A stretch of 64,000 nt of DNA, from positions 4,425,501 through 4,489,500 of the forward strand of contig NZ_CP029562.1 in assembly GCF_004136315.1 (NCBI RefSeq), in the 5' to 3' direction. Of this stretch, positions 1-64,000 are shown piece by piece. Each line of letters starts with the position of its first letter. Within the stretch, counting starts at the first letter, position 1. The notes beneath the pieces were generated by a model, which worked only from the letters and a program-made list of their open reading frames with translations, was not told the origin of the DNA and did no database searches. Origin of the DNA: Mesorhizobium sp. Pch-S. GTDB lineage: Bacteria; Pseudomonadota; Alphaproteobacteria; Rhizobiales; Rhizobiaceae. The position numbers and the translations under genes are program-made.

Positions 1-181
1 CACGGGCGGTCTTGGCTTCGCGCATGACGCTGAGCGACAGCAGGGCGAGATCGGGTGCGACGGTGGCTTCGCCTTCCCCGGACACGATGATGCGCGGTGG
101 CTGCGGGGCTTCGGCTGCGTTGGCGATCGCAGGCATTGCGACGGCGGCGGCGAGGGCGAGGGGCAAAAAGGCTCTGGTCAT
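1..181 (-). CDS. SIMPL-domain (DUF541) exported protein, 5' end only
   Basis: The reverse strand opens with ATG at 181, preceded by a GGAG ribosome site. The first 22 or so residues are a signal peptide (MTRAFLPLALAAAVAMPAIANA). The mature start contains RIIVSGEGEATVAPDLA, the typical opening of SIMPL/DUF541 periplasmic proteins. The rest of the gene lies outside the window. The family is periplasmic and of uncertain role; links to oxidative stress have been proposed. It sits upstream of the tRNA gene and is probably core chromosome outside the island. Confidence 0.8.
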   Translation of the reverse strand, partial: MTRAFLPLALAAAVAMPAIANAAEAPQPPRIIVSGEGEATVAPDLALLSLSVMREAKTAR

Positions 182-312
182 CGAAAAACTCCGTTGTTCG
201 CCAGTGGCGATGGCCCGATTAGGCGCCGAATATGGATTGATTTGGGCGATGTTGGCGAGAGTGCTCGTAAAGCCTTGTGTGGGGACACGAAAAACACTAT
301 CCAGCCCGCGTG

Positions 313-388
313 GGGCCTGTAGCTCAATGGTTAGAGCCGGCGGCTCATAACCGCTTGGTTGGGGGTTCGAGTCCCTCCGGGCCCACCA
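313..388 (+). tRNA. tRNA-Ile (CAU anticodon, tRNA-Ile2 type)
   Basis: A full cloverleaf can be folded. The acceptor stem GGGCCTG pairs with CGGGCCC, with one T-G pair. The anticodon stem is 339-343/351-355 and the anticodon CAT is at 346-348. The T loop is GTTCGAG, and CCA is encoded at 386-388. A CAU anticodon could be Met or lysidine-modified Ile. The overall sequence resembles the Ile2 type rather than elongator or initiator Met. Its last 15 bases recur at 9682-9696, and an integrase remnant starts just downstream, so this gene is the apparent integration target. Confidence 0.93.
374..388 (+). repeat. Candidate attL: tRNA 3' end core
   Basis: The 15 bases CCTCCGGGCCCACCA, ending at the encoded CCA, are repeated exactly and in the same orientation at 9682-9696. 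Integration at a tRNA 3' end leaves exactly this pattern. The adjacent integrase remnant supports the reading. Confidence 0.75.
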
Positions 389-410
389 GTCAACTATTTT
401 GACTTTGATT

Positions 411-815
411 TTATTGCATTTTCTTCGATTTTCCCCGAACCTGTTTTTCGGTTCGGGATATTGTGTTCTCCATCTGGTCGGCAACGCGGCCAAAGGATTT
501 GACGCCAAGGCGTTTTCTATCGGCCTTGCGAGTGCAGGTTTCGGCCTGTTCGACCTTCAGCCAACCGAATTGCGCCATCAACTCGTGAGCGCTCGCGCCA
601 TTCATTGGCAGCGAGCGTCGCGCCGAGCTTTCGCAATCCGTGAGCGGATTTCTTGATCTTTGCATCTTGGCACCGGGCAGAGAACCAATTTCCAAAGCTT
701 TCCTTGGATGTAAATGGCTTGCCATCGTCCTTGACGATGAAGTGCAGATCCCCGGTTTTCGTGGCGGCAATCGTGTCCAGTAGGCGCATCTTCGGGACTA
801 TTTCGAGTTCGCAAA
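411..815 (-). pseudogene. Tyrosine recombinase/integrase, C-terminal remnant
   Basis: Two overlapping reverse-strand frames together give a degraded integrase C-terminus. One reads DGKPFTSKESFGNWFSARC then KKSAHGLRKLGATLAANE, which carries the HxxR box. After a frame change near 600 the other reads NGASAHELMAQFGWLKVEQAET, the region that should carry the Tyr nucleophile. The family is normally about 400 residues, so over half the N-terminal part is missing. It lies 22 bp from the tRNA 3' end, the usual position for a tRNA-targeting integrase. A second, more decayed copy of the tail is at about 33.9 kb. Confidence 0.78.
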
Positions 816-836
816 CGTAGCAGTTGGCGCGCCTTC

Positions 837-1436
837 TTATCCAGCCAATTTGGCAGCTAGGCTAGCGAGATGGCGCCCCTGAAACTTTGCCCCTTCAAGG
901 TCGATCTCCGTGGGAGTTCGCTCGCCGCGCTTGCCCGATAAGGTGGATGCTCCGTAAGGGGAGCAACCAACGAGTGCGTCCATGTGGGTTAAGCCGCCAT
1001 AGCTATAGGGGAGGCCAACGACGATCATGCCAAGATGAAGCAGAACGGTGTGAAAGCTTAGGATTGTCGCTTCATGACCGCCGTGCTGAAGACCCGTAGA
1101 GGTGAAGACCGCTCCCAGTTTTCCGACCAGCCTGTCTTGGGCCCATAGTTGACTTGTCTGATCGAGGAAATTCTTCATTTGGGCGGCCATCATCCCGTAG
1201 CGTGTCGGGGTGCCAAAGATGATCGCATCGTACGAGGGCAGTTCAGCGACAGAGGCTGTGGGAACCGGCTGATTGACAATGTATCCGGCCTTCGCGGCAA
1301 TGGCTGGCGGCACCAAATCTGGGACGCGTTTGACAACTACCTGGCCTCCAGCTTGGCAGGCACCTGCCGAGATGGCATGCGCCATGGTCTCGGTGTGCCC
1401 ATAAGACGAATAGTAAAGTACGAGAATTCTTGCCAT
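837..1436 (-). CDS. wrbA: WrbA-type NAD(P)H:quinone oxidoreductase
   Basis: This is a 199-residue flavodoxin-fold protein, full length for the WrbA (type IV NQO) family. The N-terminal YYSSYGHTETMA is the FMN phosphate loop, and [20 protein letters not shown] and STGLQHGGHE are family signatures. The family reduces quinones to hydroquinones by two-electron transfer, avoiding semiquinones. The start has an AGGAGG site nine bases upstream. A close paralogue lies at 8871-9470 beside a hydroquinone dioxygenase, so a role in supplying hydroquinone or protecting against quinone is likely. The upstream region has an inverted repeat at 1506-1524. Confidence 0.93.
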   Translation of the reverse strand: MARILVLYYSSYGHTETMAHAISAGACQAGGQVVVKRVPDLVPPAIAAKAGYIVNQPVPTASVAELPSYDAIIFGTPTRYGMMAAQMKNFLDQTSQLWAQDRLVGKLGAVFTSTGLQHGGHEATILSFHTVLLHLGMIVVGLPYSYGGLTHMDALVGCSPYGASTLSGKRGERTPTEIDLEGAKFQGRHLASLAAKLAG

Positions 1437-1505
1437 CCCTCACTCCTCCTAAGCCGACTATATTGTGCGGAAGAGGATCTTCTAGGCTCGGCAAACGCAT
1501 CATCG

Positions 1506-1524
1506 TGTTGTTGAACAAACAACA
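1506..1524. promoter_or_regulatory. Inverted repeat upstream of wrbA (candidate operator)
   Basis: Arms TGTTGTT (1506-1512) and AACAACA (1518-1524) flank a 5-nt spacer. The repeat lies 70 bp upstream of the first wrbA. Its TGTTGT/ACAACA composition resembles the larger palindrome near the second wrbA at 8773-8799. Confidence 0.4.
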
Positions 1525-1553
1525 TTCAACGTCATCCCATGCGCCCGCCATGA

Positions 1554-1572
1554 CTGTTGCATGTCGTGCAAC
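1554..1572. promoter_or_regulatory. LysR-type T-N11-A box between wrbA and cupin
   Basis: GTTGCA (1556-1561) and TGCAAC (1567-1572) form an inverted repeat with a 5-nt spacer and contain a T-N11-A core. The half-site CTGTTGCA recurs in front of the LysR gene at 4016 (3939-3947, inverted at 3994-4002). That LysR protein is therefore the likely binder. Confidence 0.45.
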
Positions 1573-1674
1573 GCGGTTTTCGAAGCGTGGTCGATACCGT
1601 TTGATTATCAGGCGACTAGTCTTTGAGCCGGCTGCAAGCGAATTCCGCTTTCAGGAAGCAAAGAAGGATGCCTC

Positions 1675-2046
1675 ATGGACAACCCCGCACAAAATGCTGG
1701 CTCAGCCCCGGTGAGAGTTGCGAAATTCAATATATCTGACGCCCCCCTTAGCAAGCTCTATCCCGAGAAAACCATCGAACTCGGAGACGTAATAGATCGC
1801 AGATCCGGTGGCACCATCAGCATAGGCTATGCCCGGTACAAATCGGGTGAAGCCAACGATTGGAAGGTCACTTACGACGAGGCCCTGGTTATCACCAAGG
1901 GCAACTTCACCGTCGTCTATGACGGAGAAGACTATACGGCCGCTCTGGGGGAGGTGATCTATCTGAAGAAGGATACGACAATTTTCTATCGCGCAAATAC
2001 GGACGTTGAGCTTGTTTACGTAACCTACCCACATTGGCGGCCTTAG
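1675..2046 (+). CDS. Cupin-domain protein (EutQ-like), cytoplasmic
   Basis: This is a 123-residue single-domain cupin. The beta-barrel region covers roughly residues 45-120, with motifs VTYDEALVITKG and LGEVIYLKKDTTIFYRA, and it ends VELVYVTYPHWRP. There is no signal peptide. AAGGA precedes the ATG. The nearest relatives in sequence style are EutQ-like cupins, but no ethanolamine genes are present. The substrate is unknown. A paralogue with a signal peptide lies at 3438-3851, and the last 90 residues of the two are clearly alike. The pair flanks the DoxX and NTF2-like genes in an aromatic-degradation island. Confidence 0.8.
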   Translation: MDNPAQNAGSAPVRVAKFNISDAPLSKLYPEKTIELGDVIDRRSGGTISIGYARYKSGEANDWKVTYDEALVITKGNFTVVYDGEDYTAALGEVIYLKKDTTIFYRANTDVELVYVTYPHWRP

Positions 2047-2403
2047 CTGCACAGGCGCGCCGCCTATCAGGGGAGTAAGGGGTGAGGCTGTAAATCATTC
2101 CTTCTCCCTTTGTTTTCCAGTTTGATCGCCTTCTGATCACAGTCAGAGGATTTTGTGTTCTTGGCAACAACTCTGGCTAAGTCCGCAGTCTCGCCAATGC
2201 CGTCAGCGCCATCGCTGCTCATGGCATGAAGCTGCTCATTGATTGCGAAGTCGGAGCAGATCGAACGTCGCCCAGTCGACACCTCGCCAATCGAATGAAC
2301 GCAGGGCAACGACGCTTGGGATGAGATTTTCCCGAGTTCTGCGCTGCGATCATTGGCCGTGTGATGATGGTTGCGGCAACGCTCGCCTGATGCCGATACG
2401 GCG
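2047..2403. other. Gene-poor stretch, nothing convincing
   Basis: This is 357 bases between a cupin (+) and a DoxX-like gene (-). One reverse open frame of 80 codons (2067-2309) has no recognisable motif and no clear ribosome site. No tRNA, repeat or strong hairpin was seen. It may be decayed DNA. Confidence 0.5.
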
Positions 2404-2784
2404 CTAACCGGCGACCATCAGCCCAACAATTCCGCCACTCAACGCCAGATGCTCACAGGCAAATTGTTGATGGACGATGCGCAGATTCGGATCACGGTAG
2501 ATCCACCATCGGTGGAAGAGCAGATCCGAGCCGAGCGTGAACAGGATCACGCCAACACCGCCTTGGACCACCGTGGCCGGATTCAAGAAAAGCAGGCTTG
2601 CAACCGTCATTGCAATCGTGCCCGCACCAACCAAAACAGCGCCGCCGCGGCGGATGCCTGCTCGGGCGAGATCCTCCACATTCCGAGCAAAACGGATGGT
2701 ATTGAACGATGCAGACCACAGGAAATAGAAGGAGACGGCTGCGCGCCCGAGAAATGTCAAAAGCGTGAGCGTTTCGGGATTCAT
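2404..2784 (-). CDS. DoxX-like small membrane protein
   Basis: This is a protein of about 126 residues with four predicted membrane helices (AAVSFYFLWSASF, GGAVLVGAGTIAMTVASLLF, VQGGVGVILFTLGSDLLF, LALSGGIVGLMVAG). That size and layout match the DoxX family. The start at 2784 (MNPETLTLLTFLG) has a GAGAG site; upstream in-frame ATGs at 2793-2802 are possible. DoxX proteins accompany oxidoreductases and quinone-linked systems. That fits the island, but no specific function can be read. It follows the NTF2-like gene in the same direction. Confidence 0.68.
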   Translation of the reverse strand: MNPETLTLLTFLGRAAVSFYFLWSASFNTIRFARNVEDLARAGIRRGGAVLVGAGTIAMTVASLLFLNPATVVQGGVGVILFTLGSDLLFHRWWIYRDPNLRIVHQQFACEHLALSGGIVGLMVAG

Positions 2785-2836
2785 GGTTGCCATCTCTCGC
2801 ATCATGGTGCTGTTGCGACACGCAAGCCAAGCTTCA

Positions 2837-3331
2837 CTACAGACCAGCATAAGGTGATCTTGCTGCGGGTCTTCCGGTTTTTTTGAGCCACCGGTAACGG
2901 CCGGTGTCCTTTGCTGCGTAGTCGGGATCGAGATAGACGAAACACCGCTGGATCATAAAACTACGAATTTGAAAGACGTCGCAAAAGCGCCCGCTTCCCC
3001 AGATTGGCTGGTCCATTTCCCAGGAGCCGTCGAGGTGTTGGCCGCTGGTACGGCCTTCGACGACGACGATTTCGGAGCCGGAGAATATCCAGTTGAAGTC
3101 TTCGGTGTGATGACGAATTCGCGTTAGCGTCGCGCCGACATCCCCAAACAAGCGGCCGATCTCGACCCGTCCGTTGGCGAGCCCCCATTTGGGAAAGAAG
3201 ACCTGGGCGTCTTCAGCGAACAACTCCAGAAAAGGTCGACCGTCGGAAGTGCTGCCGTTGTCGATCGCGTTGAAGTACTCCAAAGCGACCAATTTTCGCT
3301 GCTCGTCAGTCATCGGGAGCGCGATATGCAT
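2837..3331 (-). CDS. SnoaL/NTF2-like protein
   Basis: This is a 164-residue alpha+beta barrel protein. It shows the NTF2-like order: an N-terminal helix (EQRKLVALEYFNAIDNG), then FLELFAEDAQVFFPKWG, and C-terminal strands (EIVVVEGRTSGQHLDG, RFCDVFQIRSFMIQRCFVYLDPD). Members are small enzymes (isomerases, cyclases) or subunits acting on small organic molecules. The ATG has AGGGGG five bases upstream. The gene lies upstream of the DoxX gene and downstream of the secreted cupin, all on the reverse strand, so the three may be co-transcribed. The substrate is unknown. Confidence 0.75.
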   Translation of the reverse strand: MHIALPMTDEQRKLVALEYFNAIDNGSTSDGRPFLELFAEDAQVFFPKWGLANGRVEIGRLFGDVGATLTRIRHHTEDFNWIFSGSEIVVVEGRTSGQHLDGSWEMDQPIWGSGRFCDVFQIRSFMIQRCFVYLDPDYAAKDTGRYRWLKKTGRPAARSPYAGL

Positions 3332-3437
3332 GGAACCCCCTTGATTGGAAGGCGGCGACTATCGTGTGTGAACTGCGCAGGGGTCGTGTTCGAAATGAAA
3401 ACCGGACGCCGCTGCGCGGTTCGGCGAGTTAGAACGG

Positions 3438-3851
3438 CTATTGGCGCCAGTGAGGATGGGTCACGTAGACGAGTTCCACATCATCATCCGCGCGGTACAG
3501 GACCTTGGTGCCGTTCTTGAGATAGATCACCTCTCCAGGCAATGCGGTGTACTCGGTGCCGTCGTTCACCACCGTGAATTTGCCACGGGTAATGATAAGC
3601 GCTTCGTCATAGGTGACTGTCCATTCATTGGACTCACCTGATTTGTAGCGTCCATAACCCACCGTCATGGTGCTCTCGGACGTTCTGTCGATGACGTCCC
3701 CAAGTTCGATGGGTTTCTCCGGATACAATCTGGTGAGCGGAGCATCCGCGATGCTGAACTTTTTGATGGTGACCGCGGTTCCAGCGAGTGCGGCGGTTGC
3801 GACAACCGACAATGTGAGTGCGGTACAAATCTGTATCAAAGCGCGTTTCAT
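3438..3851 (-). CDS. Exported cupin-domain protein (EutQ-like)
   Basis: This is a 137-residue paralogue of the cupin at 1675, with a Sec signal peptide (MKRALIQICTALTLSVVATAALA). The cupin part has TYDEALIITRGKFTVVNDG, LPGEVIYLKNGTKVLYRA and the C-terminal VELVYVTHPHWRQ. AGGGAGG precedes the ATG. The protein should be periplasmic. Having one cytoplasmic and one exported copy in the same island is unusual and suggests action on the same ligand in two compartments. No catalytic function can be assigned. Confidence 0.82.
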   Translation of the reverse strand: MKRALIQICTALTLSVVATAALAGTAVTIKKFSIADAPLTRLYPEKPIELGDVIDRTSESTMTVGYGRYKSGESNEWTVTYDEALIITRGKFTVVNDGTEYTALPGEVIYLKNGTKVLYRADDDVELVYVTHPHWRQ

Positions 3852-3938
3852 GAGGTCCTCCCTTTGCTTCGCTGATGCCGGCGAACGCCACTCAATCGTG
3901 CGCGGACGTTTTCGAAATTTGCCGGCAAGTGAAATCTA

Positions 3939-4002
3939 GCTGTTGCAAGATTGGATGGTACCTGTGATGTTTAGAAAAGCGCGTTGCGCGCTATGCAACA
4001 GC
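3939..4002. promoter_or_regulatory. Inverted LysR half-sites before the LysR gene
   Basis: GCTGTTGCA (3939-3947) and its exact reverse complement TGCAACAGC (3994-4002) lie between the exported cupin and the LysR gene. Between them is a 6-bp-arm palindrome, AGCGCG-TTG-CGCGCT (3978-3992). The half-site matches that at 1554-1561. Autoregulation by the LysR protein is the simplest reading. Confidence 0.45.
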
Positions 4003-4015
4003 ACGAGCAAACGAT

Positions 4016-4912
4016 ATGCGCCCGAGCCTGGAAGAACTGGAAGCGTTTCTGCACGTGGCCGAAACGGGAAGTTTTACCAAAGCAGCGGATCGTCTCGGCA
4101 TATCCAAATCCGTTGTGAGCCGTCGCTTAAGTGCGCTGGAACGCCGATTGGGGGCGATGCTGGTAAGCCGCACCACGCATGCGGTTACTCTGACGGAATT
4201 AGGCAGTGGGTTCCTGGAGCGTGCGCGCAGAACACTGGATGACATTGACGAGGCAATGGAAGTCGTTGGTGCCGGCGCCGTCGCGATCCGAGGGCTGGTG
4301 CGCATAACGGCGCCGACAAATCTCGGGACGCTGCATGTGCTGCCGGCTCTGATGACGTTGATGGCACTGCATGAGGGGCTGGAAGCCGATCTGGATCTCA
4401 ATGACCGTTATGCCGACATCGTTGCAGGTGGTTTCGACCTGGCAATCAGGATCGGTGACCTGAAGGATTCTGCTCTTGTCTCAAGACGGCTTGGTACCGT
4501 CCGACGTTGTGTTGTCTGCAGCCCGCAATACCTTGAAAGAAAAGGCCGCCCCATGACGCCGGACGACCTGGAGCACCATGAATGCCTTGCCTACACGAAC
4601 ATGAATCCGAGTGACCAGTGGCGTTTCATGGTCGATGGGAACTGGAAAGCCACTCGCACCAAATACCGGCTGCGCACCAATGACGGCAATGCGCTGTTGA
4701 CAGCAGCTGTCGCCGGCCGGGGTTTGGTGGGCTTGCCGAACTTCATTGTCCAGCATGATGTCGCAGAAGGAAAACTGGTTCGCGTGCTTGAGGATTTCGC
4801 ACTGCCGGAGGTTGGCGTGTTCGCTCTGTTTCCCTCAAGCGCTCGTCTTCCAGGCCGCGCGCGCGCTGTCGTCGAACATCTCGCCGAGCATTTCCAGCGC
4901 GCCTTTATCTGA
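4016..4912 (+). CDS. LysR-family transcriptional regulator
   Basis: This is a 298-residue regulator. The N-terminal winged helix-turn-helix is TGSFTKAADRLGISKSVVSR with ALERRLGAMLVSRTTH, and the rest is a LysR substrate-binding domain. It is divergent from the exported cupin and convergent with the amidase end of the ring-cleavage operon. Half-sites CTGTTGCA lie upstream of it and of the cupin at 1675. It is the only regulator in the island and likely controls at least some of these genes. The inducer is unknown; an aromatic or quinone intermediate would fit. Confidence 0.9.
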   Translation: MRPSLEELEAFLHVAETGSFTKAADRLGISKSVVSRRLSALERRLGAMLVSRTTHAVTLTELGSGFLERARRTLDDIDEAMEVVGAGAVAIRGLVRITAPTNLGTLHVLPALMTLMALHEGLEADLDLNDRYADIVAGGFDLAIRIGDLKDSALVSRRLGTVRRCVVCSPQYLERKGRPMTPDDLEHHECLAYTNMNPSDQWRFMVDGNWKATRTKYRLRTNDGNALLTAAVAGRGLVGLPNFIVQHDVAEGKLVRVLEDFALPEVGVFALFPSSARLPGRARAVVEHLAEHFQRAFI

Positions 4913-4957
4913 CGGCCCGCTGAACGTGACTGTTCGGATTTCTGCCAGCGTCTTCGC

Positions 4958-6361
4958 CTAAGCTTTTGGCCAGCGCTGTGAAATCTCAGGATCGCTTGTC
5001 CCGAAGACGTCCGACAGCCACAGGATACGATCATCGTCCCAGGCTCGCCCGGTGAACTGAATGCCGATCGGCAAGCCGTCGATGTCGAAACCGGCGCGGA
5101 CCGCACAAGACGGAAGTCCCGACAGGCTTTGTGGCGCCGTGTAGCTCATCACAAGCTTACGAAATTCGACTTTCGAGCCACGGTGATCGACGTAGTCGGT
5201 TCCGATGGACGCTGGAGAGCCTGCCGATACAGGGCTTACGATCGCATCCACCTGTGACAGGATACGTTCCATGCCCGACCGAAAATCTGCTCGCCGTTCC
5301 ACTGCCTTGAAATAGGCAGAAGATGTAGTGGCACCTGCCAGCTTGAGGCGATCCAAAACGGCATTGCTGTATTCCGATTTGCGTTCGGGAAAGGTGCGTA
5401 GGATCAATTGATGATAGTGGTGCGCTTCAGCGAGGATCATCGGGGCAAGGATCGCGTAGGGATCGCTGAGCTGGGGTAATGGCCACGCAATTTCGATGAT
5501 TTCTGCGCCGAGCGACCTTAATCTGCTCAATACGCGGTCGAACACCGCGGCATGGTCGGACGCCAGTTCGACTGTATCCATATCGCGCACCACCCCTATG
5601 CGCAGCCCCCGCAGATCGGTCGGGTTGTGTTGGGAAAAATCGGACGATGCCTGGCCAGCCAACCGTCCGTCCATGGCTGCAAGGACGAGCGGGAGATCGG
5701 ATGGAACACGGGCCATCGGTCCGATGTGATCGAGGCTGGGCGCAAGTGCAGTAGCTCCCTCGACGGGTATGCGAGCGCGGGTTGGTTTCAGCCCGGCGGT
5801 TCCGCAGAAGGCTGACGGGATGCGAATGGAACCGGCGGTATCAGAGCCAATGGCGATCGGGACCAAACCAGCTGCAAGTGCAGCTGCCGAGCCACCACTG
5901 GAACCTCCAGGCACGCGGTCGAGATTCCACGGATTGCGGGTCGGTCCATGAAGCCGGCCCGTCGTGGTGATACCCCAGCCAAACTCATGTGTGGCGGCTT
6001 TGCCGAGCAGGATGGCACCGGTAGTCCGCAGACGTTCGACAGCTACGGCATCCTTGGTGGGGATATGATCGGCGAAATGAACGGCGCCATATGTCGTACG
6101 GATGCCGGCGGTGTCGAGTAGATCTTTTGCAACGAACGGAACGCCATCAAGGGGCAGCGCTTTATTCTCCAAGTAGCGTCGCTCCGACGCCCGAGCTTCG
6201 ACGAGCGCCCGATCCAGGCAAAGCGTCGTCAACGCGTTGATCGATGGATTGATCTGATCTATCCGTCGCGCCGCTGCTTGAATGACTTCGACGGGCGAGA
6301 GTTTGCGAACACGAAACGCGTCAATCAGCTGACGCGCCGACAGGTTTTCATCCGGAAACAT
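4958..6361 (-). CDS. Amidase-signature hydrolase
   Basis: This is a 467-residue amidase-signature protein. The start at 6361 is chosen because AGGAAAA lies eight bases upstream; the open frame extends further but overlaps the previous gene. The catalytic Ser-cisSer-Lys triad is visible: Lys79 in PFVAKD, Ser155 in GGSSGG, and Ser178 in GSDTAGSIR. The family hydrolyses amides, including aryl amides. It is the last gene of an operon after hydroquinone dioxygenase and maleylacetate-reductase-like genes, 11 bp from its neighbour. It may release an aromatic or ring-cleavage product from an amide; the substrate is not readable. Confidence 0.88.
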   Translation of the reverse strand: MFPDENLSARQLIDAFRVRKLSPVEVIQAAARRIDQINPSINALTTLCLDRALVEARASERRYLENKALPLDGVPFVAKDLLDTAGIRTTYGAVHFADHIPTKDAVAVERLRTTGAILLGKAATHEFGWGITTTGRLHGPTRNPWNLDRVPGGSSGGSAAALAAGLVPIAIGSDTAGSIRIPSAFCGTAGLKPTRARIPVEGATALAPSLDHIGPMARVPSDLPLVLAAMDGRLAGQASSDFSQHNPTDLRGLRIGVVRDMDTVELASDHAAVFDRVLSRLRSLGAEIIEIAWPLPQLSDPYAILAPMILAEAHHYHQLILRTFPERKSEYSNAVLDRLKLAGATTSSAYFKAVERRADFRSGMERILSQVDAIVSPVSAGSPASIGTDYVDHRGSKVEFRKLVMSYTAPQSLSGLPSCAVRAGFDIDGLPIGIQFTGRAWDDDRILWLSDVFGTSDPEISQRWPKA

Positions 6362-6371
6362 ATCGATTTTC

Positions 6372-7547
6372 CTAGTACATTGCTTCGATAAGGCGTGGGA
6401 GTTCCTGGCGCCATCCTGGCCCCAGGCGCTCGGCCGCAGCGGGGTATCGTTCGGCAACGAGAGCCGCGATTTTGAGAGTTGTGCTTTGCGCGAAACCGAT
6501 GTCTTGCAGACGCGTCGGCAGTCTTAGCCGGATGACAAGCTCCCTCAATCTGAGGGCCGCTTCCCAAGGATCCGTACTGCCATGTCCGGCATAGGAATCC
6601 GCTGGGGCTAGCGCCGCAGCGATCGTGTTTAGGCGCTCCGGATCGATTGCTGCAAAAGCTTCCATCACTGGAGCCAAAGTGATGCACGATGTGAGGCTGT
6701 GTGGAACTCCGAACGATCCACCAAGAACGTGACCGATGCGATGGCTGAGGCCAAATTGCACATTCGCGGCAGCAAAGTAGCAACTCCAGGCAGCGAGCTG
6801 CGCTTCGAGGCGTACCGGGACGGCTCTCCATTCGGGTGACGATAGAGCTCGGACCATCCGCTGAATGCCAGCCAAAGCCAGGGTATCCGTAATTTGCGGG
6901 GTAGGGGAGCAGAGCAACCCCTCGATCGCGTGGTCGAGCGCCTTGATCCCCGAACTCAGCCATAGCGCTTCGGGTGTGGCAGCGGTTACAGCCGGATCAA
7001 GAACGACAAGAGCCGGGGTCGCGGAAATTTCTGCGAAACTGCGTTTGAACGTTTCCTCCCCGTCCTTCTCCGTCATCCCGAAGAAATGCGAGAACTCGGC
7101 TCCGGACAGCGTCGTTGGCACGGCGCCGACAAGAGGAGCGTGATCTTGCTCGTTCGAAAGGACGTGCGAAACCGCTTTTGCCGCGTCGATCACACTTCCA
7201 CCGCCGAACGCGACGAGCACGTCAATGTCGCTCCGACGGGCAAGCTCGGCGATCGCGAGTACTGACGTCAGAGGGACATGGGCCGGAACCGTTTGCGCAA
7301 GTCCACAAAACCGATGCTGAAGGGCTCCGATGAGCCCTCGCAGCAGACCGCCCTCTGCTTCCAGGCTCTTGGTGGTGATCAACAGAGCTCGAGGTTTTCG
7401 AAGGCGATCGAGTTCTTCGCCGATGCGAAAACGGCTTCCCTCGCCCCAGATCACCGTTTTGAGCGGAAGGGCCTGATAACGGCCCTCGGCAGCAGTGGCG
7501 GCGTCAATTTCTGACGCCGTCGTGTCGCTGGTAAGTGAGCCTTTCAT
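6372..7547 (-). CDS. Maleylacetate reductase-like Fe-type alcohol dehydrogenase
   Basis: This is a 391-residue iron-containing alcohol dehydrogenase family protein. It has the NAD-binding GGGSVIDAAKA, the PTTLSGAE motif common in maleylacetate reductases, and His-rich C-terminal metal-site-like motifs (LSHRIGHVLGGSFGVPHS). Maleylacetate reductases convert (chloro)maleylacetate to 3-oxoadipate. It is 6 bp downstream of the ring-cleaving dioxygenase, the same pairing as LinE-LinF or PcpA-PcpE in hydroquinone pathways. It could instead act on 4-hydroxymuconic semialdehyde-derived products. Confidence 0.85.
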   Translation of the reverse strand: MKGSLTSDTTASEIDAATAAEGRYQALPLKTVIWGEGSRFRIGEELDRLRKPRALLITTKSLEAEGGLLRGLIGALQHRFCGLAQTVPAHVPLTSVLAIAELARRSDIDVLVAFGGGSVIDAAKAVSHVLSNEQDHAPLVGAVPTTLSGAEFSHFFGMTEKDGEETFKRSFAEISATPALVVLDPAVTAATPEALWLSSGIKALDHAIEGLLCSPTPQITDTLALAGIQRMVRALSSPEWRAVPVRLEAQLAAWSCYFAAANVQFGLSHRIGHVLGGSFGVPHSLTSCITLAPVMEAFAAIDPERLNTIAAALAPADSYAGHGSTDPWEAALRLRELVIRLRLPTRLQDIGFAQSTTLKIAALVAERYPAAAERLGPGWRQELPRLIEAMY

Positions 7548-7553
7548 TGGTCG

Positions 7554-8528
7554 TCAGTCCGCCAATATGGCCGGCTCCGCGACGATGGGTTCAAGGCGCG
7601 GGATGATATTTCCCCTTTCGCTCTCGAGCCATGGCGGCAGAAGGATCTTGTCGCCGAGCGAATCGAGGGTCTCATCCTTCAACCAGCCGCCTTCATTGGT
7701 TACCGCCGCTTCGAACAACACGCCTGCTGGAGTTCGGAAGTAGACTGAGGTGAAGTAGTTGCGGTCCTTCGGCTCGGAGACATCTGTGAACCCGAGACCC
7801 TCCAGGTGGAGTTTCAGATTTTGCTGCGTTTGGCGATCACCCATGTCGAATGCTATGTGATGGACAACCCCCTGCGCGAACGTCCACGTTCCCTGGGGCA
7901 TTTCCGGCTCATGTAAAACTTCGAGTATTTTCCCGGAAGTTCCGTCGTCGATGGCATAGCGATAGTGTGGGCCGTCGGACGCGATCTGTGCGAAACCCAT
8001 ACCGTCCTTCAGGAAAGCGTCGAATTCTGGGATATCACGCGCCGAGACGGTAACGGCTCCGATAGAGCGGATGGCAACCTCACCATCCACTCCTGCGCCA
8101 GTCCATGGTGAGGGTTCAGATGAGACGCTTTCCATGATCTCGTATTCGATGCCTGCCGGATGATCGAAGACGACACGGCGTTCGCCGAAGCGTTCAATGT
8201 ATTCCGTGTGATAACCGTGATTGGTGAGACGCTGCTTCCAGAATGACAAACTTCCTGCAGGAGCAGACAGAGTGATCGAGGTTACCTGTCCCGAACCCCG
8301 TTGACCTCGAGGCCGCCAGCTCATGGGGAAGGAGGTCAGGAGTGTGCCTTCGTCACCCGAACCATTGCCGTAGTACAAGTGATAGATAGGTTCTTGGCCA
8401 TCGAAGAGAACCGTTTTCTTTCCCAGGCGCAGTCCTAACGCCTTCACGTGGAAATCGTAATCTTCTTGGGCACTACCGACACAGAACGTTACGTGATGGT
8501 AGCCGCGTACGCGTGCATCTTGAGCCAT
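7554..8528 (-). CDS. Hydroquinone-type extradiol dioxygenase (PcpA/LinE/MhqO family, VOC fold)
   Basis: This is a 324-residue protein with two vicinal-oxygen-chelate modules. The start at 8528 has a perfect AGGAGG site; the longer frame upstream is not coding. GYHHVTF (His12), GVVHHIAFD and GVLFEAAV supply the 2-His-1-Glu Fe(II) site known in PcpA. The family cleaves para-hydroquinones between C1 and C2 rather than catechols. It heads the operon dioxygenase, maleylacetate reductase, amidase, and is divergent from wrbA with a strong palindrome between. Whether the substrate is chlorinated cannot be told. Confidence 0.88.
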   Translation of the reverse strand: MAQDARVRGYHHVTFCVGSAQEDYDFHVKALGLRLGKKTVLFDGQEPIYHLYYGNGSGDEGTLLTSFPMSWRPRGQRGSGQVTSITLSAPAGSLSFWKQRLTNHGYHTEYIERFGERRVVFDHPAGIEYEIMESVSSEPSPWTGAGVDGEVAIRSIGAVTVSARDIPEFDAFLKDGMGFAQIASDGPHYRYAIDDGTSGKILEVLHEPEMPQGTWTFAQGVVHHIAFDMGDRQTQQNLKLHLEGLGFTDVSEPKDRNYFTSVYFRTPAGVLFEAAVTNEGGWLKDETLDSLGDKILLPPWLESERGNIIPRLEPIVAEPAILAD

Positions 8529-8772
8529 TTTTTCCTCCTGGTTGAAGTGTCGAGCGCTCGGCCGATGACCTCGCTCATGCAAGTGCGTTCGCCGACCAGC
8601 GCCATTGCTGGATGGCTTCGTTTGCAGGGAAGCGCCGATGGCGTGGATTAAGGACGCCGTGAGCCGGCGCCACAATCGCCTGGCGGAGCAAAACCGTGTT
8701 GCGGATGATGGAACGGCGCTGATCGCCAAAGACGAAGCAAAGCCTTGGGAAAAGAGGGCTAGTCGGCTTCGC

Positions 8773-8799
8773 ATTGTGTTGTGATTTTCACAACACAAT
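8773..8799. promoter_or_regulatory. 27-bp palindrome between dioxygenase operon and second wrbA
   Basis: Perfect 12-bp arms, ATTGTGTTGTGA (8773-8784) and TCACAACACAAT (8788-8799), are separated by TTT. The palindrome sits in the 342-base divergent promoter region, 72 bp before wrbA and 245 bp before the dioxygenase start. It is a strong operator candidate, perhaps for a quinone- or aromatic-sensing repressor. No further gene was seen in this stretch. Confidence 0.65.
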
Positions 8800-8870
8800 T
8801 ATGCATGGACCTATCTTACGCGCATTCAAGCAACGCAATACATGCCACCGGCTTTACATAGGAGAGCGTG

Positions 8871-9470
8871 ATGGCAAAGATCTTGGTTCTATATTATTCA
8901 GCTTATGGTCATATCGAGACCATGGCGCACGCGATTGCCGAAGGTGCCCGAGCGGCTGGTGCGGAGGTCGCGATCAAGCGTGTTCCGGAGTTGGTTCCGG
9001 AAATGATCGCACACCAAGCAGGATATCATCTCGATCAATCTGCGCCAATCGCCATGGTCGAAGAGCTTCCGACCTATGATGCTATCATTTTCGGGACGCC
9101 GACCCGTTACGGAATGATGGCAGCTCAGATGAAGAACTTCCTGGATCAGACCGGCGGTCTGTGGTTCGAGAACAAATTGGTAGGGAAGGTCGGCGGCGTT
9201 TTCACCTCGACAGCCTCCCAGCATGGTGGACAGGAAGCCACGATCCTCAGCTTCCACACCGTCTTGCTCCATCTTGGAATGATCGTTGTCGGCCTGCCTT
9301 ATAGTTATCCTGGTCTGACGAACATGGACGAGATCGTCGGCGGTTCCTCTTATGGAGCCTCTACACTGTCCGGCAACGATGACAGCCGGCAGCCTTCGGA
9401 TATTGAACTCGAAGGTGCGCGTTTCCAGGGAAGACATATCGCGGAGGTCGCGGCGAAACTGGCGGGTTGA
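8871..9470 (+). CDS. wrbA: WrbA-type NAD(P)H:quinone oxidoreductase, second copy
   Basis: This is a 199-residue paralogue of the protein at 837-1436, with the FMN loop [12 protein letters not shown], the [20 protein letters not shown] motif and [12 protein letters not shown]. The start is ATG 8871 with AGGAG six bases upstream; a GTG one codon earlier is unlikely. It is divergent from the hydroquinone dioxygenase operon and shares its palindromic operator. The likely role is reduction of benzoquinones to the hydroquinone substrate, or detoxification of auto-oxidised intermediates. Confidence 0.93.
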
Positions 9471-9572
9471 AGCTTTCGCGCGAATGCTCTCCCAGCGTTT
9501 CTCGGGAGAACGAACGAGATATCGCTGCCTTCAATTGAGCTGGGCTCGCGCTCCGCTCAATCAAGTTTCGAT

Positions 9573-9606
9573 GAGTGAGCGAGGCGACGGGCACCCCCGC
9601 TCACTC
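9573..9606. repeat. Inverted repeat near island end
   Basis: Arms GAGTGAGCG (9573-9581) and CGCTCACTC (9598-9606) are perfect. There is no T-run, so terminator function is doubtful. It lies between the second wrbA and the att-like repeat. Confidence 0.3.
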
Positions 9607-9636
9607 CATTTGAGATCATACGAGGGATATGGGTTG

Positions 9637-9680
9637 GCTAACCACCCGCCAAGCCATTGATTTTCTTGTCGCGGCACGCA
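9637..9680. repeat. Short repeat shared with 33.8 kb integrase remnant flank
   Basis: By eye this stretch matches about 33816-33858 at roughly three bases in four (GGCYAAYCACCCG and CAARCCATYGATTT are shared). The latter abuts the second integrase tail. Both may be remnants of element ends. Confidence 0.35.
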
Positions 9681-9681
9681 T

Positions 9682-9696
9682 CCTCCGGGCCCACCA
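9682..9696 (+). repeat. Candidate attR: copy of tRNA-Ile 3' end
   Basis: CCTCCGGGCCCACCA is identical to the last 15 bases of the tRNA at 313-388, in the same orientation and about 9.3 kb away. It lies in a 365-base non-coding stretch. It probably marks the distal end of the integrated element that carries the hydroquinone genes. Confidence 0.72.
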
Positions 9697-9835
9697 TTAT
9701 CGTTGTTTGTCAGCTGCTTGCTGGCAGACTTGCCGAAGTCTTCGCCAGGTCGCGGCTTGCGGCGCAACGAGACGGGACAGTCGATCCATTCCCTGCCATC
9801 AACATGAGATGCCGATGCCAGACTGATCGGCACAG

Positions 9836-10708
9836 CTATCGCAGGAAGCGCTGCTCGTCGGTGCGGACGCTTTCCATCCCCTGCAGCCGGAAGACATCCT
9901 CCACGGGCAGCAGGTCCCGATGCACCTGCTGGACCCCGCCATCCGCGATCACGCGAAGGAATGTCTCCCTCATGGCCGTAGCGGCGGCACGGATCGCGTA
10001 GTTCCCATAGATGATCATACGAATGTTGCCGAGTGCGCGTATGCGTGCCGTGCTGAGCTCCGGGTAGGCGTTGGGGACAATAACCAGGGGGATGTTGCCA
10101 TTCCAGGCCTTCGAGAAGCTCTCGATCTCGCCAGGATCCTTCTTCTTGGAGTGGACCAGGATCATGTCGGCCCCAGCCTGTTCATAGGCGCGGGCACGCG
10201 ACAGGGCTTCGGCCTCGCCCAACCCGGCAATCAGCGCTTCGGTGCGCGCGATGACGAGGAAGTCAGGATCCGATCGCGTGGCGATCGCAGCTTCGATCTT
10301 GCCCTGGAATTCCTCCACACGAACCAGGTCATGATTGCCGTCAACGGCGAGGCTTGTGACCTTCGGGAATGATTTGTCCTCGATGACGACTGCGCTGGCA
10401 CCCGCCCGTTCATATTCCCGCACCGCGTGAATGACGTTGATGGCGTTGCCGTATCCGGTGTCGATGTCGGCGACGATCGGCAGGGATGTCCTGCCGGCAA
10501 CGGCTCGAAGCATTTCGAGATGCTGGGTCATCGAGATCAGGCTCATGTCGGGAAGCCCGTAGAGCGCCGAGAGCTCGAAGCCCGATGCCCACAATCCGTC
10601 GAACCCGGCCTGCTCGGCAAGGATGGCCGACAATGGGCTGTGTGTCGCCATGATGTGGACCAGGCCCTGCTCGACCATTGCCCGGCGCAAGCGTGTCGCT
10701 TTGCTCAT
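9836..10708 (-). CDS. pphA: Phosphonopyruvate hydrolase
   Basis: This is a 290-residue member of the PEP mutase/isocitrate lyase superfamily. The start at 10708 has GAGG eight bases upstream. Metal and substrate motifs ADIDTGYGN and EDKSFPKVTS are visible. PEP mutases carry EDK-x5-NS; here Asn is Thr, the change known in phosphonopyruvate hydrolase of Variovorax. Long stretches such as LVRVEEFQGKI and ALIAGLG also fit that enzyme. It cleaves phosphonopyruvate to pyruvate and phosphate. The aminotransferase 11 bp upstream would make phosphonopyruvate from phosphonoalanine. A true PEP mutase lies at 24788. Confidence 0.87.
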   Translation of the reverse strand: MSKATRLRRAMVEQGLVHIMATHSPLSAILAEQAGFDGLWASGFELSALYGLPDMSLISMTQHLEMLRAVAGRTSLPIVADIDTGYGNAINVIHAVREYERAGASAVVIEDKSFPKVTSLAVDGNHDLVRVEEFQGKIEAAIATRSDPDFLVIARTEALIAGLGEAEALSRARAYEQAGADMILVHSKKKDPGEIESFSKAWNGNIPLVIVPNAYPELSTARIRALGNIRMIIYGNYAIRAAATAMRETFLRVIADGGVQQVHRDLLPVEDVFRLQGMESVRTDEQRFLR

Positions 10709-10719
10709 GATCGAAATCC

Positions 10720-11919
10720 TCACCTCAGTGCCTCACACGCATCGATGATGCGTTTGCAGGCCAGATCGAGTTCGGTCCGCGACGACGCATATGAAATTCG
10801 CAGGAAGGATGGCGCCAGGAAGGCAGACCCTGGCACGGTCGCGATACCGAAGTCGTCGAGAAGATAGTTCGTGAAGTCGGTGTCGCAGGTGATGAGCTTT
10901 CCCTGCGCGGTGCGTTTGCCGATCAATCCCGCGCATGACGGAAATACATAGAAGGCGCCGTCCGGCACGGCGCAGGTCAAGCCCGGTGCCTGGTTGAGAA
11001 GGTCGACGACAAGATCACGCCGCTTCTGAAATTCTGCCCTGAAGTCCGCGACATGACACTGGTCACCGCCGATGGCTTCGATCGCAGCGTATTGGGAGAT
11101 CGAGCTGGTGTGCGATGACGTCTGGCCCTGGATCGTATTCATCGCCTTGATGAGGTGCATCGGTCCGGCAGCGTAACCCACCCGCCAACCCGTCATCGCA
11201 TTCGCCTTCGAGACGCCGTTCACGATCAGAACGCGCTCGGAAAGCTCCGGAGCGACGGCAAGGATGGTGGCGAAGGCAACATCATAGATAAGCTTCTCGT
11301 AGATGTCGTCCGAGAGGACATGCACCTGCGGGTGATCCCTCAGGACCTCGGCCAATGCCGCAAGCTCACGTGCCGAATAGACGGCGCCGGTCGGGTTGCT
11401 GGGCGAATTCAACACCAGCCACTTCGTGCGTTCCGTGATGGCGGCTGCAAGGGCTTCCGGCCTGAGCTTGAAGCCGTGTTCCGGTTCGCATGGCACCAGG
11501 ATCGCCGTTGCACCTGCCAGGGCCACCATATCGGGATAGGAAACCCAGCATGGGGTTGGAATGATCACTTCGTCGCCGGCATCCAGGCTCGCATACAGTG
11601 CATTGAAGATGACCTGCTTGGCGCCGCAGCCGACCGTGACCTGATCGACATCGTAGTCCAGCTGATAATCGCGCCTGAGTTTGGCGCAGATTGCCTGGCG
11701 CAGCGGCAGGACGCCGGCAACTGCCGTGTAGCGCGTGAGGCCTTCGCCGATGGCGCGCACGCCAGCGTCGCGGATCGATGGCGGAGTCGGGAAATCCGGC
11801 TCACCCTGGCTAAGCACGATGACGCTGACTCCACCGTTCCTCAGAGCCGTGGCGCGCGCGGTCATCGCTTTCGTTTCAGAAGGTCGGACAAGCTGGAGAC
11901 GGCGTGAAACGAGTGTCAA
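10720..11919 (-). CDS. Class I aminotransferase, probably phosphonoalanine transaminase
   Basis: This is a PLP fold-type I aminotransferase of about 399 residues, AspC-like. Motifs are SQGEPDFPTPP, LNSPSNPTGAVY, and the PLP lysine in VSKANAMTGWRVGY. There is no ATG; a TTG at 11919 (LTLVSRRLQ) aligns best with the family start, and a TTG at 11937 is also possible. It precedes the phosphonopyruvate hydrolase in one operon. In the known Variovorax pathway the equivalent enzyme converts 2-amino-3-phosphonopropionate to phosphonopyruvate. The specificity here is inferred from that pairing. Confidence 0.85.
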   Translation of the reverse strand: MTLVSRRLQLVRPSETKAMTARATALRNGGVSVIVLSQGEPDFPTPPSIRDAGVRAIGEGLTRYTAVAGVLPLRQAICAKLRRDYQLDYDVDQVTVGCGAKQVIFNALYASLDAGDEVIIPTPCWVSYPDMVALAGATAILVPCEPEHGFKLRPEALAAAITERTKWLVLNSPSNPTGAVYSARELAALAEVLRDHPQVHVLSDDIYEKLIYDVAFATILAVAPELSERVLIVNGVSKANAMTGWRVGYAAGPMHLIKAMNTIQGQTSSHTSSISQYAAIEAIGGDQCHVADFRAEFQKRRDLVVDLLNQAPGLTCAVPDGAFYVFPSCAGLIGKRTAQGKLITCDTDFTNYLLDDFGIATVPGSAFLAPSFLRISYASSRTELDLACKRIIDACEALR

Positions 11920-12029
11920 TGCGAATACCCCGGCCAAACGGTGCGGCCGGTCTGACGTATTTCATTCTTCCGGAGCAACCCGGGCCATCTAGCAACTGAA
12001 TGCTGCCCATCGACAATTTCGATGTGACT

Positions 12030-12938
12030 TCAGCCCGACTTCGCCTTTGCCGGTTCCTCGCGGCACAGGCGCACCAGCCATCTGCAGAACATCCGTGCCA
12101 GGTCCAGGTTCTGGCTGCGATCCACCGCGTGGGCGTGATACTGCATGCCGCTCGGTGTGCGTGTGCCCCTGACGACCTCCAGCAGTCCCTGCCTGATCAG
12201 GTCGCGAACAAGGACTTCCGGGGTCACCAGCAGGCTTCTGCCGTGTGCGATCGCCGGAAGCGCCAGATAATGATGATCGTAACGGGCCCCCAGCTTGATA
12301 TCGTCCTGACGGATGTCCATCCCCCTCAGCCAGGTGGGCAGGACATCGGGGCGTGACGTTATGGAAACGATCGGAACGCGCGTGACGATGTCGATGTCCT
12401 TGCCGGAGACCTGTCGCGGAGACCCGACACAAACCAGATCCTCGTTGAGAAGAACCCATCTGTCGGAAGGCTCGGCAAGGGCAAGATCACGTGTGATCAG
12501 CACATCGAAGTTGTCGGCGGATGTCGGCTGGGAGAGCGTCGTGACAACGTCCACGACGGCACCACCGGCCTCCGTTGAAAACGCCTGGATATTCGGGATG
12601 AGGAGCGTCGAGGCGAAGGTTGGCAGCGACGTCCTGACAAGAATGCGGTTCACGTCCGATTGCCGGCGCTTCATGCGCTGCGCTGTAAAATAGATCGTGT
12701 CGAGCGGCTCGCTGACCGCGGTTGCGAAGAGCCTGCCGAAAGCGGTGAGTTCCGAATTGCGTCCCCGCCGCTCGACAAGTTTCGAGCCAAGGTAAGCCTC
12801 GAGAACGGCGAGATGCCTGCTGACGGCGCTTTGCGCGATGCCCAGCACCGCGGCGGCCCGGGTCACGCTCCTTTCGCGCGCGATGACGGCAAAAGCGCGC
12901 ACGGAATTGAGCGGCAACGATTCTTGTCCCTCGGGCAA
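12030..12938 (-). CDS. LysR-family transcriptional regulator
   Basis: This is a 302-residue LysR protein. Its HTH is RSVTRAAAVLGIAQSAVSRHLAVLE, followed by a LysR effector-binding domain. The start is TTG at 12938. It sits upstream of the aminotransferase and hydrolase on the same strand and is divergent from the peptide-type ABC operon at 13158. The known pal operon of Variovorax is also controlled by a LysR protein, so phosphonoalanine sensing is a reasonable inference. Confidence 0.88.
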   Translation of the reverse strand: MPEGQESLPLNSVRAFAVIARERSVTRAAAVLGIAQSAVSRHLAVLEAYLGSKLVERRGRNSELTAFGRLFATAVSEPLDTIYFTAQRMKRRQSDVNRILVRTSLPTFASTLLIPNIQAFSTEAGGAVVDVVTTLSQPTSADNFDVLITRDLALAEPSDRWVLLNEDLVCVGSPRQVSGKDIDIVTRVPIVSITSRPDVLPTWLRGMDIRQDDIKLGARYDHHYLALPAIAHGRSLLVTPEVLVRDLIRQGLLEVVRGTRTPSGMQYHAHAVDRSQNLDLARMFCRWLVRLCREEPAKAKSG

Positions 12939-13157
12939 AACAGGTCTCTTTCCGGAAATGACGGCGGATCACAATCGAACGTATTTGGTTCGAATTATTC
13001 GATGATTGTCACAGGAGCGTAACAGCAGGCCGATAGCCCGAAAAGCGTCAATTGCAATGCGGCCGATAGCGTAAGACGAGTCGCCATCCATCCATATCCA
13101 GGCCTGCAGACGGGTTGCGATTGAAGCACGGCAGGCGCCGACATCAGGGCAGACGGA

Positions 13158-14126
13158 ATGCACATGTTGACTGCAAATTCTCAGGGCCGGCGTGCCGGCC
13201 TCATTGGTCCGGACGTCGGGCCGAACATCGCCCGCCTGCATCTCCGGCCGGATGAGGCGGCTGCGCCTGTCGCCAGCCCCGTTCCGTTGATCGAGATTCG
13301 AAATCTGACCGTTTCCTTTGGCGGCGCGCGCATCCTGCGCGGCATCGACCTCGCCATCGACGCTGGCGAAAGCATCGGCGTGATAGGCGGAAGCGGAAGT
13401 GGCAAGTCGATAACCTGGCTCGCCGCAATGGGCCTTTTGCCCAAGACCGCACAAATCGGCGGAAGTGTCCTGCTTCGTGGCAACGAGATCCTCGGCGCTT
13501 CCCGGTCGACGCTGGAGCGTCTGCGCGGCGGGACAATCGGCATCGTCTTCCAGGATGCCGCGGCAGCGCTCAACCCGGTTCGTAGCGTCGGCTGGCAGAT
13601 TGCCGAGGTGCTTCGTCTGCATCGCGGCATGACCGGCCAGCCTGCGCAGGAAGAAGCGAAGCGGTTGCTGGACCAGGTCGGGATTCCGGAAGCCAGACGG
13701 CGGCTCAGCTCCTATCCATTCGAACTCTCGGGTGGTCAGAACCAGCGTGTCATGATCGCGATGGCGCTGGCCGCACGACCGGCCATCCTAATCGCTGACG
13801 AGCCGACGACCGGTCTCGACGTGACGATCCAGGCCCAGATTCTCGATCTGCTGCGGGCGCTTCGGCGGGACATGGGAATGGCGCTTGTGATGATCTCACA
13901 CGACCTAGGCGTCGTCGCTGATGTTTGTGAGCGGACCTATGTCATGGATGCCGGTGTTGTCGTCGAAGAGATTTCGATCCGGGATCTCCACAGATCGGCG
14001 AAGCATTCCTACACAAGGCGGCTGGTCGCTGCAGCTCCGGCCTGGAACACCGGCAGGAACCCGGCGGATCACGCACCATCGCCAGACCGGGTATCGGTCA
14101 AGGCTACTGTCGAAAACGCCGCATGA
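13158..14126 (+). CDS. Dipeptide-type ABC transporter ATPase 1 (DppD-like)
   Basis: This is a 322-residue ATPase with Walker A GGSGSGKS, signature LSGGQ, Walker B ILIADEPT, and an H-loop in MISHD. The first 40 or so residues before LIEIRNLTVSFGG are not family-conserved, so the true start may be later. It is the first gene of a five-gene importer plus phosphoesterase operon, overlapping the next gene by four bases. The neighbouring phosphonate genes suggest the cargo could be a phosphonate-containing peptide or ester, but the family also carries peptides, opines and nickel. Confidence 0.9.
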   Translation: MHMLTANSQGRRAGLIGPDVGPNIARLHLRPDEAAAPVASPVPLIEIRNLTVSFGGARILRGIDLAIDAGESIGVIGGSGSGKSITWLAAMGLLPKTAQIGGSVLLRGNEILGASRSTLERLRGGTIGIVFQDAAAALNPVRSVGWQIAEVLRLHRGMTGQPAQEEAKRLLDQVGIPEARRRLSSYPFELSGGQNQRVMIAMALAARPAILIADEPTTGLDVTIQAQILDLLRALRRDMGMALVMISHDLGVVADVCERTYVMDAGVVVEEISIRDLHRSAKHSYTRRLVAAAPAWNTGRNPADHAPSPDRVSVKATVENAA

Positions 14127-15130
14127 CCGCCGTTCCCCTCGTCGAGGCCAGAGACCTCGTAAAGACCTACGGATCGCGCAGGCCCCTGACGAGCAAAGGG
14201 CAGCCGGTGCGCGCGGTCAACGGCGTCACGTTGAAGCTTCAGCGCGGCGAAACGCTCGGTCTCGTCGGAGAGTCCGGGTGTGGCAAATCCACGCTCGGGC
14301 GCCTGATTCTTGGCCTTGAGGCAGCCGATAGCGGCAGCGTGGACTTCGATGGCAGCCCTCTCGCCCCGCCTGGCAGCGCGGAATGGCGCCGGTCTCGCGC
14401 GCGCATGCAAATGGTGTTTCAGGATCCGCTGTCGGCGCTGGACCGCTTGCTGCCGATCGCTGCGCAGATCCGTGAACCACTGGTGATCCACAGGTTCGGA
14501 TCGCAGGCCCAGATGGATGAGCGTGTGGGCGACCTGCTAAACGCCGTCGGCCTCACTGCGGCTCAGGGAAAGCGATTGCCCGGCGAACTGTCAGGCGGCC
14601 AGAGGCAGCGCGCCGTGCTGGCAAGGGCGCTGGCGACGTCGCCGGATCTGTTGGTGTGCGACGAACCGACCTCGGCACTGGATATGCTGGTCCAGGCGCA
14701 GGTTCTCGACCTTTTCGCAGAAATCCAATCGGTATCGGGCGTGGCGATCCTGTTCATAAGCCATGACCTGCGCGCGCTCCGTCAGGTCAGCGACCGCGTG
14801 GCGGTGATGTACCTCGGCGGCATCGTCGAAGAAGGGCCGACCAGACAGGTGCTGGAGGCGCCACGCCATCCCTACACGCAGGCCCTGATCTCATCCGTGC
14901 CCGGTGTTCACGGATTGAACCCCAACCGTATCCTGCTTCGTGGCGAGCCGCCAAGCCCGACACAGCGGCAGCCCGGCTGTGCATTCCATCCGCGCTGTGC
15001 GGGTGCTGTCCACGCTTGCGGCCAGACGGTTCCGGCATTTCGTCCCGCTTCCAGCCCGTCCCACCGGGTCGCGTGCCACCTGCTGCCGACGGGCGGCACG
15101 CCGGCGGCCATCGCGAGGACAGTCGCATGA
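14123..15130 (+). CDS. Dipeptide-type ABC transporter ATPase 2 (DppF-like)
   Basis: This is a 335-residue ATPase with Walker [17 protein letters not shown], Walker [13 protein letters not shown], and the Cys-rich C-terminal oligopeptide/dipeptide extension ([18 protein letters not shown]). It overlaps the upstream ATPase by ATGA and the downstream permease by ATGA, so translational coupling is likely. It pairs with the 13158 product as the heterodimeric motor of an importer of the PepT/OppF class. Confidence 0.92.
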
Positions 15131-16059
15131 CGTTCGTGGTCGTAAGACTGGCACGCGCGCTGCTGACCATCCTGATCGTGGTCAGTTTCGCCTTCGTCGT
15201 GCTCCGACTGTCTGGCGATCCCGCGCTCGCCATTCTCACCAACGAGGCGCCGCCCGAGGCGTTGCTTGCGTTCCGGCAATCCTGGGGTCTCGACCAGCCT
15301 GTTCTGGTTCAGTACCTCACCTATCTTCGCACCATCCTGAGCGGCGATCTTGGCGTGTCGATGCGCGATGGGCGCGATGCGTTCACCGTCGTCGCCGAGC
15401 GCATTCCAATCACATTGGCGATAACCATCCCGGCGCTCGTGATCAGCATAGCCATCGGCGTCACCGCAGGCATATGTGCCGCCTTCAATCCCAACAGCCG
15501 TCTTGACCGTGGCATCATGCTGGGTGCGGTCGCAGGATTCACGGTTCCGTCTTTCGTTCTCGGGCTGCTGCTCGTTCTGGTGTTTTCCGTATGGCTCGGG
15601 ATCCTGCCATCCGGCGGTGCGCAGCATTGGACGAATGCGATCCTGCCGATCGTGACGCTTGGCGTCGGCAACGCGGCAACGCTTGCCCGGTACACCCGTG
15701 CGGCGCTGCTCGAGGTCCTCGACCGACCCTATGTCCGGACAGCAAGTGCAAAGGGAGTGCCGTGGCGGCTGACGATCCTGAGCCACGCCTTGCCCAACGC
15801 TGCCATTCCCATGGTGACAATCCTCGGTTTCCTCGTCGGGCAGCTTATCGCCGGCGCCGTGGTGGTCGAGAACGTGTTCTCCTGGCCAGGTGTCGGTCGC
15901 TTGCTCGTGGCGTCGGTGGCGAGCCGTGACCTGGCCGTCGTTCAATGCCTGCTGTTTTTCGTGGCGGCAACGATGATCGCCGCTAACATCGTTACCGACA
16001 TCCTCTACAGCCTGTTTGACCCGCGTCTTCGCGCTTCTACCCATGGAGGTGGCGCATGA
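15127..16059 (+). CDS. Dipeptide-type ABC permease 1 (DppB-like)
   Basis: This is a 310-residue inner-membrane permease with about six helices. The start at 15127 ([16 protein letters not shown]) overlaps the stop of the ATPase gene; a longer frame exists but overlaps 114 bases of it. The ATPase-docking motif is in EVLDRPYVRTASAKGVPW. The RQSWGLDQPVLVQYL segment is typical of the DppB N-terminus. It forms the membrane pore with the next gene. Confidence 0.92.
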   Translation: MTFVVVRLARALLTILIVVSFAFVVLRLSGDPALAILTNEAPPEALLAFRQSWGLDQPVLVQYLTYLRTILSGDLGVSMRDGRDAFTVVAERIPITLAITIPALVISIAIGVTAGICAAFNPNSRLDRGIMLGAVAGFTVPSFVLGLLLVLVFSVWLGILPSGGAQHWTNAILPIVTLGVGNAATLARYTRAALLEVLDRPYVRTASAKGVPWRLTILSHALPNAAIPMVTILGFLVGQLIAGAVVVENVFSWPGVGRLLVASVASRDLAVVQCLLFFVAATMIAANIVTDILYSLFDPRLRASTHGGGA

Positions 16060-16928
16060 GCGACGCCGTCAAACAGGAAGAGCAGCTTGGCATGGAGCCG
16101 CGGCGCCTTCCTTCCGCGAGCATATGCTGCGCGATTGGATGGCTCGGCCTACTGCTGGCGTTGGGCCTGTTCGGCCGATGGCTGGCGCCCTATGACCACA
16201 CGGCAATCGATCTGCTCGACCGGCTTGCCCCGCCAGTCGGATTTGGCGGCAGTTTCGCGCATCCCCTGGGAACCGACGAACTCGGTCGCGATCTCCTGTC
16301 CCGTCTGCTCGTGTCGATCCAGATGAGTGTGCTGATCGCATGTGGTGCGACGCTGCTGGGTGCGATTCTCGGGACGCTGCTGGGCTTTCTGGCCGCGCAT
16401 GTGAGGGGGACGGTCGAACAGGCAATCCTGGCGCTGGTCGATTTCCAGGCGACGATGCCGTTCCTCATCCTGGCGCTGGCGATCCTCGCTTTCATCGGCA
16501 ACTCGCTGGTTATCTTCATAGGACTGCTGGCCCTGCATGGCTGGGAACGCTATGCGCGCATCGCACGCGGCCTTGCTCTCAGTGCCAACACTCAAGGCTA
16601 TGCGGGGGCGGTCTGGCAGCTCGGAGCAAGTCCGGCACGGATCTACCTTGTCCACATCCTTCCCAATGTCATGGCGACGCTGATCGTGTCGATGACCATT
16701 GCGTTTCCCGAGATCGTGCTGGTGGAGAGCGGACTGAGCTTCCTGGGCCTCGGCGTCCAGCCGCCGGCTACGTCGCTTGGCTCCATGGTCGGTAATGGTC
16801 GTGACTACCTCGCAACCGCGCCCTGGATCCTGATCATTCCCGCAGCGACCATTTCCCTGATGGCACTGTCTGTATCCCTTGTCGGGGACTGGCTTCGCGA
16901 TCGGTTCGAAAGGACCGGATTGCGCTAG
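16056..16928 (+). CDS. Dipeptide-type ABC permease 2 (DppC-like)
   Basis: This is a 290-residue permease with the DppC N-terminal signature HPLGTDELGRDLLSRLL and the family C-terminus VESGLSFLGLGVQPPATSLGSM. It starts on ATGA overlapping the DppB stop. It is followed 45 bp later by the substrate-binding protein. The pair with 15127 makes a complete translocation pore. Confidence 0.93.
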   Translation: MSDAVKQEEQLGMEPRRLPSASICCAIGWLGLLLALGLFGRWLAPYDHTAIDLLDRLAPPVGFGGSFAHPLGTDELGRDLLSRLLVSIQMSVLIACGATLLGAILGTLLGFLAAHVRGTVEQAILALVDFQATMPFLILALAILAFIGNSLVIFIGLLALHGWERYARIARGLALSANTQGYAGAVWQLGASPARIYLVHILPNVMATLIVSMTIAFPEIVLVESGLSFLGLGVQPPATSLGSMVGNGRDYLATAPWILIIPAATISLMALSVSLVGDWLRDRFERTGLR

Positions 16929-16973
16929 GCGGTCCCAATCCTCGCAAACACCGACCTCAGCAGGAGCGCTCCC

Positions 16974-18530
16974 ATGCCGATCACCAGAAGGACTTTGATG
17001 AAGACCGCGGCGGCGAGTGTCGCGCTTTCGGCGTTCGCCCGGCCGACGCTCGCCGAAAAGGGCAGGTCCGGCCTCGTGGTGGCCCTGCCGGCCCAGCCCG
17101 ACTTCACCGATCCCGTCATGGCCAACAATACGCCGACCTTGCGGACGCTCTACAACGTCTATGACGCGCTGCTGCGGCTGGACTACAACGACAATCTCAA
17201 GGTCGTGCCGGCTCTCGCCCAAAGCTGGCGCAGGCTGGACCCAACCACGCTGGAATTCGTCCTGCGGCCAGACGTCAAATTCCATGACGGCTCGACGATG
17301 ACCGCCGACGATGTCGTCTTTTCCTTGAGCGAGACGCGCCGCAAGGGGCCCGAGGGGAAGGGCGCTACGGTTGCCGCACAATACCAGCGCAACATCGATA
17401 CTGTTGTTGCAGCGGACTCCCAGACGGTCCGCATCACCACGAAGGCGCCTGATCCGGCAATCGAGAAGAAACTAGCAGCCTGGTCATGCCAGATCGTGAG
17501 CAAGGCTGCCTTCGAGAAGGCTGGGAGCTGGCAGGCCTGGTTTCAGGCTCCTGTTGGGACCGGACCCTACAAGATCAAGGAAAACCGCAAGGATGTCGGC
17601 CTGATCCTGGAGGCGCATGACGACTACTGGGGCGGTCGCCCGCCGTTCGAGCGGATCGAGTTCCGTGTCGTTCCCGAAAGCGCCTCGAGGGTCAACGGCT
17701 TGCTGGCCGGAGATTACGACCTGGTCTCCGATCTGCCGCGCGACCAGTTCGATGCCATCGGGGGCAATGATGCGCTGGATCTGCTCGGAGGCGCCATCCT
17801 CAACATGCGAATCCTGGCAATCGACACCACCGCTCCCTGGCTCTCCGACCCGAACATTCGCAGGGCCATGAGCCTCGCCATCGATCGCGAACTGATCGTC
17901 AAGCAATTGTGGGCCGGCCGCATAGCGGTTCCGAATGGCGCACAGTACCCGATCTTTGGCGACGTCTACCTTCCCGAGTTCCCGGCGGTTGTCCATGATC
18001 CCAAACGGGCCGCCGAACTGGTCAAGGCTTCCGGCTATGGTGGCGAACCGATCCCCTACAGGCTGCTCAACAACTGGTATCCGAACCAGGTGCTGACCGC
18101 GCAGGTTCTGGCCGAGATGTGGAAAGCGGTCGGCCTCAACATCGCCCTGCAGCCGATGGAGAATTTCAGCCAGGTCTACCAGAAGCCGATCGGTGCTGTG
18201 TGGGATGAATCGATCGTGCCTGCCTGGCCCGACCCGACCGCGATGGTATGGCGGCAGTATGGGCCCGGCGGTGGCCTCAACAAGCTGGCGATCTGGAATT
18301 CGCCTGAATACCAGGAGATCGGTGCCAAGTTCGAGCAGAGCAGCGATGCCGACGCGCGTCGCAAACTGCAGCTGCGGTCGCTCGAGATCATCGCCGATCA
18401 GGTCCCATTCATCATCCTGCACAGCAACGGCGGCTTCTTTGCCAAGAAAAAAACCGTCGCCTGGGCGCCGTATCCCGCTTTGCCGATGGATTTCGGGCCG
18501 TTCAATGCAGCGACGATGCGGGGTATCTGA
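16974..18530 (+). CDS. Family 5 extracellular substrate-binding protein (Tat-type signal)
   Basis: This is a 518-residue SBP_bac_5 protein. The N-terminus MPITRRTLMKTAAASVALSAFARPTLA has a twin-arginine-like motif and hydrophobic core. The mature part shows LYNVYDALLRLDYNDN, WRRLDPTTLEFVLRPDVKFHDG and PVGTGPYKI, all standard for this family. It binds the cargo of the importer encoded just upstream. The ligand is not readable. The adjoining phosphoesterase and phosphonopyruvate hydrolase hint at a phosphonate or phosphodiester. Confidence 0.92.
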   Translation: MPITRRTLMKTAAASVALSAFARPTLAEKGRSGLVVALPAQPDFTDPVMANNTPTLRTLYNVYDALLRLDYNDNLKVVPALAQSWRRLDPTTLEFVLRPDVKFHDGSTMTADDVVFSLSETRRKGPEGKGATVAAQYQRNIDTVVAADSQTVRITTKAPDPAIEKKLAAWSCQIVSKAAFEKAGSWQAWFQAPVGTGPYKIKENRKDVGLILEAHDDYWGGRPPFERIEFRVVPESASRVNGLLAGDYDLVSDLPRDQFDAIGGNDALDLLGGAILNMRILAIDTTAPWLSDPNIRRAMSLAIDRELIVKQLWAGRIAVPNGAQYPIFGDVYLPEFPAVVHDPKRAAELVKASGYGGEPIPYRLLNNWYPNQVLTAQVLAEMWKAVGLNIALQPMENFSQVYQKPIGAVWDESIVPAWPDPTAMVWRQYGPGGGLNKLAIWNSPEYQEIGAKFEQSSDADARRKLQLRSLEIIADQVPFIILHSNGGFFAKKKTVAWAPYPALPMDFGPFNAATMRGI

Positions 18531-19366
18531 TGATCAAGATCATTCAAATCACGGATATCCATCTGGTGCCGCCCGGAACGGAGCTGCGGCGGCTCGATCC
18601 GGAGCGGCGTTTTCGCGACTGCCTGGAACAGATCGAGGCCGAGCACGGTGACGCCATGGCGGTGGTTGTCTCCGGTGATCTCACCGACAATGGCGATCGG
18701 CCGTCCTACGAGTTGCTGCGCGACATCCTCGCCGACTATCGCCTGCCACCGGTTTACCTGACGCTGGGCAACCACGATCGACGGGCAACGTTCTCGCATG
18801 TGTTCCCCCGCGCGATGGATGCCAGCACGGGTTCGGTGCAGGCGCAGATCGACCTCGGCTCGCAACAGGGCATCGTGCTCGACACCTGGATGGAGGGTGA
18901 GCACGCCGGCACGCTGTGCCGGCGGCGGCTCGACTGGCTGGCCGAGCGGCTGCGGCTGGACCCGCGACCGGCGCTGTTGTTCATGCATCATGCGCCGCTG
19001 CGGGTGGCCTTGAAGCGGATCGACCAGATTCCCCTTTTGAGCGACAACGAGCTTTGGGAAACGCTCGCCCCGTTCCGGGAGCGCATCCGGCATCTGTTTT
19101 TCGGGCATATGCATCGCAATGTCAGCGGCTCATGGCGGGGCATTCCCTTCACTGTGCTTTCCGGGACGACGCATCACGGCATGCTGGATTTCCAGACCGA
19201 ACTGATCAGGGACACGATCCTGGATCCCTTCTATGCGGTTATCCTGGTCGATGAGCGGGATGTCGTCGTGCATTTCAGTCAGGTCCGATTGCACTGGGAC
19301 GCAACGAGCCGGGGCCCGGGTCCGACCAACGTCGCCGTGCGCGAAAACTCCGCGATTCCTGCCTGA
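18530..19366 (+). CDS. Calcineurin-like metallophosphoesterase (CpdA/GpdQ class)
   Basis: This is a 278-residue class III phosphodiesterase family protein. The metal motifs are in order: TDIHL, GDLTDNG, GNHD, MHHAPL and GHMH. Family members cleave cyclic nucleotides, glycerophosphodiesters and some phosphonate esters. The start overlaps the binding-protein stop by one base (TGATG), so it belongs to the importer operon and probably acts in the cytoplasm on what is imported. Releasing a phosphonate from a diester or monoester is an inference from context; cAMP hydrolysis remains possible. Confidence 0.88.
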   Translation: MIKIIQITDIHLVPPGTELRRLDPERRFRDCLEQIEAEHGDAMAVVVSGDLTDNGDRPSYELLRDILADYRLPPVYLTLGNHDRRATFSHVFPRAMDASTGSVQAQIDLGSQQGIVLDTWMEGEHAGTLCRRRLDWLAERLRLDPRPALLFMHHAPLRVALKRIDQIPLLSDNELWETLAPFRERIRHLFFGHMHRNVSGSWRGIPFTVLSGTTHHGMLDFQTELIRDTILDPFYAVILVDERDVVVHFSQVRLHWDATSRGPGPTNVAVRENSAIPA

Positions 19367-19374
19367 ACGGGGAT

Positions 19375-20301
19375 CTAGGATCGATCCGTGTCCGCAGCTC
19401 GATGTGTGACGGCCATGGCCGCCACACCTGTCAGCACCAGTGCCAGGCCAACAAATTGCATCGCGGTCAGGGCTTCGCCGAAGCAGATGACGCCGATGGC
19501 AACGCCTATCGGAACACGCAGATAGGATTGTGCAGTGGTCACGACCGAACCCAGCGATCTGAGAAGCCTGAAATAGAGCACGAAGCCGATCGTGGTGGGA
19601 AAAATCACCAGCGCCGCCAGGCCAACCAGGGATCGAACGGATGGTGTGGCCTGCCAACCATCATCGAGGATGAAACTGAGTGGGATCAGAACCATCGCGC
19701 CGCACAGCAGGGAACCCGCCGCCGGTGCCGTAGGATCGAGGTGGCGGAAGCGCCAGCCGAGTGTCGCGGAGAACGCGAAGCAGACCGCTGCGCCAACAAC
19801 GGCAACCTGCTGCGGCAATCCGTCGAGCCATGCGCCGTGAGCGTTCTGACCGACAATAAGGACAACGCCGACAAGGCCGAGGACCACGCCGGCGATCCGC
19901 TTGGCACTGGAAACTTCACGCCGGGTCACGAATGCGCCGATCAGGAAGGCGAAGACAGGCGTGGTGGAACTCAGGATCGTGACGACGGATGTGTCGATCG
20001 TCTGCTGGGCCCAGGCAATCAGCGTATAGGGGATCACGCTGTTGAAACAGGCCTGCAGTGCGAGCGCGCCCCATTCCTCCCGCGTCCTCGGCAGGCTGAT
20101 ATGGTGATAGGCCATGAATGCCAGCAGCATCGCGCAGGCCAGGGCAGTCCGCCAGGCGACGAGTGTCGCCGGGGGGATTGTCTCGACGGCGATCTTGATC
20201 AGACCGAACGTCGCTCCCGAGAAGGCCGACATCAACAGCAGCAGCACGTAGTCATTGACCATGCCTCTTGCGGCGATGTCCCGGGGCTGGGAGACAGACA
20301 T
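19375..20301 (-). CDS. EamA/DMT-family transporter (candidate product exporter)
   Basis: This is a 308-residue protein with about ten membrane helices in two EamA repeats. The start at 20301 is preferred because AGGAGG lies six bases upstream; an ATG at 20307 overlaps the stop of the ligase gene. EamA transporters usually export amino acids and metabolites. As the last gene of the phosphonate biosynthesis operon it may export the finished product or phosphonoalanine. It is convergent with the phosphoesterase, 8 bp away. Confidence 0.87.
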   Translation of the reverse strand: MSVSQPRDIAARGMVNDYVLLLLMSAFSGATFGLIKIAVETIPPATLVAWRTALACAMLLAFMAYHHISLPRTREEWGALALQACFNSVIPYTLIAWAQQTIDTSVVTILSSTTPVFAFLIGAFVTRREVSSAKRIAGVVLGLVGVVLIVGQNAHGAWLDGLPQQVAVVGAAVCFAFSATLGWRFRHLDPTAPAAGSLLCGAMVLIPLSFILDDGWQATPSVRSLVGLAALVIFPTTIGFVLYFRLLRSLGSVVTTAQSYLRVPIGVAIGVICFGEALTAMQFVGLALVLTGVAAMAVTHRAADTDRS

Positions 20302-20303
20302 CG

Positions 20304-21971
20304 TCATCCTCCTGCTACGGCAAGCGGATCTGCACGCCCGGCTGGTGCTCCAACGCTGTCGATGAATGTCCTGCACCAGATCTCAAACAGGATTGCATTC
20401 CAGGCGTATCTGAAATTCGTCGGTGTCAGCCCTGACCGCACATCCGCCTTGATCCTGTCGGCTGATGATGGATCAAGCAGGCCGCGAGACCGGAGAGTCC
20501 TTGCAGGCAGGTAGTGTTCGAGCAATTCGAGAACCACGGTCTGCATTTCAGCGTCATAACGAAGGTGCTGGATGCCCTTTCGACGATAGCGGATCGAGGC
20601 CGGCACAATGGAGCGCAGCGAACGTCGGAAGAGCCGCTTCACCCCAAGCATGTTGACCTTGTCGGCGTCACGCATCTGCAGGGCAAATTCAATGAGCTGC
20701 TTGTGCGCGAACGGCGCGCGCAGCTCGATGCCATGATGGCGGGCCAGCAACGTTTGGGCACCGGTGCGCTCGTCCCAGGTATCGAGGTCGGATTTGAGCG
20801 CATCAAACAGTGTCGAGGTATGCCCGAGCCAATGCCGAAATCCGCCTGAAGCGTTGTCATGCCCGACGACAGAACAGGGTTCTGAACCGGGCTGAGCCTT
20901 GTGATGAACACCTTGGTCGACGGCTTGCTTGATGCCCAGGGGGCGAAGGTAACGCTCAACCGTCCTTTGCCGCCAGAGCCGGCGGTGGGTCGACATGCCA
21001 GCGAAGATCGCATCGCTGACGTTGCCGGAGTAGAGGACGTCGACATGCCTGGCAGCCAGACTCCAGAGTGCGCTGAGGCACGGCAGTTCATCATAGCCGC
21101 CGGGGTTGCCGAGGATCGCCACGGTCTCTTCGACATGATCACGAACGTCCGACGGGCCGACGAACAGTTCGTGATGGGAGGTCCCGAAATGCGCGGCCGT
21201 TGCGCGTGCGCCACGGATTTCGGGATCGTCGGGACCGTAGCCGACAGTGAACGTATCCAGTCGTTCGCCCGGATAGGCCTCACGCAACAAGGCCGTGATG
21301 GCCGCGGAATCGATGCCGCCGCTCAGCGTCACGCCGATCCGCAGGCCGCTGGTCGGGCCGCTGTCGCGAACAGCTTTCCGAATCCGGGAAAGCAGGACCC
21401 CAGGCGAGGACGCCTGCACCGGCAAAGGATAGTCGCCGGGCCGTGGATGCAAACGGTGGATCTTGTGCGCTTCCGGCGTGACAATCTCAAGGTAACCGGG
21501 CCTTACCGGTCTCACCGTCTTGAGGAATGATGTAAAAGGCGGCGCCCAGCCTTCGCGCAGGAAGTAGGCGATGGCCGACCCGTCATAGTCCCTGGCCACC
21601 CCTTCAAGTTGCAGGAGGTCTGCCATGGAAACGGCATATGCCAGCAGCGTCCGGGTGCGTGCTCTGTAAAGGGGGACCGTGCCGAACGGGTCGCGCGCCA
21701 GGTATGCGGTCCTGCTGGTGCCGTCGAACAGCGCGATCGCGAACTGCCCGTCCAGATGGTCGAAAGCTGCGATCCCGGTCTGCGCGAACAGCGTAATGAA
21801 TCTGGCGGGATCGAACTCGACCGAATCCATTCCATCCAGAAGACGCGGGCGGCCAGAGACCTCAAGCGACATTCCGCCGGTTTCGATCGCGAATCCCGGG
21901 CCTGTGATCGCCTTTGTCTGATTGGCGATGCCCTGCGTCGACGATGCTGAAAGTTCTATGACGGTGAACAT
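20304..21971 (-). CDS. Asparagine-synthetase-like amide ligase lacking the glutaminase Cys
   Basis: This is a 555-residue protein starting MFTVIELS at 21971, 2 bp after the previous stop. The N-terminal half has the class II glutaminase fold (FDHLDGQFAIALFDG, YLARDPFGTVPLY) but no Cys at position 2, so it cannot hydrolyse glutamine. The synthetase half has the PP-loop TLSGGIDSAAIT, SGNVSDAIFAG, and ELRAPFAHKQLIEFA. This loss also occurs in beta-lactam synthetase and carboxyethylarginine synthase, which form amides from an amine substrate. In this operon it may adenylate the carboxylate of phosphonoalanine or a partner and join an amine. Confidence 0.85.
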   Translation of the reverse strand: MFTVIELSASSTQGIANQTKAITGPGFAIETGGMSLEVSGRPRLLDGMDSVEFDPARFITLFAQTGIAAFDHLDGQFAIALFDGTSRTAYLARDPFGTVPLYRARTRTLLAYAVSMADLLQLEGVARDYDGSAIAYFLREGWAPPFTSFLKTVRPVRPGYLEIVTPEAHKIHRLHPRPGDYPLPVQASSPGVLLSRIRKAVRDSGPTSGLRIGVTLSGGIDSAAITALLREAYPGERLDTFTVGYGPDDPEIRGARATAAHFGTSHHELFVGPSDVRDHVEETVAILGNPGGYDELPCLSALWSLAARHVDVLYSGNVSDAIFAGMSTHRRLWRQRTVERYLRPLGIKQAVDQGVHHKAQPGSEPCSVVGHDNASGGFRHWLGHTSTLFDALKSDLDTWDERTGAQTLLARHHGIELRAPFAHKQLIEFALQMRDADKVNMLGVKRLFRRSLRSIVPASIRYRRKGIQHLRYDAEMQTVVLELLEHYLPARTLRSRGLLDPSSADRIKADVRSGLTPTNFRYAWNAILFEIWCRTFIDSVGAPAGRADPLAVAGG

Positions 21972-21973
21972 GC

Positions 21974-22687
21974 TCAACGCCCCGGGACATTCAACACGAG
22001 ACTGGTCGGCGACGGGGACAGGCCTGGCGCCGCAGGTTCGGAATTTTCGGCCTGACCGGGCCTCAGATCGGGCGTCTTCCCGACCCGCCACGGACCGAAG
22101 GCTAGGGCGAGCGAGGCGGCTACGCAGAAGACCGTGACAACCACATACATAGCCCCGGCCGTTTTGGGGATCCGGACCGGTGCGACGTGCAAGGCAGCCA
22201 GTGCAAAGAGAGCCAGGGCCAGCAGATCGGGAAAAGCGCCGGCTGGGATCAGGGGGCGGGCCAGGAACATCACAGCTGTCACCGGCAATGCATAGGTGGT
22301 CGGAACGCCGATGAAGCGTCCGCCGGGAGAGCCGAAGACATTGAAATAGCTCAGGCGCAGTGCGCTCGCCAGAACCAGTGTTGCCGCCGCGACGACCGAC
22401 AGAAATGAACCCTGTCCGACGCCGATCAGGGTGACCGCGGGAAAAACGCCCGCGCTCACCAGATCCGCCAGGGAGTCGAGGTTCTTGCCGACTTCCCCTG
22501 TCTCGGGCGCTCGGCCCCTGGTGCGCTTCGCGACCACACCATCGAGATGGTCGGCCAGCAGTGCCCAGAGCGCCACCGCGACACCTGCTTCGGGTTGGCC
22601 GACAAGCGCCAGGCTGATGCCGACAACGGAGAGGACGAGACCTGTACCGGTGATGGCGTTTGCGGGATCGGCAAGTTGACGGAGCAT
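21974..22687 (-). CDS. CDP-alcohol phosphatidyltransferase, PssA-like
   Basis: This is a 237-residue integral membrane protein. The CDP-alcohol motif begins DGVVAK and ends GKNLDSLADLVSAG, with the LDSLAD-VS signature of phosphatidylserine synthase type II. Between these parts are 12 residues (after AK), longer than the usual 8. About six helices follow. GGAGG lies seven bases before the ATG. The family transfers a phospho-alcohol from a CDP donor to an acceptor alcohol. Next to a PntC-like cytidylyltransferase it may attach a CMP-activated phosphonate to a lipid or polyol. The last 35 or so residues are a non-conserved tail. Confidence 0.85.
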   Translation of the reverse strand: MLRQLADPANAITGTGLVLSVVGISLALVGQPEAGVAVALWALLADHLDGVVAKRTRGRAPETGEVGKNLDSLADLVSAGVFPAVTLIGVGQGSFLSVVAAATLVLASALRLSYFNVFGSPGGRFIGVPTTYALPVTAVMFLARPLIPAGAFPDLLALALFALAALHVAPVRIPKTAGAMYVVVTVFCVAASLALAFGPWRVGKTPDLRPGQAENSEPAAPGLSPSPTSLVLNVPGR

Positions 22688-22715
22688 GTGCGTTCCTCCC
22701 CGGCCTGGGCCGTGC

Positions 22716-23510
22716 TCAAGAAGCTTGCGACAAAACGGGCAGCTCAGGCGGGGCGAAGAGATTTTCCGCCATTTTCAGATCCGCCTGGTTGTCGATTTCA
22801 TACCATTTGACGGTGTCGCAGCGCGCCGCAGCGATCTTCAGGCCGCGACCGATCAGCTGCGCCAGAACCTGCTCGGTGTAGGTCGTCCCGGCTCCCGTGC
22901 CGATCAGGTCGTCGAGGGCAGGGACGATGACGCCTGAAAGCGTCGCGCGGGAAAAACGGAACAGGTTCAGCGTCTTGAACAGCCGTGGCGCTCCTGGCTG
23001 GTTCAGGTCTGCCGCAGTCTGCTTCATGCGTACTTCCGCAATGGTCGAGGTCGGACCAAGAACGACGGCGGAGCCCTCCATGTCTTCCGTGAACGGCGCC
23101 ACCGCGGCCACATCGCCTGCGCCCGTCGCCAGCAGCGACACCAGGGCCTGCCTTTCGAAGAAGACGTCTCCTTCGAGCAGGAAGATATCTCCGCTCAGCA
23201 GGGTGTGACGTGCCAGCCAGAGTGAATAGGCGCTGCCGGTGCGGTCATAGACAGTGGATTCGACGTAGTCGATGTCGACGCCGGCAAAGCGGTCGCCACA
23301 GGCATACTCGATTGCATCCTTGCGGTAGCCGACGACGATGGTGGCCGATTTCACACCCATGGCGCCGAGATTGCGCAGTGCGTTGTGGATGATCGAAACG
23401 CCGAGAACCTCTACGAGGGGTTTTGGCCGGAAGTCTGTCAACGGCCGCAGCCGCGACCCCATGCCTGCAGCCAGGATGACTGCGCTTTGCGGTACTTCAG
23501 TCCTGAACAT
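22716..23510 (-). CDS. pntC: PntC-like phosphonate cytidylyltransferase
   Basis: This is a 264-residue LicC/PntC-type nucleotidyltransferase. It has LAAGMGSRLRPLTDFRPKPLVEV (nucleotide loop), TGSAYSLWLA, EGDVFF (metal) and WYEIDNQADLKMAE near the C-terminus. The start at 23510 has AAGGAAAA upstream and is 11 bp after the aminotransferase stop. PntC proteins commonly accompany PEP mutase and activate aminoethylphosphonate as a CMP derivative. No decarboxylase for aminoethylphosphonate is present, so phosphonoalanine or its amide is a likelier substrate here. Confidence 0.83.
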   Translation of the reverse strand: MFRTEVPQSAVILAAGMGSRLRPLTDFRPKPLVEVLGVSIIHNALRNLGAMGVKSATIVVGYRKDAIEYACGDRFAGVDIDYVESTVYDRTGSAYSLWLARHTLLSGDIFLLEGDVFFERQALVSLLATGAGDVAAVAPFTEDMEGSAVVLGPTSTIAEVRMKQTAADLNQPGAPRLFKTLNLFRFSRATLSGVIVPALDDLIGTGAGTTYTEQVLAQLIGRGLKIAAARCDTVKWYEIDNQADLKMAENLFAPPELPVLSQAS

Positions 23511-23521
23511 GAGAGTTTTCC

Positions 23522-24733
23522 TTAAGCTACGTTGCGGGATGCCTTGGTCCAAGATTCAAAGGTTTCGACGAGCCTCTCCAGACCAAGGGCAAGCTTGTCG
23601 TGGGTGATCCCGTAAGAGAGGCGCAGACCCATGTGGTCGCCGAAGGCGCTGCCCGACACACCGGCGACGCCGGCCTCGGCAAGCAAGGCATTTACGGCGT
23701 CATCCGCGCTCCGCGGCGTGGCTGAACCCGGGCCGATATCTAGAAGGCTGCCGAGATCCAGGTAGAAGTAGAATCCGCCCTGCGCCGATGGCAGCGGTGC
23801 AAGCGTCTGGCGCGACAGGATGTCGAGTCCTAGCCGTCGGGCCTGCGCCAGCTGATCAGAGAGGCGTCTTTCATAACTGCCGTCACCGCGCTGCAGATGC
23901 TCCAGGACCGCGTGCTGGGCGATCACATTGGGGTTCGATGTCGTGTGGGACTGCAGTGCCTTGGCTGCGTCGATCACGCTCTTTGGGCCGGCCATATACC
24001 CAATGCGCCAGCCCGTCAGGGCAAGTGTCTTGGAATACGCGTTGATGATGACGGTTCGCGACCGAACCTCCGGCACCAGCGAGACTATGGGGTGGTGGAC
24101 ATGCGGCGCATGCGCAAATGCCCCGTAGCACTCATCGAAGATGATCCAGAGATCGTGGCGGATCGCCAGGTTGGCGATGTGCTCAAGGGTGATCTGGTCA
24201 TAGACGGCGCCTGTCGGATTGCTGGGCGTATTGATCACGATCGCGCGTGTCTTCGGTGTGATGGCACGCTCGAGTTCCTGCGGTCTTGGAACAAAACCGC
24301 TGGCGCGTGTGTCGACATGCACCGGTCGTCCGCCAGCGATCAGAACCTGCGCCGGGAAGGTCGTCCAATAGGGACTCGGGATGATGACTTCGTCGCCCGG
24401 ATCCAGCAGGACCATCGCCGCATTGAACAGGGCCTGCTTGGCGCCGCTCGTGACCGCGATTTCGTCGGTATGCCAGACCTGCCCGGTTTCGCGGGACACC
24501 TTTGCGGCGAGGGCTTCGCGCAGTTCGCGAAGCCCGACCGTGTCGGTGTAGCGGTTCTCGCCGCGCTCAATGGCGGCCAGCGCACCCTCACGGATGCTCG
24601 GCGCAAGGTCAGACCATATTTCTCCGGCGGTAAGGTCGATGACCTCCTTGCCGGCATCGGACGCCGCCTTGGCGGCTGCGCGGGCGGCAGCCGTTCCCGA
24701 CGACGCAAAAAGCCTCGTACGTTGTGCCAACAT
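23522..24733 (-). CDS. Class I aminotransferase of the phosphonate operon
   Basis: This is a 403-residue PLP fold-type I aminotransferase. Motifs are TAGEIWSDLAPSIREG, INTPSNPTGAVYD, DECYGAF and the PLP lysine in YSKTLALTGWRIGY. It lies directly between the PEP mutase and pntC, all on one strand. PEP mutase equilibrium strongly favours PEP, so a coupled step is needed. Amination of phosphonopyruvate to phosphonoalanine by this enzyme is the likely pull. It is a distinct paralogue of the catabolic aminotransferase at 10720. Confidence 0.87.
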   Translation of the reverse strand: MLAQRTRLFASSGTAAARAAAKAASDAGKEVIDLTAGEIWSDLAPSIREGALAAIERGENRYTDTVGLRELREALAAKVSRETGQVWHTDEIAVTSGAKQALFNAAMVLLDPGDEVIIPSPYWTTFPAQVLIAGGRPVHVDTRASGFVPRPQELERAITPKTRAIVINTPSNPTGAVYDQITLEHIANLAIRHDLWIIFDECYGAFAHAPHVHHPIVSLVPEVRSRTVIINAYSKTLALTGWRIGYMAGPKSVIDAAKALQSHTTSNPNVIAQHAVLEHLQRGDGSYERRLSDQLAQARRLGLDILSRQTLAPLPSAQGGFYFYLDLGSLLDIGPGSATPRSADDAVNALLAEAGVAGVSGSAFGDHMGLRLSYGITHDKLALGLERLVETFESWTKASRNVA

Positions 24734-24787
24734 TGTCGGCCCTCATGATGTTGTTGTGATGGTTGGTGGAGCGGATCAGACCCGGCG

Positions 24788-25720
24788 CTACTCGGCGGCG
24801 ACCGCCGCCGGAGGAAGGTAACGTGTCTCGGCTTCCGCCAGTTCGCGGTAGTTGAGCAGGTCGAACACATCGTCCAGTGTGGCGACCTCGTTTTCGATGC
24901 CGGCGATCGTCCCTTCGCGAAGGATGCGTTCGCAGACCTGGCGCATGGCCGAGACGGCCGCACGCATGTTGTGGTTGGCCCAGATCACCGTCGATATCTT
25001 GGCCGCACGGTATTCATCCACTGGCGTGCGATAGTATTTGGTGGGGACGATCACCAGTGGCAGGCGGTTGCTCCATTCCCTGGCGAAGGCCAGGATCTCG
25101 CTGGCGTCCGACTTGCGTGAATGGATGAGGATCGCATCAGCGCCGGCGTCCGCATAGGCATGTGCACGCATCAGTGCTTCCTGCTGGTCGTAACCCGCGA
25201 TCAGCGCTTCGACGCGCGCGACCAGCACGAAGTCCTCGGAACCAAGCGTGTCCTTCACCGCGCGCAGCCGTCCGCAGAACTCACCGATCTCCGCCAGCGG
25301 ATGGCGATCACCGACGAAGGAGTTCATCTTGGGAAAGCCCTTGTCCTCAAGGCAGACGCCGGCTGCGCCATGCTGGAACAGCTTCTTGGCCGCGAGCCGC
25401 GCATTGTTGAAATTCCCAAAGCCGCTGTCTCCATCGACAAGGATCGGGATTGAAGCCGCATCGGCCATCCGCTCGACGACTTCGACGAGTTGCGTCCAGG
25501 ATGCTTCATTCGCATCGCGATAACCAAGGCTCGATGCAATCGACAGGCCGGACGCCCATAGTCCCTTGAAGCCTGCGCGCTCCGCGATGGTGGCCGAAAG
25601 CGCGTCATGCGCTTCCATGATGAAACCGAGTGTATTGGCCTGGATTATTCCCCGCAGGCTCGGCTTGGCTGCTGCCGAAACGACGGTGTTTGAAAGGCCG
25701 GATTCTCCAACGTGCGACAT
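24788..25720 (-). CDS. pepM: Phosphoenolpyruvate mutase
   Basis: This is a protein of about 310 residues with all PEP mutase marks: GDSGFGN for Mg2+/substrate binding, and the gating-loop motif EDKGFPKMNS (EDK-x5-NS) that separates mutases from hydrolases. It converts PEP to phosphonopyruvate, forming the C-P bond, and so defines a phosphonate biosynthesis locus. The start at 25720 (MSHVGESG) has GGAG ten bases upstream; in-frame starts at 25747 and 25765 are possible. It is the first gene of a six-gene operon and divergent from an IclR regulator. Confidence 0.92.
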   Translation of the reverse strand: MSHVGESGLSNTVVSAAAKPSLRGIIQANTLGFIMEAHDALSATIAERAGFKGLWASGLSIASSLGYRDANEASWTQLVEVVERMADAASIPILVDGDSGFGNFNNARLAAKKLFQHGAAGVCLEDKGFPKMNSFVGDRHPLAEIGEFCGRLRAVKDTLGSEDFVLVARVEALIAGYDQQEALMRAHAYADAGADAILIHSRKSDASEILAFAREWSNRLPLVIVPTKYYRTPVDEYRAAKISTVIWANHNMRAAVSAMRQVCERILREGTIAGIENEVATLDDVFDLLNYRELAEAETRYLPPAAVAAE

Positions 25721-25891
25721 CACTGCTCGCTCCCAGTTGAGGTGCATTGCCGTTCGTTCCGACAATTCAAGCGTGAGGCGTTTCCGCCGGCCTTGTCACG
25801 GGCCGGCCGATTGGGAAGCGCCACAATTTGCTTGAGCGTCACCGAACTGTCATACGTTAGTCACACCACATTATGGTTGTCAATTCAAAAA

Positions 25892-25911
25892 ATATCCGGA
25901 TTATGGATATC
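25892..25911. promoter_or_regulatory. Candidate IclR operator in pepM-iclR intergenic region
   Basis: ATATCC (25892-25897) and GGATAT (25905-25910) form an inverted repeat with a 7-nt spacer. The overlapping 12-mer ATTATGGATATC (25900-25911) matches ATTACGGATATC at 26915-26926 in front of the amino-acid importer, at 11 of 12 positions. The position between divergent genes suits a regulator site. Confidence 0.48.
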
Positions 25912-26008
25912 ACTTTTTAGCCGGCTATGGACAAATGGGCATAGACTTGTCAAGCTGGGCGGTATCAGGCATTTGGGAGGCAACTGGGTCCTGAGATACA
26001 CGCTGCTG

Positions 26009-26830
26009 ATGCCAAAGACGGTCAAAGAGACGGAGCTGGCGAGCGGGACGCAACTTCTGGACCGCGCGGTAGCGGTGCTGAATTTCGTCGGCCAGGCGGC
26101 AGGGTCGGGCGGCGCCAGCATCGCCGACATCAGTGACGGGCTGAATCTCAAGCAGCCGACCGCGCATCGGATCGCCGTCGCCCTTGAGCGCCATCGGCTG
26201 ATCGATCGCGACAGCCTCACAAAGCGCTACAGGCTCGGGCTGGGCCTTTTTGTTCTGGGCGTCCATGCTGCCGACGAGTCCGGGCTGCGTACACTGGCGC
26301 AGCCGGCGCTGACGCGCATCGGCGCGGCCACCGGCGACACCGTCTTCCTGATGGCCCGGTCGGGGGTCAATGCGATCTGCGTGGATCGTCACCAGGGCAC
26401 CTACATGATTGACAGCCTTACCGGCGGCATAGGCGGGCAGATACCGCTGGGTGTCGGCTCGGCCAGTCTGGCGATCCTGGCTTCATTGCCGCCGCTGGAG
26501 GCCGACGCCATCATCGAGGCGAACTCGCCGCTCTATCCGCAGCACCATGGCCTGACGGCGGGTCGCGTCCGCAGCCTGCTGCCGGCAATACGCCAGGAAG
26601 GTTATGCTCTCGACAGGGGTGACCTGGTCGCGGGGATATCGGCGTTCGCCGTCGCGATCAGCCCTGGGCAAAGGCCGAGCGGGGTGGCAATCGCCGTGAA
26701 CATGACCAGCGCGAGGCTGCCGCAAGAGCGGTTCGAACAGTTGCTTCCGCTGGTCCGGCGGGAAGTGCAGCAGCTGGAAGAGCAGATCAATCCGCTGGAG
26801 ATCATGTTCCGTCAGCGCCCGGCCAGGTGA
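26009..26830 (+). CDS. IclR-family transcriptional regulator
   Basis: This is a 273-residue regulator starting at ATG 26009 (MPKTVKETELASG); the long open frame upstream has no coding character. The N-terminal wHTH is GGASIADISDGLNLKQPTAHRIAVALERHRLI. The C-terminal IclR effector domain includes RHQGTYMIDSLTGGIGGQIPLGVGSASLAILA. It is divergent from pepM across 288 bases and likely controls the phosphonate operon. A matching sequence upstream of 26967 suggests it also controls the importer there. Confidence 0.9.
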   Translation: MPKTVKETELASGTQLLDRAVAVLNFVGQAAGSGGASIADISDGLNLKQPTAHRIAVALERHRLIDRDSLTKRYRLGLGLFVLGVHAADESGLRTLAQPALTRIGAATGDTVFLMARSGVNAICVDRHQGTYMIDSLTGGIGGQIPLGVGSASLAILASLPPLEADAIIEANSPLYPQHHGLTAGRVRSLLPAIRQEGYALDRGDLVAGISAFAVAISPGQRPSGVAIAVNMTSARLPQERFEQLLPLVRREVQQLEEQINPLEIMFRQRPAR

Positions 26831-26914
26831 TCATCCCAAGGCCTGGCGACGTCACAATTCCTGCCTCTTTGCGAATGTTTACAAGTAAGCCGGCAAGGTT
26901 TAGAGTTCACTCAT

Positions 26915-26926
26915 ATTACGGATATC
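26915..26926. promoter_or_regulatory. Second copy of the IclR-type box
   Basis: ATTACGGATATC differs by one base from 25900-25911. It lies 41 bp before the importer binding-protein gene. Confidence 0.42.
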
Positions 26927-26966
26927 GATAGGCTGGATTCCCCTTTCGTATGGAGTGTTGGGGCAG

Positions 26967-27857
26967 ATGGTTTGCGATCGGCGTGCGACTGGAACTTTCG
27001 TGGCTGTCGTGCTCTGCGTGCTGATGACGATGGTGCTGTCGAAGGCAGCTCTTGCGTCGGAACGGTATCAACTGAGCGAACCTGGAACGCTGAGCGTCGC
27101 GATCACCGGGGATATGCCGGGCCTTGTCGCGCTCGATGGTTCGCTTTCGGGATATGACGGCGAAATCCTCCAGATGGCAGCGACGAGACTTGGCCTCAAG
27201 ATCAGGCCGGTTCCGATGGAATGGTCCGGTGCGATCGCTGCGACGCAGTCCGGGGAGGTCGATATCATCGGTGGCAATGTTGCCTGGACACGGCAACGGG
27301 CCGGCGTACTCACCATGACCGATCCCACGGCCTATTTCCAGAACGGGATCACCCAGAAGATTGGCCAGAACTGGAACCGTCTGGCGGACCTGGAGAACAA
27401 GACGGTCGGGTCGATGATCGGATTCGGGTTTCTGGTCGAACTGAGGCGGCTGCCCGGCCTTCAACTGGTGCTCTACGACACACCGGACGCGGCGATGCGT
27501 GACCTTGTCATCGGCAGGATCGACGCGATGATCGGTGATCCGCCGGCCATCGACTATGCGATCTCACGAAATCCGGACTGGCGGCTGCACACGGTGCCGT
27601 TCATCGACAACAATCCGGACTTTCCCCTGTTGACGAGCACGGGGCGGCAGTACGTCTTCGGCCTCTCCAGGAACAATCAGGCGCTCGCCGACGATCTCAG
27701 CCGTGAGATCAGGCTGCTGTGGTCTGATTGTCAGGTCCGGCAGATCGGCAAGCACTATGGCCTGCTGAGTGAGACGAATTTCCTTCCCTCGACCGACAAT
27801 TTCCGAGCCGGCATCGACAGGCCAGTCGATTGGGTAGCCCCGCGGTGTCGGCAATAG
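26967..27857 (+). CDS. Family 3 amino-acid substrate-binding protein
   Basis: This is a protein of about 296 residues with a signal peptide (TFVAVVLCVLMTMVLSKAALA) and the SBP_bac_3 pattern LSVAITGDMPGLVALDGSLSGYDGEILQMAATRLGLKI then GEVDIIGGNVAWT. ATG 26967 is preferred; a GTG at 26955 is in frame. It binds a polar amino acid or analogue in the periplasm. Two permease genes follow but no ATPase gene, so it must borrow a motor, perhaps the one at 38365. Phosphonoalanine is a possible ligand by context only. Confidence 0.87.
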   Translation: MVCDRRATGTFVAVVLCVLMTMVLSKAALASERYQLSEPGTLSVAITGDMPGLVALDGSLSGYDGEILQMAATRLGLKIRPVPMEWSGAIAATQSGEVDIIGGNVAWTRQRAGVLTMTDPTAYFQNGITQKIGQNWNRLADLENKTVGSMIGFGFLVELRRLPGLQLVLYDTPDAAMRDLVIGRIDAMIGDPPAIDYAISRNPDWRLHTVPFIDNNPDFPLLTSTGRQYVFGLSRNNQALADDLSREIRLLWSDCQVRQIGKHYGLLSETNFLPSTDNFRAGIDRPVDWVAPRCRQ

Positions 27858-27870
27858 CAGGTGGGCTTGC

Positions 27871-28518
27871 ATGGTGGTCGACTTCGGCTTTGTCCTGTCG
27901 GTGCTGCTGGATGGCGCGAAAATCAGCGTCATGATCGCCTCCGGCGCGCTGGCCCTGGCGATTTGCCTCGGTTTCATGATGGCTTCGGCGAGTTTTCTGC
28001 TTCGGTCCAGGCTGCTTGATACACTCGTTGCGATCTATGCGGAGACGCTGCGCAACATACCCAGCCTTATCTGGCTGCTTCTCGTGTATTTTGGTCTGGC
28101 TCATGTCGGGATCCGGCTTCCGCCCGTGCCGGCAGCCACGGTCGGATTGGGCATCATAGGATCGGCGGTGCTTGTGGAAGTCTTTACCACGGCATTCCGG
28201 TCGGTGGCAGCGAAGCAGAGCGAGCCGGCTCGGGCGCTGGGCCTTTCGAGTATCCTCGCCTTTCGGTTGGTGATCGTCCCCAATTCCTGGCGCGTAAGTT
28301 TGCCACCGGTCGGCAACTATGCGCTCGCCCTCGTCAAGGACACCACGCTGGCCGCAGCGATCGCTGCGCCGGAGCTCATGTTCCAGGCGCGTATGCTGGT
28401 GAACCGCACATTCGAGACTGGACTGATCTATGGGCTCGCGGCGTGCATCTATCTTGGTATTGCCTTCATCCTGTTTCGCCTGACAAGACTGGTTGAACAG
28501 GCGGCGGTCCAGGAATGA
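27871..28518 (+). CDS. Amino-acid ABC permease 1
   Basis: This is a 215-residue HisM/GlnP-type permease. ETLRNIPSLIWLLLVYFGL is the conserved family segment, and FRSVAAKQSEPARALGLSS is the ATPase-docking EAA loop. It lies 13 bp after the binding-protein gene and overlaps the next permease by ATGA. With 28515 it forms the pore of an amino-acid importer that lacks its own ATPase here. Confidence 0.9.
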   Translation: MVVDFGFVLSVLLDGAKISVMIASGALALAICLGFMMASASFLLRSRLLDTLVAIYAETLRNIPSLIWLLLVYFGLAHVGIRLPPVPAATVGLGIIGSAVLVEVFTTAFRSVAAKQSEPARALGLSSILAFRLVIVPNSWRVSLPPVGNYALALVKDTTLAAAIAAPELMFQARMLVNRTFETGLIYGLAACIYLGIAFILFRLTRLVEQAAVQE

Positions 28519-29234
28519 ACGAGCTGGCTCTCTATTTCGTCGACTGGGGTCCGCGCCTGTTCGCGGCCGCGTCTCTCACCCTCGTCTTGACCGCAGCCGG
28601 CTTTTGCGGCGCGTTTCTGCTCGGTCTTGCCCTGGAAGCGATGAGGACGTCCCGCAGCGCGAGGCTCCGCGACTTTGTCAGCTGGTATGTCTGGGTTCTG
28701 CGGGCCATTCCGCTGCTGATCGTTCTCTACATGCTCTATTTCGTCCTGCCCGGCATCGGCTTGACGCTGTCACCATTTCTTGCGGGCACGCTCGGCCTTG
28801 TCCTTGTGCACGGCGCCTATCTGGCGGAGGTGTTGCGAGCGGGAATGCAGACGGTAGAGCAGGGGCAGTGGGAGGCTGCGCGCGCCCTTGGACTGCCACG
28901 TCTGCTGTGCCTGCGGTTCGTTGTCATTCCCCAGGCCGTGCGCCAGATGTCGGGTCCCCTGATCATAGCCTTGATCTCGGTGCTGAAGGACAGCTCCGTC
29001 TGCGCGCTGATCGGCGTCAACGAACTCACCTTGACCGCGCGCGCGATCATGTCCGAGAGCTTCATGCCGCTGCATGTCTTCCTGTTCGCCGGCCTTTTCT
29101 ACCTTGCGCTCGGCTGGCCGGCTTCACTGCTGGCGCGCGCCGTCGAACGGCGGATGAACAGCCTTCAGGGCCGGCAACCGCAAGGCCTGCGACCATACAG
29201 GCGGCCGGCGCGGCTGGCCGAGTTGGCGAGATGA
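28515..29234 (+). CDS. Amino-acid ABC permease 2
   Basis: This is a 239-residue HisQ/GlnP-type permease with WVLRAIPLLIVLYMLYFVLPG and the EAA loop RAGMQTVEQGQWEAARALGLP. The start overlaps the previous stop. The C-terminal 25 or so residues are basic and non-conserved. It is followed 7 bp later by the C45 acyltransferase gene, implying one transcript. Confidence 0.9.
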   Translation: MNELALYFVDWGPRLFAAASLTLVLTAAGFCGAFLLGLALEAMRTSRSARLRDFVSWYVWVLRAIPLLIVLYMLYFVLPGIGLTLSPFLAGTLGLVLVHGAYLAEVLRAGMQTVEQGQWEAARALGLPRLLCLRFVVIPQAVRQMSGPLIIALISVLKDSSVCALIGVNELTLTARAIMSESFMPLHVFLFAGLFYLALGWPASLLARAVERRMNSLQGRQPQGLRPYRRPARLAELAR

Positions 29235-29241
29235 GGTGCCA

Positions 29242-30419
29242 ATGACACGGGCCTCACTTCCGGTCATGGCCCTGCGGGGCACGCCCTATGAGCGTGGCCA
29301 TCAGCATGGCGCGGCGTTCGAGCGCGATATCGTCTCGGCTCTGGATCGGCTTGCAAAGGCTTTTTCGGCACGGGCCCTGCGCACGGCACGACGCACGGCG
29401 GAAGCGTCCTGGCGGACCATGACCGCTCTTGCGCCTGCCATCGCGGCCGAGATCGAGGGAATGGCCGACGGCGCAGGTTGCGCGGTCGAGGATATCTTCC
29501 TCAATATCGGTTTCGAGTTTTTTGGAGAGCCTTCGCCGACGGGCTGCAGCGCGCTCGCCTTCAACGGTGGGAGCGGTGCGGTTGTTGGCCAGAACTGGGA
29601 TGCTCCGAGAGGCGCGAAATCCGGTCTGGTGCTGTTCATGCATACGGGTCCTGACGGATTTCGACTGGCCACGGTGGCCTCCAGGGGCACGCTGGGCTGG
29701 GTTGGCCAGAATGGCTCCGGGCTGGTCTGGTGACCAACGATCTCATGCTCGACACAGCGACGGCGGGCTTGCCCAGCCAGGTGGTGCGCCGCATGATCCT
29801 GTCCGAGCCGGACATAACGGGTGCGCTGCGTCTCATGCCGCGATTGCCGCACATGGGGGGACGAACCTACCTGCTCGGCGATGCTTCCGGCCGGATAGCG
29901 GGGGTCGAAGTGTCGCCGAAGGCCGGTGTCAGAATTCTTGGCGACGACGGGCCACTCTTCCACACCAATCATGCGTTGCTCAGCCAGACGAAGGCTGTCG
30001 AGAACCCCGCCCTGCTGCAGCAGGTGTATCCGTCGACTTATGACAGATACACCTCGCTCGCAGGGGCGGCCGGGTCCCTCAATTCTGTTGCCGATGCCAT
30101 GCGCGTGCTGCGCAACCGGGCGGGAGCTCCCAATGCCGTAGCGAAGAGCTACTCGCGCGAGGAAGCAACCGAGACCGCGTGTTCCATCGTGTGCGATCCC
30201 GCCGCCGGCGTGATGCATGTCTGTCTCGGTCTTCCCCGCGTCGGCGCATTCGTTGCGCACAGTCTTGCATCAAACGGAACGGTCAGGCGGCGGTCAGGTC
30301 CGATTTCGCCAGTTGCGCGTGCCGATACTCAGCAAACCTTGCTGCAAGTTCATGCGCGATCTCTTCGCAATCCGCGAGAGGTACGGCCGGGCAGTCGAAG
30401 CCGATTTCTTCGCGGATGA
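29242..30419 (+). pseudogene. C45 acyltransferase/peptidase (penicillin acyltransferase-like), split in two frames
   Basis: Frame one (29242-29733, 163 residues) has RGTPYERGHQHG, the autoprocessing Cys in TGCSALAFNG, and VVGQNWDAP. It ends GQNGSGLVW-stop. Frame two begins with GTG 29730 overlapping that stop (GTGA) and continues naturally with TNDLMLDTATAGLPSQVVRRMIL. Together they make a C45 Ntn-hydrolase of about 350-390 residues. Either one frameshift broke the gene, or the two parts are made by coupled translation and reassemble. The 3' end runs 137 bases into the convergent gene. The family transfers acyl groups to or from amines. Confidence 0.72.
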
Positions 30420-31455
30420 TCGCGGCGGAATCCGCCATGAAGCGGATGGTGCCGTCCGCCTCGACGGAGTCGATGCCATCGAACTTCTGACAGGCACGAT
30501 TGATGGCGAGAGCCTCATCGATCGACAGCCCTTCCGGCAGATCGACGGACAGTCCGTCCGGCGAAATCCTGACGGGGTAGCCGCCGACGAGACCCAAGGG
30601 CCCCGGTGCATGGACGACGCGGTCAATGCCATCGGCCAGCGTCCGCAAAACGGCGGTCGCTGAAGAGGCGGTCACCGACTGCCCGGCCAGACCCTTCACG
30701 CGCCGGAAGCGTCCGGCGACAGTTTCGAACACTGCACCATGATCGATTGCGTCGGACGGCAGGGCCTTGCCGTCGAGATAGAACGTCAGATGATATGGCG
30801 CACCGTCCGTTCCGCCTGAGCTCGGCATGCGATAGCTCAGGAAATGATGGGCAAAGAAGCGCACGGCGACGCGCCTGACGTCACAGCCGAGAAGATGGGC
30901 GGCGGCGAGCTGGATTCCCGGAACGGCGTTGGCGATGTTGCCGATGCCGATCAGGGGGGAGGCGTTTTCGGCAGCGAGTGCCGCATTGGTCACATCTGGA
31001 TATGAAGCGTTGACGACCTTGGCCTGCACACCCGACATGCCGACCGCCTGCATCAGGCGTCGCACCAGAACCAGATGCATGGCTGCCCAGACACCGCCGC
31101 GCGCCTGATCCAGACGCTGGAAGGCGGCATGAGGCAGCTGGGTGATCACCCACCACGAATGCAGGGTCGTTGCATTGAAGATGATGTCCGGCTGAATCGC
31201 GGCGAGATAAGCCGCGGTCGCCTCGACATCCATCAGGTCGACGGCGGCGACCTTGATGCTGGCGTGATGGCCGAGATTGGCCGCGGTGTAGCGCGCCAGG
31301 TTCGCGCGCAGCGTTACCTTATGGCCATCGCGTGCCGCGATGTGGATGTCGTAGTCGCGGCCGCTCTGGCTCAGAAAATCAAGGACGCCGCCGCCGAGAA
31401 CGCCGCAGCCGAGTATCAGTATCCTGGTAGGATGGTCGCCTGTGTTGAGTGCCAT
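30283..31455 (-). CDS. Rossmann-fold NAD(P)-dependent oxidoreductase, saccharopine dehydrogenase-like
   Basis: This is a 390-residue protein. The N-terminal nucleotide-binding loop is RILILGCGVLGGGVLDFL, with VDLMDVEATAAYLAAIQPDIIFNATT forming the second beta-alpha unit. The rest lacks motifs I can name firmly. Saccharopine- or opine-dehydrogenase-like proteins share this layout. It lies on the opposite strand between the C45 gene and the alanine racemase, and is divergent from the racemase across 233 bases. A role in amino-acid derivative metabolism fits the context; the substrate is unknown. Confidence 0.7.
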   Translation of the reverse strand: MALNTGDHPTRILILGCGVLGGGVLDFLSQSGRDYDIHIAARDGHKVTLRANLARYTAANLGHHASIKVAAVDLMDVEATAAYLAAIQPDIIFNATTLHSWWVITQLPHAAFQRLDQARGGVWAAMHLVLVRRLMQAVGMSGVQAKVVNASYPDVTNAALAAENASPLIGIGNIANAVPGIQLAAAHLLGCDVRRVAVRFFAHHFLSYRMPSSGGTDGAPYHLTFYLDGKALPSDAIDHGAVFETVAGRFRRVKGLAGQSVTASSATAVLRTLADGIDRVVHAPGPLGLVGGYPVRISPDGLSVDLPEGLSIDEALAINRACQKFDGIDSVEADGTIRFMADSAAIIREEIGFDCPAVPLADCEEIAHELAARFAEYRHAQLAKSDLTAA

Positions 31456-31688
31456 GTGTGCGTCCCGCGTCAGAGTTGGTGGTTTGGTTCAATGCGCCCG
31501 ACAATGGCGGCCGTTTGTGACAGCAACTTTTAGGACGCGGCGTACCGACCATCTTTGAGATCGATCCATCTGAAAATCCGATGGCTGTCACGCTTCTGAA
31601 AGATGCCTGTCATCCATACTGGATAGCCTCCAAGCTTACCTGCTGGCGCATCGCCGTGCGGAGGGAACGGCAAGGTGGAGACCAAGGA

Positions 31689-32903
31689 ATGACGCAAGCC
31701 GCCAACGTTGCGCGATACCTGCCACTGGACAGTGCGGTCCTGGAGGTCGATCTGGATGCGGTGCGCGCCAACTACGTCGTTTTGACCGGTCTTCTGGGTT
31801 CCGACGTCATCACCGCTGCAGTGGTCAAGAGCGATGCCTACGGACTCGGCCTGGAGCCAATCGCCAGAACTTTGTGGGATGTGGGCTGCACGTCCTTTTT
31901 CGTCGCCAATCTGGAAGAAGCCCTGAGACTGCGTGCGGTCTGCCCGTTTGCCAGGATCGCTGTTTTCCATGACGACTATGTCCGCTTCAAGCGGATCTAT
32001 CGTCTGGAGGACATCCTGCCGGTGATCAACACCGCGGAGGAGATGGACTTCCACTTCCGGACGGCCGCGGCCGATCCTTATCTGCTCAATGTCGACACCG
32101 GCTTCTCCCGGCTCGGCCTTTCCCCGTCGGAGGTTGCAGATTTCTGTAGGAAAGGATGGTTTTCCAAGCATCCGCCACGGATCCTGATCAGTCATCTGGC
32201 GTGCAGCGAAAACGCGTCGAACACCATGAATGAAGTGCAGAAACAACGATTTGAAACCTTGCGCGGACTGGTCCGGCCTGTGGCGAGCAGTCTGGTCGCG
32301 TCGGCGGGAGCGTGGCTCGACAGGTCGTTCCATTTCGATCTCGCCCGCATCGGGTCGGCCCTGTTCGGGCTCAACAATGCGGGTGTCCATCCCAATCCGC
32401 TGCGTTGCGTCCTGCGCCTGCGTGCCCGGGTGCTTGCGGTTCGGGAAGTCTCCGCGCACGAAGCCGTGGGATACGGGGCGACATTCCGGGCCCGTCGCAA
32501 CAGCCGGATCGCGATCGTCGGCATCGGCTATGCCCAAGGCCTGCCTTGGGCCTGCGCCGGCAGAATTTCTGTTCGCTTCGGTGCCCACGCCGCTCCCGTC
32601 GTAGGGCGCATATCAATGGAGTACGTCACGGTCGACGTGACGGACGTGCCATCCGAGCTCTGCGGCGCTGGCGCTTGGGCGCAGTTCCTGGACGACGAAT
32701 TCGGGGTTGGCGACCTTGCCACGGAGATCGGCGTCAATGCCCAGGAGATCGTCATGCGGCTGGGATCGGGTTGCCTCAAGCGCCATCGGCAGGATGGCAA
32801 CGGGGAAACCGGACCGTTCGATTGGCCCCAGAGCTATCCTGCACCCGAAATGCTCGGGCTGCCGCCTTCAATCGGCGATCGCGCCGTCCTGGGCGGCATC
32901 TAG
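31689..32903 (+). CDS. alr: Alanine racemase
   Basis: This is a 404-residue PLP barrel enzyme. Lys47 in AAVVKSDAYGLG binds PLP, the second catalytic residue is the Tyr in VGYGATF, and VGRISMEYVTVDVTDVP is the family C-terminal signature. The start at 31689 has GGAG upstream; the frame extends 36 codons further without support. It interconverts L- and D-alanine, or related amino acids, in the cytoplasm. A housekeeping copy probably exists elsewhere, so this one may be catabolic or biosynthetic. The C-terminus is about 30 residues longer than usual. An EamA gene follows after 2 bp. Confidence 0.9.
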   Translation: MTQAANVARYLPLDSAVLEVDLDAVRANYVVLTGLLGSDVITAAVVKSDAYGLGLEPIARTLWDVGCTSFFVANLEEALRLRAVCPFARIAVFHDDYVRFKRIYRLEDILPVINTAEEMDFHFRTAAADPYLLNVDTGFSRLGLSPSEVADFCRKGWFSKHPPRILISHLACSENASNTMNEVQKQRFETLRGLVRPVASSLVASAGAWLDRSFHFDLARIGSALFGLNNAGVHPNPLRCVLRLRARVLAVREVSAHEAVGYGATFRARRNSRIAIVGIGYAQGLPWACAGRISVRFGAHAAPVVGRISMEYVTVDVTDVPSELCGAGAWAQFLDDEFGVGDLATEIGVNAQEIVMRLGSGCLKRHRQDGNGETGPFDWPQSYPAPEMLGLPPSIGDRAVLGGI

Positions 32904-32905
32904 CC

Positions 32906-33790
32906 ATGTCCTCCATCGGCAATCGGAATGCGGGTGTGGCTCTGGCCGTTCTGGCTGCGGTGTTCTGGAGCACGGGTGGTCTATTCTCGCGGTTGATCGC
33001 GGTCGACAGCTGGACGTTGCTGTTCTGGCGCAGCACCTTCAGCGCGGTTTTCGTGCTGATGTTCCTGACGCTGGTGCTGCGAGAACCCCTGAGCGGCATC
33101 GCAGGCAGGCTCACACCCGCGGCATGGCTGGTTGCCGGCATGTCGTCGACGGCAATGGTTGCCTTCATCTTCGCGCTGCGGAACACGACGGTCGCAAATG
33201 TCGCGGTCATTCATGCCGGGGCGCCTCTGATCGTCGCGGCCCTTTCCTGGGTCCTGCTCGGCGACAGACCGCCATCGGTCGCGCTGGTGGCCGGGGTCGC
33301 TGCCATTGCGGGTGCCGTCCTGACCGTGGGGGCGTCGGCCCTTTCGGGAGGTGGTTTTACTGGTGATTTCCTGGCGCTGATCATGACGCTTCTTATGGCT
33401 CTTATGGCCATCGCCATGCGGGGGAACGAAAGGTTCCCGGTGGCTGAGACCCTGATCCTGTCCAACATATTGTGCGCGGTGGCCGTGTTGCCGTTCGCAA
33501 GCCCGCTCGCTGTCGCGCCGAAGGACATGGCCTGGCTGGCTTCATTCGGACTCGTGCAGATGACGCTCGGCTTCCTGACCTTCGGCCTGAGCCTGCGCTA
33601 TCTGCCGGCGCGTGATGCCGCGCTTATCGGCGCCGTGGAGACCCCGATCGCACCGATCTGGGTCTGGCTGGCTTTCCACGAGGTGCCGGCGCGGTCCACC
33701 ATACTCGGCGGTTCCATCATCCTTATCTCGGTTCTCGCCTTCCTGCTCAGCGTCGATCGCAAGCCGGCAAGTTCGTATCTGTCGAACTAG
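32906..33790 (+). CDS. EamA/DMT-family transporter
   Basis: This is a 294-residue protein with ten membrane helices in two EamA repeats (VALAVLAAVFWSTGGLFSRL; FALRNTTVANVAVIHAGAPL; LRYLPARDAALIGAVETPIAP). It starts 2 bp after the alanine racemase stop. Coupling to a racemase suggests export of a D-amino acid or derivative. It is a paralogue of the exporter at 19375. Confidence 0.88.
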   Translation: MSSIGNRNAGVALAVLAAVFWSTGGLFSRLIAVDSWTLLFWRSTFSAVFVLMFLTLVLREPLSGIAGRLTPAAWLVAGMSSTAMVAFIFALRNTTVANVAVIHAGAPLIVAALSWVLLGDRPPSVALVAGVAAIAGAVLTVGASALSGGGFTGDFLALIMTLLMALMAIAMRGNERFPVAETLILSNILCAVAVLPFASPLAVAPKDMAWLASFGLVQMTLGFLTFGLSLRYLPARDAALIGAVETPIAPIWVWLAFHEVPARSTILGGSIILISVLAFLLSVDRKPASSYLSN

Positions 33791-33865
33791 AATGCCGCGT
33801 CTTGCCCTCTGGCCAATCACCCGGCAAACCATCGATTTCCCTGCGCGGGCAGACACCCTGCGTTT

Positions 33866-33996
33866 TCGATTTCCAACTGATCGGTAACGCGGCCAGAGAA
33901 TTGACGTCAGGGCCTTTCTATTTGCTCTGCATGCGCGGGTTTCGGCCTGCTCGACCTTCGGCCAACTGAATTGCGCCATCAGTTCGTGAGTGCTGG
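33866..33996 (-). pseudogene. Second integrase C-terminal remnant
   Basis: The reverse strand reads HELMAQFSWPKVEQAET, nearly identical in sequence to the integrase tail at 411-815 and in the same orientation. The DNA match to about 471-597 is visible (TAACGCGGCCA, TTTCGGCCTG, TCGACCTTC, CCAACTGAATTGCGCCATCA). The rest of the 387-base gap (33791-34177) holds no gene. It may be the scar of another tRNA-linked element or a duplication of the first. Confidence 0.65.
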
Positions 33997-34177
33997 CGGC
34001 GTCGTTGGCGGGCAGGCTTGCTGTGCTGCCCGCGAAACGCCGTGAGGTGTTTGGCAGATAGGGGATAGGGCTCGTCTTCCGGGCACCAATTCCCGCACCG
34101 TGGCGTTCATCTCGACAACACCAAGTAGAAGCATGGCGAGCGGACTGTTGTCCAAGTTGCCGAAAACAGCTGTCTCG

Positions 34178-35077
34178 CTAGCTCCGGCGTGCGTCAACGA
34201 GTTTCGACCGCTCTTTTGTCAAGGCGTCGGCCATTTCGGTGACAATTCTCGATCTCTTCTGATTGGGAAAAAGCATCAGCGTTCGGAAGCTTACGGACGG
34301 CACCAAAGGTCGTAGCGTGACGCCACGTTCAATGTAGCCCGTGGCGGTCACGGGATCGACGATGCCACAGCCCAAGCCCGCCAGAACCAATGCGCAGACC
34401 GTCGACGAATATGCCGTCTCCACCACCACCTGCGGGGCCACGCCGTACTTCGCGAATATGGCCTCGGCCTCGTGGCGGGTGGTATCTTCCGGAGCGAGGG
34501 CAACGAAGGGCAGGCGATCGAGGTCGGCGGGATGCACGACATCTTTCCGGGCCAGGGGATGCCCTGGAGGGATGGCCAAGGTAGCCGGAATTTCGGCAAA
34601 CGGAATCGCCTCCAGGCCGTTCGTGTCTATCTCGTCCGCAGTGATCGCGATGTCGAGCTGGTTTGCTGCCACCATGTCCCGTATCGAAGAGGATCCGCTC
34701 ACATAGAACGACACGGCAACCTTGGGATTTCTCTGACGAAACCTTGCTATGGCGCTTGGCAGCAAGTTCGTGCTGAAGGCCGACAGGCAAGCCACCCGGA
34801 TGTCGCCCGAGCCATAGTCGCGAATGCGCGCTGCCGCGCTGCGTAGCTTGGCAAGGCCTGCGAGGGATATCTGGACCTCGCGAAAGAAAAGTTGACCCTC
34901 GGCCGAGGGGATCATTCGCCCTTTTTCCCTGTCAAACAGCTGGAACCCGATGGAGCGCTCCAGCGTCATGATCGCCTTGCTGACCGCAGGTTGAGAGATG
35001 CCCAGAATTTCAGCGGCCCGCGAGGTCGTGCCGTAGGTCATCACGGCCTGATAAGTTTCGATCAACCGGACATCCAT
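34178..35077 (-). CDS. LysR-family transcriptional regulator
   Basis: This is a 299-residue LysR protein. The start at 35077 (MDVRLIETYQAV) has AGGAAAA upstream. Its HTH is GTTSRAAEILGISQPAVSKAIMTLERSIG, and the effector domain follows. It is divergent from the PLP lyase gene at 35177 across 99 bases. The motif TATTGGAC lies in that gap and again before the importer gene at 36532, suggesting a regulon of lyase, importer and dipeptidase. Confidence 0.9.
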   Translation of the reverse strand: MDVRLIETYQAVMTYGTTSRAAEILGISQPAVSKAIMTLERSIGFQLFDREKGRMIPSAEGQLFFREVQISLAGLAKLRSAAARIRDYGSGDIRVACLSAFSTNLLPSAIARFRQRNPKVAVSFYVSGSSSIRDMVAANQLDIAITADEIDTNGLEAIPFAEIPATLAIPPGHPLARKDVVHPADLDRLPFVALAPEDTTRHEAEAIFAKYGVAPQVVVETAYSSTVCALVLAGLGCGIVDPVTATGYIERGVTLRPLVPSVSFRTLMLFPNQKRSRIVTEMADALTKERSKLVDARRS

Positions 35078-35120
35078 GAATTTTCCTATAACTAAAATGA
35101 ATTGAATGACATCATGTTGA

Positions 35121-35139
35121 TATTGGACAGAATAGTCCA
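35121..35139. promoter_or_regulatory. LysR-type box before the PLP lyase
   Basis: TATTGGAC (35121-35128) followed after six bases by GTCCA (35135-35139) gives a TGGAC-N6-GTCCA inverted repeat in the divergent promoter gap. The 8-mer recurs at 36412-36419. Confidence 0.45.
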
Positions 35140-35176
35140 CCGCGTGTCAACAACGTCTCAACAGGAGATGAATGGC

Positions 35177-36358
35177 ATGCATGATGAAACAAGGTCGGTG
35201 TCGAAGGTCCCGGTAAGTCTGGCTGGCTACGACAGTCTGACCGTGCCGATCCACCGTGCCTCGACGATCCGCTATCCGGACGCAGCGTCCTTTGCCGCCC
35301 GCTTCGAGCGCGATGCGGACGGGTATGTCTATGGGCTCTATGGCACGCCCACGCACCGCTATCTCGAAAAGAAGATTACCGAACTCGAAGAAGGTGCCCG
35401 CACCGTTCTGGCCCCTTCGGGGCAGGCTGCGGTTGCTTGCACGATGCTCGCTCTCGCAAAGTCGGGCGAAAGGATATTGATACCCGATACCGTCTACGGC
35501 CCAGTGCGCGATTTTGCGACGCATGAACTGCCGGCGCTTGGAATAGAGGCGGTTTTCTATGATCCTCTCGACCTGAAGGAACTCGACGGGCTCATCAACT
35601 CCTCGACGCGGCTGGTGTGGGCCGAGTCTCCCGGCTCTGTTACCCTGGAGATGCAGGACGTTCCGGCGATCGTCGAGATGGCGCATGCCCACGGCGTTCT
35701 CGTCGGCTGCGACAACACCTGGGCCTCGCCGCTCAACTTCAGGCCGTTGCGCCATGGCGCGGATGTCGTGGTGGAGGCGCTCAGCAAACATCTCTCTGGT
35801 CACTCCGATCTCATCCTGGGTTCAGTGACCGCCAGGGACGATTCCCTGGGTCTGAAGCTCAAGGCAGCTTTCGGGCGATTGGGCATCGGCACGTCACCAG
35901 ACGATTGCGCGCTCGTTGCCCGCGGAATTGAAACGCTGGCGGTTCGTCTCAAGCGCTCCAGCGCTTCCGGACTTGAGATCGCTGCATGGCTCGCGAGACA
36001 CCCCTGCGTGGAGACCGTGAGCCACCCGGCGCTGCCTGAAGATCCCGGTCATGAAATATGGCAGCGCGATTTCAGTGGCGCTTGCGGCGTGTTTACGTTC
36101 ACGCTCAAGCAGCGATACGCCGACCAGGCGTTTTCTGCCCTGGATACGCTGGAACTGATATCCATCGGAGCCTCATGGGGAGGGACCAAAAGCCTCATGG
36201 CTCCGACCTCGGTAAAGGCGTTGCGGAGCGTGCGGCCCTGGACCGGCCCGGACTATCTGTTTCGCCTGAGTGTCGGCGTCGAGCATCCGGACGATCTCAG
36301 GAGGGATTTTGAACGCTTCTTCGCGGCGCTCACCTTGAATGCCGCAACCGCAGCATAA
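35177..36358 (+). CDS. Cys/Met-metabolism PLP enzyme (cystathionine beta-lyase-like)
   Basis: This is a 393-residue trans-sulfuration family protein. The start at 35177 (MHDETRSV) has AGGAG nine bases upstream. YVYGLYGTPTHRYLEKKITELE, APSGQAAVACTML and the PLP lysine in ALSKHLSGHSDLILGSV are family marks. MetC-type lyases split C-S bonds of cystathionine or cysteine conjugates; gamma-synthases of the same family cannot be excluded. It is followed by an amino-acid importer and an M20 dipeptidase, suggesting release of thiols from imported Cys-conjugates. Confidence 0.86.
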   Translation: MHDETRSVSKVPVSLAGYDSLTVPIHRASTIRYPDAASFAARFERDADGYVYGLYGTPTHRYLEKKITELEEGARTVLAPSGQAAVACTMLALAKSGERILIPDTVYGPVRDFATHELPALGIEAVFYDPLDLKELDGLINSSTRLVWAESPGSVTLEMQDVPAIVEMAHAHGVLVGCDNTWASPLNFRPLRHGADVVVEALSKHLSGHSDLILGSVTARDDSLGLKLKAAFGRLGIGTSPDDCALVARGIETLAVRLKRSSASGLEIAAWLARHPCVETVSHPALPEDPGHEIWQRDFSGACGVFTFTLKQRYADQAFSALDTLELISIGASWGGTKSLMAPTSVKALRSVRPWTGPDYLFRLSVGVEHPDDLRRDFERFFAALTLNAATAA

Positions 36359-36373
36359 GGCGATGCGGTGATG

Positions 36374-36419
36374 GTCCAATAACTTTCACGAATAGAATCG
36401 GTAGAAGGCAATATTGGAC
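36374..36419. promoter_or_regulatory. Inverted TATTGGAC pair before the importer
   Basis: GTCCAATA (36374-36381) and TATTGGAC (36412-36419) are exact inverted 8-mers 30 bases apart. The same 8-mer is at 35121. They lie about 113 bp before the binding-protein start. Confidence 0.45.
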
Positions 36420-36531
36420 GGAATGGAGAATGATTTTTTATATGGCACTGCCGGATGGAGAGTGGGCCATCCTCGGTAATCTTCAAGGTCACGGAAAAGA
36501 GTGACCGGAACAGAACAATGGGAGAGTGGAC

Positions 36532-37437
36532 ATGTTTGGAAAGACTTGCCGGACTGTAGCGACGTCGAGCACAACGCTTCTCGTCCTGTTGGCGCTGGGG
36601 TGCGCCGCTTCGGCACAGGCCTTCGATGTATCGCGTATCGAGGCCGACAAGGAACTTGCGGGAAGAGTACCTGACAAGGTCCGTCAAGCCGGTGTGCTCG
36701 TCGGTGGTTCGGACAACGACTATGCGCCGTGGGAGTATCTTGCGGGGGCCGACGGTCAGACCCCTGAAGGCATCGACATTGACATCGGCAATGCCATCGC
36801 CGCCAGGCTGGGCCTGAAGTACGAATCCCGAACCGCGCAGTTCACCACCATCCTGCCGGCACTGGGGACCAACTACGACATCGGCATGTCGGCTTTCTCG
36901 ATCACCGAGGAGCGCAAGAAGGTCGTCAATTTCGTTTCTTATGCCGAAACGGGCAACGAGTGGGTGATCAAAGCGGGCAACCCGACCGGTTTCGATCCGA
37001 AGAACGTCTGCGGTCGCCAGATCGCGGTGCAAAGCGGCAGCCGCCACGAGGAAAAGCTCATGGAGGTCAACAAGGCATGTGCCGACAGTGGCGGCAAGGA
37101 GATGGCCATTCTGCCTTTCAAGACACAGACAGAAGCCGTCACCCGTGTAGCCACCGGCGGTGCCGACGCGACGATTACAGGCAGTGCAACGGCACTTTAT
37201 GCGGCATTCAAATCCAACAAGACGCTGGAAACCATCCGGCCGGTTGGCGACGAACTCAACGTGCGCGGTCTCAACGGCATCGCGATAGCCAAGAAGGACA
37301 TGGCGCTGACCGAAGTCATATCCGACACGTTGACGACCTTGATCAAGGACGGCACCTACAATGCGATCCTGGACTCCTGGGGCATGGGGGCGGTCGGTGT
37401 TCAGAAGGCCGAGATCAATCCGGCATCGGATCACTGA
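36532..37437 (+). CDS. Family 3 amino-acid substrate-binding protein
   Basis: This is a 301-residue periplasmic protein with a signal peptide (MFGKTCRTVATSSTTLLVLLALGCAASAQA). GGSDNDYAPWEYLAGADGQTPEGIDIDIGNAIAARLGLK and YDIGMSAFSITEERKKVVNFV are standard SBP_bac_3 segments. GGAGAG precedes ATG 36532. It is the first gene of a complete importer (binding protein, fused-type single permease, ATPase). The ligand is likely a polar amino acid or conjugate. Confidence 0.92.
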   Translation: MFGKTCRTVATSSTTLLVLLALGCAASAQAFDVSRIEADKELAGRVPDKVRQAGVLVGGSDNDYAPWEYLAGADGQTPEGIDIDIGNAIAARLGLKYESRTAQFTTILPALGTNYDIGMSAFSITEERKKVVNFVSYAETGNEWVIKAGNPTGFDPKNVCGRQIAVQSGSRHEEKLMEVNKACADSGGKEMAILPFKTQTEAVTRVATGGADATITGSATALYAAFKSNKTLETIRPVGDELNVRGLNGIAIAKKDMALTEVISDTLTTLIKDGTYNAILDSWGMGAVGVQKAEINPASDH

Positions 37438-37438
37438 G

Positions 37439-38364
37439 GTGGGTGGCAACGAGGTCAAACTGGCGACAGATCACCGCCAGTCGGATCCGGCCCACGGTCG
37501 GAGGGAAGGCGTGGTCCGCAACCAGGTGGTGCCAAGGCGCCATCCAGGGCGCTGGGTGGCCGTGGTCCTTATCCTGATCATCGCGATGCAGGCTGTGCAA
37601 GGCTTGGCAACGAACCCCAATTTCCACTGGGGTACCTACTACGAGTACGTCTTCTCGCCCTTTGTGATGCGCGGCGTCGGCTGGACGCTGCTGCTGACCG
37701 TCGTCGCCATGGCGGTCGCGATCCCGCTGGCCCTGGCTCTTGTCATGATGCGCGAGAGCGGAAATCCCATCCTTAGAAGCGCTGCCTGGTGTTGGGTGTG
37801 GTTCTTTCGGGGAACGCCGGTCTACACGCAGCTGGCATTCTGGGGCCTGTTCGCGGTGCTGTTTCCGCGCATTACGCTTTCCGTGCCCTTCGGTCCGGAA
37901 CTGATCAGCGTCGACAGCCGCTGGATCGTGACTCCGGCAGTTGCCGCCATTTTTGGACTGGGTTTCAACGAGAGCGCATATCTCGCCGAGATATTCAGGG
38001 CTGGCTTCCGCGCCATAGACCGCGGGCAGAGCGAGGCAGCCCAGGCCATCGGCATGTCGCAGGCCAAGATCTGGACCCGAATCCTGATCCCTCAGGCCAT
38101 GCGGACCATCATTCCCCCTACGGGCAACGAAACCATCGGTATGCTGAAAATGACATCGCTGGTGCTGGCAGTGCCATTCACGCTCGACTTGATGTTCGCG
38201 ACCAATGCCATCGCCAATCGTACCTATCTGCCGGTGCCGCTGCTCCTGGTTGCCGCCTCATGGTATCTGGTCATCACATCGGTGCTGATGGTCGGGCAGT
38301 ACTATCTGGAGCGCTACTACGGCCGCGGCCATGACGTGATCGTCGTCAAGGGAGGGCCGAACTG

Positions 38365-38365
<1 letters not shown>
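37439..38365 (+). CDS. Amino-acid ABC permease
   Basis: This is a HisM/GltK-type permease of about 308 residues. [20 protein letters not shown] and the EAA loop [24 protein letters not shown] are present. The GTG at 37439, just after the previous stop, is the likely start but has a weak ribosome site; the first 45 residues are basic and variable. A single permease with one ATPase implies a homodimeric pore. Confidence 0.88.
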
Positions 38366-39141
<776 letters not shown>

Positions 39142-39189
39142 TCGGTACGTCGTCCATTTTCCGTAAAGCCTGCCAATCGGGAAGTCACA

Positions 39190-40578
39190 ATGAGAAGCAT
39201 CGACGCGGTCCTCGATCAGGTGGACGCCAACCTCGCTGCCTCTGTCGACAAGTTCGTGCGATTCCTTGCGTTCCCGTCCGTCTCCAGCCAGCTGGACGGC
39301 AAGGAAGGGATCGCGGCATGCGCGAGATGGCTCAGATCCGAGTTGGAGGGCCTGGGCCTAGAGGCGCGGATCGTCAGGACAAGTGGTCATCCGGTAGTCA
39401 TGGGGACGTCGCGGACGGCAAACGGGAACCTCAGGGTCCTGCTCTATGGTCATTACGACGTGCAGCCGGCGGAGCCGCTCGATGCCTGGGCAACGCCGCC
39501 TTTCGAGCCGGCGTTCAGGGACGAAGACGGCCTGAGGCGGATCTATGCGCGCGGTGCATCGGACAGCAAAAGCCAGGTCTGGTCCTTCATCGAAGCCCTT
39601 CGCGCCTGGAAGGAGACGGAGGGCGCGATACCGGTCGACGTGACTGTCCTGCTGGAGGGGGAGGAGGAGACCGGTTCGCCAAGCCTTCCTGCCTTTGTCG
39701 ATGCTTATCGCGATGAGCTTGCCTGCGACGTGGCCTATATCAGCGACAGCGACATGTGGTCCCCGACCAGGCCCGCCATCACAACGCGTCTGAAGGGACT
39801 GCTGCACGAAAAGATCACGATCGTTGCACCAAACAGGGACCTTCATTCCGGCCAGTTCGGCAATGTGGCAGTGAATCCCTTGCGTGTTCTCACCAAGGTT
39901 CTCGCCTCCATTCATGACGAGCAAGGACAGGTGACCATCGATGGCTTCTATGATGGCGTAATGCCTCTGCCGAAGGTTTTGCGAGAGCAATGGGCCGCTC
40001 TGTCTCTCGATGAGGCTCTTGCCGGCGTGTCAGTCACCGGAGGTCCCGACGAAGCTGGATACGGAACGATCGAGTCGATGTGGGGGCGTCCCGCTATAGA
40101 TTTCAATGGCATTGTGGGCGGGAATACTGGCCCCGGCGAGCGATCCGTTCTCCCTTTGTCAGCTTCGGCGCGGCTGTCGTTTCGCCTCGTTGGCGAGCAG
40201 AAGCCGGAGCACATCAGAGCGATCTTCAGAAACTTCGTGGAAAGCCGCCTTCCGCCCGGGTGCCGTGTCGAATTCGAGGGAGGTGGGGGCAACGCGGCGG
40301 TGTCTGTGAATGAGAAGAGTCCTTACCTGGTGGCCACCGGACGAGCACTTGACGCTGAATGGCCGGAGCGGACCCTGATCAAAGGAACCGGCGGGACCGT
40401 TCCACTCGTCAGACTGCTAACTGACCGACTTGGCGTGGATTGCATCGTCACCGGCTTCATTCTGCCGGACGACGCTATCCATGGTCCCAACGAGCACTAC
40501 GACGTGGAGCGACTCCGCAAGGGGACACGCAGTTGGGTGCGTATCCTGTCGGAACTGGGACAGGAACAATCGTGTTGA
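39190..40578 (+). CDS. M20-family metallodipeptidase
   Basis: This is a 462-residue zinc peptidase of the carnosinase-like M20 group. It has the metal/catalytic motifs LLYGHYDVQP, GASDSKSQ, LEGEEETGSP and, near the end, DAIHGPNEHYD. It cleaves dipeptides in the cytoplasm. Position after an amino-acid importer and a C-S lyase suggests processing of imported Cys-Gly or N-acyl-Cys conjugates before lyase action. It ends convergently with the porin gene, with a hairpin terminator between. Confidence 0.92.
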   Translation: MRSIDAVLDQVDANLAASVDKFVRFLAFPSVSSQLDGKEGIAACARWLRSELEGLGLEARIVRTSGHPVVMGTSRTANGNLRVLLYGHYDVQPAEPLDAWATPPFEPAFRDEDGLRRIYARGASDSKSQVWSFIEALRAWKETEGAIPVDVTVLLEGEEETGSPSLPAFVDAYRDELACDVAYISDSDMWSPTRPAITTRLKGLLHEKITIVAPNRDLHSGQFGNVAVNPLRVLTKVLASIHDEQGQVTIDGFYDGVMPLPKVLREQWAALSLDEALAGVSVTGGPDEAGYGTIESMWGRPAIDFNGIVGGNTGPGERSVLPLSASARLSFRLVGEQKPEHIRAIFRNFVESRLPPGCRVEFEGGGGNAAVSVNEKSPYLVATGRALDAEWPERTLIKGTGGTVPLVRLLTDRLGVDCIVTGFILPDDAIHGPNEHYDVERLRKGTRSWVRILSELGQEQSC

Positions 40579-40604
40579 TGGACGATCCTAAGCGCTGATG
40601 AACG

Positions 40605-40637
40605 CAAAAAAGACCCGGCAGCATGGCTGCCGGGTTT
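40605..40637 (-). terminator. Rho-independent terminator of the porin gene
   Basis: Ten-base arms ACCCGGCAGC (40613-40622) and GCTGCCGGGT (40626-40635) flank ATG. On the reverse strand the stem is followed by CTTTTTT. It also faces the end of the dipeptidase gene and may act in both directions. Confidence 0.85.
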
Positions 40638-40661
40638 GACAAGTGGAGTGTCGGTCGGTGG

Positions 40662-41777
40662 TCAGAAGTTACGCTGGAAACGGACCATCCCGGAGAACCC
40701 GTCATCGTCCGTCGCCGGCTTGCCGTCATCGAGGCTGAAATAGGCGATTTCCGGCGTGATCACGAACCCCGGCACTGGCTCGTAATTGACGTTGGTAACG
40801 ACAGCGAAATGGTTGTCCGCCTGTCCGCGCGCAGCGCCCGAGCCCTTGCTGACGCCCGAGTCGCTGTAAGAGGCCTGCAGGTTGAACTTGAGCTTGGTGT
40901 TGATGCGGTACGAACCGCCGGCCCACACCGCCCAGTCACCCTTCCATGGCTTGTAATAGTTGAAGCTGTCTTCGTCGCCGGTGCCATAGCCGGCCATCAC
41001 GAACAGCGAGAGCTGCTCGTTGATCTTGCCGTCGAGCCGCGCCTTGACGGCACCTTCTTCGTAGTTGGCGTCGTAGCCCGCCACCACCGTGACGCCGCCC
41101 CACTTGGCGGCATATTTCAAACCGCCGACGACATGCGGGACATAAGAATCCAGTGAGTAGTCGGCACCGTAGGAACTGCCGCCCTGTTCGAGCGAAACGA
41201 CAGCCGAAAGACCGTTGTCGTTCTTGTAGGTATAGCTGATCAGATTGGTCTCGACCGGGCTGTAGGGCACGATGTCGTCGCCGATAACGGAACCGGCGTA
41301 GTTGGCGAAGGTTTCAAAGACCGATTCATCCTTGCCGATGCGCAGGCCTCCGAGCTGGACCCAGCCATAATAGAGCGAGACCAGGTTCGGGTCGCCGTGA
41401 TAGCCGTCGCGGTACGAGAAGTTGGTCTGCGTGAACGTCGACAGCGTGCCGAGTTCCGTCTCGCTGCCGGTCCAGGTGCGAAGCGAAAAACGCCCCTGCA
41501 CGTGGTAGGTATCGTCCGTGCCACCGGATTTGTCCGCGACGTCATTGTGGCCGCCATAGGGGCCTTCACCGGCGCGAACTTCGTAGCGGATGAAGCCGCC
41601 GACACGCAGGCAGGTTTCTGTTCCTGGAATATAGAAGTAGCCAGCGCCGTAGATATCACAGATACGGACGTATTCGGCTGTTTCAGGTTCGGCAACGACT
41701 GGGTTGTCTGCAGAGTATGCGGCAAGCGGGATCGTGCTCAGCGCCGACGCGCTAAGCAAAAGATACAGATTTTTCAA
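40662..41777 (-). CDS. Rhizobial outer-membrane porin (Omp2b family)
   Basis: This is a 371-residue porin. A signal peptide (MKNLYLLLSASALSTIPLAAYSA) is followed by EYVRICDIYGAGYFYIPGTETCLRVGGFIRYEV, the conserved Cys-pair opening of alphaproteobacterial Porin_2 proteins. Amphipathic strands continue to the terminal Phe (MVRFQRNF), the signal for outer-membrane assembly. A GGAGGGG site precedes the ATG. It lets small polar solutes through the outer membrane. A perfect palindrome lies just upstream of the ribosome site. Confidence 0.95.
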   Translation of the reverse strand: MKNLYLLLSASALSTIPLAAYSADNPVVAEPETAEYVRICDIYGAGYFYIPGTETCLRVGGFIRYEVRAGEGPYGGHNDVADKSGGTDDTYHVQGRFSLRTWTGSETELGTLSTFTQTNFSYRDGYHGDPNLVSLYYGWVQLGGLRIGKDESVFETFANYAGSVIGDDIVPYSPVETNLISYTYKNDNGLSAVVSLEQGGSSYGADYSLDSYVPHVVGGLKYAAKWGGVTVVAGYDANYEEGAVKARLDGKINEQLSLFVMAGYGTGDEDSFNYYKPWKGDWAVWAGGSYRINTKLKFNLQASYSDSGVSKGSGAARGQADNHFAVVTNVNYEPVPGFVITPEIAYFSLDDGKPATDDDGFSGMVRFQRNF

Positions 41778-41790
41778 TTTCCCCTCCAGA

Positions 41791-41811
41791 TAAGATCTGT
41801 CACAGATCTTA
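41791..41811. promoter_or_regulatory. Perfect palindrome in the porin leader region
   Basis: TAAGATCTG (41791-41799), TCA, CAGATCTTA (41803-41811). The repeat is 14 bp upstream of the porin ATG, directly before the GGAGGGG ribosome site. It could be an operator or a leader hairpin controlling translation. Confidence 0.5.
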
Positions 41812-41946
41812 ATTTGCTAGCGTTTTGCGCTTAGCTGCATCTTGGAAGGTATTTTTCTGTCATAAAATGTTCAAACCACTTATTAGAATGGGCTTTTGAA
41901 ATTTCCTCACGGTTTCGTTATCGACGCCTTCGACTTCTTTCCTGGC

Positions 41947-42588
41947 TCAAAGACCGGTGATGGCGATCCCTGCGCCCGATACCTTGTAGGTGCGGTTTAT
42001 CGAGATCAGCACTGACGTCAGCGCTTCCGCCGCAGCGGAATTTGCGAGAACGCCTCCGCCGATACCGCGATTGGCCACGACGCCGGCCAATTCGATCACG
42101 GCATCGCGCGCCTCTTTGTCGTCACTGAACACCAGCACGTCGCAGTCGGCTCGTCCGCCGGCATGGAGCTTGCTGGCGCCGACATTGTGAAAGGCGGAAA
42201 CGACGCGAACGCCGTCGCCGAGCTGTCGCTGCGCGATCTGCGCCGCCGAGCCGCCATCGGGCAACTGCACCGTGCTCACCTTCGGCGGTACCAGCGGGAC
42301 GACGGCATCGACCAGGATCTTGCCTTGCAGCGCCGGCTTGATCTCTTCCAGCGTCGTTGCATGGCTGGCAAAGGGAACCGCCAGAACGACGACATCCGCC
42401 GCCGCTGCCGCGCCAAGATTGTCGCTGCCTCTCGCAAGGTTGCCAAGCTCGCCGGCAAAGGCTTTTGCCTTCTCGGGCGAGCGGGAGCCGATGACGACTT
42501 GATAACCCGCGGCGGTCCAGGCCTTGGCGAGGCCGGAGCCAAGGTCGCCGGTTCCACCGATAATGCCGATGACAGGTTTCTCTGGCAT
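41947..42588 (-). CDS. npdG: F420H2:NADP oxidoreductase-like protein (NpdG/Fno)
   Basis: This is a 213-residue protein starting at 42588 (MPEKPVIGIIGGTGDLGSGLAKAW). The GGTGDLGSGLA loop and SRSPEKA at the end of strand two indicate NADP binding. DVVVLAVPF and VVSAFHNVGASKL fit the F420:NADP reductase family. It moves hydride between NADPH and F420. It ends the F420 gene group, 41 bp after the LLM-class oxidoreductase, and probably supplies reduced F420 to it. Confidence 0.87.
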   Translation of the reverse strand: MPEKPVIGIIGGTGDLGSGLAKAWTAAGYQVVIGSRSPEKAKAFAGELGNLARGSDNLGAAAAADVVVLAVPFASHATTLEEIKPALQGKILVDAVVPLVPPKVSTVQLPDGGSAAQIAQRQLGDGVRVVSAFHNVGASKLHAGGRADCDVLVFSDDKEARDAVIELAGVVANRGIGGGVLANSAAAEALTSVLISINRTYKVSGAGIAITGL

Positions 42589-42629
42589 GCTGGTATTTTC
42601 CGTTTGCTGGGGTCGAATGCGTGACGGTG

Positions 42630-43640
42630 CTAGGCGCGCTTCGCGAGTTCGACGGCCTTGGCCAGCTGCTTGAGCTGGTTGGGGTGGTCGTACATCGGAT
42701 GCAGCACGATCTCGTCGACACCCTTGGCGATGAGTTTTTGCAAACCCTCGGCGCATTCTTCCGGCGGGCCGAACACCGCAACACGATCAGCCATGCCCTC
42801 GACGGTGTAGACGGGATTGTCCTTGAAACCGACCGAAAGGATCTGCTGCACGCGGTCGCGTGCTTCCTCGCGGGTCGGTTCGACTGCTGCATAGACATTG
42901 ACCGAGATCGAGAAACTTGCCGGATCACGGCCGCTGACAGCCAGTTCGTCGCGCAGGATCGCCAGTTCCTCATCCCGTTCTTCGGCGGGAATCATCGCTG
43001 CGCCTGTCCAGCCATCGGCAATGGCGACCGCCCGCCGCAGTGCGGGTTCGCTGCGCGCGCCGATGATGATCGGCGGGCCGGGCTGCTGGACCGGCTTGGG
43101 CTGCATGCGGATGCCCGAAAAGGAATAGATCTCGCCGTTGAAATCGGCTTCGCCCTCTGCCCAGAGTGCGCGCATGACGGCAATGCCTTCCACCAGGCGT
43201 ACCGTCGGTTTGTCGGTCGGGATGCCGAGTGCGGCGAGGCGTGGCCGGTGATAGGCGTTGCCGACGCCCATGCCGACAGTAAGACGGCCCTGCGAGAGCT
43301 GGTCGATCGTCGCGAGGTCGCGTGCCAGCACGGCCGGGTTGCGATAGCCGGAAAACAGCACGGAAATGCCGAGGCGCATGTGCTTGGAAATGCCCGCCGC
43401 ATAAGAAAGCTGATGCAGGGGATCGAGCGAGAAATTCTTGTCGTTCAACGTGTCCTGTGTCCAGATTCCGTTGAAGCCAACGTCCTCGGCCAAGCGGATG
43501 AAATCCGAAAAAGTCGTAGGGTCGCCTCTCAAGCCGACGGCGAAGGACGTTGATCGATTGGCGGTCGATCCCGGGTGTGTCGTTGTCAAAATCCATACTC
43601 CATCGTTCTGCGGGCCGGTTGGGATGCGGCCGCTCAGCAA
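42630..43640 (-). CDS. LLM-class (luciferase-like) F420-dependent oxidoreductase
   Basis: This is a luciferase-fold protein of up to 336 residues: FSDFIRLAEDVGFNGIWTQDTL, LDPLHQLSYAAGISKHMRLGISVLF, GRLTVGMGVGNAYHRP and GPPIIIGARSEPALRRAVAIADGW. No ATG lies at the expected N-terminus. The frame opens with TTG at 43640, and a later TTG is also possible. Members use F420 or FMN; the F420 biosynthesis genes beside it make F420 likely. It may be the entry enzyme of the catabolic pathway encoded further right. The substrate is unknown. Confidence 0.85.
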   Translation of the reverse strand: MLSGRIPTGPQNDGVWILTTTHPGSTANRSTSFAVGLRGDPTTFSDFIRLAEDVGFNGIWTQDTLNDKNFSLDPLHQLSYAAGISKHMRLGISVLFSGYRNPAVLARDLATIDQLSQGRLTVGMGVGNAYHRPRLAALGIPTDKPTVRLVEGIAVMRALWAEGEADFNGEIYSFSGIRMQPKPVQQPGPPIIIGARSEPALRRAVAIADGWTGAAMIPAEERDEELAILRDELAVSGRDPASFSISVNVYAAVEPTREEARDRVQQILSVGFKDNPVYTVEGMADRVAVFGPPEECAEGLQKLIAKGVDEIVLHPMYDHPNQLKQLAKAVELAKRA

Positions 43641-43662
43641 AATCGTTTCGGGGTGGAGGCCC

Positions 43663-45030
43663 TCACAGGAACAACTCCTGCGTTACCGGGCGGAGCACGT
43701 CGCGCGCGCTGCTGCCTGCAATTGCCTGCCATCTGAGACCGCGCAGAACGATGACCGGCAGGCCGGCATCCTTCTGCATGAGAAGGCCGGCGGCGGCTGC
43801 GACTTCGTCGGCAAATGCCGGCAGCGTCGCTTTCAGGCCGCGCCCATAGGCGTCGGTTCGACCGGCCCAGTCGACGATGGCCGGCACGCCGGCTGTGCCG
43901 ATCGCGATGTTGACCAATCCGTTGCGCCAGGGCCGGCCGAATGTGTCGCTGACGATGACGCCGATGGGCGCGCCGTATCTTGCTTCGAGGTCGCTGCGTA
44001 TCGCCCGGGCGCTTGCATCCGGATCTTCCGGCAACAGGAGCAGCATGCCGTCGCGGCCATCGCCCAGATTGGATTCGTCGATGCCCGCATTGGCGCAGAT
44101 CCAGCCGTGGCGGTGGCGTGTGATCAGCAGGCCATCCGGTGGCTGGCGCCGGGCCCGGATCACGTCGCTGGATTCCGAAAGGATGGCTTCGACCTTGTGC
44201 GGGTCCTTGCCGATCTCGGCGGCGAGCGCGATGGCCTGCTGCGACGGCTGGAACTGCTTTGCCGCAACAAGGCGTCCTTCGCTTTTCGAGACGATTTTCT
44301 GGGCAACCACCACGATATCGCCGGCCGCCAGCGCGCGGTTTGTTCGCGCGAGCGCTTCAACGATCAGCGTGGCAAGGCCGTCGCCTGCCACGACTTCCGG
44401 CATCGTGGCGACGGCAAAACACTCGGCCTCGACAGGACTGCGGAAGGCTTCGACATGGTCGCGCAGGTCCTGCGGCGTGTCGATGTCCCTTGAGAGATAG
44501 GCAAGCTGAAGTTTCTCGGAGGATCGACCGCTTAGACGCGCTGCCGCCTCATGTGCTTTCGCGGAATTCGGGCCGTAGCAGAAGGGGATCGCATCGGGTG
44601 GCGTCAGCAGCAGTGCATTGGTGCCACCGTCGGCGGACACCCCGATGGCGACCGAACAGCGTTCGCGTGCAGCCAAAAGCCGGTCCACCTCTTCATCGAC
44701 AAGGGTCGCGATATCGGCGTGAACGACGAGGAGTGACGTCGCACCGATATCGTTCGCCCATGCGCTGGCGCGGCAGGCGGCCGCATTGATGTCGCCGTGC
44801 GCCGTCTCTTCGATGATCGATGCGCCGTATTTCTTGCCGATCGCCGCTGTTTCCCGCGAGGCGGTCACGACGCCGATCGGCTCACCCGCACGTGTCCGCA
44901 TGAAGAACTGCAGCGTGTTTTCGAACAGCAGCAAAGCGAGCTTTTCGCGCGCGTCGTTTGCAAGGACGGGGCTCAAGCGCGTCTTTGCCGCTCCCGGGTC
45001 CTTCATGAGAATGGCGATGGCAACGGTCAC
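43663..45030 (-). CDS. cofEC: Fused CofC-CofE: F420 guanylyltransferase plus F420-0:glutamate ligase
   Basis: This is a 455-residue fusion. Residues 1-205 or so are CofC-like (AIAILMKDPGAAKTRLSPVL, ADGGTNALLLTPPDAIPFCYGPNSAKAH) and would make the GDP-activated phospho-acid precursor. Residues 210-455 are CofE-like (GDIVVVAQKIVSKSEGR, GWICANAGIDESN, VSDTFGRPWRNGLVNIAIG) and add glutamates to F420-0. The start overlaps the cofD stop by ATGA. Whether the activated acid is phospholactate, PEP or phosphoglycerate cannot be told. Confidence 0.92.
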   Translation of the reverse strand: MTVAIAILMKDPGAAKTRLSPVLANDAREKLALLLFENTLQFFMRTRAGEPIGVVTASRETAAIGKKYGASIIEETAHGDINAAACRASAWANDIGATSLLVVHADIATLVDEEVDRLLAARERCSVAIGVSADGGTNALLLTPPDAIPFCYGPNSAKAHEAAARLSGRSSEKLQLAYLSRDIDTPQDLRDHVEAFRSPVEAECFAVATMPEVVAGDGLATLIVEALARTNRALAAGDIVVVAQKIVSKSEGRLVAAKQFQPSQQAIALAAEIGKDPHKVEAILSESSDVIRARRQPPDGLLITRHRHGWICANAGIDESNLGDGRDGMLLLLPEDPDASARAIRSDLEARYGAPIGVIVSDTFGRPWRNGLVNIAIGTAGVPAIVDWAGRTDAYGRGLKATLPAFADEVAAAAGLLMQKDAGLPVIVLRGLRWQAIAGSSARDVLRPVTQELFL

Positions 45031-46001
45031 GACGCGGCCTTTTCGCTACGGTCCCGCAGGTCTGTCGCCCAGGCCAGGACCTCGGCAGCAAGGCGTTCCG
45101 CATCGTCCGGATCACGCATCAAAATGTCGGTGGAGAGCACCGAAAGGTCGCGCGCCCGAAGCTCCTTCTCCTGCGGACGGTCCTGCGCATCGATGGCAAA
45201 GCCGTCGAGCAGGCCGTTGTAGCGTTCGGCAACGCCGATCGCGGTCGTCGCCATGCCGAGCCCGTCCATCAGCCGGGCGAGCGGACCCTTGACGGCCTTG
45301 CCATCGATGAGCGGCGACACGCCGAGCTTCAGGGCTCGTGAAGCACCGATCGCTGTGCGGAAACCGTCGACGGCGAGGATGGGTTCGATCGAGAGCAGGG
45401 GATTGCTGGGGGCAAAGACGATCAGCTGCGCATTTTCGACGGCCGCCAGCGCTTCAGCTCCGGGTCTGGCATGTTCGGCTCCTTCGTAGCGAAGTTCCAG
45501 AACCTTCGGCTCACAGCGGCGGCCGACGAACCACGGCTGAAAATCCATCCAGCCTTCGGTGGTCCTGAGTTTGGTCCGGACCGGGTCGTCGCTGGCCGGC
45601 AGGACGCGCGCGCGGGCACCGAGGCGCTCCGCAGCGTCCTGCGTGACCTTGGTCAGGCTGTTTCCCGCCGCAAGCTGCCAGCTGCGCCAGATATGCAGTC
45701 CGAAATCGGCATCACCAAGTTTCATCCAGGTCGGGGCGGCGAGGGTGGCGAGCACATCCAGGGCGCGCACGCTGTCGTCCGCGACGCCCCAGCCCTGTTT
45801 GCGGTCGATGCGATCGGAAAGTGTGTAGATCAGCGTGTCGATGTCGGGGCAGACACGCAGGCCGTAGAAATCGTCGTCGTCGCCGATATTGGCGATCACA
45901 GTCAGTGTGCCCGCCGGCAAAACCCGGGCAAGGCCTTCGGCCATGCGCGCGCCGCCGACGCCGCCGGCAATCAGCACCACGTTGCTGACGAACGTTCGCA
46001 T
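45027..46001 (-). CDS. cofD: CofD: phospholactate/PEP transferase of F420 biosynthesis
   Basis: This is a 324-residue CofD family protein. Marks are IAGGVGGARMAEGLARVL, IANIGDDDDFYGLRVCPDIDTLIYTLS and FAPSNPLLSIEPILAVDG. It transfers the activated phospho-acid to the deazaflavin Fo, giving F420-0 or its dehydro form. The start overlaps the cofH stop by one base. The order cofG-cofH-cofD-cofCE gives the full F420 pathway in one operon. Confidence 0.94.
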   Translation of the reverse strand: MRTFVSNVVLIAGGVGGARMAEGLARVLPAGTLTVIANIGDDDDFYGLRVCPDIDTLIYTLSDRIDRKQGWGVADDSVRALDVLATLAAPTWMKLGDADFGLHIWRSWQLAAGNSLTKVTQDAAERLGARARVLPASDDPVRTKLRTTEGWMDFQPWFVGRRCEPKVLELRYEGAEHARPGAEALAAVENAQLIVFAPSNPLLSIEPILAVDGFRTAIGASRALKLGVSPLIDGKAVKGPLARLMDGLGMATTAIGVAERYNGLLDGFAIDAQDRPQEKELRARDLSVLSTDILMRDPDDAERLAAEVLAWATDLRDRSEKAAS

Positions 46002-47266
46002 TAGCGCGCTGCCATGGCCGCGGCGCGCCCACTGAGAAACGCGACAGGGTTGGTCCGATGCGACCGCTCGACAAGTGGAGCGATCTCGGCGGGATCATGG
46101 CCGGAGAAATCCTCGACCATGTCGTAGAGCGTGTTGCGCTGCACCGGCATGCGCCCGGCTGCGCGGATGATCCGCACCATTTCAGATGGCGTGATTTCCT
46201 GGCCGTGGCTGGCGCCTGCCGCGCGCGAGATGCTTTCGTTCATCAGCGTGCCGCCGAGATCGTTGGCGCCGCAGTGGAGCATGAGATGCGCCATCTCCGG
46301 CCCGAGCTTCACCCAGGAGACCTGGATGTTGTCGATGTGCCCGGCCAGCATCAGCCTGGCGACGGCATGCATCCTGAGGCTCTCTCCAGTGGTCGGGCCG
46401 GGCCGTGCGGCCGGATGGTCGCGATAGAGCCGCGTCTGGTCGTGGATGAAGCCCAGCGGCACGAACTCGGTGAAGCCGCCGGTGTCTTTCTGGATGGCGC
46501 GGATGCGGGCGATATGAGCCGCCCAATGGGCAGGACCGTCAATGTGCCCATACATGATGGTTGCGGTTGTGCGGATGCCGGCGTTATGGGCTGCGCGAAT
46601 GATGTTTTCCCATTCATCCGCAGACAGCTTGTTACGGGTCAGCTGCAGCCGGATCTCCCTGTCGAGGATTTCAGCCGCGGTGCCCGGCATCGAACCCAGC
46701 CCAGCCTGTTTCAGCCCCGCCAGATAGATGGCGAGCGGAATGCGGCTCTTCCTGACGCCGTACCAGATTTCGAAGGGCGAGAAGGCATGCACGTGAATGT
46801 CGGGGACGCGGCGTTTCACCGCCTCGAGGATCTGCACGTAGTAGTTCGGGGGCAGGTCGGGATGCAGGCCGCCCTGGATGCAGACCTCCGTGCCGCCGCG
46901 GTTCCAGGCCTCTTCGGCCCGCCTTGCCACTTCATCCAGCGAGAGCCATTCGGCGCCGGCCGCATCCTTGCGGACGCCGAAATTGCAGAACTGGCAGGCC
47001 ATGTAGCAGACATTGGTGAAGTTGATGTTGCGCACCACCACGAAGGTGACCTTGTCGCCGACGCGCTGGCTCCGGATCGTATCGGCAACATGCAGCAACG
47101 CTACAAGGTCGGACCCTTCGGCCTTGAAGAGCTTTTCACCCTCGGTCCGCGTCAGTTCCCGTCCTGCCAGGGCGGCATCGAGGATGCGCGCGAGAGGCAG
47201 GCTCGCTTCCGCCAGACTGGCTTCAAGCGTTGGCTTGCGGTCGATGAGACTTGGAAAGTCCTGCAT
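46001..47266 (-). CDS. cofH: CofH: Fo synthase subunit 2 (radical SAM)
   Basis: This is a 421-residue radical SAM protein. The cluster motif is CYMACQFC (CxxxCxxC), followed by TEVCIQGGLHPDLPPNYYVQIL and HVHAFSPFEIWYG, typical of CofH. It joins the tyrosine-derived ring to the pyrimidine precursor in deazaflavin formation. It is one base after cofG. Separate cofG and cofH rather than a fused fbiC is the archaeal/proteobacterial arrangement. Confidence 0.95.
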   Translation of the reverse strand: MQDFPSLIDRKPTLEASLAEASLPLARILDAALAGRELTRTEGEKLFKAEGSDLVALLHVADTIRSQRVGDKVTFVVVRNINFTNVCYMACQFCNFGVRKDAAGAEWLSLDEVARRAEEAWNRGGTEVCIQGGLHPDLPPNYYVQILEAVKRRVPDIHVHAFSPFEIWYGVRKSRIPLAIYLAGLKQAGLGSMPGTAAEILDREIRLQLTRNKLSADEWENIIRAAHNAGIRTTATIMYGHIDGPAHWAAHIARIRAIQKDTGGFTEFVPLGFIHDQTRLYRDHPAARPGPTTGESLRMHAVARLMLAGHIDNIQVSWVKLGPEMAHLMLHCGANDLGGTLMNESISRAAGASHGQEITPSEMVRIIRAAGRMPVQRNTLYDMVEDFSGHDPAEIAPLVERSHRTNPVAFLSGRAAAMAAR

Positions 47267-47267
47267 A

Positions 47268-48377
47268 TCAATTCACGATCTGGCTGCGGGCGAAACCGTC
47301 GGCGCCGGCGTGATCCGACAAGGCGGCTGCCAGTGGTGCGGTCTCGTTCAGGAAGGCCGGGTAGACGGTAAGCCGCTCGACCAGCCGGTAGCCTTGCGCC
47401 GCCGTGCGCCGGGCCAGTTCGGACAGCTCCGGCCACGCCCGTTCCGGGTTGATGTGGTCGATCGTGAGAGGAGAGATGCCACCCCAGTCGTTGATGCCGG
47501 AGGCGATGTAATCTTCGAAGCGGTCGTCGAGATTGGGAGGCGCCTGCAGGCTGATGGACGGGTCGAGCACCAGCCTGGCGACGGCGAGCGTGCGCAGCAT
47601 GTCCTCATGGCTTGGCTCCATCCATGCTGCCATCGCCGTGTCGGCCTTGGCACGGAAGTTCTGCACGATCACTTCCTGCACATTGCCGTAGCGCTGATGG
47701 ATTCGGTCGATGGCGACGAGGCTTTCGACGCGCTCCTCGAATGTCTCGCCGATGCCGATGAGGATACCGGTGGTGAACGGCACGCCGAGCCGTCCGGCAG
47801 CCTCGATGGTCCTGAGCCGTAGCACCGGTGACTTGTCCGGGCAGGCGTGGTGCGCCATGCCGGGTTTCATCAGCCGCTTGCTCACGGTTTCAAGCATCAT
47901 GCCCATGGAGCCGGAGACTTCGCGCAGTTCGGCGATCTCGGCTTCGGTCAGCGTGCCGGCATTGACGTGGGGGATCAGCGAGGTGTGCGCGAGCACCAGC
48001 CTGCATGCTTCGATGACATAGTCGATCGTCGTCGCATGGCCGAGTCGTCGCAGGGTTTCACGCGCTTCCGGATACCGCCGCTCGGGGCGCTCACCGAGCG
48101 AGAACAGCGCTTCCTTGCAACCCAGTCGTTCGCCGTTTCGCGCGATCTCGAGCACTTCATCCGGTGACAGGTAGCCGGAGCCTTGCTGGCCGGGGTGTTT
48201 GACAAAGGCGCAATAGCCGCAGGTGTTGCGGCACATGGTGGTGAGAGGGATGAAAACCTTGCGTGAATAGCTGATCGCGTTGCCCCAGCCGAGATCCCGG
48301 AGCGTTGCAGCCTCTGCTTGCAACTGTGCTGTCTCCCGGCTGGTGAAGCGGGTGGTTTCGTCAACGTTATGGGCCAT
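47268..48377 (-). CDS. cofG: CofG: Fo synthase subunit 1 (radical SAM)
   Basis: This is a 369-residue radical SAM protein starting at ATG 48377 (MAHNVDETTRFTS); a TTG at 48404 is in frame. The cluster motif is CRNTCGYCAF, with LGERPERRYPEA and FTTGILIGIGET also family-like. It performs the cyclisation step of Fo synthesis with CofH. It is the first gene of the F420 operon. A 15-bp element shared with catabolic operons lies about 95 bp upstream. Confidence 0.95.
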   Translation of the reverse strand: MAHNVDETTRFTSRETAQLQAEAATLRDLGWGNAISYSRKVFIPLTTMCRNTCGYCAFVKHPGQQGSGYLSPDEVLEIARNGERLGCKEALFSLGERPERRYPEARETLRRLGHATTIDYVIEACRLVLAHTSLIPHVNAGTLTEAEIAELREVSGSMGMMLETVSKRLMKPGMAHHACPDKSPVLRLRTIEAAGRLGVPFTTGILIGIGETFEERVESLVAIDRIHQRYGNVQEVIVQNFRAKADTAMAAWMEPSHEDMLRTLAVARLVLDPSISLQAPPNLDDRFEDYIASGINDWGGISPLTIDHINPERAWPELSELARRTAAQGYRLVERLTVYPAFLNETAPLAAALSDHAGADGFARSQIVN

Positions 48378-48470
48378 CCGGCGACCAACCTCTCTGGGCG
48401 GCAACAGACCGGAGGGATCCGATGCAGCCTAGGCAATCCGGGGTCCAGACTGGTCAGCCGGGAGTGTTTG

Positions 48471-48485
48471 CGTCAAACGACTTAA
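48471..48485 (-). promoter_or_regulatory. Shared 15-bp box, copy 1 (F420 operon)
   Basis: The reverse strand reads TTAAGTCGTTTGACG, directed toward cofG. It matches copies at 49502, 62819 and 63812. The last six bases resemble a -35 element, but the conservation is wider than a -35. Confidence 0.62.
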
Positions 48486-48496
48486 CCGAATGGACG

Positions 48497-48513
48497 GTTG
48501 AGTTGTGCTCAAC
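48497..48513. promoter_or_regulatory. LysR-type TTGAG-N5-CTCAA box
   Basis: GTTGAG (48497-48502) and CTCAAC (48508-48513) with a 5-nt spacer include a T-N11-A core. A near copy (GTTGAG-N5-CTCAT) is at 62845-62860 beside another copy of the 15-bp box. A GcvA-like LysR gene at 57204 could be the binder. Confidence 0.45.
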
Positions 48514-48630
48514 AACCATAGGAGCATGCGAGACGGCCGGTTGATCGTACCTCACATGGTCGTTCGCTTTAGTCGGTTGAAATCACGCCCTCTCGCCCAC
48601 ACAAAGTCGGGGCAAAATGGGGAGGCATGT

Positions 48631-49398
48631 GTGGCTGGGCGATGGATCGAGGCGAATGGCCTGCAACTGCGATACGACTTCACCAAAGGCCGTCGGGCAC
48701 CGATCGTCCTGATCCACGAAATGGGGGGCACCCTCGAGAGCTGGGACGATGTCGTGCTGCCGCTGTCGGAGTTCGCATCCGTCCTGCGCTACGACCAGCG
48801 CGGTGTCGGGCTTTCGGAGAAGGTGCCCGGGCCTGTCACGGTCGAGCAATTGGCCGACGACCTTGCCAGCCTGCTAGAAGCCTTGTCGATCAAGGAGCCG
48901 GTTGCTGTGGTCGGAAACGCTGTCGGCGCCTCGGTGGCCGCCGCGTTTGCCGCGCTCCATGCCGACCGAGTGGCGGCCCTTGTCATGCTGGCGCCGGCGA
49001 CAATCATGAGCGTGGAGAGGCGCGAGGCCGCGCTGCGTCGCATCGAGGCGATAGAGCGGCATGGCGTGCGCGCGGCATTTGCCGATGGCAGCTCCGATGT
49101 GCCGGCGCGCTTCGCAACACTGCGCCTGGCGACCGATCCGATGGGGCTTTGCGCGATGTGGCGCATGCTCGCCGATCTTGACATGACCGGGTTGTTGCCG
49201 CGGATCGCCTGTCCGACGCTGGTGGCGCATGCGACGCGCGACACTTCGCGCAGCGAGCAGGATATCGCCAGGGTCGCCGGAATGATCCCTGGCGCACGCA
49301 TGACCGCGATCAACACCACGCACTACATGGCCATGGAAACACCGCGGCTGGTTTGCCGGACCGTCATCTCGTTCCTCGAGGAATGCGGATTTCAGTAG
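48631..49398 (+). CDS. Alpha/beta hydrolase (enol-lactonase-like), copy 1
   Basis: This is a 255-residue hydrolase. GTG 48631 is chosen because GGGGAGG lies five bases upstream and the N-terminus (GRWIEANGLQLRYDF) aligns with the paralogue at 62991. It has the HEMGG oxyanion motif and RYDQRGVGLSE. The nucleophile elbow reads GNAVGASVA, with Ala where Ser is expected, so classical esterase activity is doubtful. HYMAMETP carries the general-base His. It is divergent from cofG and followed by the enoyl-CoA hydratase operon. A ring-opening or lactone step is a guess. Confidence 0.83.
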   Translation: MAGRWIEANGLQLRYDFTKGRRAPIVLIHEMGGTLESWDDVVLPLSEFASVLRYDQRGVGLSEKVPGPVTVEQLADDLASLLEALSIKEPVAVVGNAVGASVAAAFAALHADRVAALVMLAPATIMSVERREAALRRIEAIERHGVRAAFADGSSDVPARFATLRLATDPMGLCAMWRMLADLDMTGLLPRIACPTLVAHATRDTSRSEQDIARVAGMIPGARMTAINTTHYMAMETPRLVCRTVISFLEECGFQ

Positions 49399-49501
49399 TT
49401 GCGGCAGAGATTGAGGCGCGCCGAGCGAAACTCAATAATGGCAATGTCGCTGGTTCTCCTTGTGCTCGCCATGGATGAGCAAAAGTCAAACAGCGGCGCC
49501 G

Positions 49502-49516
49502 TTTAGTCGTTTGACG
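49502..49516 (+). promoter_or_regulatory. Shared 15-bp box, copy 2 (hydratase/CoA-transferase operon)
   Basis: TTTAGTCGTTTGACG, identical to the copy at 63812 and one base from that at 48471. It lies 66 bp before the enoyl-CoA hydratase start and points toward it. Confidence 0.62.
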
Positions 49517-49582
49517 GTCAAGAGGGCGCTGCCTACCGTCCGGCCATGATGGGCACCATCGACAGCGTTCAGGGACTAGAGA

Positions 49583-50359
49583 GTGGCGACAGTTCGATTT
49601 TCGGTTGAGGGGTATGTTGCAACGGTGACGCTGGATCGTCCCGAGGCGATGAATGCGATCGATCCTGAAACCGAGATCGAACTCCGGGGTATTTTGGCGC
49701 GCATCGAGGCCGATCGTGCAATCCGTGCCGTGGTTCTGACCGGCGCCGGCGAGAAGGCGTTCTGTACCGGCGCCGACCTCAAGAAGACCATGGCCATTTC
49801 GGAAACTTACGCTGCAAAGGCCTTTGGGGCCGGCGATGAAAGCTTCGTTTCCGGTTTCTCGATCGACAAGCCGATCATCTGCGCCATCAACGGTTATGCG
49901 CTTGGCGGCGGCCTCGAGCTGGCGTTGGCCTGCGACATCCGTATTGCTGCCGCGCATGCCCGCTTCGGGTTGCCGGAGGTCAAGGTCGGCACCATACCCG
50001 GCGCCGGTGGCACCCAGCGCCTGCCGCGCACCATTGGCGCAAGCGATGCCATGCTGATGCTTTTGACGGGCGACATGGTCGACGCGACCGAGGCACTGCG
50101 TCTCGGCCTGATCAGCCGTATCGTTCCGGCGACCGATCTTTTGAGGGAAGCTCACGCTCTTGCCGAGCGGATCGCAGCCAATGCGCCGCTTTCCGTTCGT
50201 GCCATCAAGCGGCTTGTCACCGATGGCCGGGCCATGCCGCTCAACGAAGCGATCAGGCTCGAGCGCCTGGTCTGGGGATTGCTGCGCGATACCGAGGACA
50301 GGCTGGAGGGGCGGCGGGCATTTCAGGAAAAACGCCCACCGAATTATGTTGGCCGCTGA
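49583..50359 (+). CDS. Enoyl-CoA hydratase/isomerase family protein
   Basis: This is a 258-residue crotonase-fold protein starting with GTG 49583. It has the CoA/oxyanion motifs AFCTGADLKK and INGYALGGGLELALACDIR, and a catalytic Glu in GLPEVKVGTIPGAGGTQRL (a second Glu position is Gly-rich). It hydrates or isomerises an acyl-CoA intermediate in the cytoplasm. It is the first gene of a unit with the two CoA-transferase subunits and an ABC ATPase. Confidence 0.9.
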   Translation: MATVRFSVEGYVATVTLDRPEAMNAIDPETEIELRGILARIEADRAIRAVVLTGAGEKAFCTGADLKKTMAISETYAAKAFGAGDESFVSGFSIDKPIICAINGYALGGGLELALACDIRIAAAHARFGLPEVKVGTIPGAGGTQRLPRTIGASDAMLMLLTGDMVDATEALRLGLISRIVPATDLLREAHALAERIAANAPLSVRAIKRLVTDGRAMPLNEAIRLERLVWGLLRDTEDRLEGRRAFQEKRPPNYVGR

Positions 50360-50455
50360 TCAGACCTGTGTCGGTGCGATTGCGCCGGCGGCATCGATCA
50401 AGTGAAGGCAGATGGCAGCTTGGCCGTGAAGCGCATTGAGGAGACGTGACCGGGA

Positions 50456-51166
50456 ATGATTAACAAGCAGGTTGAGGATGTCGCCCAGGCGCTTTCGGGA
50501 GTAACCGACGGTGCATCGGTGCTCGTCGGCGGATTTGGAGCAGTCGGGCAGCCGAATGTCCTTCTCGACGCACTGGGGGAAATGGGGGTCAAAAACCTAA
50601 CCGTCATAGCCAACAATGCCGGCTTCGAATCCGATATCGGACTTGGCCGCCTGATCGGCAGGGGTTGCGTCAGCAAGATGATCTGCAGTTTCCCGCGCGG
50701 CTCTTCATCATTCGACACTTTCTACAGAGCCGGCAAGATCGAGTTGGAAGTGGTGCCGCAAGGCACGCTGGCCGAGCGCATTCGCGCCGGCGGCGCCGGC
50801 ATTCCGGCTTTCTACACGCCGACCGGGGTCGGCACACAGTTGGCGGCGGGCAAGGAGACGCGGACGTTCGGAGAGCGGGACTATCTGCTGGAACACGGCC
50901 TTACCGCAGATGTCGCGCTGGTCGAAGCCTGGGAAGCCGACCGCTGGGGCAATCTCACCTTTCGCGGCAGTGGCCGGAACTTCAACCCGATCATGGCCAT
51001 GGCCGGGCGCCTCACCATCGTCCAGGCGCAGCATGTCGTCCCGCTGGGCGCGATCCTGCCCAATGATGTCGTCACGCCCGGCATCTTCGTCGATCGCGTC
51101 GTCCATGTCCCGTGTGGCGATCCGCCGATAGCCAAGGTTGCCACGGCACAGGGAGGCACGAAATGA
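50456..51166 (+). CDS. 3-oxoacid CoA-transferase subunit A (PcaI-like)
   Basis: This is a 236-residue class I CoA-transferase alpha subunit: VLVGGFGAVGQPNVLLDAL, then RAGGAGIPAFYTPTGVGT and EADRWGNLTFRG. It acts with the subunit encoded next, overlapping it by ATGA, to move CoA between succinyl-CoA and a 3-oxoacid such as 3-oxoadipate. No other protocatechuate genes are nearby, so the true acid is open. Confidence 0.92.
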   Translation: MINKQVEDVAQALSGVTDGASVLVGGFGAVGQPNVLLDALGEMGVKNLTVIANNAGFESDIGLGRLIGRGCVSKMICSFPRGSSSFDTFYRAGKIELEVVPQGTLAERIRAGGAGIPAFYTPTGVGTQLAAGKETRTFGERDYLLEHGLTADVALVEAWEADRWGNLTFRGSGRNFNPIMAMAGRLTIVQAQHVVPLGAILPNDVVTPGIFVDRVVHVPCGDPPIAKVATAQGGTK

Positions 51167-51816
51167 CGGTCAGCACCTACAAGCCCTGGGGCAAGCTCGA
51201 CATTGCGCGCCGCGTGGGCGCCGACATTCCGGAGGGGTGGTACGTCAATCTCGGCATCGGCCTGCCGACGCTGGTGGCCGACCACATTCCCGAGGATCGG
51301 GAAGTCGTGTTCCATTCCGAAAACGGTATCCTGGGCATGGGGCCGGTGCCGGCCCCCGATGAGGTGGATACCTGGCTGGTCAATGCCGGCAAGGAAAATG
51401 TCACCCTGGTCCCCGGCGCCTCATTGTTCCACCATGCAGACAGCTTCGCGATGATCCGTGGTGGCCATCTCGATCTCTGCGTGCTCGGCGCCTACGAAGT
51501 CGCGCAGAATGGCGACCTTGCCAACTGGACGACCTCGCTCAACGACCGCGTCCCGGCTGTCGGCGGCGCGATGGACCTTTCGGCGGGCGTGCGCAACGTG
51601 TGGATCATGACCACCCACACCACCAAGGACGGCCAGCCGAAACTGGTGGAACGCTGCGGCTATCCGTTGACCGCCGGCAAAGCCGTCACACGTGTCTATT
51701 CCGACCTCGCCGTGCTCGATGTCACGACCAAGGGGTTTGTTGTCATCGACATGGTGGAGGGGCTGACGCGGGACGAACTGCAGAAACTCACAGCAGCACC
51801 GCTTCACTATGCTTGA
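51163..51816 (+). CDS. 3-oxoacid CoA-transferase subunit B (PcaJ-like)
   Basis: This is a 217-residue beta subunit. The catalytic Glu is in HSENGILGMGP. VNLGIGLPTLVADHIP and HLDLCVLGAYEVAQNGDLANW are family segments. The start at 51163 overlaps the subunit A stop. Maleylacetate reductase at 6372 would make 3-oxoadipate, a possible substrate, but the two are 45 kb apart. Confidence 0.93.
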   Translation: MTVSTYKPWGKLDIARRVGADIPEGWYVNLGIGLPTLVADHIPEDREVVFHSENGILGMGPVPAPDEVDTWLVNAGKENVTLVPGASLFHHADSFAMIRGGHLDLCVLGAYEVAQNGDLANWTTSLNDRVPAVGGAMDLSAGVRNVWIMTTHTTKDGQPKLVERCGYPLTAGKAVTRVYSDLAVLDVTTKGFVVIDMVEGLTRDELQKLTAAPLHYA

Positions 51817-51919
51817 ACTCTCAGAACACGACATACCGCCCACCGAGCCGGGTCGAGCCAATGGCGCGACGCACGCCGGCGCTGTCGAGGCGGCAACAAA
51901 CAAGAACAAGGGGAAGGAC

Positions 51920-53092
51920 ATGGACAAGGCTTCGACGATGACCCTGGAGGTGACCGGCCTCAGCAAGATGTTCTTCGTCTCCGACGAGAGCACGGCTGGC
52001 GGTATACGCGAAGCGACGTTTTCGCTGAAGCCTGGCACCTTCTTCACGCTTCTCGGGCCAAGCGGCTGCGGCAAGACGACGACATTGCGCTGCATTGCCG
52101 GCCTGGAAAGGCCTGATCGTGGCCTGATCCGGCTCGGCAACGACGTCCTGTTCGACAGCTCCCGCGGCATTGCCGTACCACTCAACCATCGCAACATCGG
52201 CATGGTGTTCCAGTCCTATGCGATCTGGCCGCACATGACGGTGTTCGAGAACGTCGCCTTTCCCTTGCGGGTTGCCAAGGATCGCAAATACAGCCGTGCG
52301 GAAGTCACCAAGCTCGTTGACGATGCGCTGAAGCGCGTCGGGCTCGATGGTCTGCAGACCCGCTCCTCGACCCGCCTGTCCGGCGGCCAGCAGCAGCGTG
52401 TGGCCCTGGCACGGGCCATCGTGCGGCAGCCGAAGCTGCTGCTGCTGGACGAACCGCTTTCCAATCTCGATGCGACGTTGCGCGACGAGATGCGCACCGA
52501 ACTCAAGCGCCTGCAGCAGCAGGTCGGCATCACCACCATCTATGTGACGCATGACCAGACGGAAGCGCTGGAAATGTCCGATCTGGTCGCAGTGATCGAC
52601 AAGGGCAATGTCGTGCAGATGGCGCCGCCGCGCGACATCTACAACCGCCCCACCAGCGCTTTCGTGGCCGGTTTTGTCGGCGCCACCAATCTGGTGCGGG
52701 GTAAGGTTCGTCGCGAAGTGAACGGAAGCGGCTTCGGCAGCGTCGTGCTCGAAGGAGGGCATGAGATCCAGTGCGCCTTCCAGCAGGTGCTGCCGGCCGA
52801 GAAGGATATCGCCGTCTCGATCCGGCCGGAATCGATGAGCATCAAGCCGCTGGCGGCCCCCGTTCACGACGGCGACAATCGCCTCAAGGGTACCGTCATG
52901 CTGAGCGGTTTCCTGGGCAATATGATCCGCTACAACGTCAAGGTCGGCGAACGCGTCTTCCAGATCAATGCCGGCCCCGAGACCATGTTCGAGATCGGCT
53001 CCGAAGTGTTCGTCGATTTCCCCGGCTCGGCCGCACTCGGCGTTCCGTGGGAACTGGTCCCAAGCGAACCGGTGAAAGCAGCCGGGGCCTGA
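51920..53092 (+). CDS. PotA/FbpC-type ABC transporter ATPase
   Basis: This is a 390-residue ATPase. The start at 51920 has GGGGAAGG upstream; the open frame begins 111 bases earlier and overlaps the previous stop. It has Walker [17 protein letters not shown], Walker B LLLLDEPLSNLD, and a C-terminal TOBE region (AVSIRPESM). It energises uptake of polyamines, iron or organic anions. No permease genes lie next to it; the exported protein starting at 63925 may be its partner. A clear terminator follows. Confidence 0.92.
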   Translation: MDKASTMTLEVTGLSKMFFVSDESTAGGIREATFSLKPGTFFTLLGPSGCGKTTTLRCIAGLERPDRGLIRLGNDVLFDSSRGIAVPLNHRNIGMVFQSYAIWPHMTVFENVAFPLRVAKDRKYSRAEVTKLVDDALKRVGLDGLQTRSSTRLSGGQQQRVALARAIVRQPKLLLLDEPLSNLDATLRDEMRTELKRLQQQVGITTIYVTHDQTEALEMSDLVAVIDKGNVVQMAPPRDIYNRPTSAFVAGFVGATNLVRGKVRREVNGSGFGSVVLEGGHEIQCAFQQVLPAEKDIAVSIRPESMSIKPLAAPVHDGDNRLKGTVMLSGFLGNMIRYNVKVGERVFQINAGPETMFEIGSEVFVDFPGSAALGVPWELVPSEPVKAAGA

Positions 53093-53126
53093 CAAACGAC
53101 CCAGGCAACTGTGCGTTCGAAGTCAA

Positions 53127-53160
53127 TCGAGGCGGATCCCGTTCCGCCTCGATTTTTTTT
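53127..53160 (+). terminator. Rho-independent terminator after the ABC ATPase
   Basis: A ten-base stem, TCGAGGCGGA (53127-53136) with TCCGCCTCGA (53143-53152), and a 6-nt loop are followed by eight T (53153-53160). Confidence 0.92.
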
Positions 53161-53221
53161 GTATCTCGTCCGGATGATGATGCGCCCGTTGCCCGCAAGC
53201 ATCCATAAAGCGGCGCGCAAA

Positions 53222-53248
53222 GCAAAACGCGGGCCGATGGCCCGCGTT
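53222..53248 (-). terminator. Terminator after the MmgE/PrpD gene
   Basis: Ten-base arms AACGCGGGCC (53226-53235) and GGCCCGCGTT (53239-53248) flank GAT. On the reverse strand the stem is followed by TTTTGCTTTG. Confidence 0.75.
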
Positions 53249-53273
53249 TCGTTACTTGCCGGATCGCTGCTTG

Positions 53274-54638
53274 TCAGGCCGCGAGGTCGCTGATCCTGGC
53301 GACGTTCTGCAGGTGGATCAACTGGTCGAACAGGCGACGCGCCTTGGCTTCATCCAGCTGCTGCTTGCTGCAGGCAGCAAATTTGCTCCACAATTCCTCT
53401 TCGCTCATCCGGCGTGTCCAGTGGCCGCGCGCATAGGGAACGCTCGGGCTTTCGAGCATTGTGCCGTTCTTCAGATAGATGCGCACGCCGCCGCTGTAGC
53501 CGAGATTGGGCTGGGTGTCGGCGGGAATGCTCTTGTCTGTTGCCGGCGTGATCACCTTCATCAACGCCTGAACCTTCGGCTGGCTGTAGAAGGCTTCGCT
53601 CAGCTCATAGAATGTCCCTTGCCGCGAGATGATGGCGCCCGCGACGCCAAGCGCAATGCTGTGGCTCGGCACAAAGTTGATGGTCGACGGCGATTTCGAG
53701 ACGACGGCATATTGCGCCTCGCTGATCATCACGTCCACGCGTTCGATCGCGTCAGGCGAAACGTCATGTTCCCGGACGAGATCGAGAGCTCCGTCGATGG
53801 CACGCTGGTTCATGTTGCCGAACGGATACTGCTTGACGTTGATGCCGACGGTTTCCAGCCGCCAGGCCTTGCCGAGATCCTCGATCGGCGTGTCGAGGTC
53901 GACTGCACCCTTTGGGGAAAGCGCGACCAGCATACCGCGACCGCTGCGTTCCAGTCCGTCATTCGGGGTCGTCATGCCGGCCCTGGCCAGCCGCGCCGCC
54001 ATGACGCCGGCAGCCGCACCGCGTCCGACCTGGAAGGGGCCGACATCGGTGTCGAAACTTGCCGTGATGCCGCCGGGCATCGCGGCAGCGATGCCGATGG
54101 CGCGCAAGGTGGTGTCCGGGTCGAAGCCGTGCAGGCTGCTGATGGCGATTGCAGCCGCCGTCGGACCGAACGCCGCCGTCGCATGCCAGCCCTTGCCGGC
54201 ATAGGAGTCGGGGTCGCGTTCCGAAAGGCGCGCCCAGGCCTCGTAACCGGCGGCGTAGCCACGGATGACATCCTTTCCGGAAGCGCCGCTGGCTTCGGCC
54301 TCGGCAATCAGCGCCGGCATCAGGATCGTGCTGGTGTGACAGCCGGAGAAAGCGACGTCGTCATAGACGACGCTGGTGGTGGTGGCCGAGTTCACGAAGG
54401 CCGCTTCGGTCGTCGAGGCGCGTTCCTTGCCGAGGAAGATGCGGGCATCGCCCTTGCTGCCGCGCGTGCCGAGTTCGGCCAGGACGATGTTGGAGACCGA
54501 TGTGCCGATGCCCGACATCATGACGCCGACGGTATCGGCCATGCCGGTGTTGATCGCTTCGACCGCCAGGTCGGGAATGTCTTCATATTTCAGCTTGGCC
54601 GCAAACTCGGCAAGCGTGCGGGATATGGGGGCGGGCAT
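53274..54638 (-). CDS. MmgE/PrpD family protein
   Basis: This is a 454-residue protein of the 2-methylcitrate dehydratase/cis-aconitate decarboxylase fold: DTVGVMMSGIGT, VYDDVAFSGCHTSTILMPALIAEAE, GYAAGYEAWARL, KGWHATAAFGPTAAAI and KQYPFGNMNQRAIDG. Family members dehydrate, decarboxylate or isomerise tricarboxylate-like acids. No methylcitrate-cycle genes are present, so the substrate is probably a pathway-specific acid. It is the last gene of the unit GST, thiolase-like, DUF35, MmgE, with a terminator behind it. Confidence 0.9.
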   Translation of the reverse strand: MPAPISRTLAEFAAKLKYEDIPDLAVEAINTGMADTVGVMMSGIGTSVSNIVLAELGTRGSKGDARIFLGKERASTTEAAFVNSATTTSVVYDDVAFSGCHTSTILMPALIAEAEASGASGKDVIRGYAAGYEAWARLSERDPDSYAGKGWHATAAFGPTAAAIAISSLHGFDPDTTLRAIGIAAAMPGGITASFDTDVGPFQVGRGAAAGVMAARLARAGMTTPNDGLERSGRGMLVALSPKGAVDLDTPIEDLGKAWRLETVGINVKQYPFGNMNQRAIDGALDLVREHDVSPDAIERVDVMISEAQYAVVSKSPSTINFVPSHSIALGVAGAIISRQGTFYELSEAFYSQPKVQALMKVITPATDKSIPADTQPNLGYSGGVRIYLKNGTMLESPSVPYARGHWTRRMSEEELWSKFAACSKQQLDEAKARRLFDQLIHLQNVARISDLAA

Positions 54639-54746
54639 CGACGGTTTCCTCTCTGATTTTTCTTGATTGGGAGCTTCGAGACGCGTGGCGCGATGATCAA
54701 GCGAGCTTTCGGCAAGCCTGCTTGAGAATTCATCGCGACGGCGTGC

Positions 54747-55130
54747 TCAGGCGAGCTTGAACATCGGCAGCACGTCGCCGTCGGGCTGCCGTTGGATAGC
54801 AATCTCCACCGCCTTGCCAATGCGGATCGCTTCCAGGTCGCTGTCGACGATGTTGGTCATCATCGTCGGACCTTCCTCGAGCGACACATAAGCGATGGCG
54901 TAGGGAGGCTTGGCCTGGCGCATGATGCTGTAGGAATAGATCGTTCCACGACCGCTGGCTTCCCGCCATTCGGTGTCGGCGCTGGTGCAGAAGGGGCAAT
55001 GGGCACGGGGATACCAGTGCACCCGCCCACAGCTGCGACAACCCCTCACCAGAAAACGGCCTTCCTCGAGCGCGGACCAGAACGGTTGGATTTCCGGGTG
55101 ATGCGGTAGCGTGTTCGACAAGATGGACAT
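54747..55130 (-). CDS. DUF35 OB-fold/Zn-ribbon acyl-CoA-associated protein, copy 1
   Basis: This is a 127-residue protein starting at 55130. The zinc ribbon is CRSCGRVHWYPRAHCPFC, followed by the OB fold (GRGTIYSYSIMRQ, IAYVSLEEGPTMMTNIVD). Such proteins bind acyl-CoA and form complexes with thiolase-like partners. The thiolase-like gene is 8 bp upstream. Known pairs are steroid side-chain retro-aldolases (Ltp2-ChsH2) and the PhlBC acyltransferase. Confidence 0.9.
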   Translation of the reverse strand: MSILSNTLPHHPEIQPFWSALEEGRFLVRGCRSCGRVHWYPRAHCPFCTSADTEWREASGRGTIYSYSIMRQAKPPYAIAYVSLEEGPTMMTNIVDSDLEAIRIGKAVEIAIQRQPDGDVLPMFKLA

Positions 55131-55138
55131 GATGCTTC

Positions 55139-56308
55139 CTATTCGCGTTCGAGGATGAGGCTCGCCGAGCCGTGGCGCGTGCCGAGCAGGCCGCCGGTGC
55201 CGTGCGCCATGGCGAGATCGCAATTGGCGACCTGCACGGCGGGATGGGCTTCACCGCGCAACTGGCGCACCGCCTCGATGATCTTGGTCATGCCGCCGCG
55301 ATGGTTGGGGTGGTTGTTGCAGAGGCCGCCGCCGTCCGTGTTGAACGGCAGCTTGCCGATGCCAGAGATCAGATTGCCGTCCGCGACGAAACGGCCGCCT
55401 TCACCCTTCTTGCAGAAGCCGAGGTCTTCCAGCTGGATGATCACCGTGATGGTGAAGCTGTCGTAGACCGAGACATATTTGATGTCGGCGGGAGTGAGCC
55501 CGGCTTCTTCGAAGGCAAGCGCGCCGCTACGGGCTCCGCCGGAATAGGTCAGATCGACATCGCCGCCAGCAAGATGCTTGATCGCTTCGGCAGCGCCGCG
55601 CACCTTGACCAGCGGCCGCTTAAGGCTGCGGGCGATCTCGGGGCGGGCGACGATGACCGCGCCACCGCCGTCGCTGATGACGCAACAATCCAGCCGGCGC
55701 AGCGGATCGGCGACAACCGGCGAGTTCGCTACGTCTTCGACCGTCACGACATCGCGCAGCATTGCGTTCGGATTGTGCTGGGCATGATGCGAGGCAGCGA
55801 CCTTGACCCATGCCAGTTGCTCCGGCGTCGTGCCGAACTGGTGCATGTGCCGCATGGCGCACATCGCATAGGCGTTGAGCGTGGTCATGCCGAAAGGCTG
55901 TTCCCATGGGAAGTCCGGCTGCACCGGGTTGTCGATGCGCTGCGGCGCACCCTTCTGCTGGCCCTCGCTGCGCGGCCTGCCAGCCAGCGTGATCAGCGCG
56001 ATGTTGCATTTGCCTGCGGCGATCGCCTGGGCCGCGTGGTTGACATGCAGGATGTAGGAAGAGCCACCGACATTGGTGGAATCGGCGTGGCGCACCTTAA
56101 GGTTCATGTATTCGACCAGCGACAGCGGTCCCGTACCCGGCGCATCACCGCCGCAGAAATAACCGTCGATGTCGTCCTTGCTGAGGCCGGCATCGGCGAG
56201 CGCCCCGAACGCCACCTCGGCATGGAGCTGCGGCAGCGATTTGTCGGGTGCTTTGCGGGTGGGATGCTCGTAGGCGCCGACGATGTAGGCTTGTCCGTTG
56301 ATGCTCAT
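55139..56308 (-). CDS. Thiolase-superfamily protein (SCP2/Ltp2-like), copy 1
   Basis: This is a 389-residue thiolase-fold protein. Where classical thiolases have a nucleophilic Cys the sequence reads NVGGSSYILHVNHAAQAI, without Cys, as in the Ltp-type lyases. ISDGGGAVIVARPE, VYDSFTITVIIQLEDLGFC and NTDGGGLCNNHPNHRGG are conserved in that group. With its DUF35 partner it may perform a retro-aldol cleavage of a CoA thioester rather than thiolysis. The start overlaps the GST stop by ATGA. Confidence 0.88.
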   Translation of the reverse strand: MSINGQAYIVGAYEHPTRKAPDKSLPQLHAEVAFGALADAGLSKDDIDGYFCGGDAPGTGPLSLVEYMNLKVRHADSTNVGGSSYILHVNHAAQAIAAGKCNIALITLAGRPRSEGQQKGAPQRIDNPVQPDFPWEQPFGMTTLNAYAMCAMRHMHQFGTTPEQLAWVKVAASHHAQHNPNAMLRDVVTVEDVANSPVVADPLRRLDCCVISDGGGAVIVARPEIARSLKRPLVKVRGAAEAIKHLAGGDVDLTYSGGARSGALAFEEAGLTPADIKYVSVYDSFTITVIIQLEDLGFCKKGEGGRFVADGNLISGIGKLPFNTDGGGLCNNHPNHRGGMTKIIEAVRQLRGEAHPAVQVANCDLAMAHGTGGLLGTRHGSASLILERE

Positions 56309-56982
56309 GCTTTTCCTGCTTTTTCCTGTTTTCCGGAACTGGCGGCGGCCGCCGCCAGTTCGTCGAAATAGGCCGTCGCGACGACCGATGGCCGCTGGCT
56401 GAGCGCCGCAAACCAGTTTGCCAATGAGGGGTAAGCGTCACGCCAGACAACGTCGGCCGGCAGGCGGAAGTCGATGTAGGAGAGGGCCGACGCGATCGCG
56501 ATCTGCGCCATGTCGAAAGGCGCATGCATCATCCCGGGCGCCTCGGCTTCGAGGGCGGCAAAGATCAGTGGCAGCTTCTCCTTCAGTGCGGCCAGGCGCC
56601 GCTCCGACTGGTCCGGCTGGTTGCGCGATTTCTCCGAAAGCAGGCTCATGAGCGCCGCGATAAGACCGTCGCCAAGTGCCAGCAGGCGCATCATCGCGAT
56701 TTCCGCGGCAACTTCGCGCGGATGCAACTGGGCCTTGCCAGGCACGAGATCGAGATAACGACAGATCACATTTGAATCGAACAGCGCCTGGCCGTCGTCC
56801 AGGATCAGCGTCGGGATCTGCCCCAGAGGGTTGACCGAGAGCATGGTCGGGTTCGCGGCCAGGGCCGTCACGACCATCGGCTCCACCACAATATCGCGGA
56901 TTGCTCCCGTCTCGTGAGCGGCGATCAAGACCTTGCGCACATAAGGCGATCTGGAGGATCCGTAGAGTTTCATCTTTTTCAT
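56305..56982 (-). CDS. Glutathione S-transferase family protein
   Basis: This is a 225-residue two-domain GST. The N-terminal thioredoxin-like half reads KLYGSSRSPYVRKVLIAAHETG, with Ser near the usual catalytic position, and NPLGQIPTLILDDGQALFDSNVICRYLD binds glutathione. An all-helical half follows. It may conjugate, dehalogenate or isomerise a pathway compound. It is the first gene of the unit and divergent from the LysR gene. Confidence 0.9.
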   Translation of the reverse strand: MKKMKLYGSSRSPYVRKVLIAAHETGAIRDIVVEPMVVTALAANPTMLSVNPLGQIPTLILDDGQALFDSNVICRYLDLVPGKAQLHPREVAAEIAMMRLLALGDGLIAALMSLLSEKSRNQPDQSERRLAALKEKLPLIFAALEAEAPGMMHAPFDMAQIAIASALSYIDFRLPADVVWRDAYPSLANWFAALSQRPSVVATAYFDELAAAAASSGKQEKAGKA

Positions 56983-57151
56983 TTTTACGGCTCAGAAAAA
57001 ATCAATCGCCACATACATTTTCTGCAACGCCATCATCTTTGTCGTCGTTGCAAAATCATTCTTCCAGGGAGCATCGGGGTAGTTGATTAGCAAGCAAAAT
57101 TGCGTCAACATCGCCAGAATTCATACGTCTAGACAAATCGAAATCGTGACG

Positions 57152-57167
57152 ATGGTCAATTGACCAT
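57152..57167. promoter_or_regulatory. Perfect 16-bp palindrome before LysR
   Basis: ATGGTCAATTGACCAT is fully self-complementary and lies 37 bp before the LysR start, in the divergent gap with the GST gene (56983-57203). It is an operator candidate. The gap also holds GCGTCAAC, which resembles only the TTGACG half of the shared 15-bp box. Confidence 0.55.
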
Positions 57168-57203
57168 TTGGAATGTTCGAATGAGTATTTCTCAAGGATG
57201 AGC

Positions 57204-58166
57204 ATGTCGAAACGTCTTCCTCCGCTCAACGCACTGCGTGCCTTCGAGGCTGCAGGCCGTCACGTCAGCTTCACCAAGGCCGCCGAAGAGCTTTTTGTAA
57301 CGCCTGGCGCCATCAGCCGTCAGATCAAACTGCTCGAAGACGTGCTCGGCCTTGAACTGTTCGAGCGCACGAGCCGCGATCTCAGGATACCCGACGAGGC
57401 GCGAGAATATTCGATCGCTCTCGGCGACGCGTTCGAACAGATCAACCGGGCTACCAAGCGGCTGATGTCCGCACACCGGGCGCGTTCTCTGCGCATCCAT
57501 TGCCCGATGACGTTCACGCTGCGCTGGCTGATGCCGCGCCTGCCGCTGTTCCACCGGCTTTACCCGACGCGCCAGATCCAGCTCACGACCACTCTCCTGC
57601 CGATGCCGGCCAACCTGCTGCATCTCGGCGATGCCGACGTGGTGATCCAGATGGGCAAGGGCGACTGGCCCGACCTGATTGCGCACAGGCTCGCCGACAG
57701 CGCGCTGGTCCCGGTTTGTAGCCAGGCCTACCTGTCGTCGATGGGCGGGACGATGGCGGTCGAAAAACTGAACGAGGCGACGCTGCTGTGCTCGATGGCC
57801 CGGCCGGACGACTGGCGCGACTGGCTTGACGCCGCCGGCGGGCACGATATCGACGATCAGCGTGGCCTGCATTTCGAAAGCTCAAGCCTTGCCTATCAGG
57901 CAGCCATCGAAGGCATAGGTATCGCCATCGGCCAGATATCGCTGATTGCCGGCGATCTCGTCGCAGGCCGTCTCGTCGCCCCGTTCGACTTCGTCCACGA
58001 CAACGGCAATGCCTATTACCTGACCTATGCCAAACAGTCGGAGAACGATTCCCGTCTCATGGAATTCCGCGACTGGATCATGGAGCAGGTGGTCGAGTTC
58101 GAGGCCTGGCTGGCGGAGTCGCAGGGGCCGGCGGTGCTGGCTCTCAAGCCGAACCAAGCTCAATGA
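57204..58166 (+). CDS. LysR-family regulator, GcvA-like
   Basis: This is a 320-residue protein. The start at 57204 (MSKRLPPLNALRAFEAAGRH) has AAGG six bases upstream and matches the usual GcvA-like opening. Its HTH is VSFTKAAEELFVTPGAISRQIKLLED. It sits in the middle of the CoA-dependent genes, divergent from the GST unit, and its 3' end overlaps the convergent CoA-transferase gene by 23 bases. It is the only regulator found between 42 and 64 kb, so it is the prime candidate to control the shared boxes. Confidence 0.92.
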   Translation: MSKRLPPLNALRAFEAAGRHVSFTKAAEELFVTPGAISRQIKLLEDVLGLELFERTSRDLRIPDEAREYSIALGDAFEQINRATKRLMSAHRARSLRIHCPMTFTLRWLMPRLPLFHRLYPTRQIQLTTTLLPMPANLLHLGDADVVIQMGKGDWPDLIAHRLADSALVPVCSQAYLSSMGGTMAVEKLNEATLLCSMARPDDWRDWLDAAGGHDIDDQRGLHFESSSLAYQAAIEGIGIAIGQISLIAGDLVAGRLVAPFDFVHDNGNAYYLTYAKQSENDSRLMEFRDWIMEQVVEFEAWLAESQGPAVLALKPNQAQ

Positions 58167-59304
58167 CACCGGCTTTTGCAAGTGCTGTGATCTCGTCGGC
58201 GCTGTAGCCGGCGATCTCGCTCAGGATCGTTGCAGTGTTGGCGCCGATGCCTGGGGCAGGGCGCTTGATCGCCAGCGGCGCTTCATCGATCTGGAACGGA
58301 AAGCCCTTCACGCGTTTGCCGTCGAAGCACTGGATGGCGTGCGACCAACTTTGACCTTCGAGTTTGAGCATGCCGGCGCCGTCCTGAGACGGCGCAGCCG
58401 CCAGCCCGATTTCTTGAAGTGATTGGGTTGCAGTTTCGCTGTTCCGCGCCGCGACATGGGCGGCCAGCGCGCTTCGCAATGCGGCGTCGTGCAACTGGAT
58501 GCTTCGGCCAAGCAAAGTGTTCAGGGCATCGAGGTCGGCAGCACGAACCGAGATGGCGACCCACGTCCCGTCCGCAGCCTGGAAGCAATCCTGCAGCAGG
58601 AATGGCTCCTGCGCATTTCCGCTGCGGCGGGTTTCTTCTCCCATCGATGCCGCAACGAAGGTCTCGCCGATGAGGAAGGATGTCAGGTCGCGCTGCGACA
58701 GATCGAGATGCACGCCGGGGCCACCCTGATGGACCGAGCGGAGGGCGGTGGTGATCATGCTGGCGGCAAAGATCGCTGCCACCTGGTCCGGATAATTCAC
58801 GTCCCGCCCGCTGATCACCGGCGCGTCGTCCTGATAGCCGGTTCCCCAGGCAAACCCTGCCACCGCTTCGAGCGTCGAGCCGTAGGAGACATGACTGGCG
58901 TCCGGCCCGGTCTCGCCCTGGCTGGAAACCGAGGCGAGGATGATACGGTCGTTGACGGCGCGCAGCGCCTCGAACGAAAGCCCGAGTTTCGGCAGTACGC
59001 CGCGGCGGAAGTTTTCGACCACGACATCGCTGCAAGCCACGAGCCGCAGCATGACCTCGCGGCCGGCAGCCTGCTTGAGGTCTATGCTGATCGCCTGCTT
59101 GTTGCGGTTGGTGGCCCGAAACAGCGGTGGCATGTCGTCGTCGGCTTTGGCTTCACCGGTTGGCCACAACCGGAAAGGATCGCGATAGGTCGGGGATTCG
59201 ATCTTGATAACCTCGGCGCCGAGGTCGGCCAGGATCGCAGATGTCGCCGCGCCAGCGGTGATGATGCCGAGATCGAGGACACGGCAGCCTTCAAGTACAC
59301 TCAC
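58144..59304 (-). CDS. CaiB/BaiF-type (class III) CoA-transferase, copy 1
   Basis: This is a 386-residue protein. GTG 59304 overlaps the stop of the next gene upstream (GTGA); the frame extends further without support. RVLDLGIITAGAATSAILADLGAEVIKIE, NRNKQAISIDLK and ENFRRGVLPKLGLSFEAL are class III CoA-transferase signatures, and the catalytic Asp is likely in RDVNYPDQVAAIFAA. It probably moves CoA to a carboxylic acid substrate in partnership with the overlapping paralogue. Confidence 0.92.
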   Translation of the reverse strand: MSVLEGCRVLDLGIITAGAATSAILADLGAEVIKIESPTYRDPFRLWPTGEAKADDDMPPLFRATNRNKQAISIDLKQAAGREVMLRLVACSDVVVENFRRGVLPKLGLSFEALRAVNDRIILASVSSQGETGPDASHVSYGSTLEAVAGFAWGTGYQDDAPVISGRDVNYPDQVAAIFAASMITTALRSVHQGGPGVHLDLSQRDLTSFLIGETFVAASMGEETRRSGNAQEPFLLQDCFQAADGTWVAISVRAADLDALNTLLGRSIQLHDAALRSALAAHVAARNSETATQSLQEIGLAAAPSQDGAGMLKLEGQSWSHAIQCFDGKRVKGFPFQIDEAPLAIKRPAPGIGANTATILSEIAGYSADEITALAKAGVIELGSA

Positions 59305-60386
59305 GATATGCCGACCGCTGTTGCGACCGGCGTGGTTCCGATCGTGTTGGAGAATGCAGAACCGTTCCACAGCACCGGCAGGCGCGGCGCAAAAATCGTG
59401 CCTTGCGCCTTGGGCGGATGCGGTAATTCCTCGAACAGTGCGCGCGCTGCATTGTGTGGATCGTCAAGCGCTTCTTCGGGCGCCCATACCGGTCCTAAGG
59501 GGAGCCGGAACGACAGCGCTTCTTCATGCAACTGCCGGCGCGTGCGCGAAAGGAATGCGTGCTCGATGACCTCGGCGAGCTCGACGGCGTTCTCAAGGCG
59601 CCCCTGGCGCGTGGCGAACTTGTCCTGGCCGATCCGCTCATCCCTGACCATCATGCGCAGATGCGGCCAGTCCGGCTCCTGGTAGACCAGCGCGATCCAG
59701 CCATCGGCGCAACGCACGATGCGCCATTCTGCCGACGCACCGGCGCGCCCCGGTGGCGTTGGCGCATCCGGTTCCAGCGGAACGGCCTTCCAGTTCAGCC
59801 AGACGACGATGTCCAGCAGGCTGGCGCGTATCGTCGCCGCACTATCCGAGCCTGGTTCCCTGGCGAGGGAAGCGGAGAGGCCACAGAAGGCGGCAAGGGC
59901 GAGCGCATAGGCTTCCTGGTGACCGACCAGTTTCAAGGGCTGGCGCTCGGCGTCGCCCACCATGTTCAGGAAGCCGCCCAGTGCCGCGACCGTGAATTCG
60001 GTTGCCGTGATGTCGGTTTCGGCATTTCTGCCGCCGAAAAGCGAAAGCAGTGCGATCTTCTTCGGCAGATCATCGGCGGGGATCGCGCCATGGACCTGAG
60101 GGTCGAGGATCGCAACATCGGCCTTGCGCAGGATGCCGGTCAGGAATGCACCGTCAAGGCTGCAATCGACCACCGATTTCCCCGCTGAAAGGAATCGCCG
60201 CAGAGCCTCCGGGATTGCGGATGTCGCCTCGTCGGCAGAGGCATGGTCCTCGACCTGGATCACCTTCGCGCCGAGGTCGGCGAAGATGCGCCCGGCCATC
60301 GCAGCCGCAAGCCGAAGCGCACCGCCAGGCGGGCCGCTGACGGCCTCGATGACCGTCAGCCCTTCATAGGGACGTGCAGGCTTCAT
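59301..60386 (-). CDS. CaiB/BaiF-type CoA-transferase family protein, copy 2 (divergent)
   Basis: This is a 361-residue protein starting at ATG 60386, overlapping the dienelactone-hydrolase stop by ATGA. The N-terminal LTVIEAVSGPPGGALRLAAAMAGRIFADLGAKVIQVE is CaiB-like. The middle is diverged, and the usual NRNK and catalytic-Asp stretches are not evident. It may be a non-catalytic partner in a heteromeric transferase with copy 1, the start of which overlaps its stop. Confidence 0.85.
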   Translation of the reverse strand: MKPARPYEGLTVIEAVSGPPGGALRLAAAMAGRIFADLGAKVIQVEDHASADEATSAIPEALRRFLSAGKSVVDCSLDGAFLTGILRKADVAILDPQVHGAIPADDLPKKIALLSLFGGRNAETDITATEFTVAALGGFLNMVGDAERQPLKLVGHQEAYALALAAFCGLSASLAREPGSDSAATIRASLLDIVVWLNWKAVPLEPDAPTPPGRAGASAEWRIVRCADGWIALVYQEPDWPHLRMMVRDERIGQDKFATRQGRLENAVELAEVIEHAFLSRTRRQLHEEALSFRLPLGPVWAPEEALDDPHNAARALFEELPHPPKAQGTIFAPRLPVLWNGSAFSNTIGTTPVATAVGIS

Positions 60387-61114
60387 TTCAGTGTGCGTTC
60401 CCACAGCTTGAACATCTTTGCCCAGGTCGCTTCCGCTGCCTGAGGCTGGTAGGCGCGTCCGGCGGTGAAGCAGTAGCCGTGGCGGCTGTTGGGGTGAATT
60501 TGGCTTTCATGATTACCGCCCGTTGCCTTGATCGCCTGTTCGATCGCGGCAATCGTTTCCGGAGGCGTCGCCGTGTCCGTCTCGGCGAAGCCGAAATAGA
60601 GCTCGCCTCTCACCTGCGACATCAGCTTGTGCGGGGAGCCGTCGTCTTCGGTGAAAAGACCGACGCCATAGAGGGACGCGGCCGATGCAAAACGGTCGCC
60701 GAAATAGGCCGACAGCGACACGACATAGCGTCCGCTCATGCAGAATCCGACGCAGGAAACCCTGTCGCTCTTGGCGTCCGCTTCACCGTCGAGATAGCCG
60801 AACAGGCCGGCGGTGTCCTCGTTGACCGTGTCGTTGTCGATGCTGCGCAGGCACGCGCCGACGACGGCAGACATGCGATCGTCCCGGCGCGGCAGGTCGA
60901 AACGCACCGTTCCCAGCCGGTAGTAGAGATCAGGCAGGGCGCAGTAGTAGCCTTGGGCCGCGATGCGCCGCGCCATGTCACGCAGCTCCTCGCGAATGCC
61001 GGGGGCATCCATGTAGAGAATGACGACGGGGTAGGGGCCGCCGCCATCCGGGCGGACCGTGAAAGTCGGCATCCGGCCGTGCTTGGTTACGACGAGTACT
61101 TCGTTTTCGCGCAT
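60383..61114 (-). CDS. Dienelactone hydrolase family protein
   Basis: This is a 243-residue alpha/beta hydrolase of the DLH type. The nucleophile Cys is in GFCMSGRY, FGFAETDTATP holds the acid, and NSRHGYCF the His. PVVILYMDAPGIREELRDMARRIAAQGYY is the family opening. DLH enzymes hydrolyse dienelactones or related enol lactones and some esters. It lies between the DUF35 gene and the CoA transferases on one transcript. Confidence 0.91.
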   Translation of the reverse strand: MRENEVLVVTKHGRMPTFTVRPDGGGPYPVVILYMDAPGIREELRDMARRIAAQGYYCALPDLYYRLGTVRFDLPRRDDRMSAVVGACLRSIDNDTVNEDTAGLFGYLDGEADAKSDRVSCVGFCMSGRYVVSLSAYFGDRFASAASLYGVGLFTEDDGSPHKLMSQVRGELYFGFAETDTATPPETIAAIEQAIKATGGNHESQIHPNSRHGYCFTAGRAYQPQAAEATWAKMFKLWERTLK

Positions 61115-61126
61115 CTTATCCTCGGT

Positions 61127-61534
61127 TCAGCTGCTGGTGTCGGCGGCTTTCAGCTTGAAAGCATGCTGGGTTCTGTCGAGATGACGCCGGTAAGTTATCG
61201 ATACCGGCCTGCCGATCCAGCTCCCTTGTGGTTCCTCGCCAACAAGATTGGAAACGACGATCGGCCCCTCGGCCAGCCGCACGGCAATGACATTGTAGGG
61301 TTGCGGGTAGTCCTCGAAATACTGCCGGTGAAAGACCACCCATGACAGGATGGTGCCTTCGCCGGAGATTTCGGCCCATTCGTAGTCCATCGAATTGCAT
61401 TCGCCGCAGATTGGTCCCGGCGGATAGCGGAAGCGCTCGCAATGCGCACATCTCGGCAACGCCATTTTCTGGCGTTCCATGCTGTCCCACAGGGGCAGGT
61501 CGTAAAGCGACAGGACGCGTTGGGAGTTTGCCAT
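61127..61534 (-). CDS. DUF35 OB-fold/Zn-ribbon protein, copy 2
   Basis: This is a 135-residue protein with the zinc ribbon CAHCERFRYPPGPICGEC and OB-fold strands (GEGTILSWVVFHRQYF, VIAVRLAEGPIVVSNLVG). It is 3 bp downstream of the second thiolase-like gene and is its likely partner. It is a paralogue of the protein at 54747, giving two thiolase-like/DUF35 pairs in this pathway region. Confidence 0.9.
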   Translation of the reverse strand: MANSQRVLSLYDLPLWDSMERQKMALPRCAHCERFRYPPGPICGECNSMDYEWAEISGEGTILSWVVFHRQYFEDYPQPYNVIAVRLAEGPIVVSNLVGEEPQGSWIGRPVSITYRRHLDRTQHAFKLKAADTSS

Positions 61535-61537
61535 GGC

Positions 61538-62703
61538 TCAGTGTCCGTAGATGATCGAGACGGCCTTGCCGGCAACGTCGGAGCTGTAGTGGACATGGCG
61601 ACAGTCGGGCACTTGGCGCTCGCCGGCTTCGCCGCGCAGTTGCCGCACCGCCTCGAGCTGGTGGTTCCAGCCCTGCATGTAGCTTTCCGACAGATGTCCA
61701 CCGCCGGTGTTCACCGGCAGGCCCTTGGCAAGCGAAATGCCATGCTCGCTCATGAACTTGCCGGCTTCTCCGGTCCGGCAATAGCCGTAGCCTTCCAGCG
61801 CCAATGGGATGTGCAGCGAAAAGCTGTCGTAGATCTGCAGTGCATCCATGTCCGAGGGGCCAAGCGAGGCCATCGAAAAGACCTGCTCGCCGACGGCCTG
61901 CTGCGCCGGTTGGTAGAAGTCGGTCAGGCGAGGCTCGAGGCTGGTGGCGCCGGTGTTGAGATCGTGCCGCCCGATGCCATGGATCGGCACGGGGGCCCGG
62001 CCGATGCGCCTGGCCTTGCCCGCTTCGGCGATGATCAGGGCGACGCCGCCATCATTGATCAGGCAATAGTCGAACAGGTGCAGCGGCTCGCAGATGTAGG
62101 GCGAGGCGAGATAGTCCTCGACTGTGATCGGCTTGCGCATCAGCGCCTGCGGATTGCGTGACGCGGCCAGTCTCTGCGCGACGGCAACTTCGGCGAGTTC
62201 CGCTTCGCTCATGCCTCGCTCCTGCATGTAGCGCCGCGCCATCAAGGCATAGAGCGCACCTTGCGAGGTGAAGCCCCATGGGGCGTGGTAGATGTAGGAC
62301 AGGAAGGCCGAACCACCCTGTGCATCGGCGCCGCCATAGTTCACCGCGGCCGAACGCTGGTCATTGCCGTAGACCAGGGCGACGACTTCGGCCTGGCCGG
62401 CGTGGATGGCCATGCAGGCTTCGAGGACGGCAAGCATCGCGTCGGCCTGACCGCCCCAGCGGACATCCAGCCCCAGCAGTTCGCAACGCGCTCATAGGCA
62501 ACCGTCGGCCCGACAATCAGACCATCGACATCCGTCCGGGAGATGCCGGCATCCGCAAGAGCAGCGACAAATGCCTCGGCTGCGTAGCCATAAGAATCAT
62601 GCGGTTTCTGGCCTGCTCTGACCCGGGCGTGATCCGCGGGCCAGTCCGTTTGGCCAATACCGATCACCGAAGCTGTCTTGGCAGCCATGCCGGCAAGTCT
62701 CAT
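61538..62703 (-). pseudogene. Thiolase-superfamily protein (SCP2/Ltp2-like), copy 2, frameshifted
   Basis: The N-terminal frame starts at 62703 (MRLAGMAAKTASVIGIGQTDW, GGAGG upstream) and runs to VAYERVAN. It then loses homology. The continuation ELLGLDVRWGGQADAMLAVLEACMAIHAG is in another frame from about 62481 down. One missing base near 62479-62484 explains it. The C-terminal frame has YCLINDGGVALIIAE, IYDSFSLHIPLALEGYGYC and NTGGGHLSESYMQGWNHQLE, matching the paralogue at 55139. No nucleophilic Cys is seen at the usual place. It is either a broken gene or a base error. Confidence 0.78.
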
Positions 62704-62818
62704 CACGCCTCCACGCCCGCGGCATTCGCACACCGCCGCATTCTGCTTCTCTGCACTGTCGTTCATGTTGCCCAAGGGGCGGACAACTGCCGCCACAGTT
62801 CTTGGATGGGCCTTGGTC

Positions 62819-62833
62819 CGTCAACCGACTTAA
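62819..62833 (-). promoter_or_regulatory. Shared 15-bp box, copy 4 (thiolase/CoA-transferase operon)
   Basis: The reverse strand reads TTAAGTCGGTTGACG, one base from the copy at 48471. It points toward the thiolase-like gene, about 115 bp away. A LysR-like GTTGAG-N5-CTCAT lies at 62845-62860, as also seen beside copy 1. Confidence 0.6.
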
Positions 62834-62990
62834 GCGTAACGTTTGTTGAGCTATTCTCATCCAAGTGGTGGCGCCCATAGCAAAGCGGCGCTGGCCTAGA
62901 AGAACTCAACGGTTGGTCAGTTTCTATCGGTTGACGATATGAACAGCATGCCGTGCCCTGTCGCAAAGACCGGTTGCAGGAGGAGCAGGG

Positions 62991-63788
62991 ATGGGGACGC
63001 AGTGGATTGAGGCCAATGGTGCACGCTTCCGTTACGAGCATCGGCGGCGCGACGTCGGTACGCTCGTCCTGGTGCACGAAATGGGTGGCCGGCTTGAGAG
63101 TTTTGACGGGATCGTGGCGGACCTCGGCGAGCGCTGGAGCGTTCTTCGCTATGATCAGCGCGGTGCCGGCCAGTCTGACCGCATCGCCGGATCGTTGAGC
63201 CTGGATACCCCGGCTGCCGACCTTGCCGGCATTCTCGACAGGCTGGAAATCGCTGGACCGGTCGTTGTTGTCGGCGCGGCGCTCGGCGCGTCGGTGGCGA
63301 TACGGTTTGCCGCAAAATGGCCGGCGCGCGTGGCGGCACTCGCGCTTCTTGCCCCCTCGACCGGCCTTATTCCAGGCAACTATGCCGCAACGATCGAGAA
63401 GATCGAACTGCTGGAGAAAAGCGCGCGGGAGGGGACGCCGGCGCAGGCGAGCAATGGCGCGCCGCTGCCCGATCCGGCAAGTTCTGCTGCGACATGGCGC
63501 ATGCTGATCGGCCTCGATCTTGCGGCCGATCTTGCGGGCCTGCCCTGTCCGACACTGGTGGCAGCGGGATCGCGCGATAGCTTTCGGCCGCCGGCTCATG
63601 TCGCGGAAATCGCGGCCCGGATTCCAAAAGCGCAATCGCTTGTTCTGGACACGGGCCATGTGATGGCGATCGAGACGCCCCACCTCGTCGCGGCAACGAT
63701 CGCGACGTTTCTGAATGGCATCGGTTTCGTGCCTGGCTCTTCAGGATCGGCAGGGGTATCGGCATCGTCGGGCTTGGCTTCCGGTTGA
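62991..63788 (+). CDS. Alpha/beta hydrolase (enol-lactonase-like), copy 2
   Basis: This is a 265-residue paralogue of the hydrolase at 48631 (WIEANGARFRYEHRR, LVHEMGGRLESFDGI, RYDQRGAGQSD). The nucleophile elbow reads VGAALGASVA, again with Ala-Leu instead of the usual Ser, so both copies lack the classical nucleophile. HVMAIETPHL holds the His. GCAGGAGGAGCAGGG lies just before the ATG. It is divergent from the thiolase-like operon and is followed by copy 3 of the shared box. Confidence 0.86.
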   Translation: MGTQWIEANGARFRYEHRRRDVGTLVLVHEMGGRLESFDGIVADLGERWSVLRYDQRGAGQSDRIAGSLSLDTPAADLAGILDRLEIAGPVVVVGAALGASVAIRFAAKWPARVAALALLAPSTGLIPGNYAATIEKIELLEKSAREGTPAQASNGAPLPDPASSAATWRMLIGLDLAADLAGLPCPTLVAAGSRDSFRPPAHVAEIAARIPKAQSLVLDTGHVMAIETPHLVAATIATFLNGIGFVPGSSGSAGVSASSGLASG

Positions 63789-63811
63789 GGATTCCTCACG
63801 GATGGGGTCTT

Positions 63812-63826
63812 TTTAGTCGTTTGACG
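63812..63826 (+). promoter_or_regulatory. Shared 15-bp box, copy 3 (exported-protein gene)
   Basis: TTTAGTCGTTTGACG, identical to the copy at 49502, lies 98 bp before the last gene of the window and points toward it. Confidence 0.62.
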
Positions 63827-63924
63827 ATTGAGGGGCCCGGCAAGCAACATGCACCATCAGTGAGACTTGGCAGCAACCAAGCCACACGGCTTGCCAACAA
63901 GCCGGCCACACAAGGGAGGACTCT

Positions 63925-64000
63925 TTGAACAATACCCGCCGCACTCTTTTGAGGCTGGCCGGAGCCACGCTGGCGCTGTCGCTGGCAGGTGCTTCGGCTT
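63925..64000 (+). CDS. Exported protein with Tat-like signal, 5' end only
   Basis: A TTG start at 63925 has GGGAGG five bases upstream. The visible residues, NNTRRTLLRLAGATLALSLAGASA, have a twin-arginine-like motif and hydrophobic core. The gene runs off the window. A substrate-binding protein for the orphan ATPase at 51920 is a reasonable guess from the shared promoter box, but nothing in the visible residues proves it. Confidence 0.55.
   Translation, partial: MNNTRRTLLRLAGATLALSLAGASA

Follow-up and report, generated by a model that had tools for sequence, protein, structure and literature searches.

The 64,000-nucleotide stretch of Mesorhizobium sp. Pch-S analysed here (the window) contains one proposed make-and-break phosphonate locus, which extends from approximately 9836 to 25765 and is larger than the operon at 19375..25720 to which the original prediction was confined. 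A predicted biosynthesis operon is followed by a phosphoesterase and a dipeptide-type ABC importer and then, about 6 kb past the operon end, by genes that would run the route backwards, namely a LysR regulator gene together with palB-like and palA-like genes. This degradation arm was absent from the earlier account, as were the wide distribution of a four-gene core in rhizobia and the exchangeability of the tailoring genes. We propose with moderate confidence that phosphonoalanine is CMP-activated, esterified, exported, re-imported, cleaved and mineralised, and that the locus works like an opine or rhizopine system. The gene families, their order and conservation and the exchange of cassettes are observed, whereas the substrates and products, the acceptor alcohol, the transport direction and the social role are predictions. 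Bacterial phosphonates are mostly treated as surface decoration or antibiotics in the literature at hand, which calls the role of phosphonoalanine in nature unclear; a phosphonate made and unmade by paired enzymes would represent a third role, that of a private nutrient or signal. Among the literature matches listed there is no prior report of a linked make-and-break or phosphonate-opine system, and the accessible parts of a palAB survey (PMC8154272) and of a paper on a Bradyrhizobium pepM-ppd cluster (PMC10708946) describe no such locus.

All six operon reading frames are open on the minus strand, with family matches in the predicted order. PepM (24788..25765, start uncertain) reaches 352 bits with the curated TIGR02320 model, over the cut-off of 319.55, matches phosphoenolpyruvate mutase 1m1b with E = 1.6e-98, and carries EDKGFPKMNS, in agreement with the mutase motif EDKx5NS; it would convert PEP to phosphonopyruvate. 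An IclR-type regulator (25712..26830, plus strand; PF01614 and PF09339), whose true start is probably further in, is divergent from it. The adjoining aspartate-aminotransferase-like gene (23522..24733), which follows pepM in 39 core loci, would pull phosphonopyruvate to phosphonoalanine. No phosphonopyruvate decarboxylase (Ppd) exceeds its cut-off anywhere in the genome, the best match scoring 32.6 bits against 312.5, and because an aspartate-aminotransferase-type enzyme also lies beside pepM, the family evidence points to a phosphonoalanine branch, as had been proposed. An early branch of this kind is not new, since the 2022 inventory of phosphonate branch points by Li and Horsman reportedly counts phosphonoalanine clusters. 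The phosphonoalamide pathway (PnaD/PnaA/PnaB/PnaC) likewise uses PepM and an aspartate-aminotransferase-type transaminase to reach phosphonoalanine; it continues with ATP-grasp peptide ligases, whereas the window has predicted CMP activation, a CDP-alcohol transferase and an AsnB-like ligase.

The usual route to 2-aminoethylphosphonate (AEP) goes via Ppd. The nucleotidyltransferase (22716..23552, minus strand) is LicC/PntC-like: its top PDB match is an unspecified nucleotidyl transferase (7whr), and it also matches 1jyk (E = 7.1e-11) and 6pd1 (E = 5.4e-9). This similarity is in keeping with the predicted CMP activation, and the enzyme would form CMP-phosphonoalanine in a CTP-dependent step. 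A LicC-like cytidylyltransferase near pepM is shared with PntC-dependent phosphonyl tailoring systems; both characterised PntC enzymes are reported to favour AEP, whereas the window genome has no Ppd above cut-off.

The CDP-alcohol phosphotransferase (21974..22687, minus strand; PF01066) is derived from PS synthase, with MjPSS as its nearest solved relative (7pow, E = 1.5e-8). The four catalytic aspartates of the CDP-alcohol motif are invariant in 29 aligned transferase sequences (alignment A1), and the window transferase has Lys at a position where the canonical motif has AR. It scores 79.2 bits against TIGR00473, below the cut-off of 107, and the serine-binding motif RLxRF is replaced by RLSYF; the housekeeping PssA elsewhere in the same genome has RLARF. 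The four aspartates and the first Arg of RLxRF are common to this protein and the PS synthases MjPSS and Cho1, whereas the Arg reported to give Cho1 its serine affinity (R189) corresponds to Tyr114. The original assignment to the PssA type holds for the family and the catalytic motif, and a plain PS synthase was rejected on the serine-binding motif; the enzyme would esterify phosphonoalanine to an alcohol, probably not serine.

The putative amide ligase (20304..21971, minus strand) is Cys-less and AsnB-like, as predicted, and on the evidence of its motifs is a member of a clade of such proteins. It begins MFTVIE and so lacks Cys2, the catalytic Cys being absent from 17/17 clade members (the window and P0002-P0017) with protein starts taken as annotated by the sources. 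The PP-loop SGGIDS is retained, a combination characteristic of beta-lactam synthetase-type enzymes, which form their amide within one molecule, although the clade profile matches 1jgt (E = 1.9e-15) more weakly than AsnB 1ct9 (4e-33). At the position of SGE in AsnB all 16 sequences of alignment A4 have SGN; the Glu of SGEGSD functions in the synthetase site of glutamine-dependent asparagine synthetase. The window protein scores 166.2 bits against TIGR01536 (cut-off 267.1) and is predicted to add an amide. The stop of this gene is overlapped by the start of a predicted EamA-family exporter (19375..20307, minus strand; PF00892), which would export a soluble phosphonate ester.

On the opposite strand is a Dpp-type ABC transporter, which would re-import the ester, and an SpdA-like metallophosphoesterase (18530..19366; PF00149), which may split it. 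The latter scores 206 bits against NF050112, below the cut-off of 400, and is kept at 87-94% in three relatives with the same six operon genes. The transporter comprises a dipeptide/nickel-type solute-binding protein (16974..18530; SBP_bac_5, 260.5 bits), two permeases (15016..16059, with the true start further in and 15079-16059 scanned, and 16056..16928, PF00528) and two ATPases, the first (13158..14126) identified by profile match and the second (14123..15130) read by eye from the reading frame, with 36% identity to the ATPase 1 query. The break arm returns to the minus strand. A LysR regulator (12030..12938; HTH_1) adjoins the palB-like and palA-like genes in the position of palR, for which Variovorax gives precedent. 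Under its control PalB would convert phosphonoalanine to phosphonopyruvate, and PalA would hydrolyse this to pyruvate and phosphate; phosphonoalanine, the product of the make-arm branch, is also what this pair would degrade. The palB-like protein (10720..11937) is aspartate-aminotransferase-like, falls under every curated cut-off listed and is 35% identical to the operon aminotransferase. The palA-like protein (9836..10723), 39% identical to the operon PepM, has phosphonopyruvate hydrolase PalA as its closest solved relative (2dua, E = 8.4e-105) and lies 1.3 bits under the TIGR02321 cut-off (373.1 against 374.4). Its loop reads EDKSFPKVTS (EDKx5TS), with TS where PepM has NS; this ending is present in 17/18 of the palA reading frames listed, the other having SS. 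The Pal2 locus of Variovorax (palRABCDE) shares the LysR regulator, PalA, PalB and putative phosphonoalanine transporters; the accessible text on it mentions no biosynthesis genes alongside, whereas in the window the predicted biosynthesis operon is linked. The palAB-like pair is not the sole possible phosphonate route, since the genome also encodes the C-P lyase protein PhnJ.

The distribution of the locus was examined in 80 loci kept by the scan from 115 confirmed relatives. A core of pepM, aminotransferase, nucleotidyltransferase and CDP-alcohol phosphotransferase, in this order on one strand, is present in 39 of the 80 (37 within 4 kb), and the exact six-gene order in 3 (L015, L016 and L030) plus the window. 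The grouping of the core goes beyond chance. Among 146 Mesorhizobium genomes, palA is found in 26, pepM in 41 and both in 24 (p = 1.9e-14, for genomes that are related and not independent samples), and in 22 genomes palA lies 12.4-24.4 kb downstream of pepM on the same strand. In G211 it is 5 kb away on the opposite strand, 17 of the 41 pepM-bearing genomes have no palA, and it is absent from 19 of 47 genomes in a second comparison. Thirty loci were tabulated, all chosen for a nearby palA, so that the co-occurrence test alone is free of this choice: LysR is present in 27, palB in 22, the importer in 29 and the phosphoesterase in 18, with the phosphoesterase absent from 12 and a clear palB from 8. 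The entire layout is found in annotated form on S. meliloti pCpl, with an MFS exporter, and is common to many nodule bacteria.

The middle genes are swapped as cassettes between conserved ends: in G212 the ends are retained (pepM 95%, palA 90%) while the middle genes and importer differ. A Ugp-type importer accompanies 17/17 loci of one tailoring type and 1/12 of the others (G106 being the exception; p = 3.5e-7, again for related genomes), where the type was scored by a MocR-like PLP gene on the pepM strand only, because the import arm of many loci has a further copy, where PLP matches were often only 30-39% identical, and where G211 was left out as its stretch holds no importer. With the gene counted on either strand, the Ugp-type value is 18/18. 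Importer type therefore tracks tailoring type, and the product appears to vary in step with the importer, which makes the system useful for studying kin-directed exchange. A mobile island that simply collects phosphonate genes, with palAB serving only for environmental phosphonoalanine, might be suspected from the frequent plasmid location of relatives (pepM matches at E <= 1e-60 occur in 84 plasmid records, of which 49 are typed conjugative); we consider this very improbable, given that order and strand are fixed, that the spacing is 12-24 kb, and that the locus ends are retained while the middle is exchanged.

These relationships also bear on the product. The original prediction had suggested a headgroup on a lipid or polyol, and transfer of phosphonoalanine to diacylglycerol or a surface polyol, with importer and palAB as separate scavenging, would suit a membrane-bound transferase family whose window member is nearest PS synthase, the association of PntC enzymes with surface tailoring (PMC6697681) and the listing of phosphonoalanine as a phosphonolipid component in a review (PMC10574752), each as given in the accessible text. 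The product would be a phosphonate analogue of phosphatidylserine. However, linkage of the importer and palAB to the operon extends to order and strand (for palA, in 22 congeneric genomes), importer type follows tailoring type, and a soluble product is the better fit to the exporters (EamA or MFS) and to a phosphoesterase. A plain phosphonolipid becomes less likely in view of the conservation of importer and palAB, and we regard a lipid or surface product as unlikely. Because importer, phosphoesterase and palAB belong to a layout conserved across many genomes, we favour a soluble, re-imported ester, a source of carbon, nitrogen and phosphorus that would be readily usable only by relatives whose importer and break arm match it.

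As in opine systems, genes for import and catabolism are linked at the locus. In the rhizopine mos/moc systems of rhizobia, synthesis and catabolism genes are likewise linked, and a further likeness is nodule-specific, fixation-dispensable expression, as described for pepM, aatA and asnB of M. loti R7A; the rhizopine is reported to be an inositol derivative, whereas the window has predicted phosphonate chemistry in a strain without nifH. Agrocinopine (acc) uptake in Agrobacterium uses a Dpp-like binding protein and ABC import of a phosphorus diester, with cleavage by the phosphodiesterase AccF (PMC4526662, in the part available). There, however, plant tumour cells make a sugar phosphodiester via T-DNA, whereas the window strain would produce its own C-P compound.

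Fusions to the related pepM-aatA-asnB run of R7A are reported to be nodule-specific, being strongly on in nodules and below 20 units in broth, and mutants of the run to be fully effective, the run being dispensable for fixation. These data probably come from the L033 cluster type (L025, L026, L032, L033 and L036), in which the genome has no palA and PepM has EDT in place of EDK. An antibiotic cluster, with PalB/PalA and the phosphoesterase as self-protection, would accord with an exporter gene and with the antibacterial activity described for phosphonoalanine peptides (PMC11867202, from the portion available); a dedicated importer that changes with the tailoring genes is not what self-protection against a phosphonate antimetabolite would lead one to expect, the strong expression in nodules and weak expression in broth also count against this reading, and we judge it improbable. 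Mesorhizobium sp. Pch-S lives in soil and has root-nodule symbionts among its relatives. Its genome has no match to nifH, nor do those of three relatives; a nodule role is therefore inapplicable to the window strain, and a nodule rhizopine for this strain, which would imply synthesis in the carrier's own nodules, was rejected. No NifA/sigma-54 promoter was found upstream of pepM in the window, and a looser pattern gave one match in the whole window (0.79 expected), within the transporter region. Upstream of the 80 loci, the sigma-54 pattern occurs in 3 stretches, which are related copies, against 0.4% of random pieces, and TGT-N10-ACA occurs in 22, against 7.9%. As the random pieces were not matched for base composition, we draw no conclusion from either pattern.

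A wider extension of the opine-like reading is tentative, and we would not yet bet on it: self-made phosphonate opines may be widespread in rhizobia, with symbiosis-island relatives making the ester in nodules, matched kin consuming it and the cassettes being exchanged together. If true, a single phosphorus currency would circulate in numerous private versions. The idea is directly testable, because the related genes are nodule-expressed in the genetically tractable R7A, for which mutants exist, among them the pepM insertion mutant JS38. The locus also offers the clade of Cys-less AsnB-like ligases for study.

By ORF reading of the window, the six genes of the minus-strand operon at 19375–25765 are all intact and lie in the order originally predicted: pepM, an AspAT-type aminotransferase (AT), a LicC/PntC-like nucleotidyltransferase (NTT), a CDP-alcohol phosphotransferase nearest PS synthase (CAPT), an AsnB-like ligase, and EamA. 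PepM scores over its curated cut-off and carries the EDKx5NS motif, and a profile search of the whole genome (closed, 6.62 Mb, one contig) found no phosphonopyruvate decarboxylase (Ppd) above cut-off, as had been claimed; the observation as a whole is confirmed. Since the genome lacks Ppd above cut-off, the aminotransferase is likely the pulling step for PepM, a role described for PnaA of Streptomyces (PMC11867202). The closest named locus is that of Mesorhizobium loti LU (pepM 98%).

The original prediction missed a break arm on the same strand (9836–12938), consisting of a phosphonopyruvate-hydrolase-like gene (palA), an aminotransferase (palB-like) and a LysR regulator, a set shared with Variovorax Pal2, which is reported to degrade phosphonoalanine (PMC10574752). 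The region separating the make and break arms encodes, on the opposite strand, an ABC importer of the dipeptide/nickel type and an SpdA-like metallophosphoesterase. For most make steps the window locus has a matching break step: PepM and PalA are 39% identical, the two aminotransferases are 35% identical, and ester formation and the exporter would be mirrored by ester cleavage and the importer; nothing there evidently mirrors cytidylyl transfer or the AsnB-like step. Left of the locus, at 837–1436 and 8868–9470, are two ORFs that are similar to each other and, by eye, look like WrbA-type flavoproteins.

In the most likely scheme, phosphonoalanine would be made, activated with CTP and transferred to an alcohol, and the ester amidated and exported; the product would later be imported, its ester cleaved, and the remainder transaminated and hydrolyzed to pyruvate and phosphate. 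Compounds with a C–P bond are not readily usable by cells without such enzymes or C–P lyase; PhnJ is also encoded in this genome. The earlier interpretation, a phosphonoalanine-based headgroup on a lipid or polyol, is partly supported but needs widening, to a putative opine- or rhizopine-like system that is new in its phosphonate chemistry. Among systems known to work, the nearest parallel is agrocinopine: this phosphodiester enters by way of a Dpp-like binding protein, and a phosphodiesterase then cleaves it (PMC4526662). Here, by contrast, the bacterium is predicted to make the compound itself, with a C–P bond.

Pairing of the arms was examined in 146 Mesorhizobium genomes, with loci not hand-chosen and palA called at ≥66% identity (the pepM clade is 36–43% identical to palA). 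Of these genomes, 26 carry palA and 41 a pepM-clade gene. The two occur together in 24 and are both missing from 103, while palA stands alone in 2 and pepM in 17 (p = 1.9e-14). palA follows pepM on the same strand in 22 genomes, 12.4–24.4 kb downstream; in one other genome, G211, it is on the opposite strand at a distance of 5 kb. Among 47 genomes picked for having a pepM locus, 28 have palA (hand count of listed rows), and 30 tabulated loci, selected for nearby palA, include LysR in 27, a clear palB in 22, the importer in 29 and a phosphoesterase in 18. Third-party annotations of Sinorhizobium meliloti plasmid pCpl and M. loti 582 p_1 have the same layout, the latter with an intervening IS5 transposase and the CDP-alcohol gene apart, beyond the far side of pepM. 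Make-and-break loci L128–L132 contain an HpcH/HpaI-aldolase gene; there is no clear palB next to palA, and no obvious transaminase in the break arm.

The order pepM-AT-NTT-CAPT on one strand is found in 39 of 80 loci, from Mesorhizobium, Bradyrhizobium, Sinorhizobium, Rhizobium, Phyllobacterium, Methylosinus, Chelatococcus, Steroidobacter and MAGs, among others. The genes that follow differ: Cys-less AsnB plus EamA is one version, and others are a MocR-like PLP enzyme, in some cases joined by a methyltransferase, a CobD-like PLP enzyme and a SelA-like PLP enzyme. Importers fall into two ABC families, Dpp-like and UgpB/UgpE-like; the Ugp type accompanies all 17 loci with a make-strand MocR-like PLP gene and 1 of 12 without, although the p-value (3.5e-7, 29 loci) overstates the case because four loci are near copies of each other and many PLP matches are only 30–39% identical. 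One locus, G094, has both importer types. The window and G212 are closely similar at both ends (pepM 95%, AT 86%, NTT 91%, CAPT 82%; LysR 93%, palB 82%, palA 90%), and in its middle part G212 contains a Ugp-type importer, with no match to the AsnB, the EamA, the Dpp importer or the metallophosphoesterase of the window. The simplest reason for importer and tailoring genes changing together is that the importer has to recognise the tailored product.

Several other pepM loci have different arrangements. Bradyrhizobium clusters L035, L039–L044 and L047 lack the AT-NTT-CAPT core and carry in its place what by eye are a methyltransferase-like gene and a TPP enzyme resembling decarboxylases. Two agrobacterial plasmids, pTi_CFBP1905 (L145; named as a Ti plasmid) and pAvCG412 (L157), have the order pepM-AT-NTT-oxidoreductase-CDP-alcohol transferase; next come genes for ornithine cyclodeaminase, alanine racemase and cysteine synthase, together with an ABC importer. 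L025 (17954–19660) and relatives encode a 568-aa protein with a C-terminal CobD-like PLP domain and an N-terminal part that is nucleotidyltransferase-like by eye, with no Pfam call; this two-part protein is reminiscent of FrbH, and it could decarboxylate a CMP-bound amino phosphonate. In Rhodospirillales MAGs (L088, L089, L091, L093, L094) PepM is apparently fused to a nucleotidyltransferase-like domain, judged from length and inspection of one example by eye.

CAPT has all four catalytic Asp residues of PS synthases, invariant among 29 aligned relatives, and retains the PS-synthase-like RL..F. It scores short of the TIGR00473 cut-off. In PS synthases the corresponding motif is RLARF, as it is in the housekeeping PssA of the same genome; substitution of Cho1 R189 is reported to raise the Km for serine (PMC8727905), and the motif coordinates serine in MjPSS structures (PMC8727905; also PMC8633023). 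CAPT has Tyr114 at the position of this Arg, a residue shared by ≥90% of the 29 sequences, and therefore the acceptor, the donor or both are changed.

The clade that includes the window's ligase comprises 17 proteins (E up to 5.6e-74; next match 1.4e-34, among the 8000 best-sharing candidates scored). In none of the 17 listed sequences is residue 2 a Cys, the PP-loop is kept, as is a Lys aligned with the AsnB active-site Lys, and the SGE of AsnB is SGN in 16 of 16 aligned. The ligase likely catalyzes ATP-driven amide bond formation with glutamine not the nitrogen source. Seven of the 17 are on contigs equal in size to CAPT-family contigs (10469, 33471, 67907, 8211, 18850, 8631 and 45043 bases), and on M. 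japonicum pMLa a clade ligase lies ~3 kb after the CAPT gene; in G099 and G139 the AsnB-like match is on the import strand instead. Clade member P0002, 87% identical to the window ligase, is listed under Mycolicibacterium aubagnense (6.47 Mb contig), and its source genome is probably mislabelled.

nifH (E ≤ 1e-60) is present in 37 of 41 pepM genomes, compared with 63 of the 105 without pepM (p = 3e-4); pepM is ≤60 kb from nifH in 16 genomes. The window strain, G131, G142 and G212 have no nifH match, and for these the make-and-break logic therefore applies without a nodule role. Fusions of lacZ to the M. loti R7A genes pepM (msi327), aatA (msi326) and asnB (msi323) reached 827, 2456 and 862 units, respectively, in nodules; values in broth stayed below 20, and a nifA2 mutant gave 7.7, 16.2 and 22.0. 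The authors favour no direct action of NifA on these genes, the mutants remained fully effective, and the main text yielded no instance of the word 'phosphonate' (PMC3538637). Upstream of pepM, locus L033 has genes for redoxin, RpoN and P450, in agreement with the R7A island order, and R7A presumably carries L033-type genes between aatA and asnB. This type has a methyltransferase, an AsnB with Cys2, a PepM with EDT in place of EDK, and no palA found in five genomes searched; the R7A nodule evidence therefore concerns a relative of the window's locus that lacks the palA arm. Three related loci (L052, L054 and L056) have a sigma-54 -24/-12-like site ~230–240 bases before the pepM match start, with TGT-N10-ACA boxes further upstream in L054 and L056.

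The Lys of EDKx5NS is replaced by Ser or Thr, giving EDS or EDT, in 20 of 74 pepM ORFs (L025–L028, L032, L033, L036, L038, L049, L063, L071, L075, L077, L079–L081, L084, L086, L087 and L092), and in L063, L071 and L080 the motif deviates at one further position.
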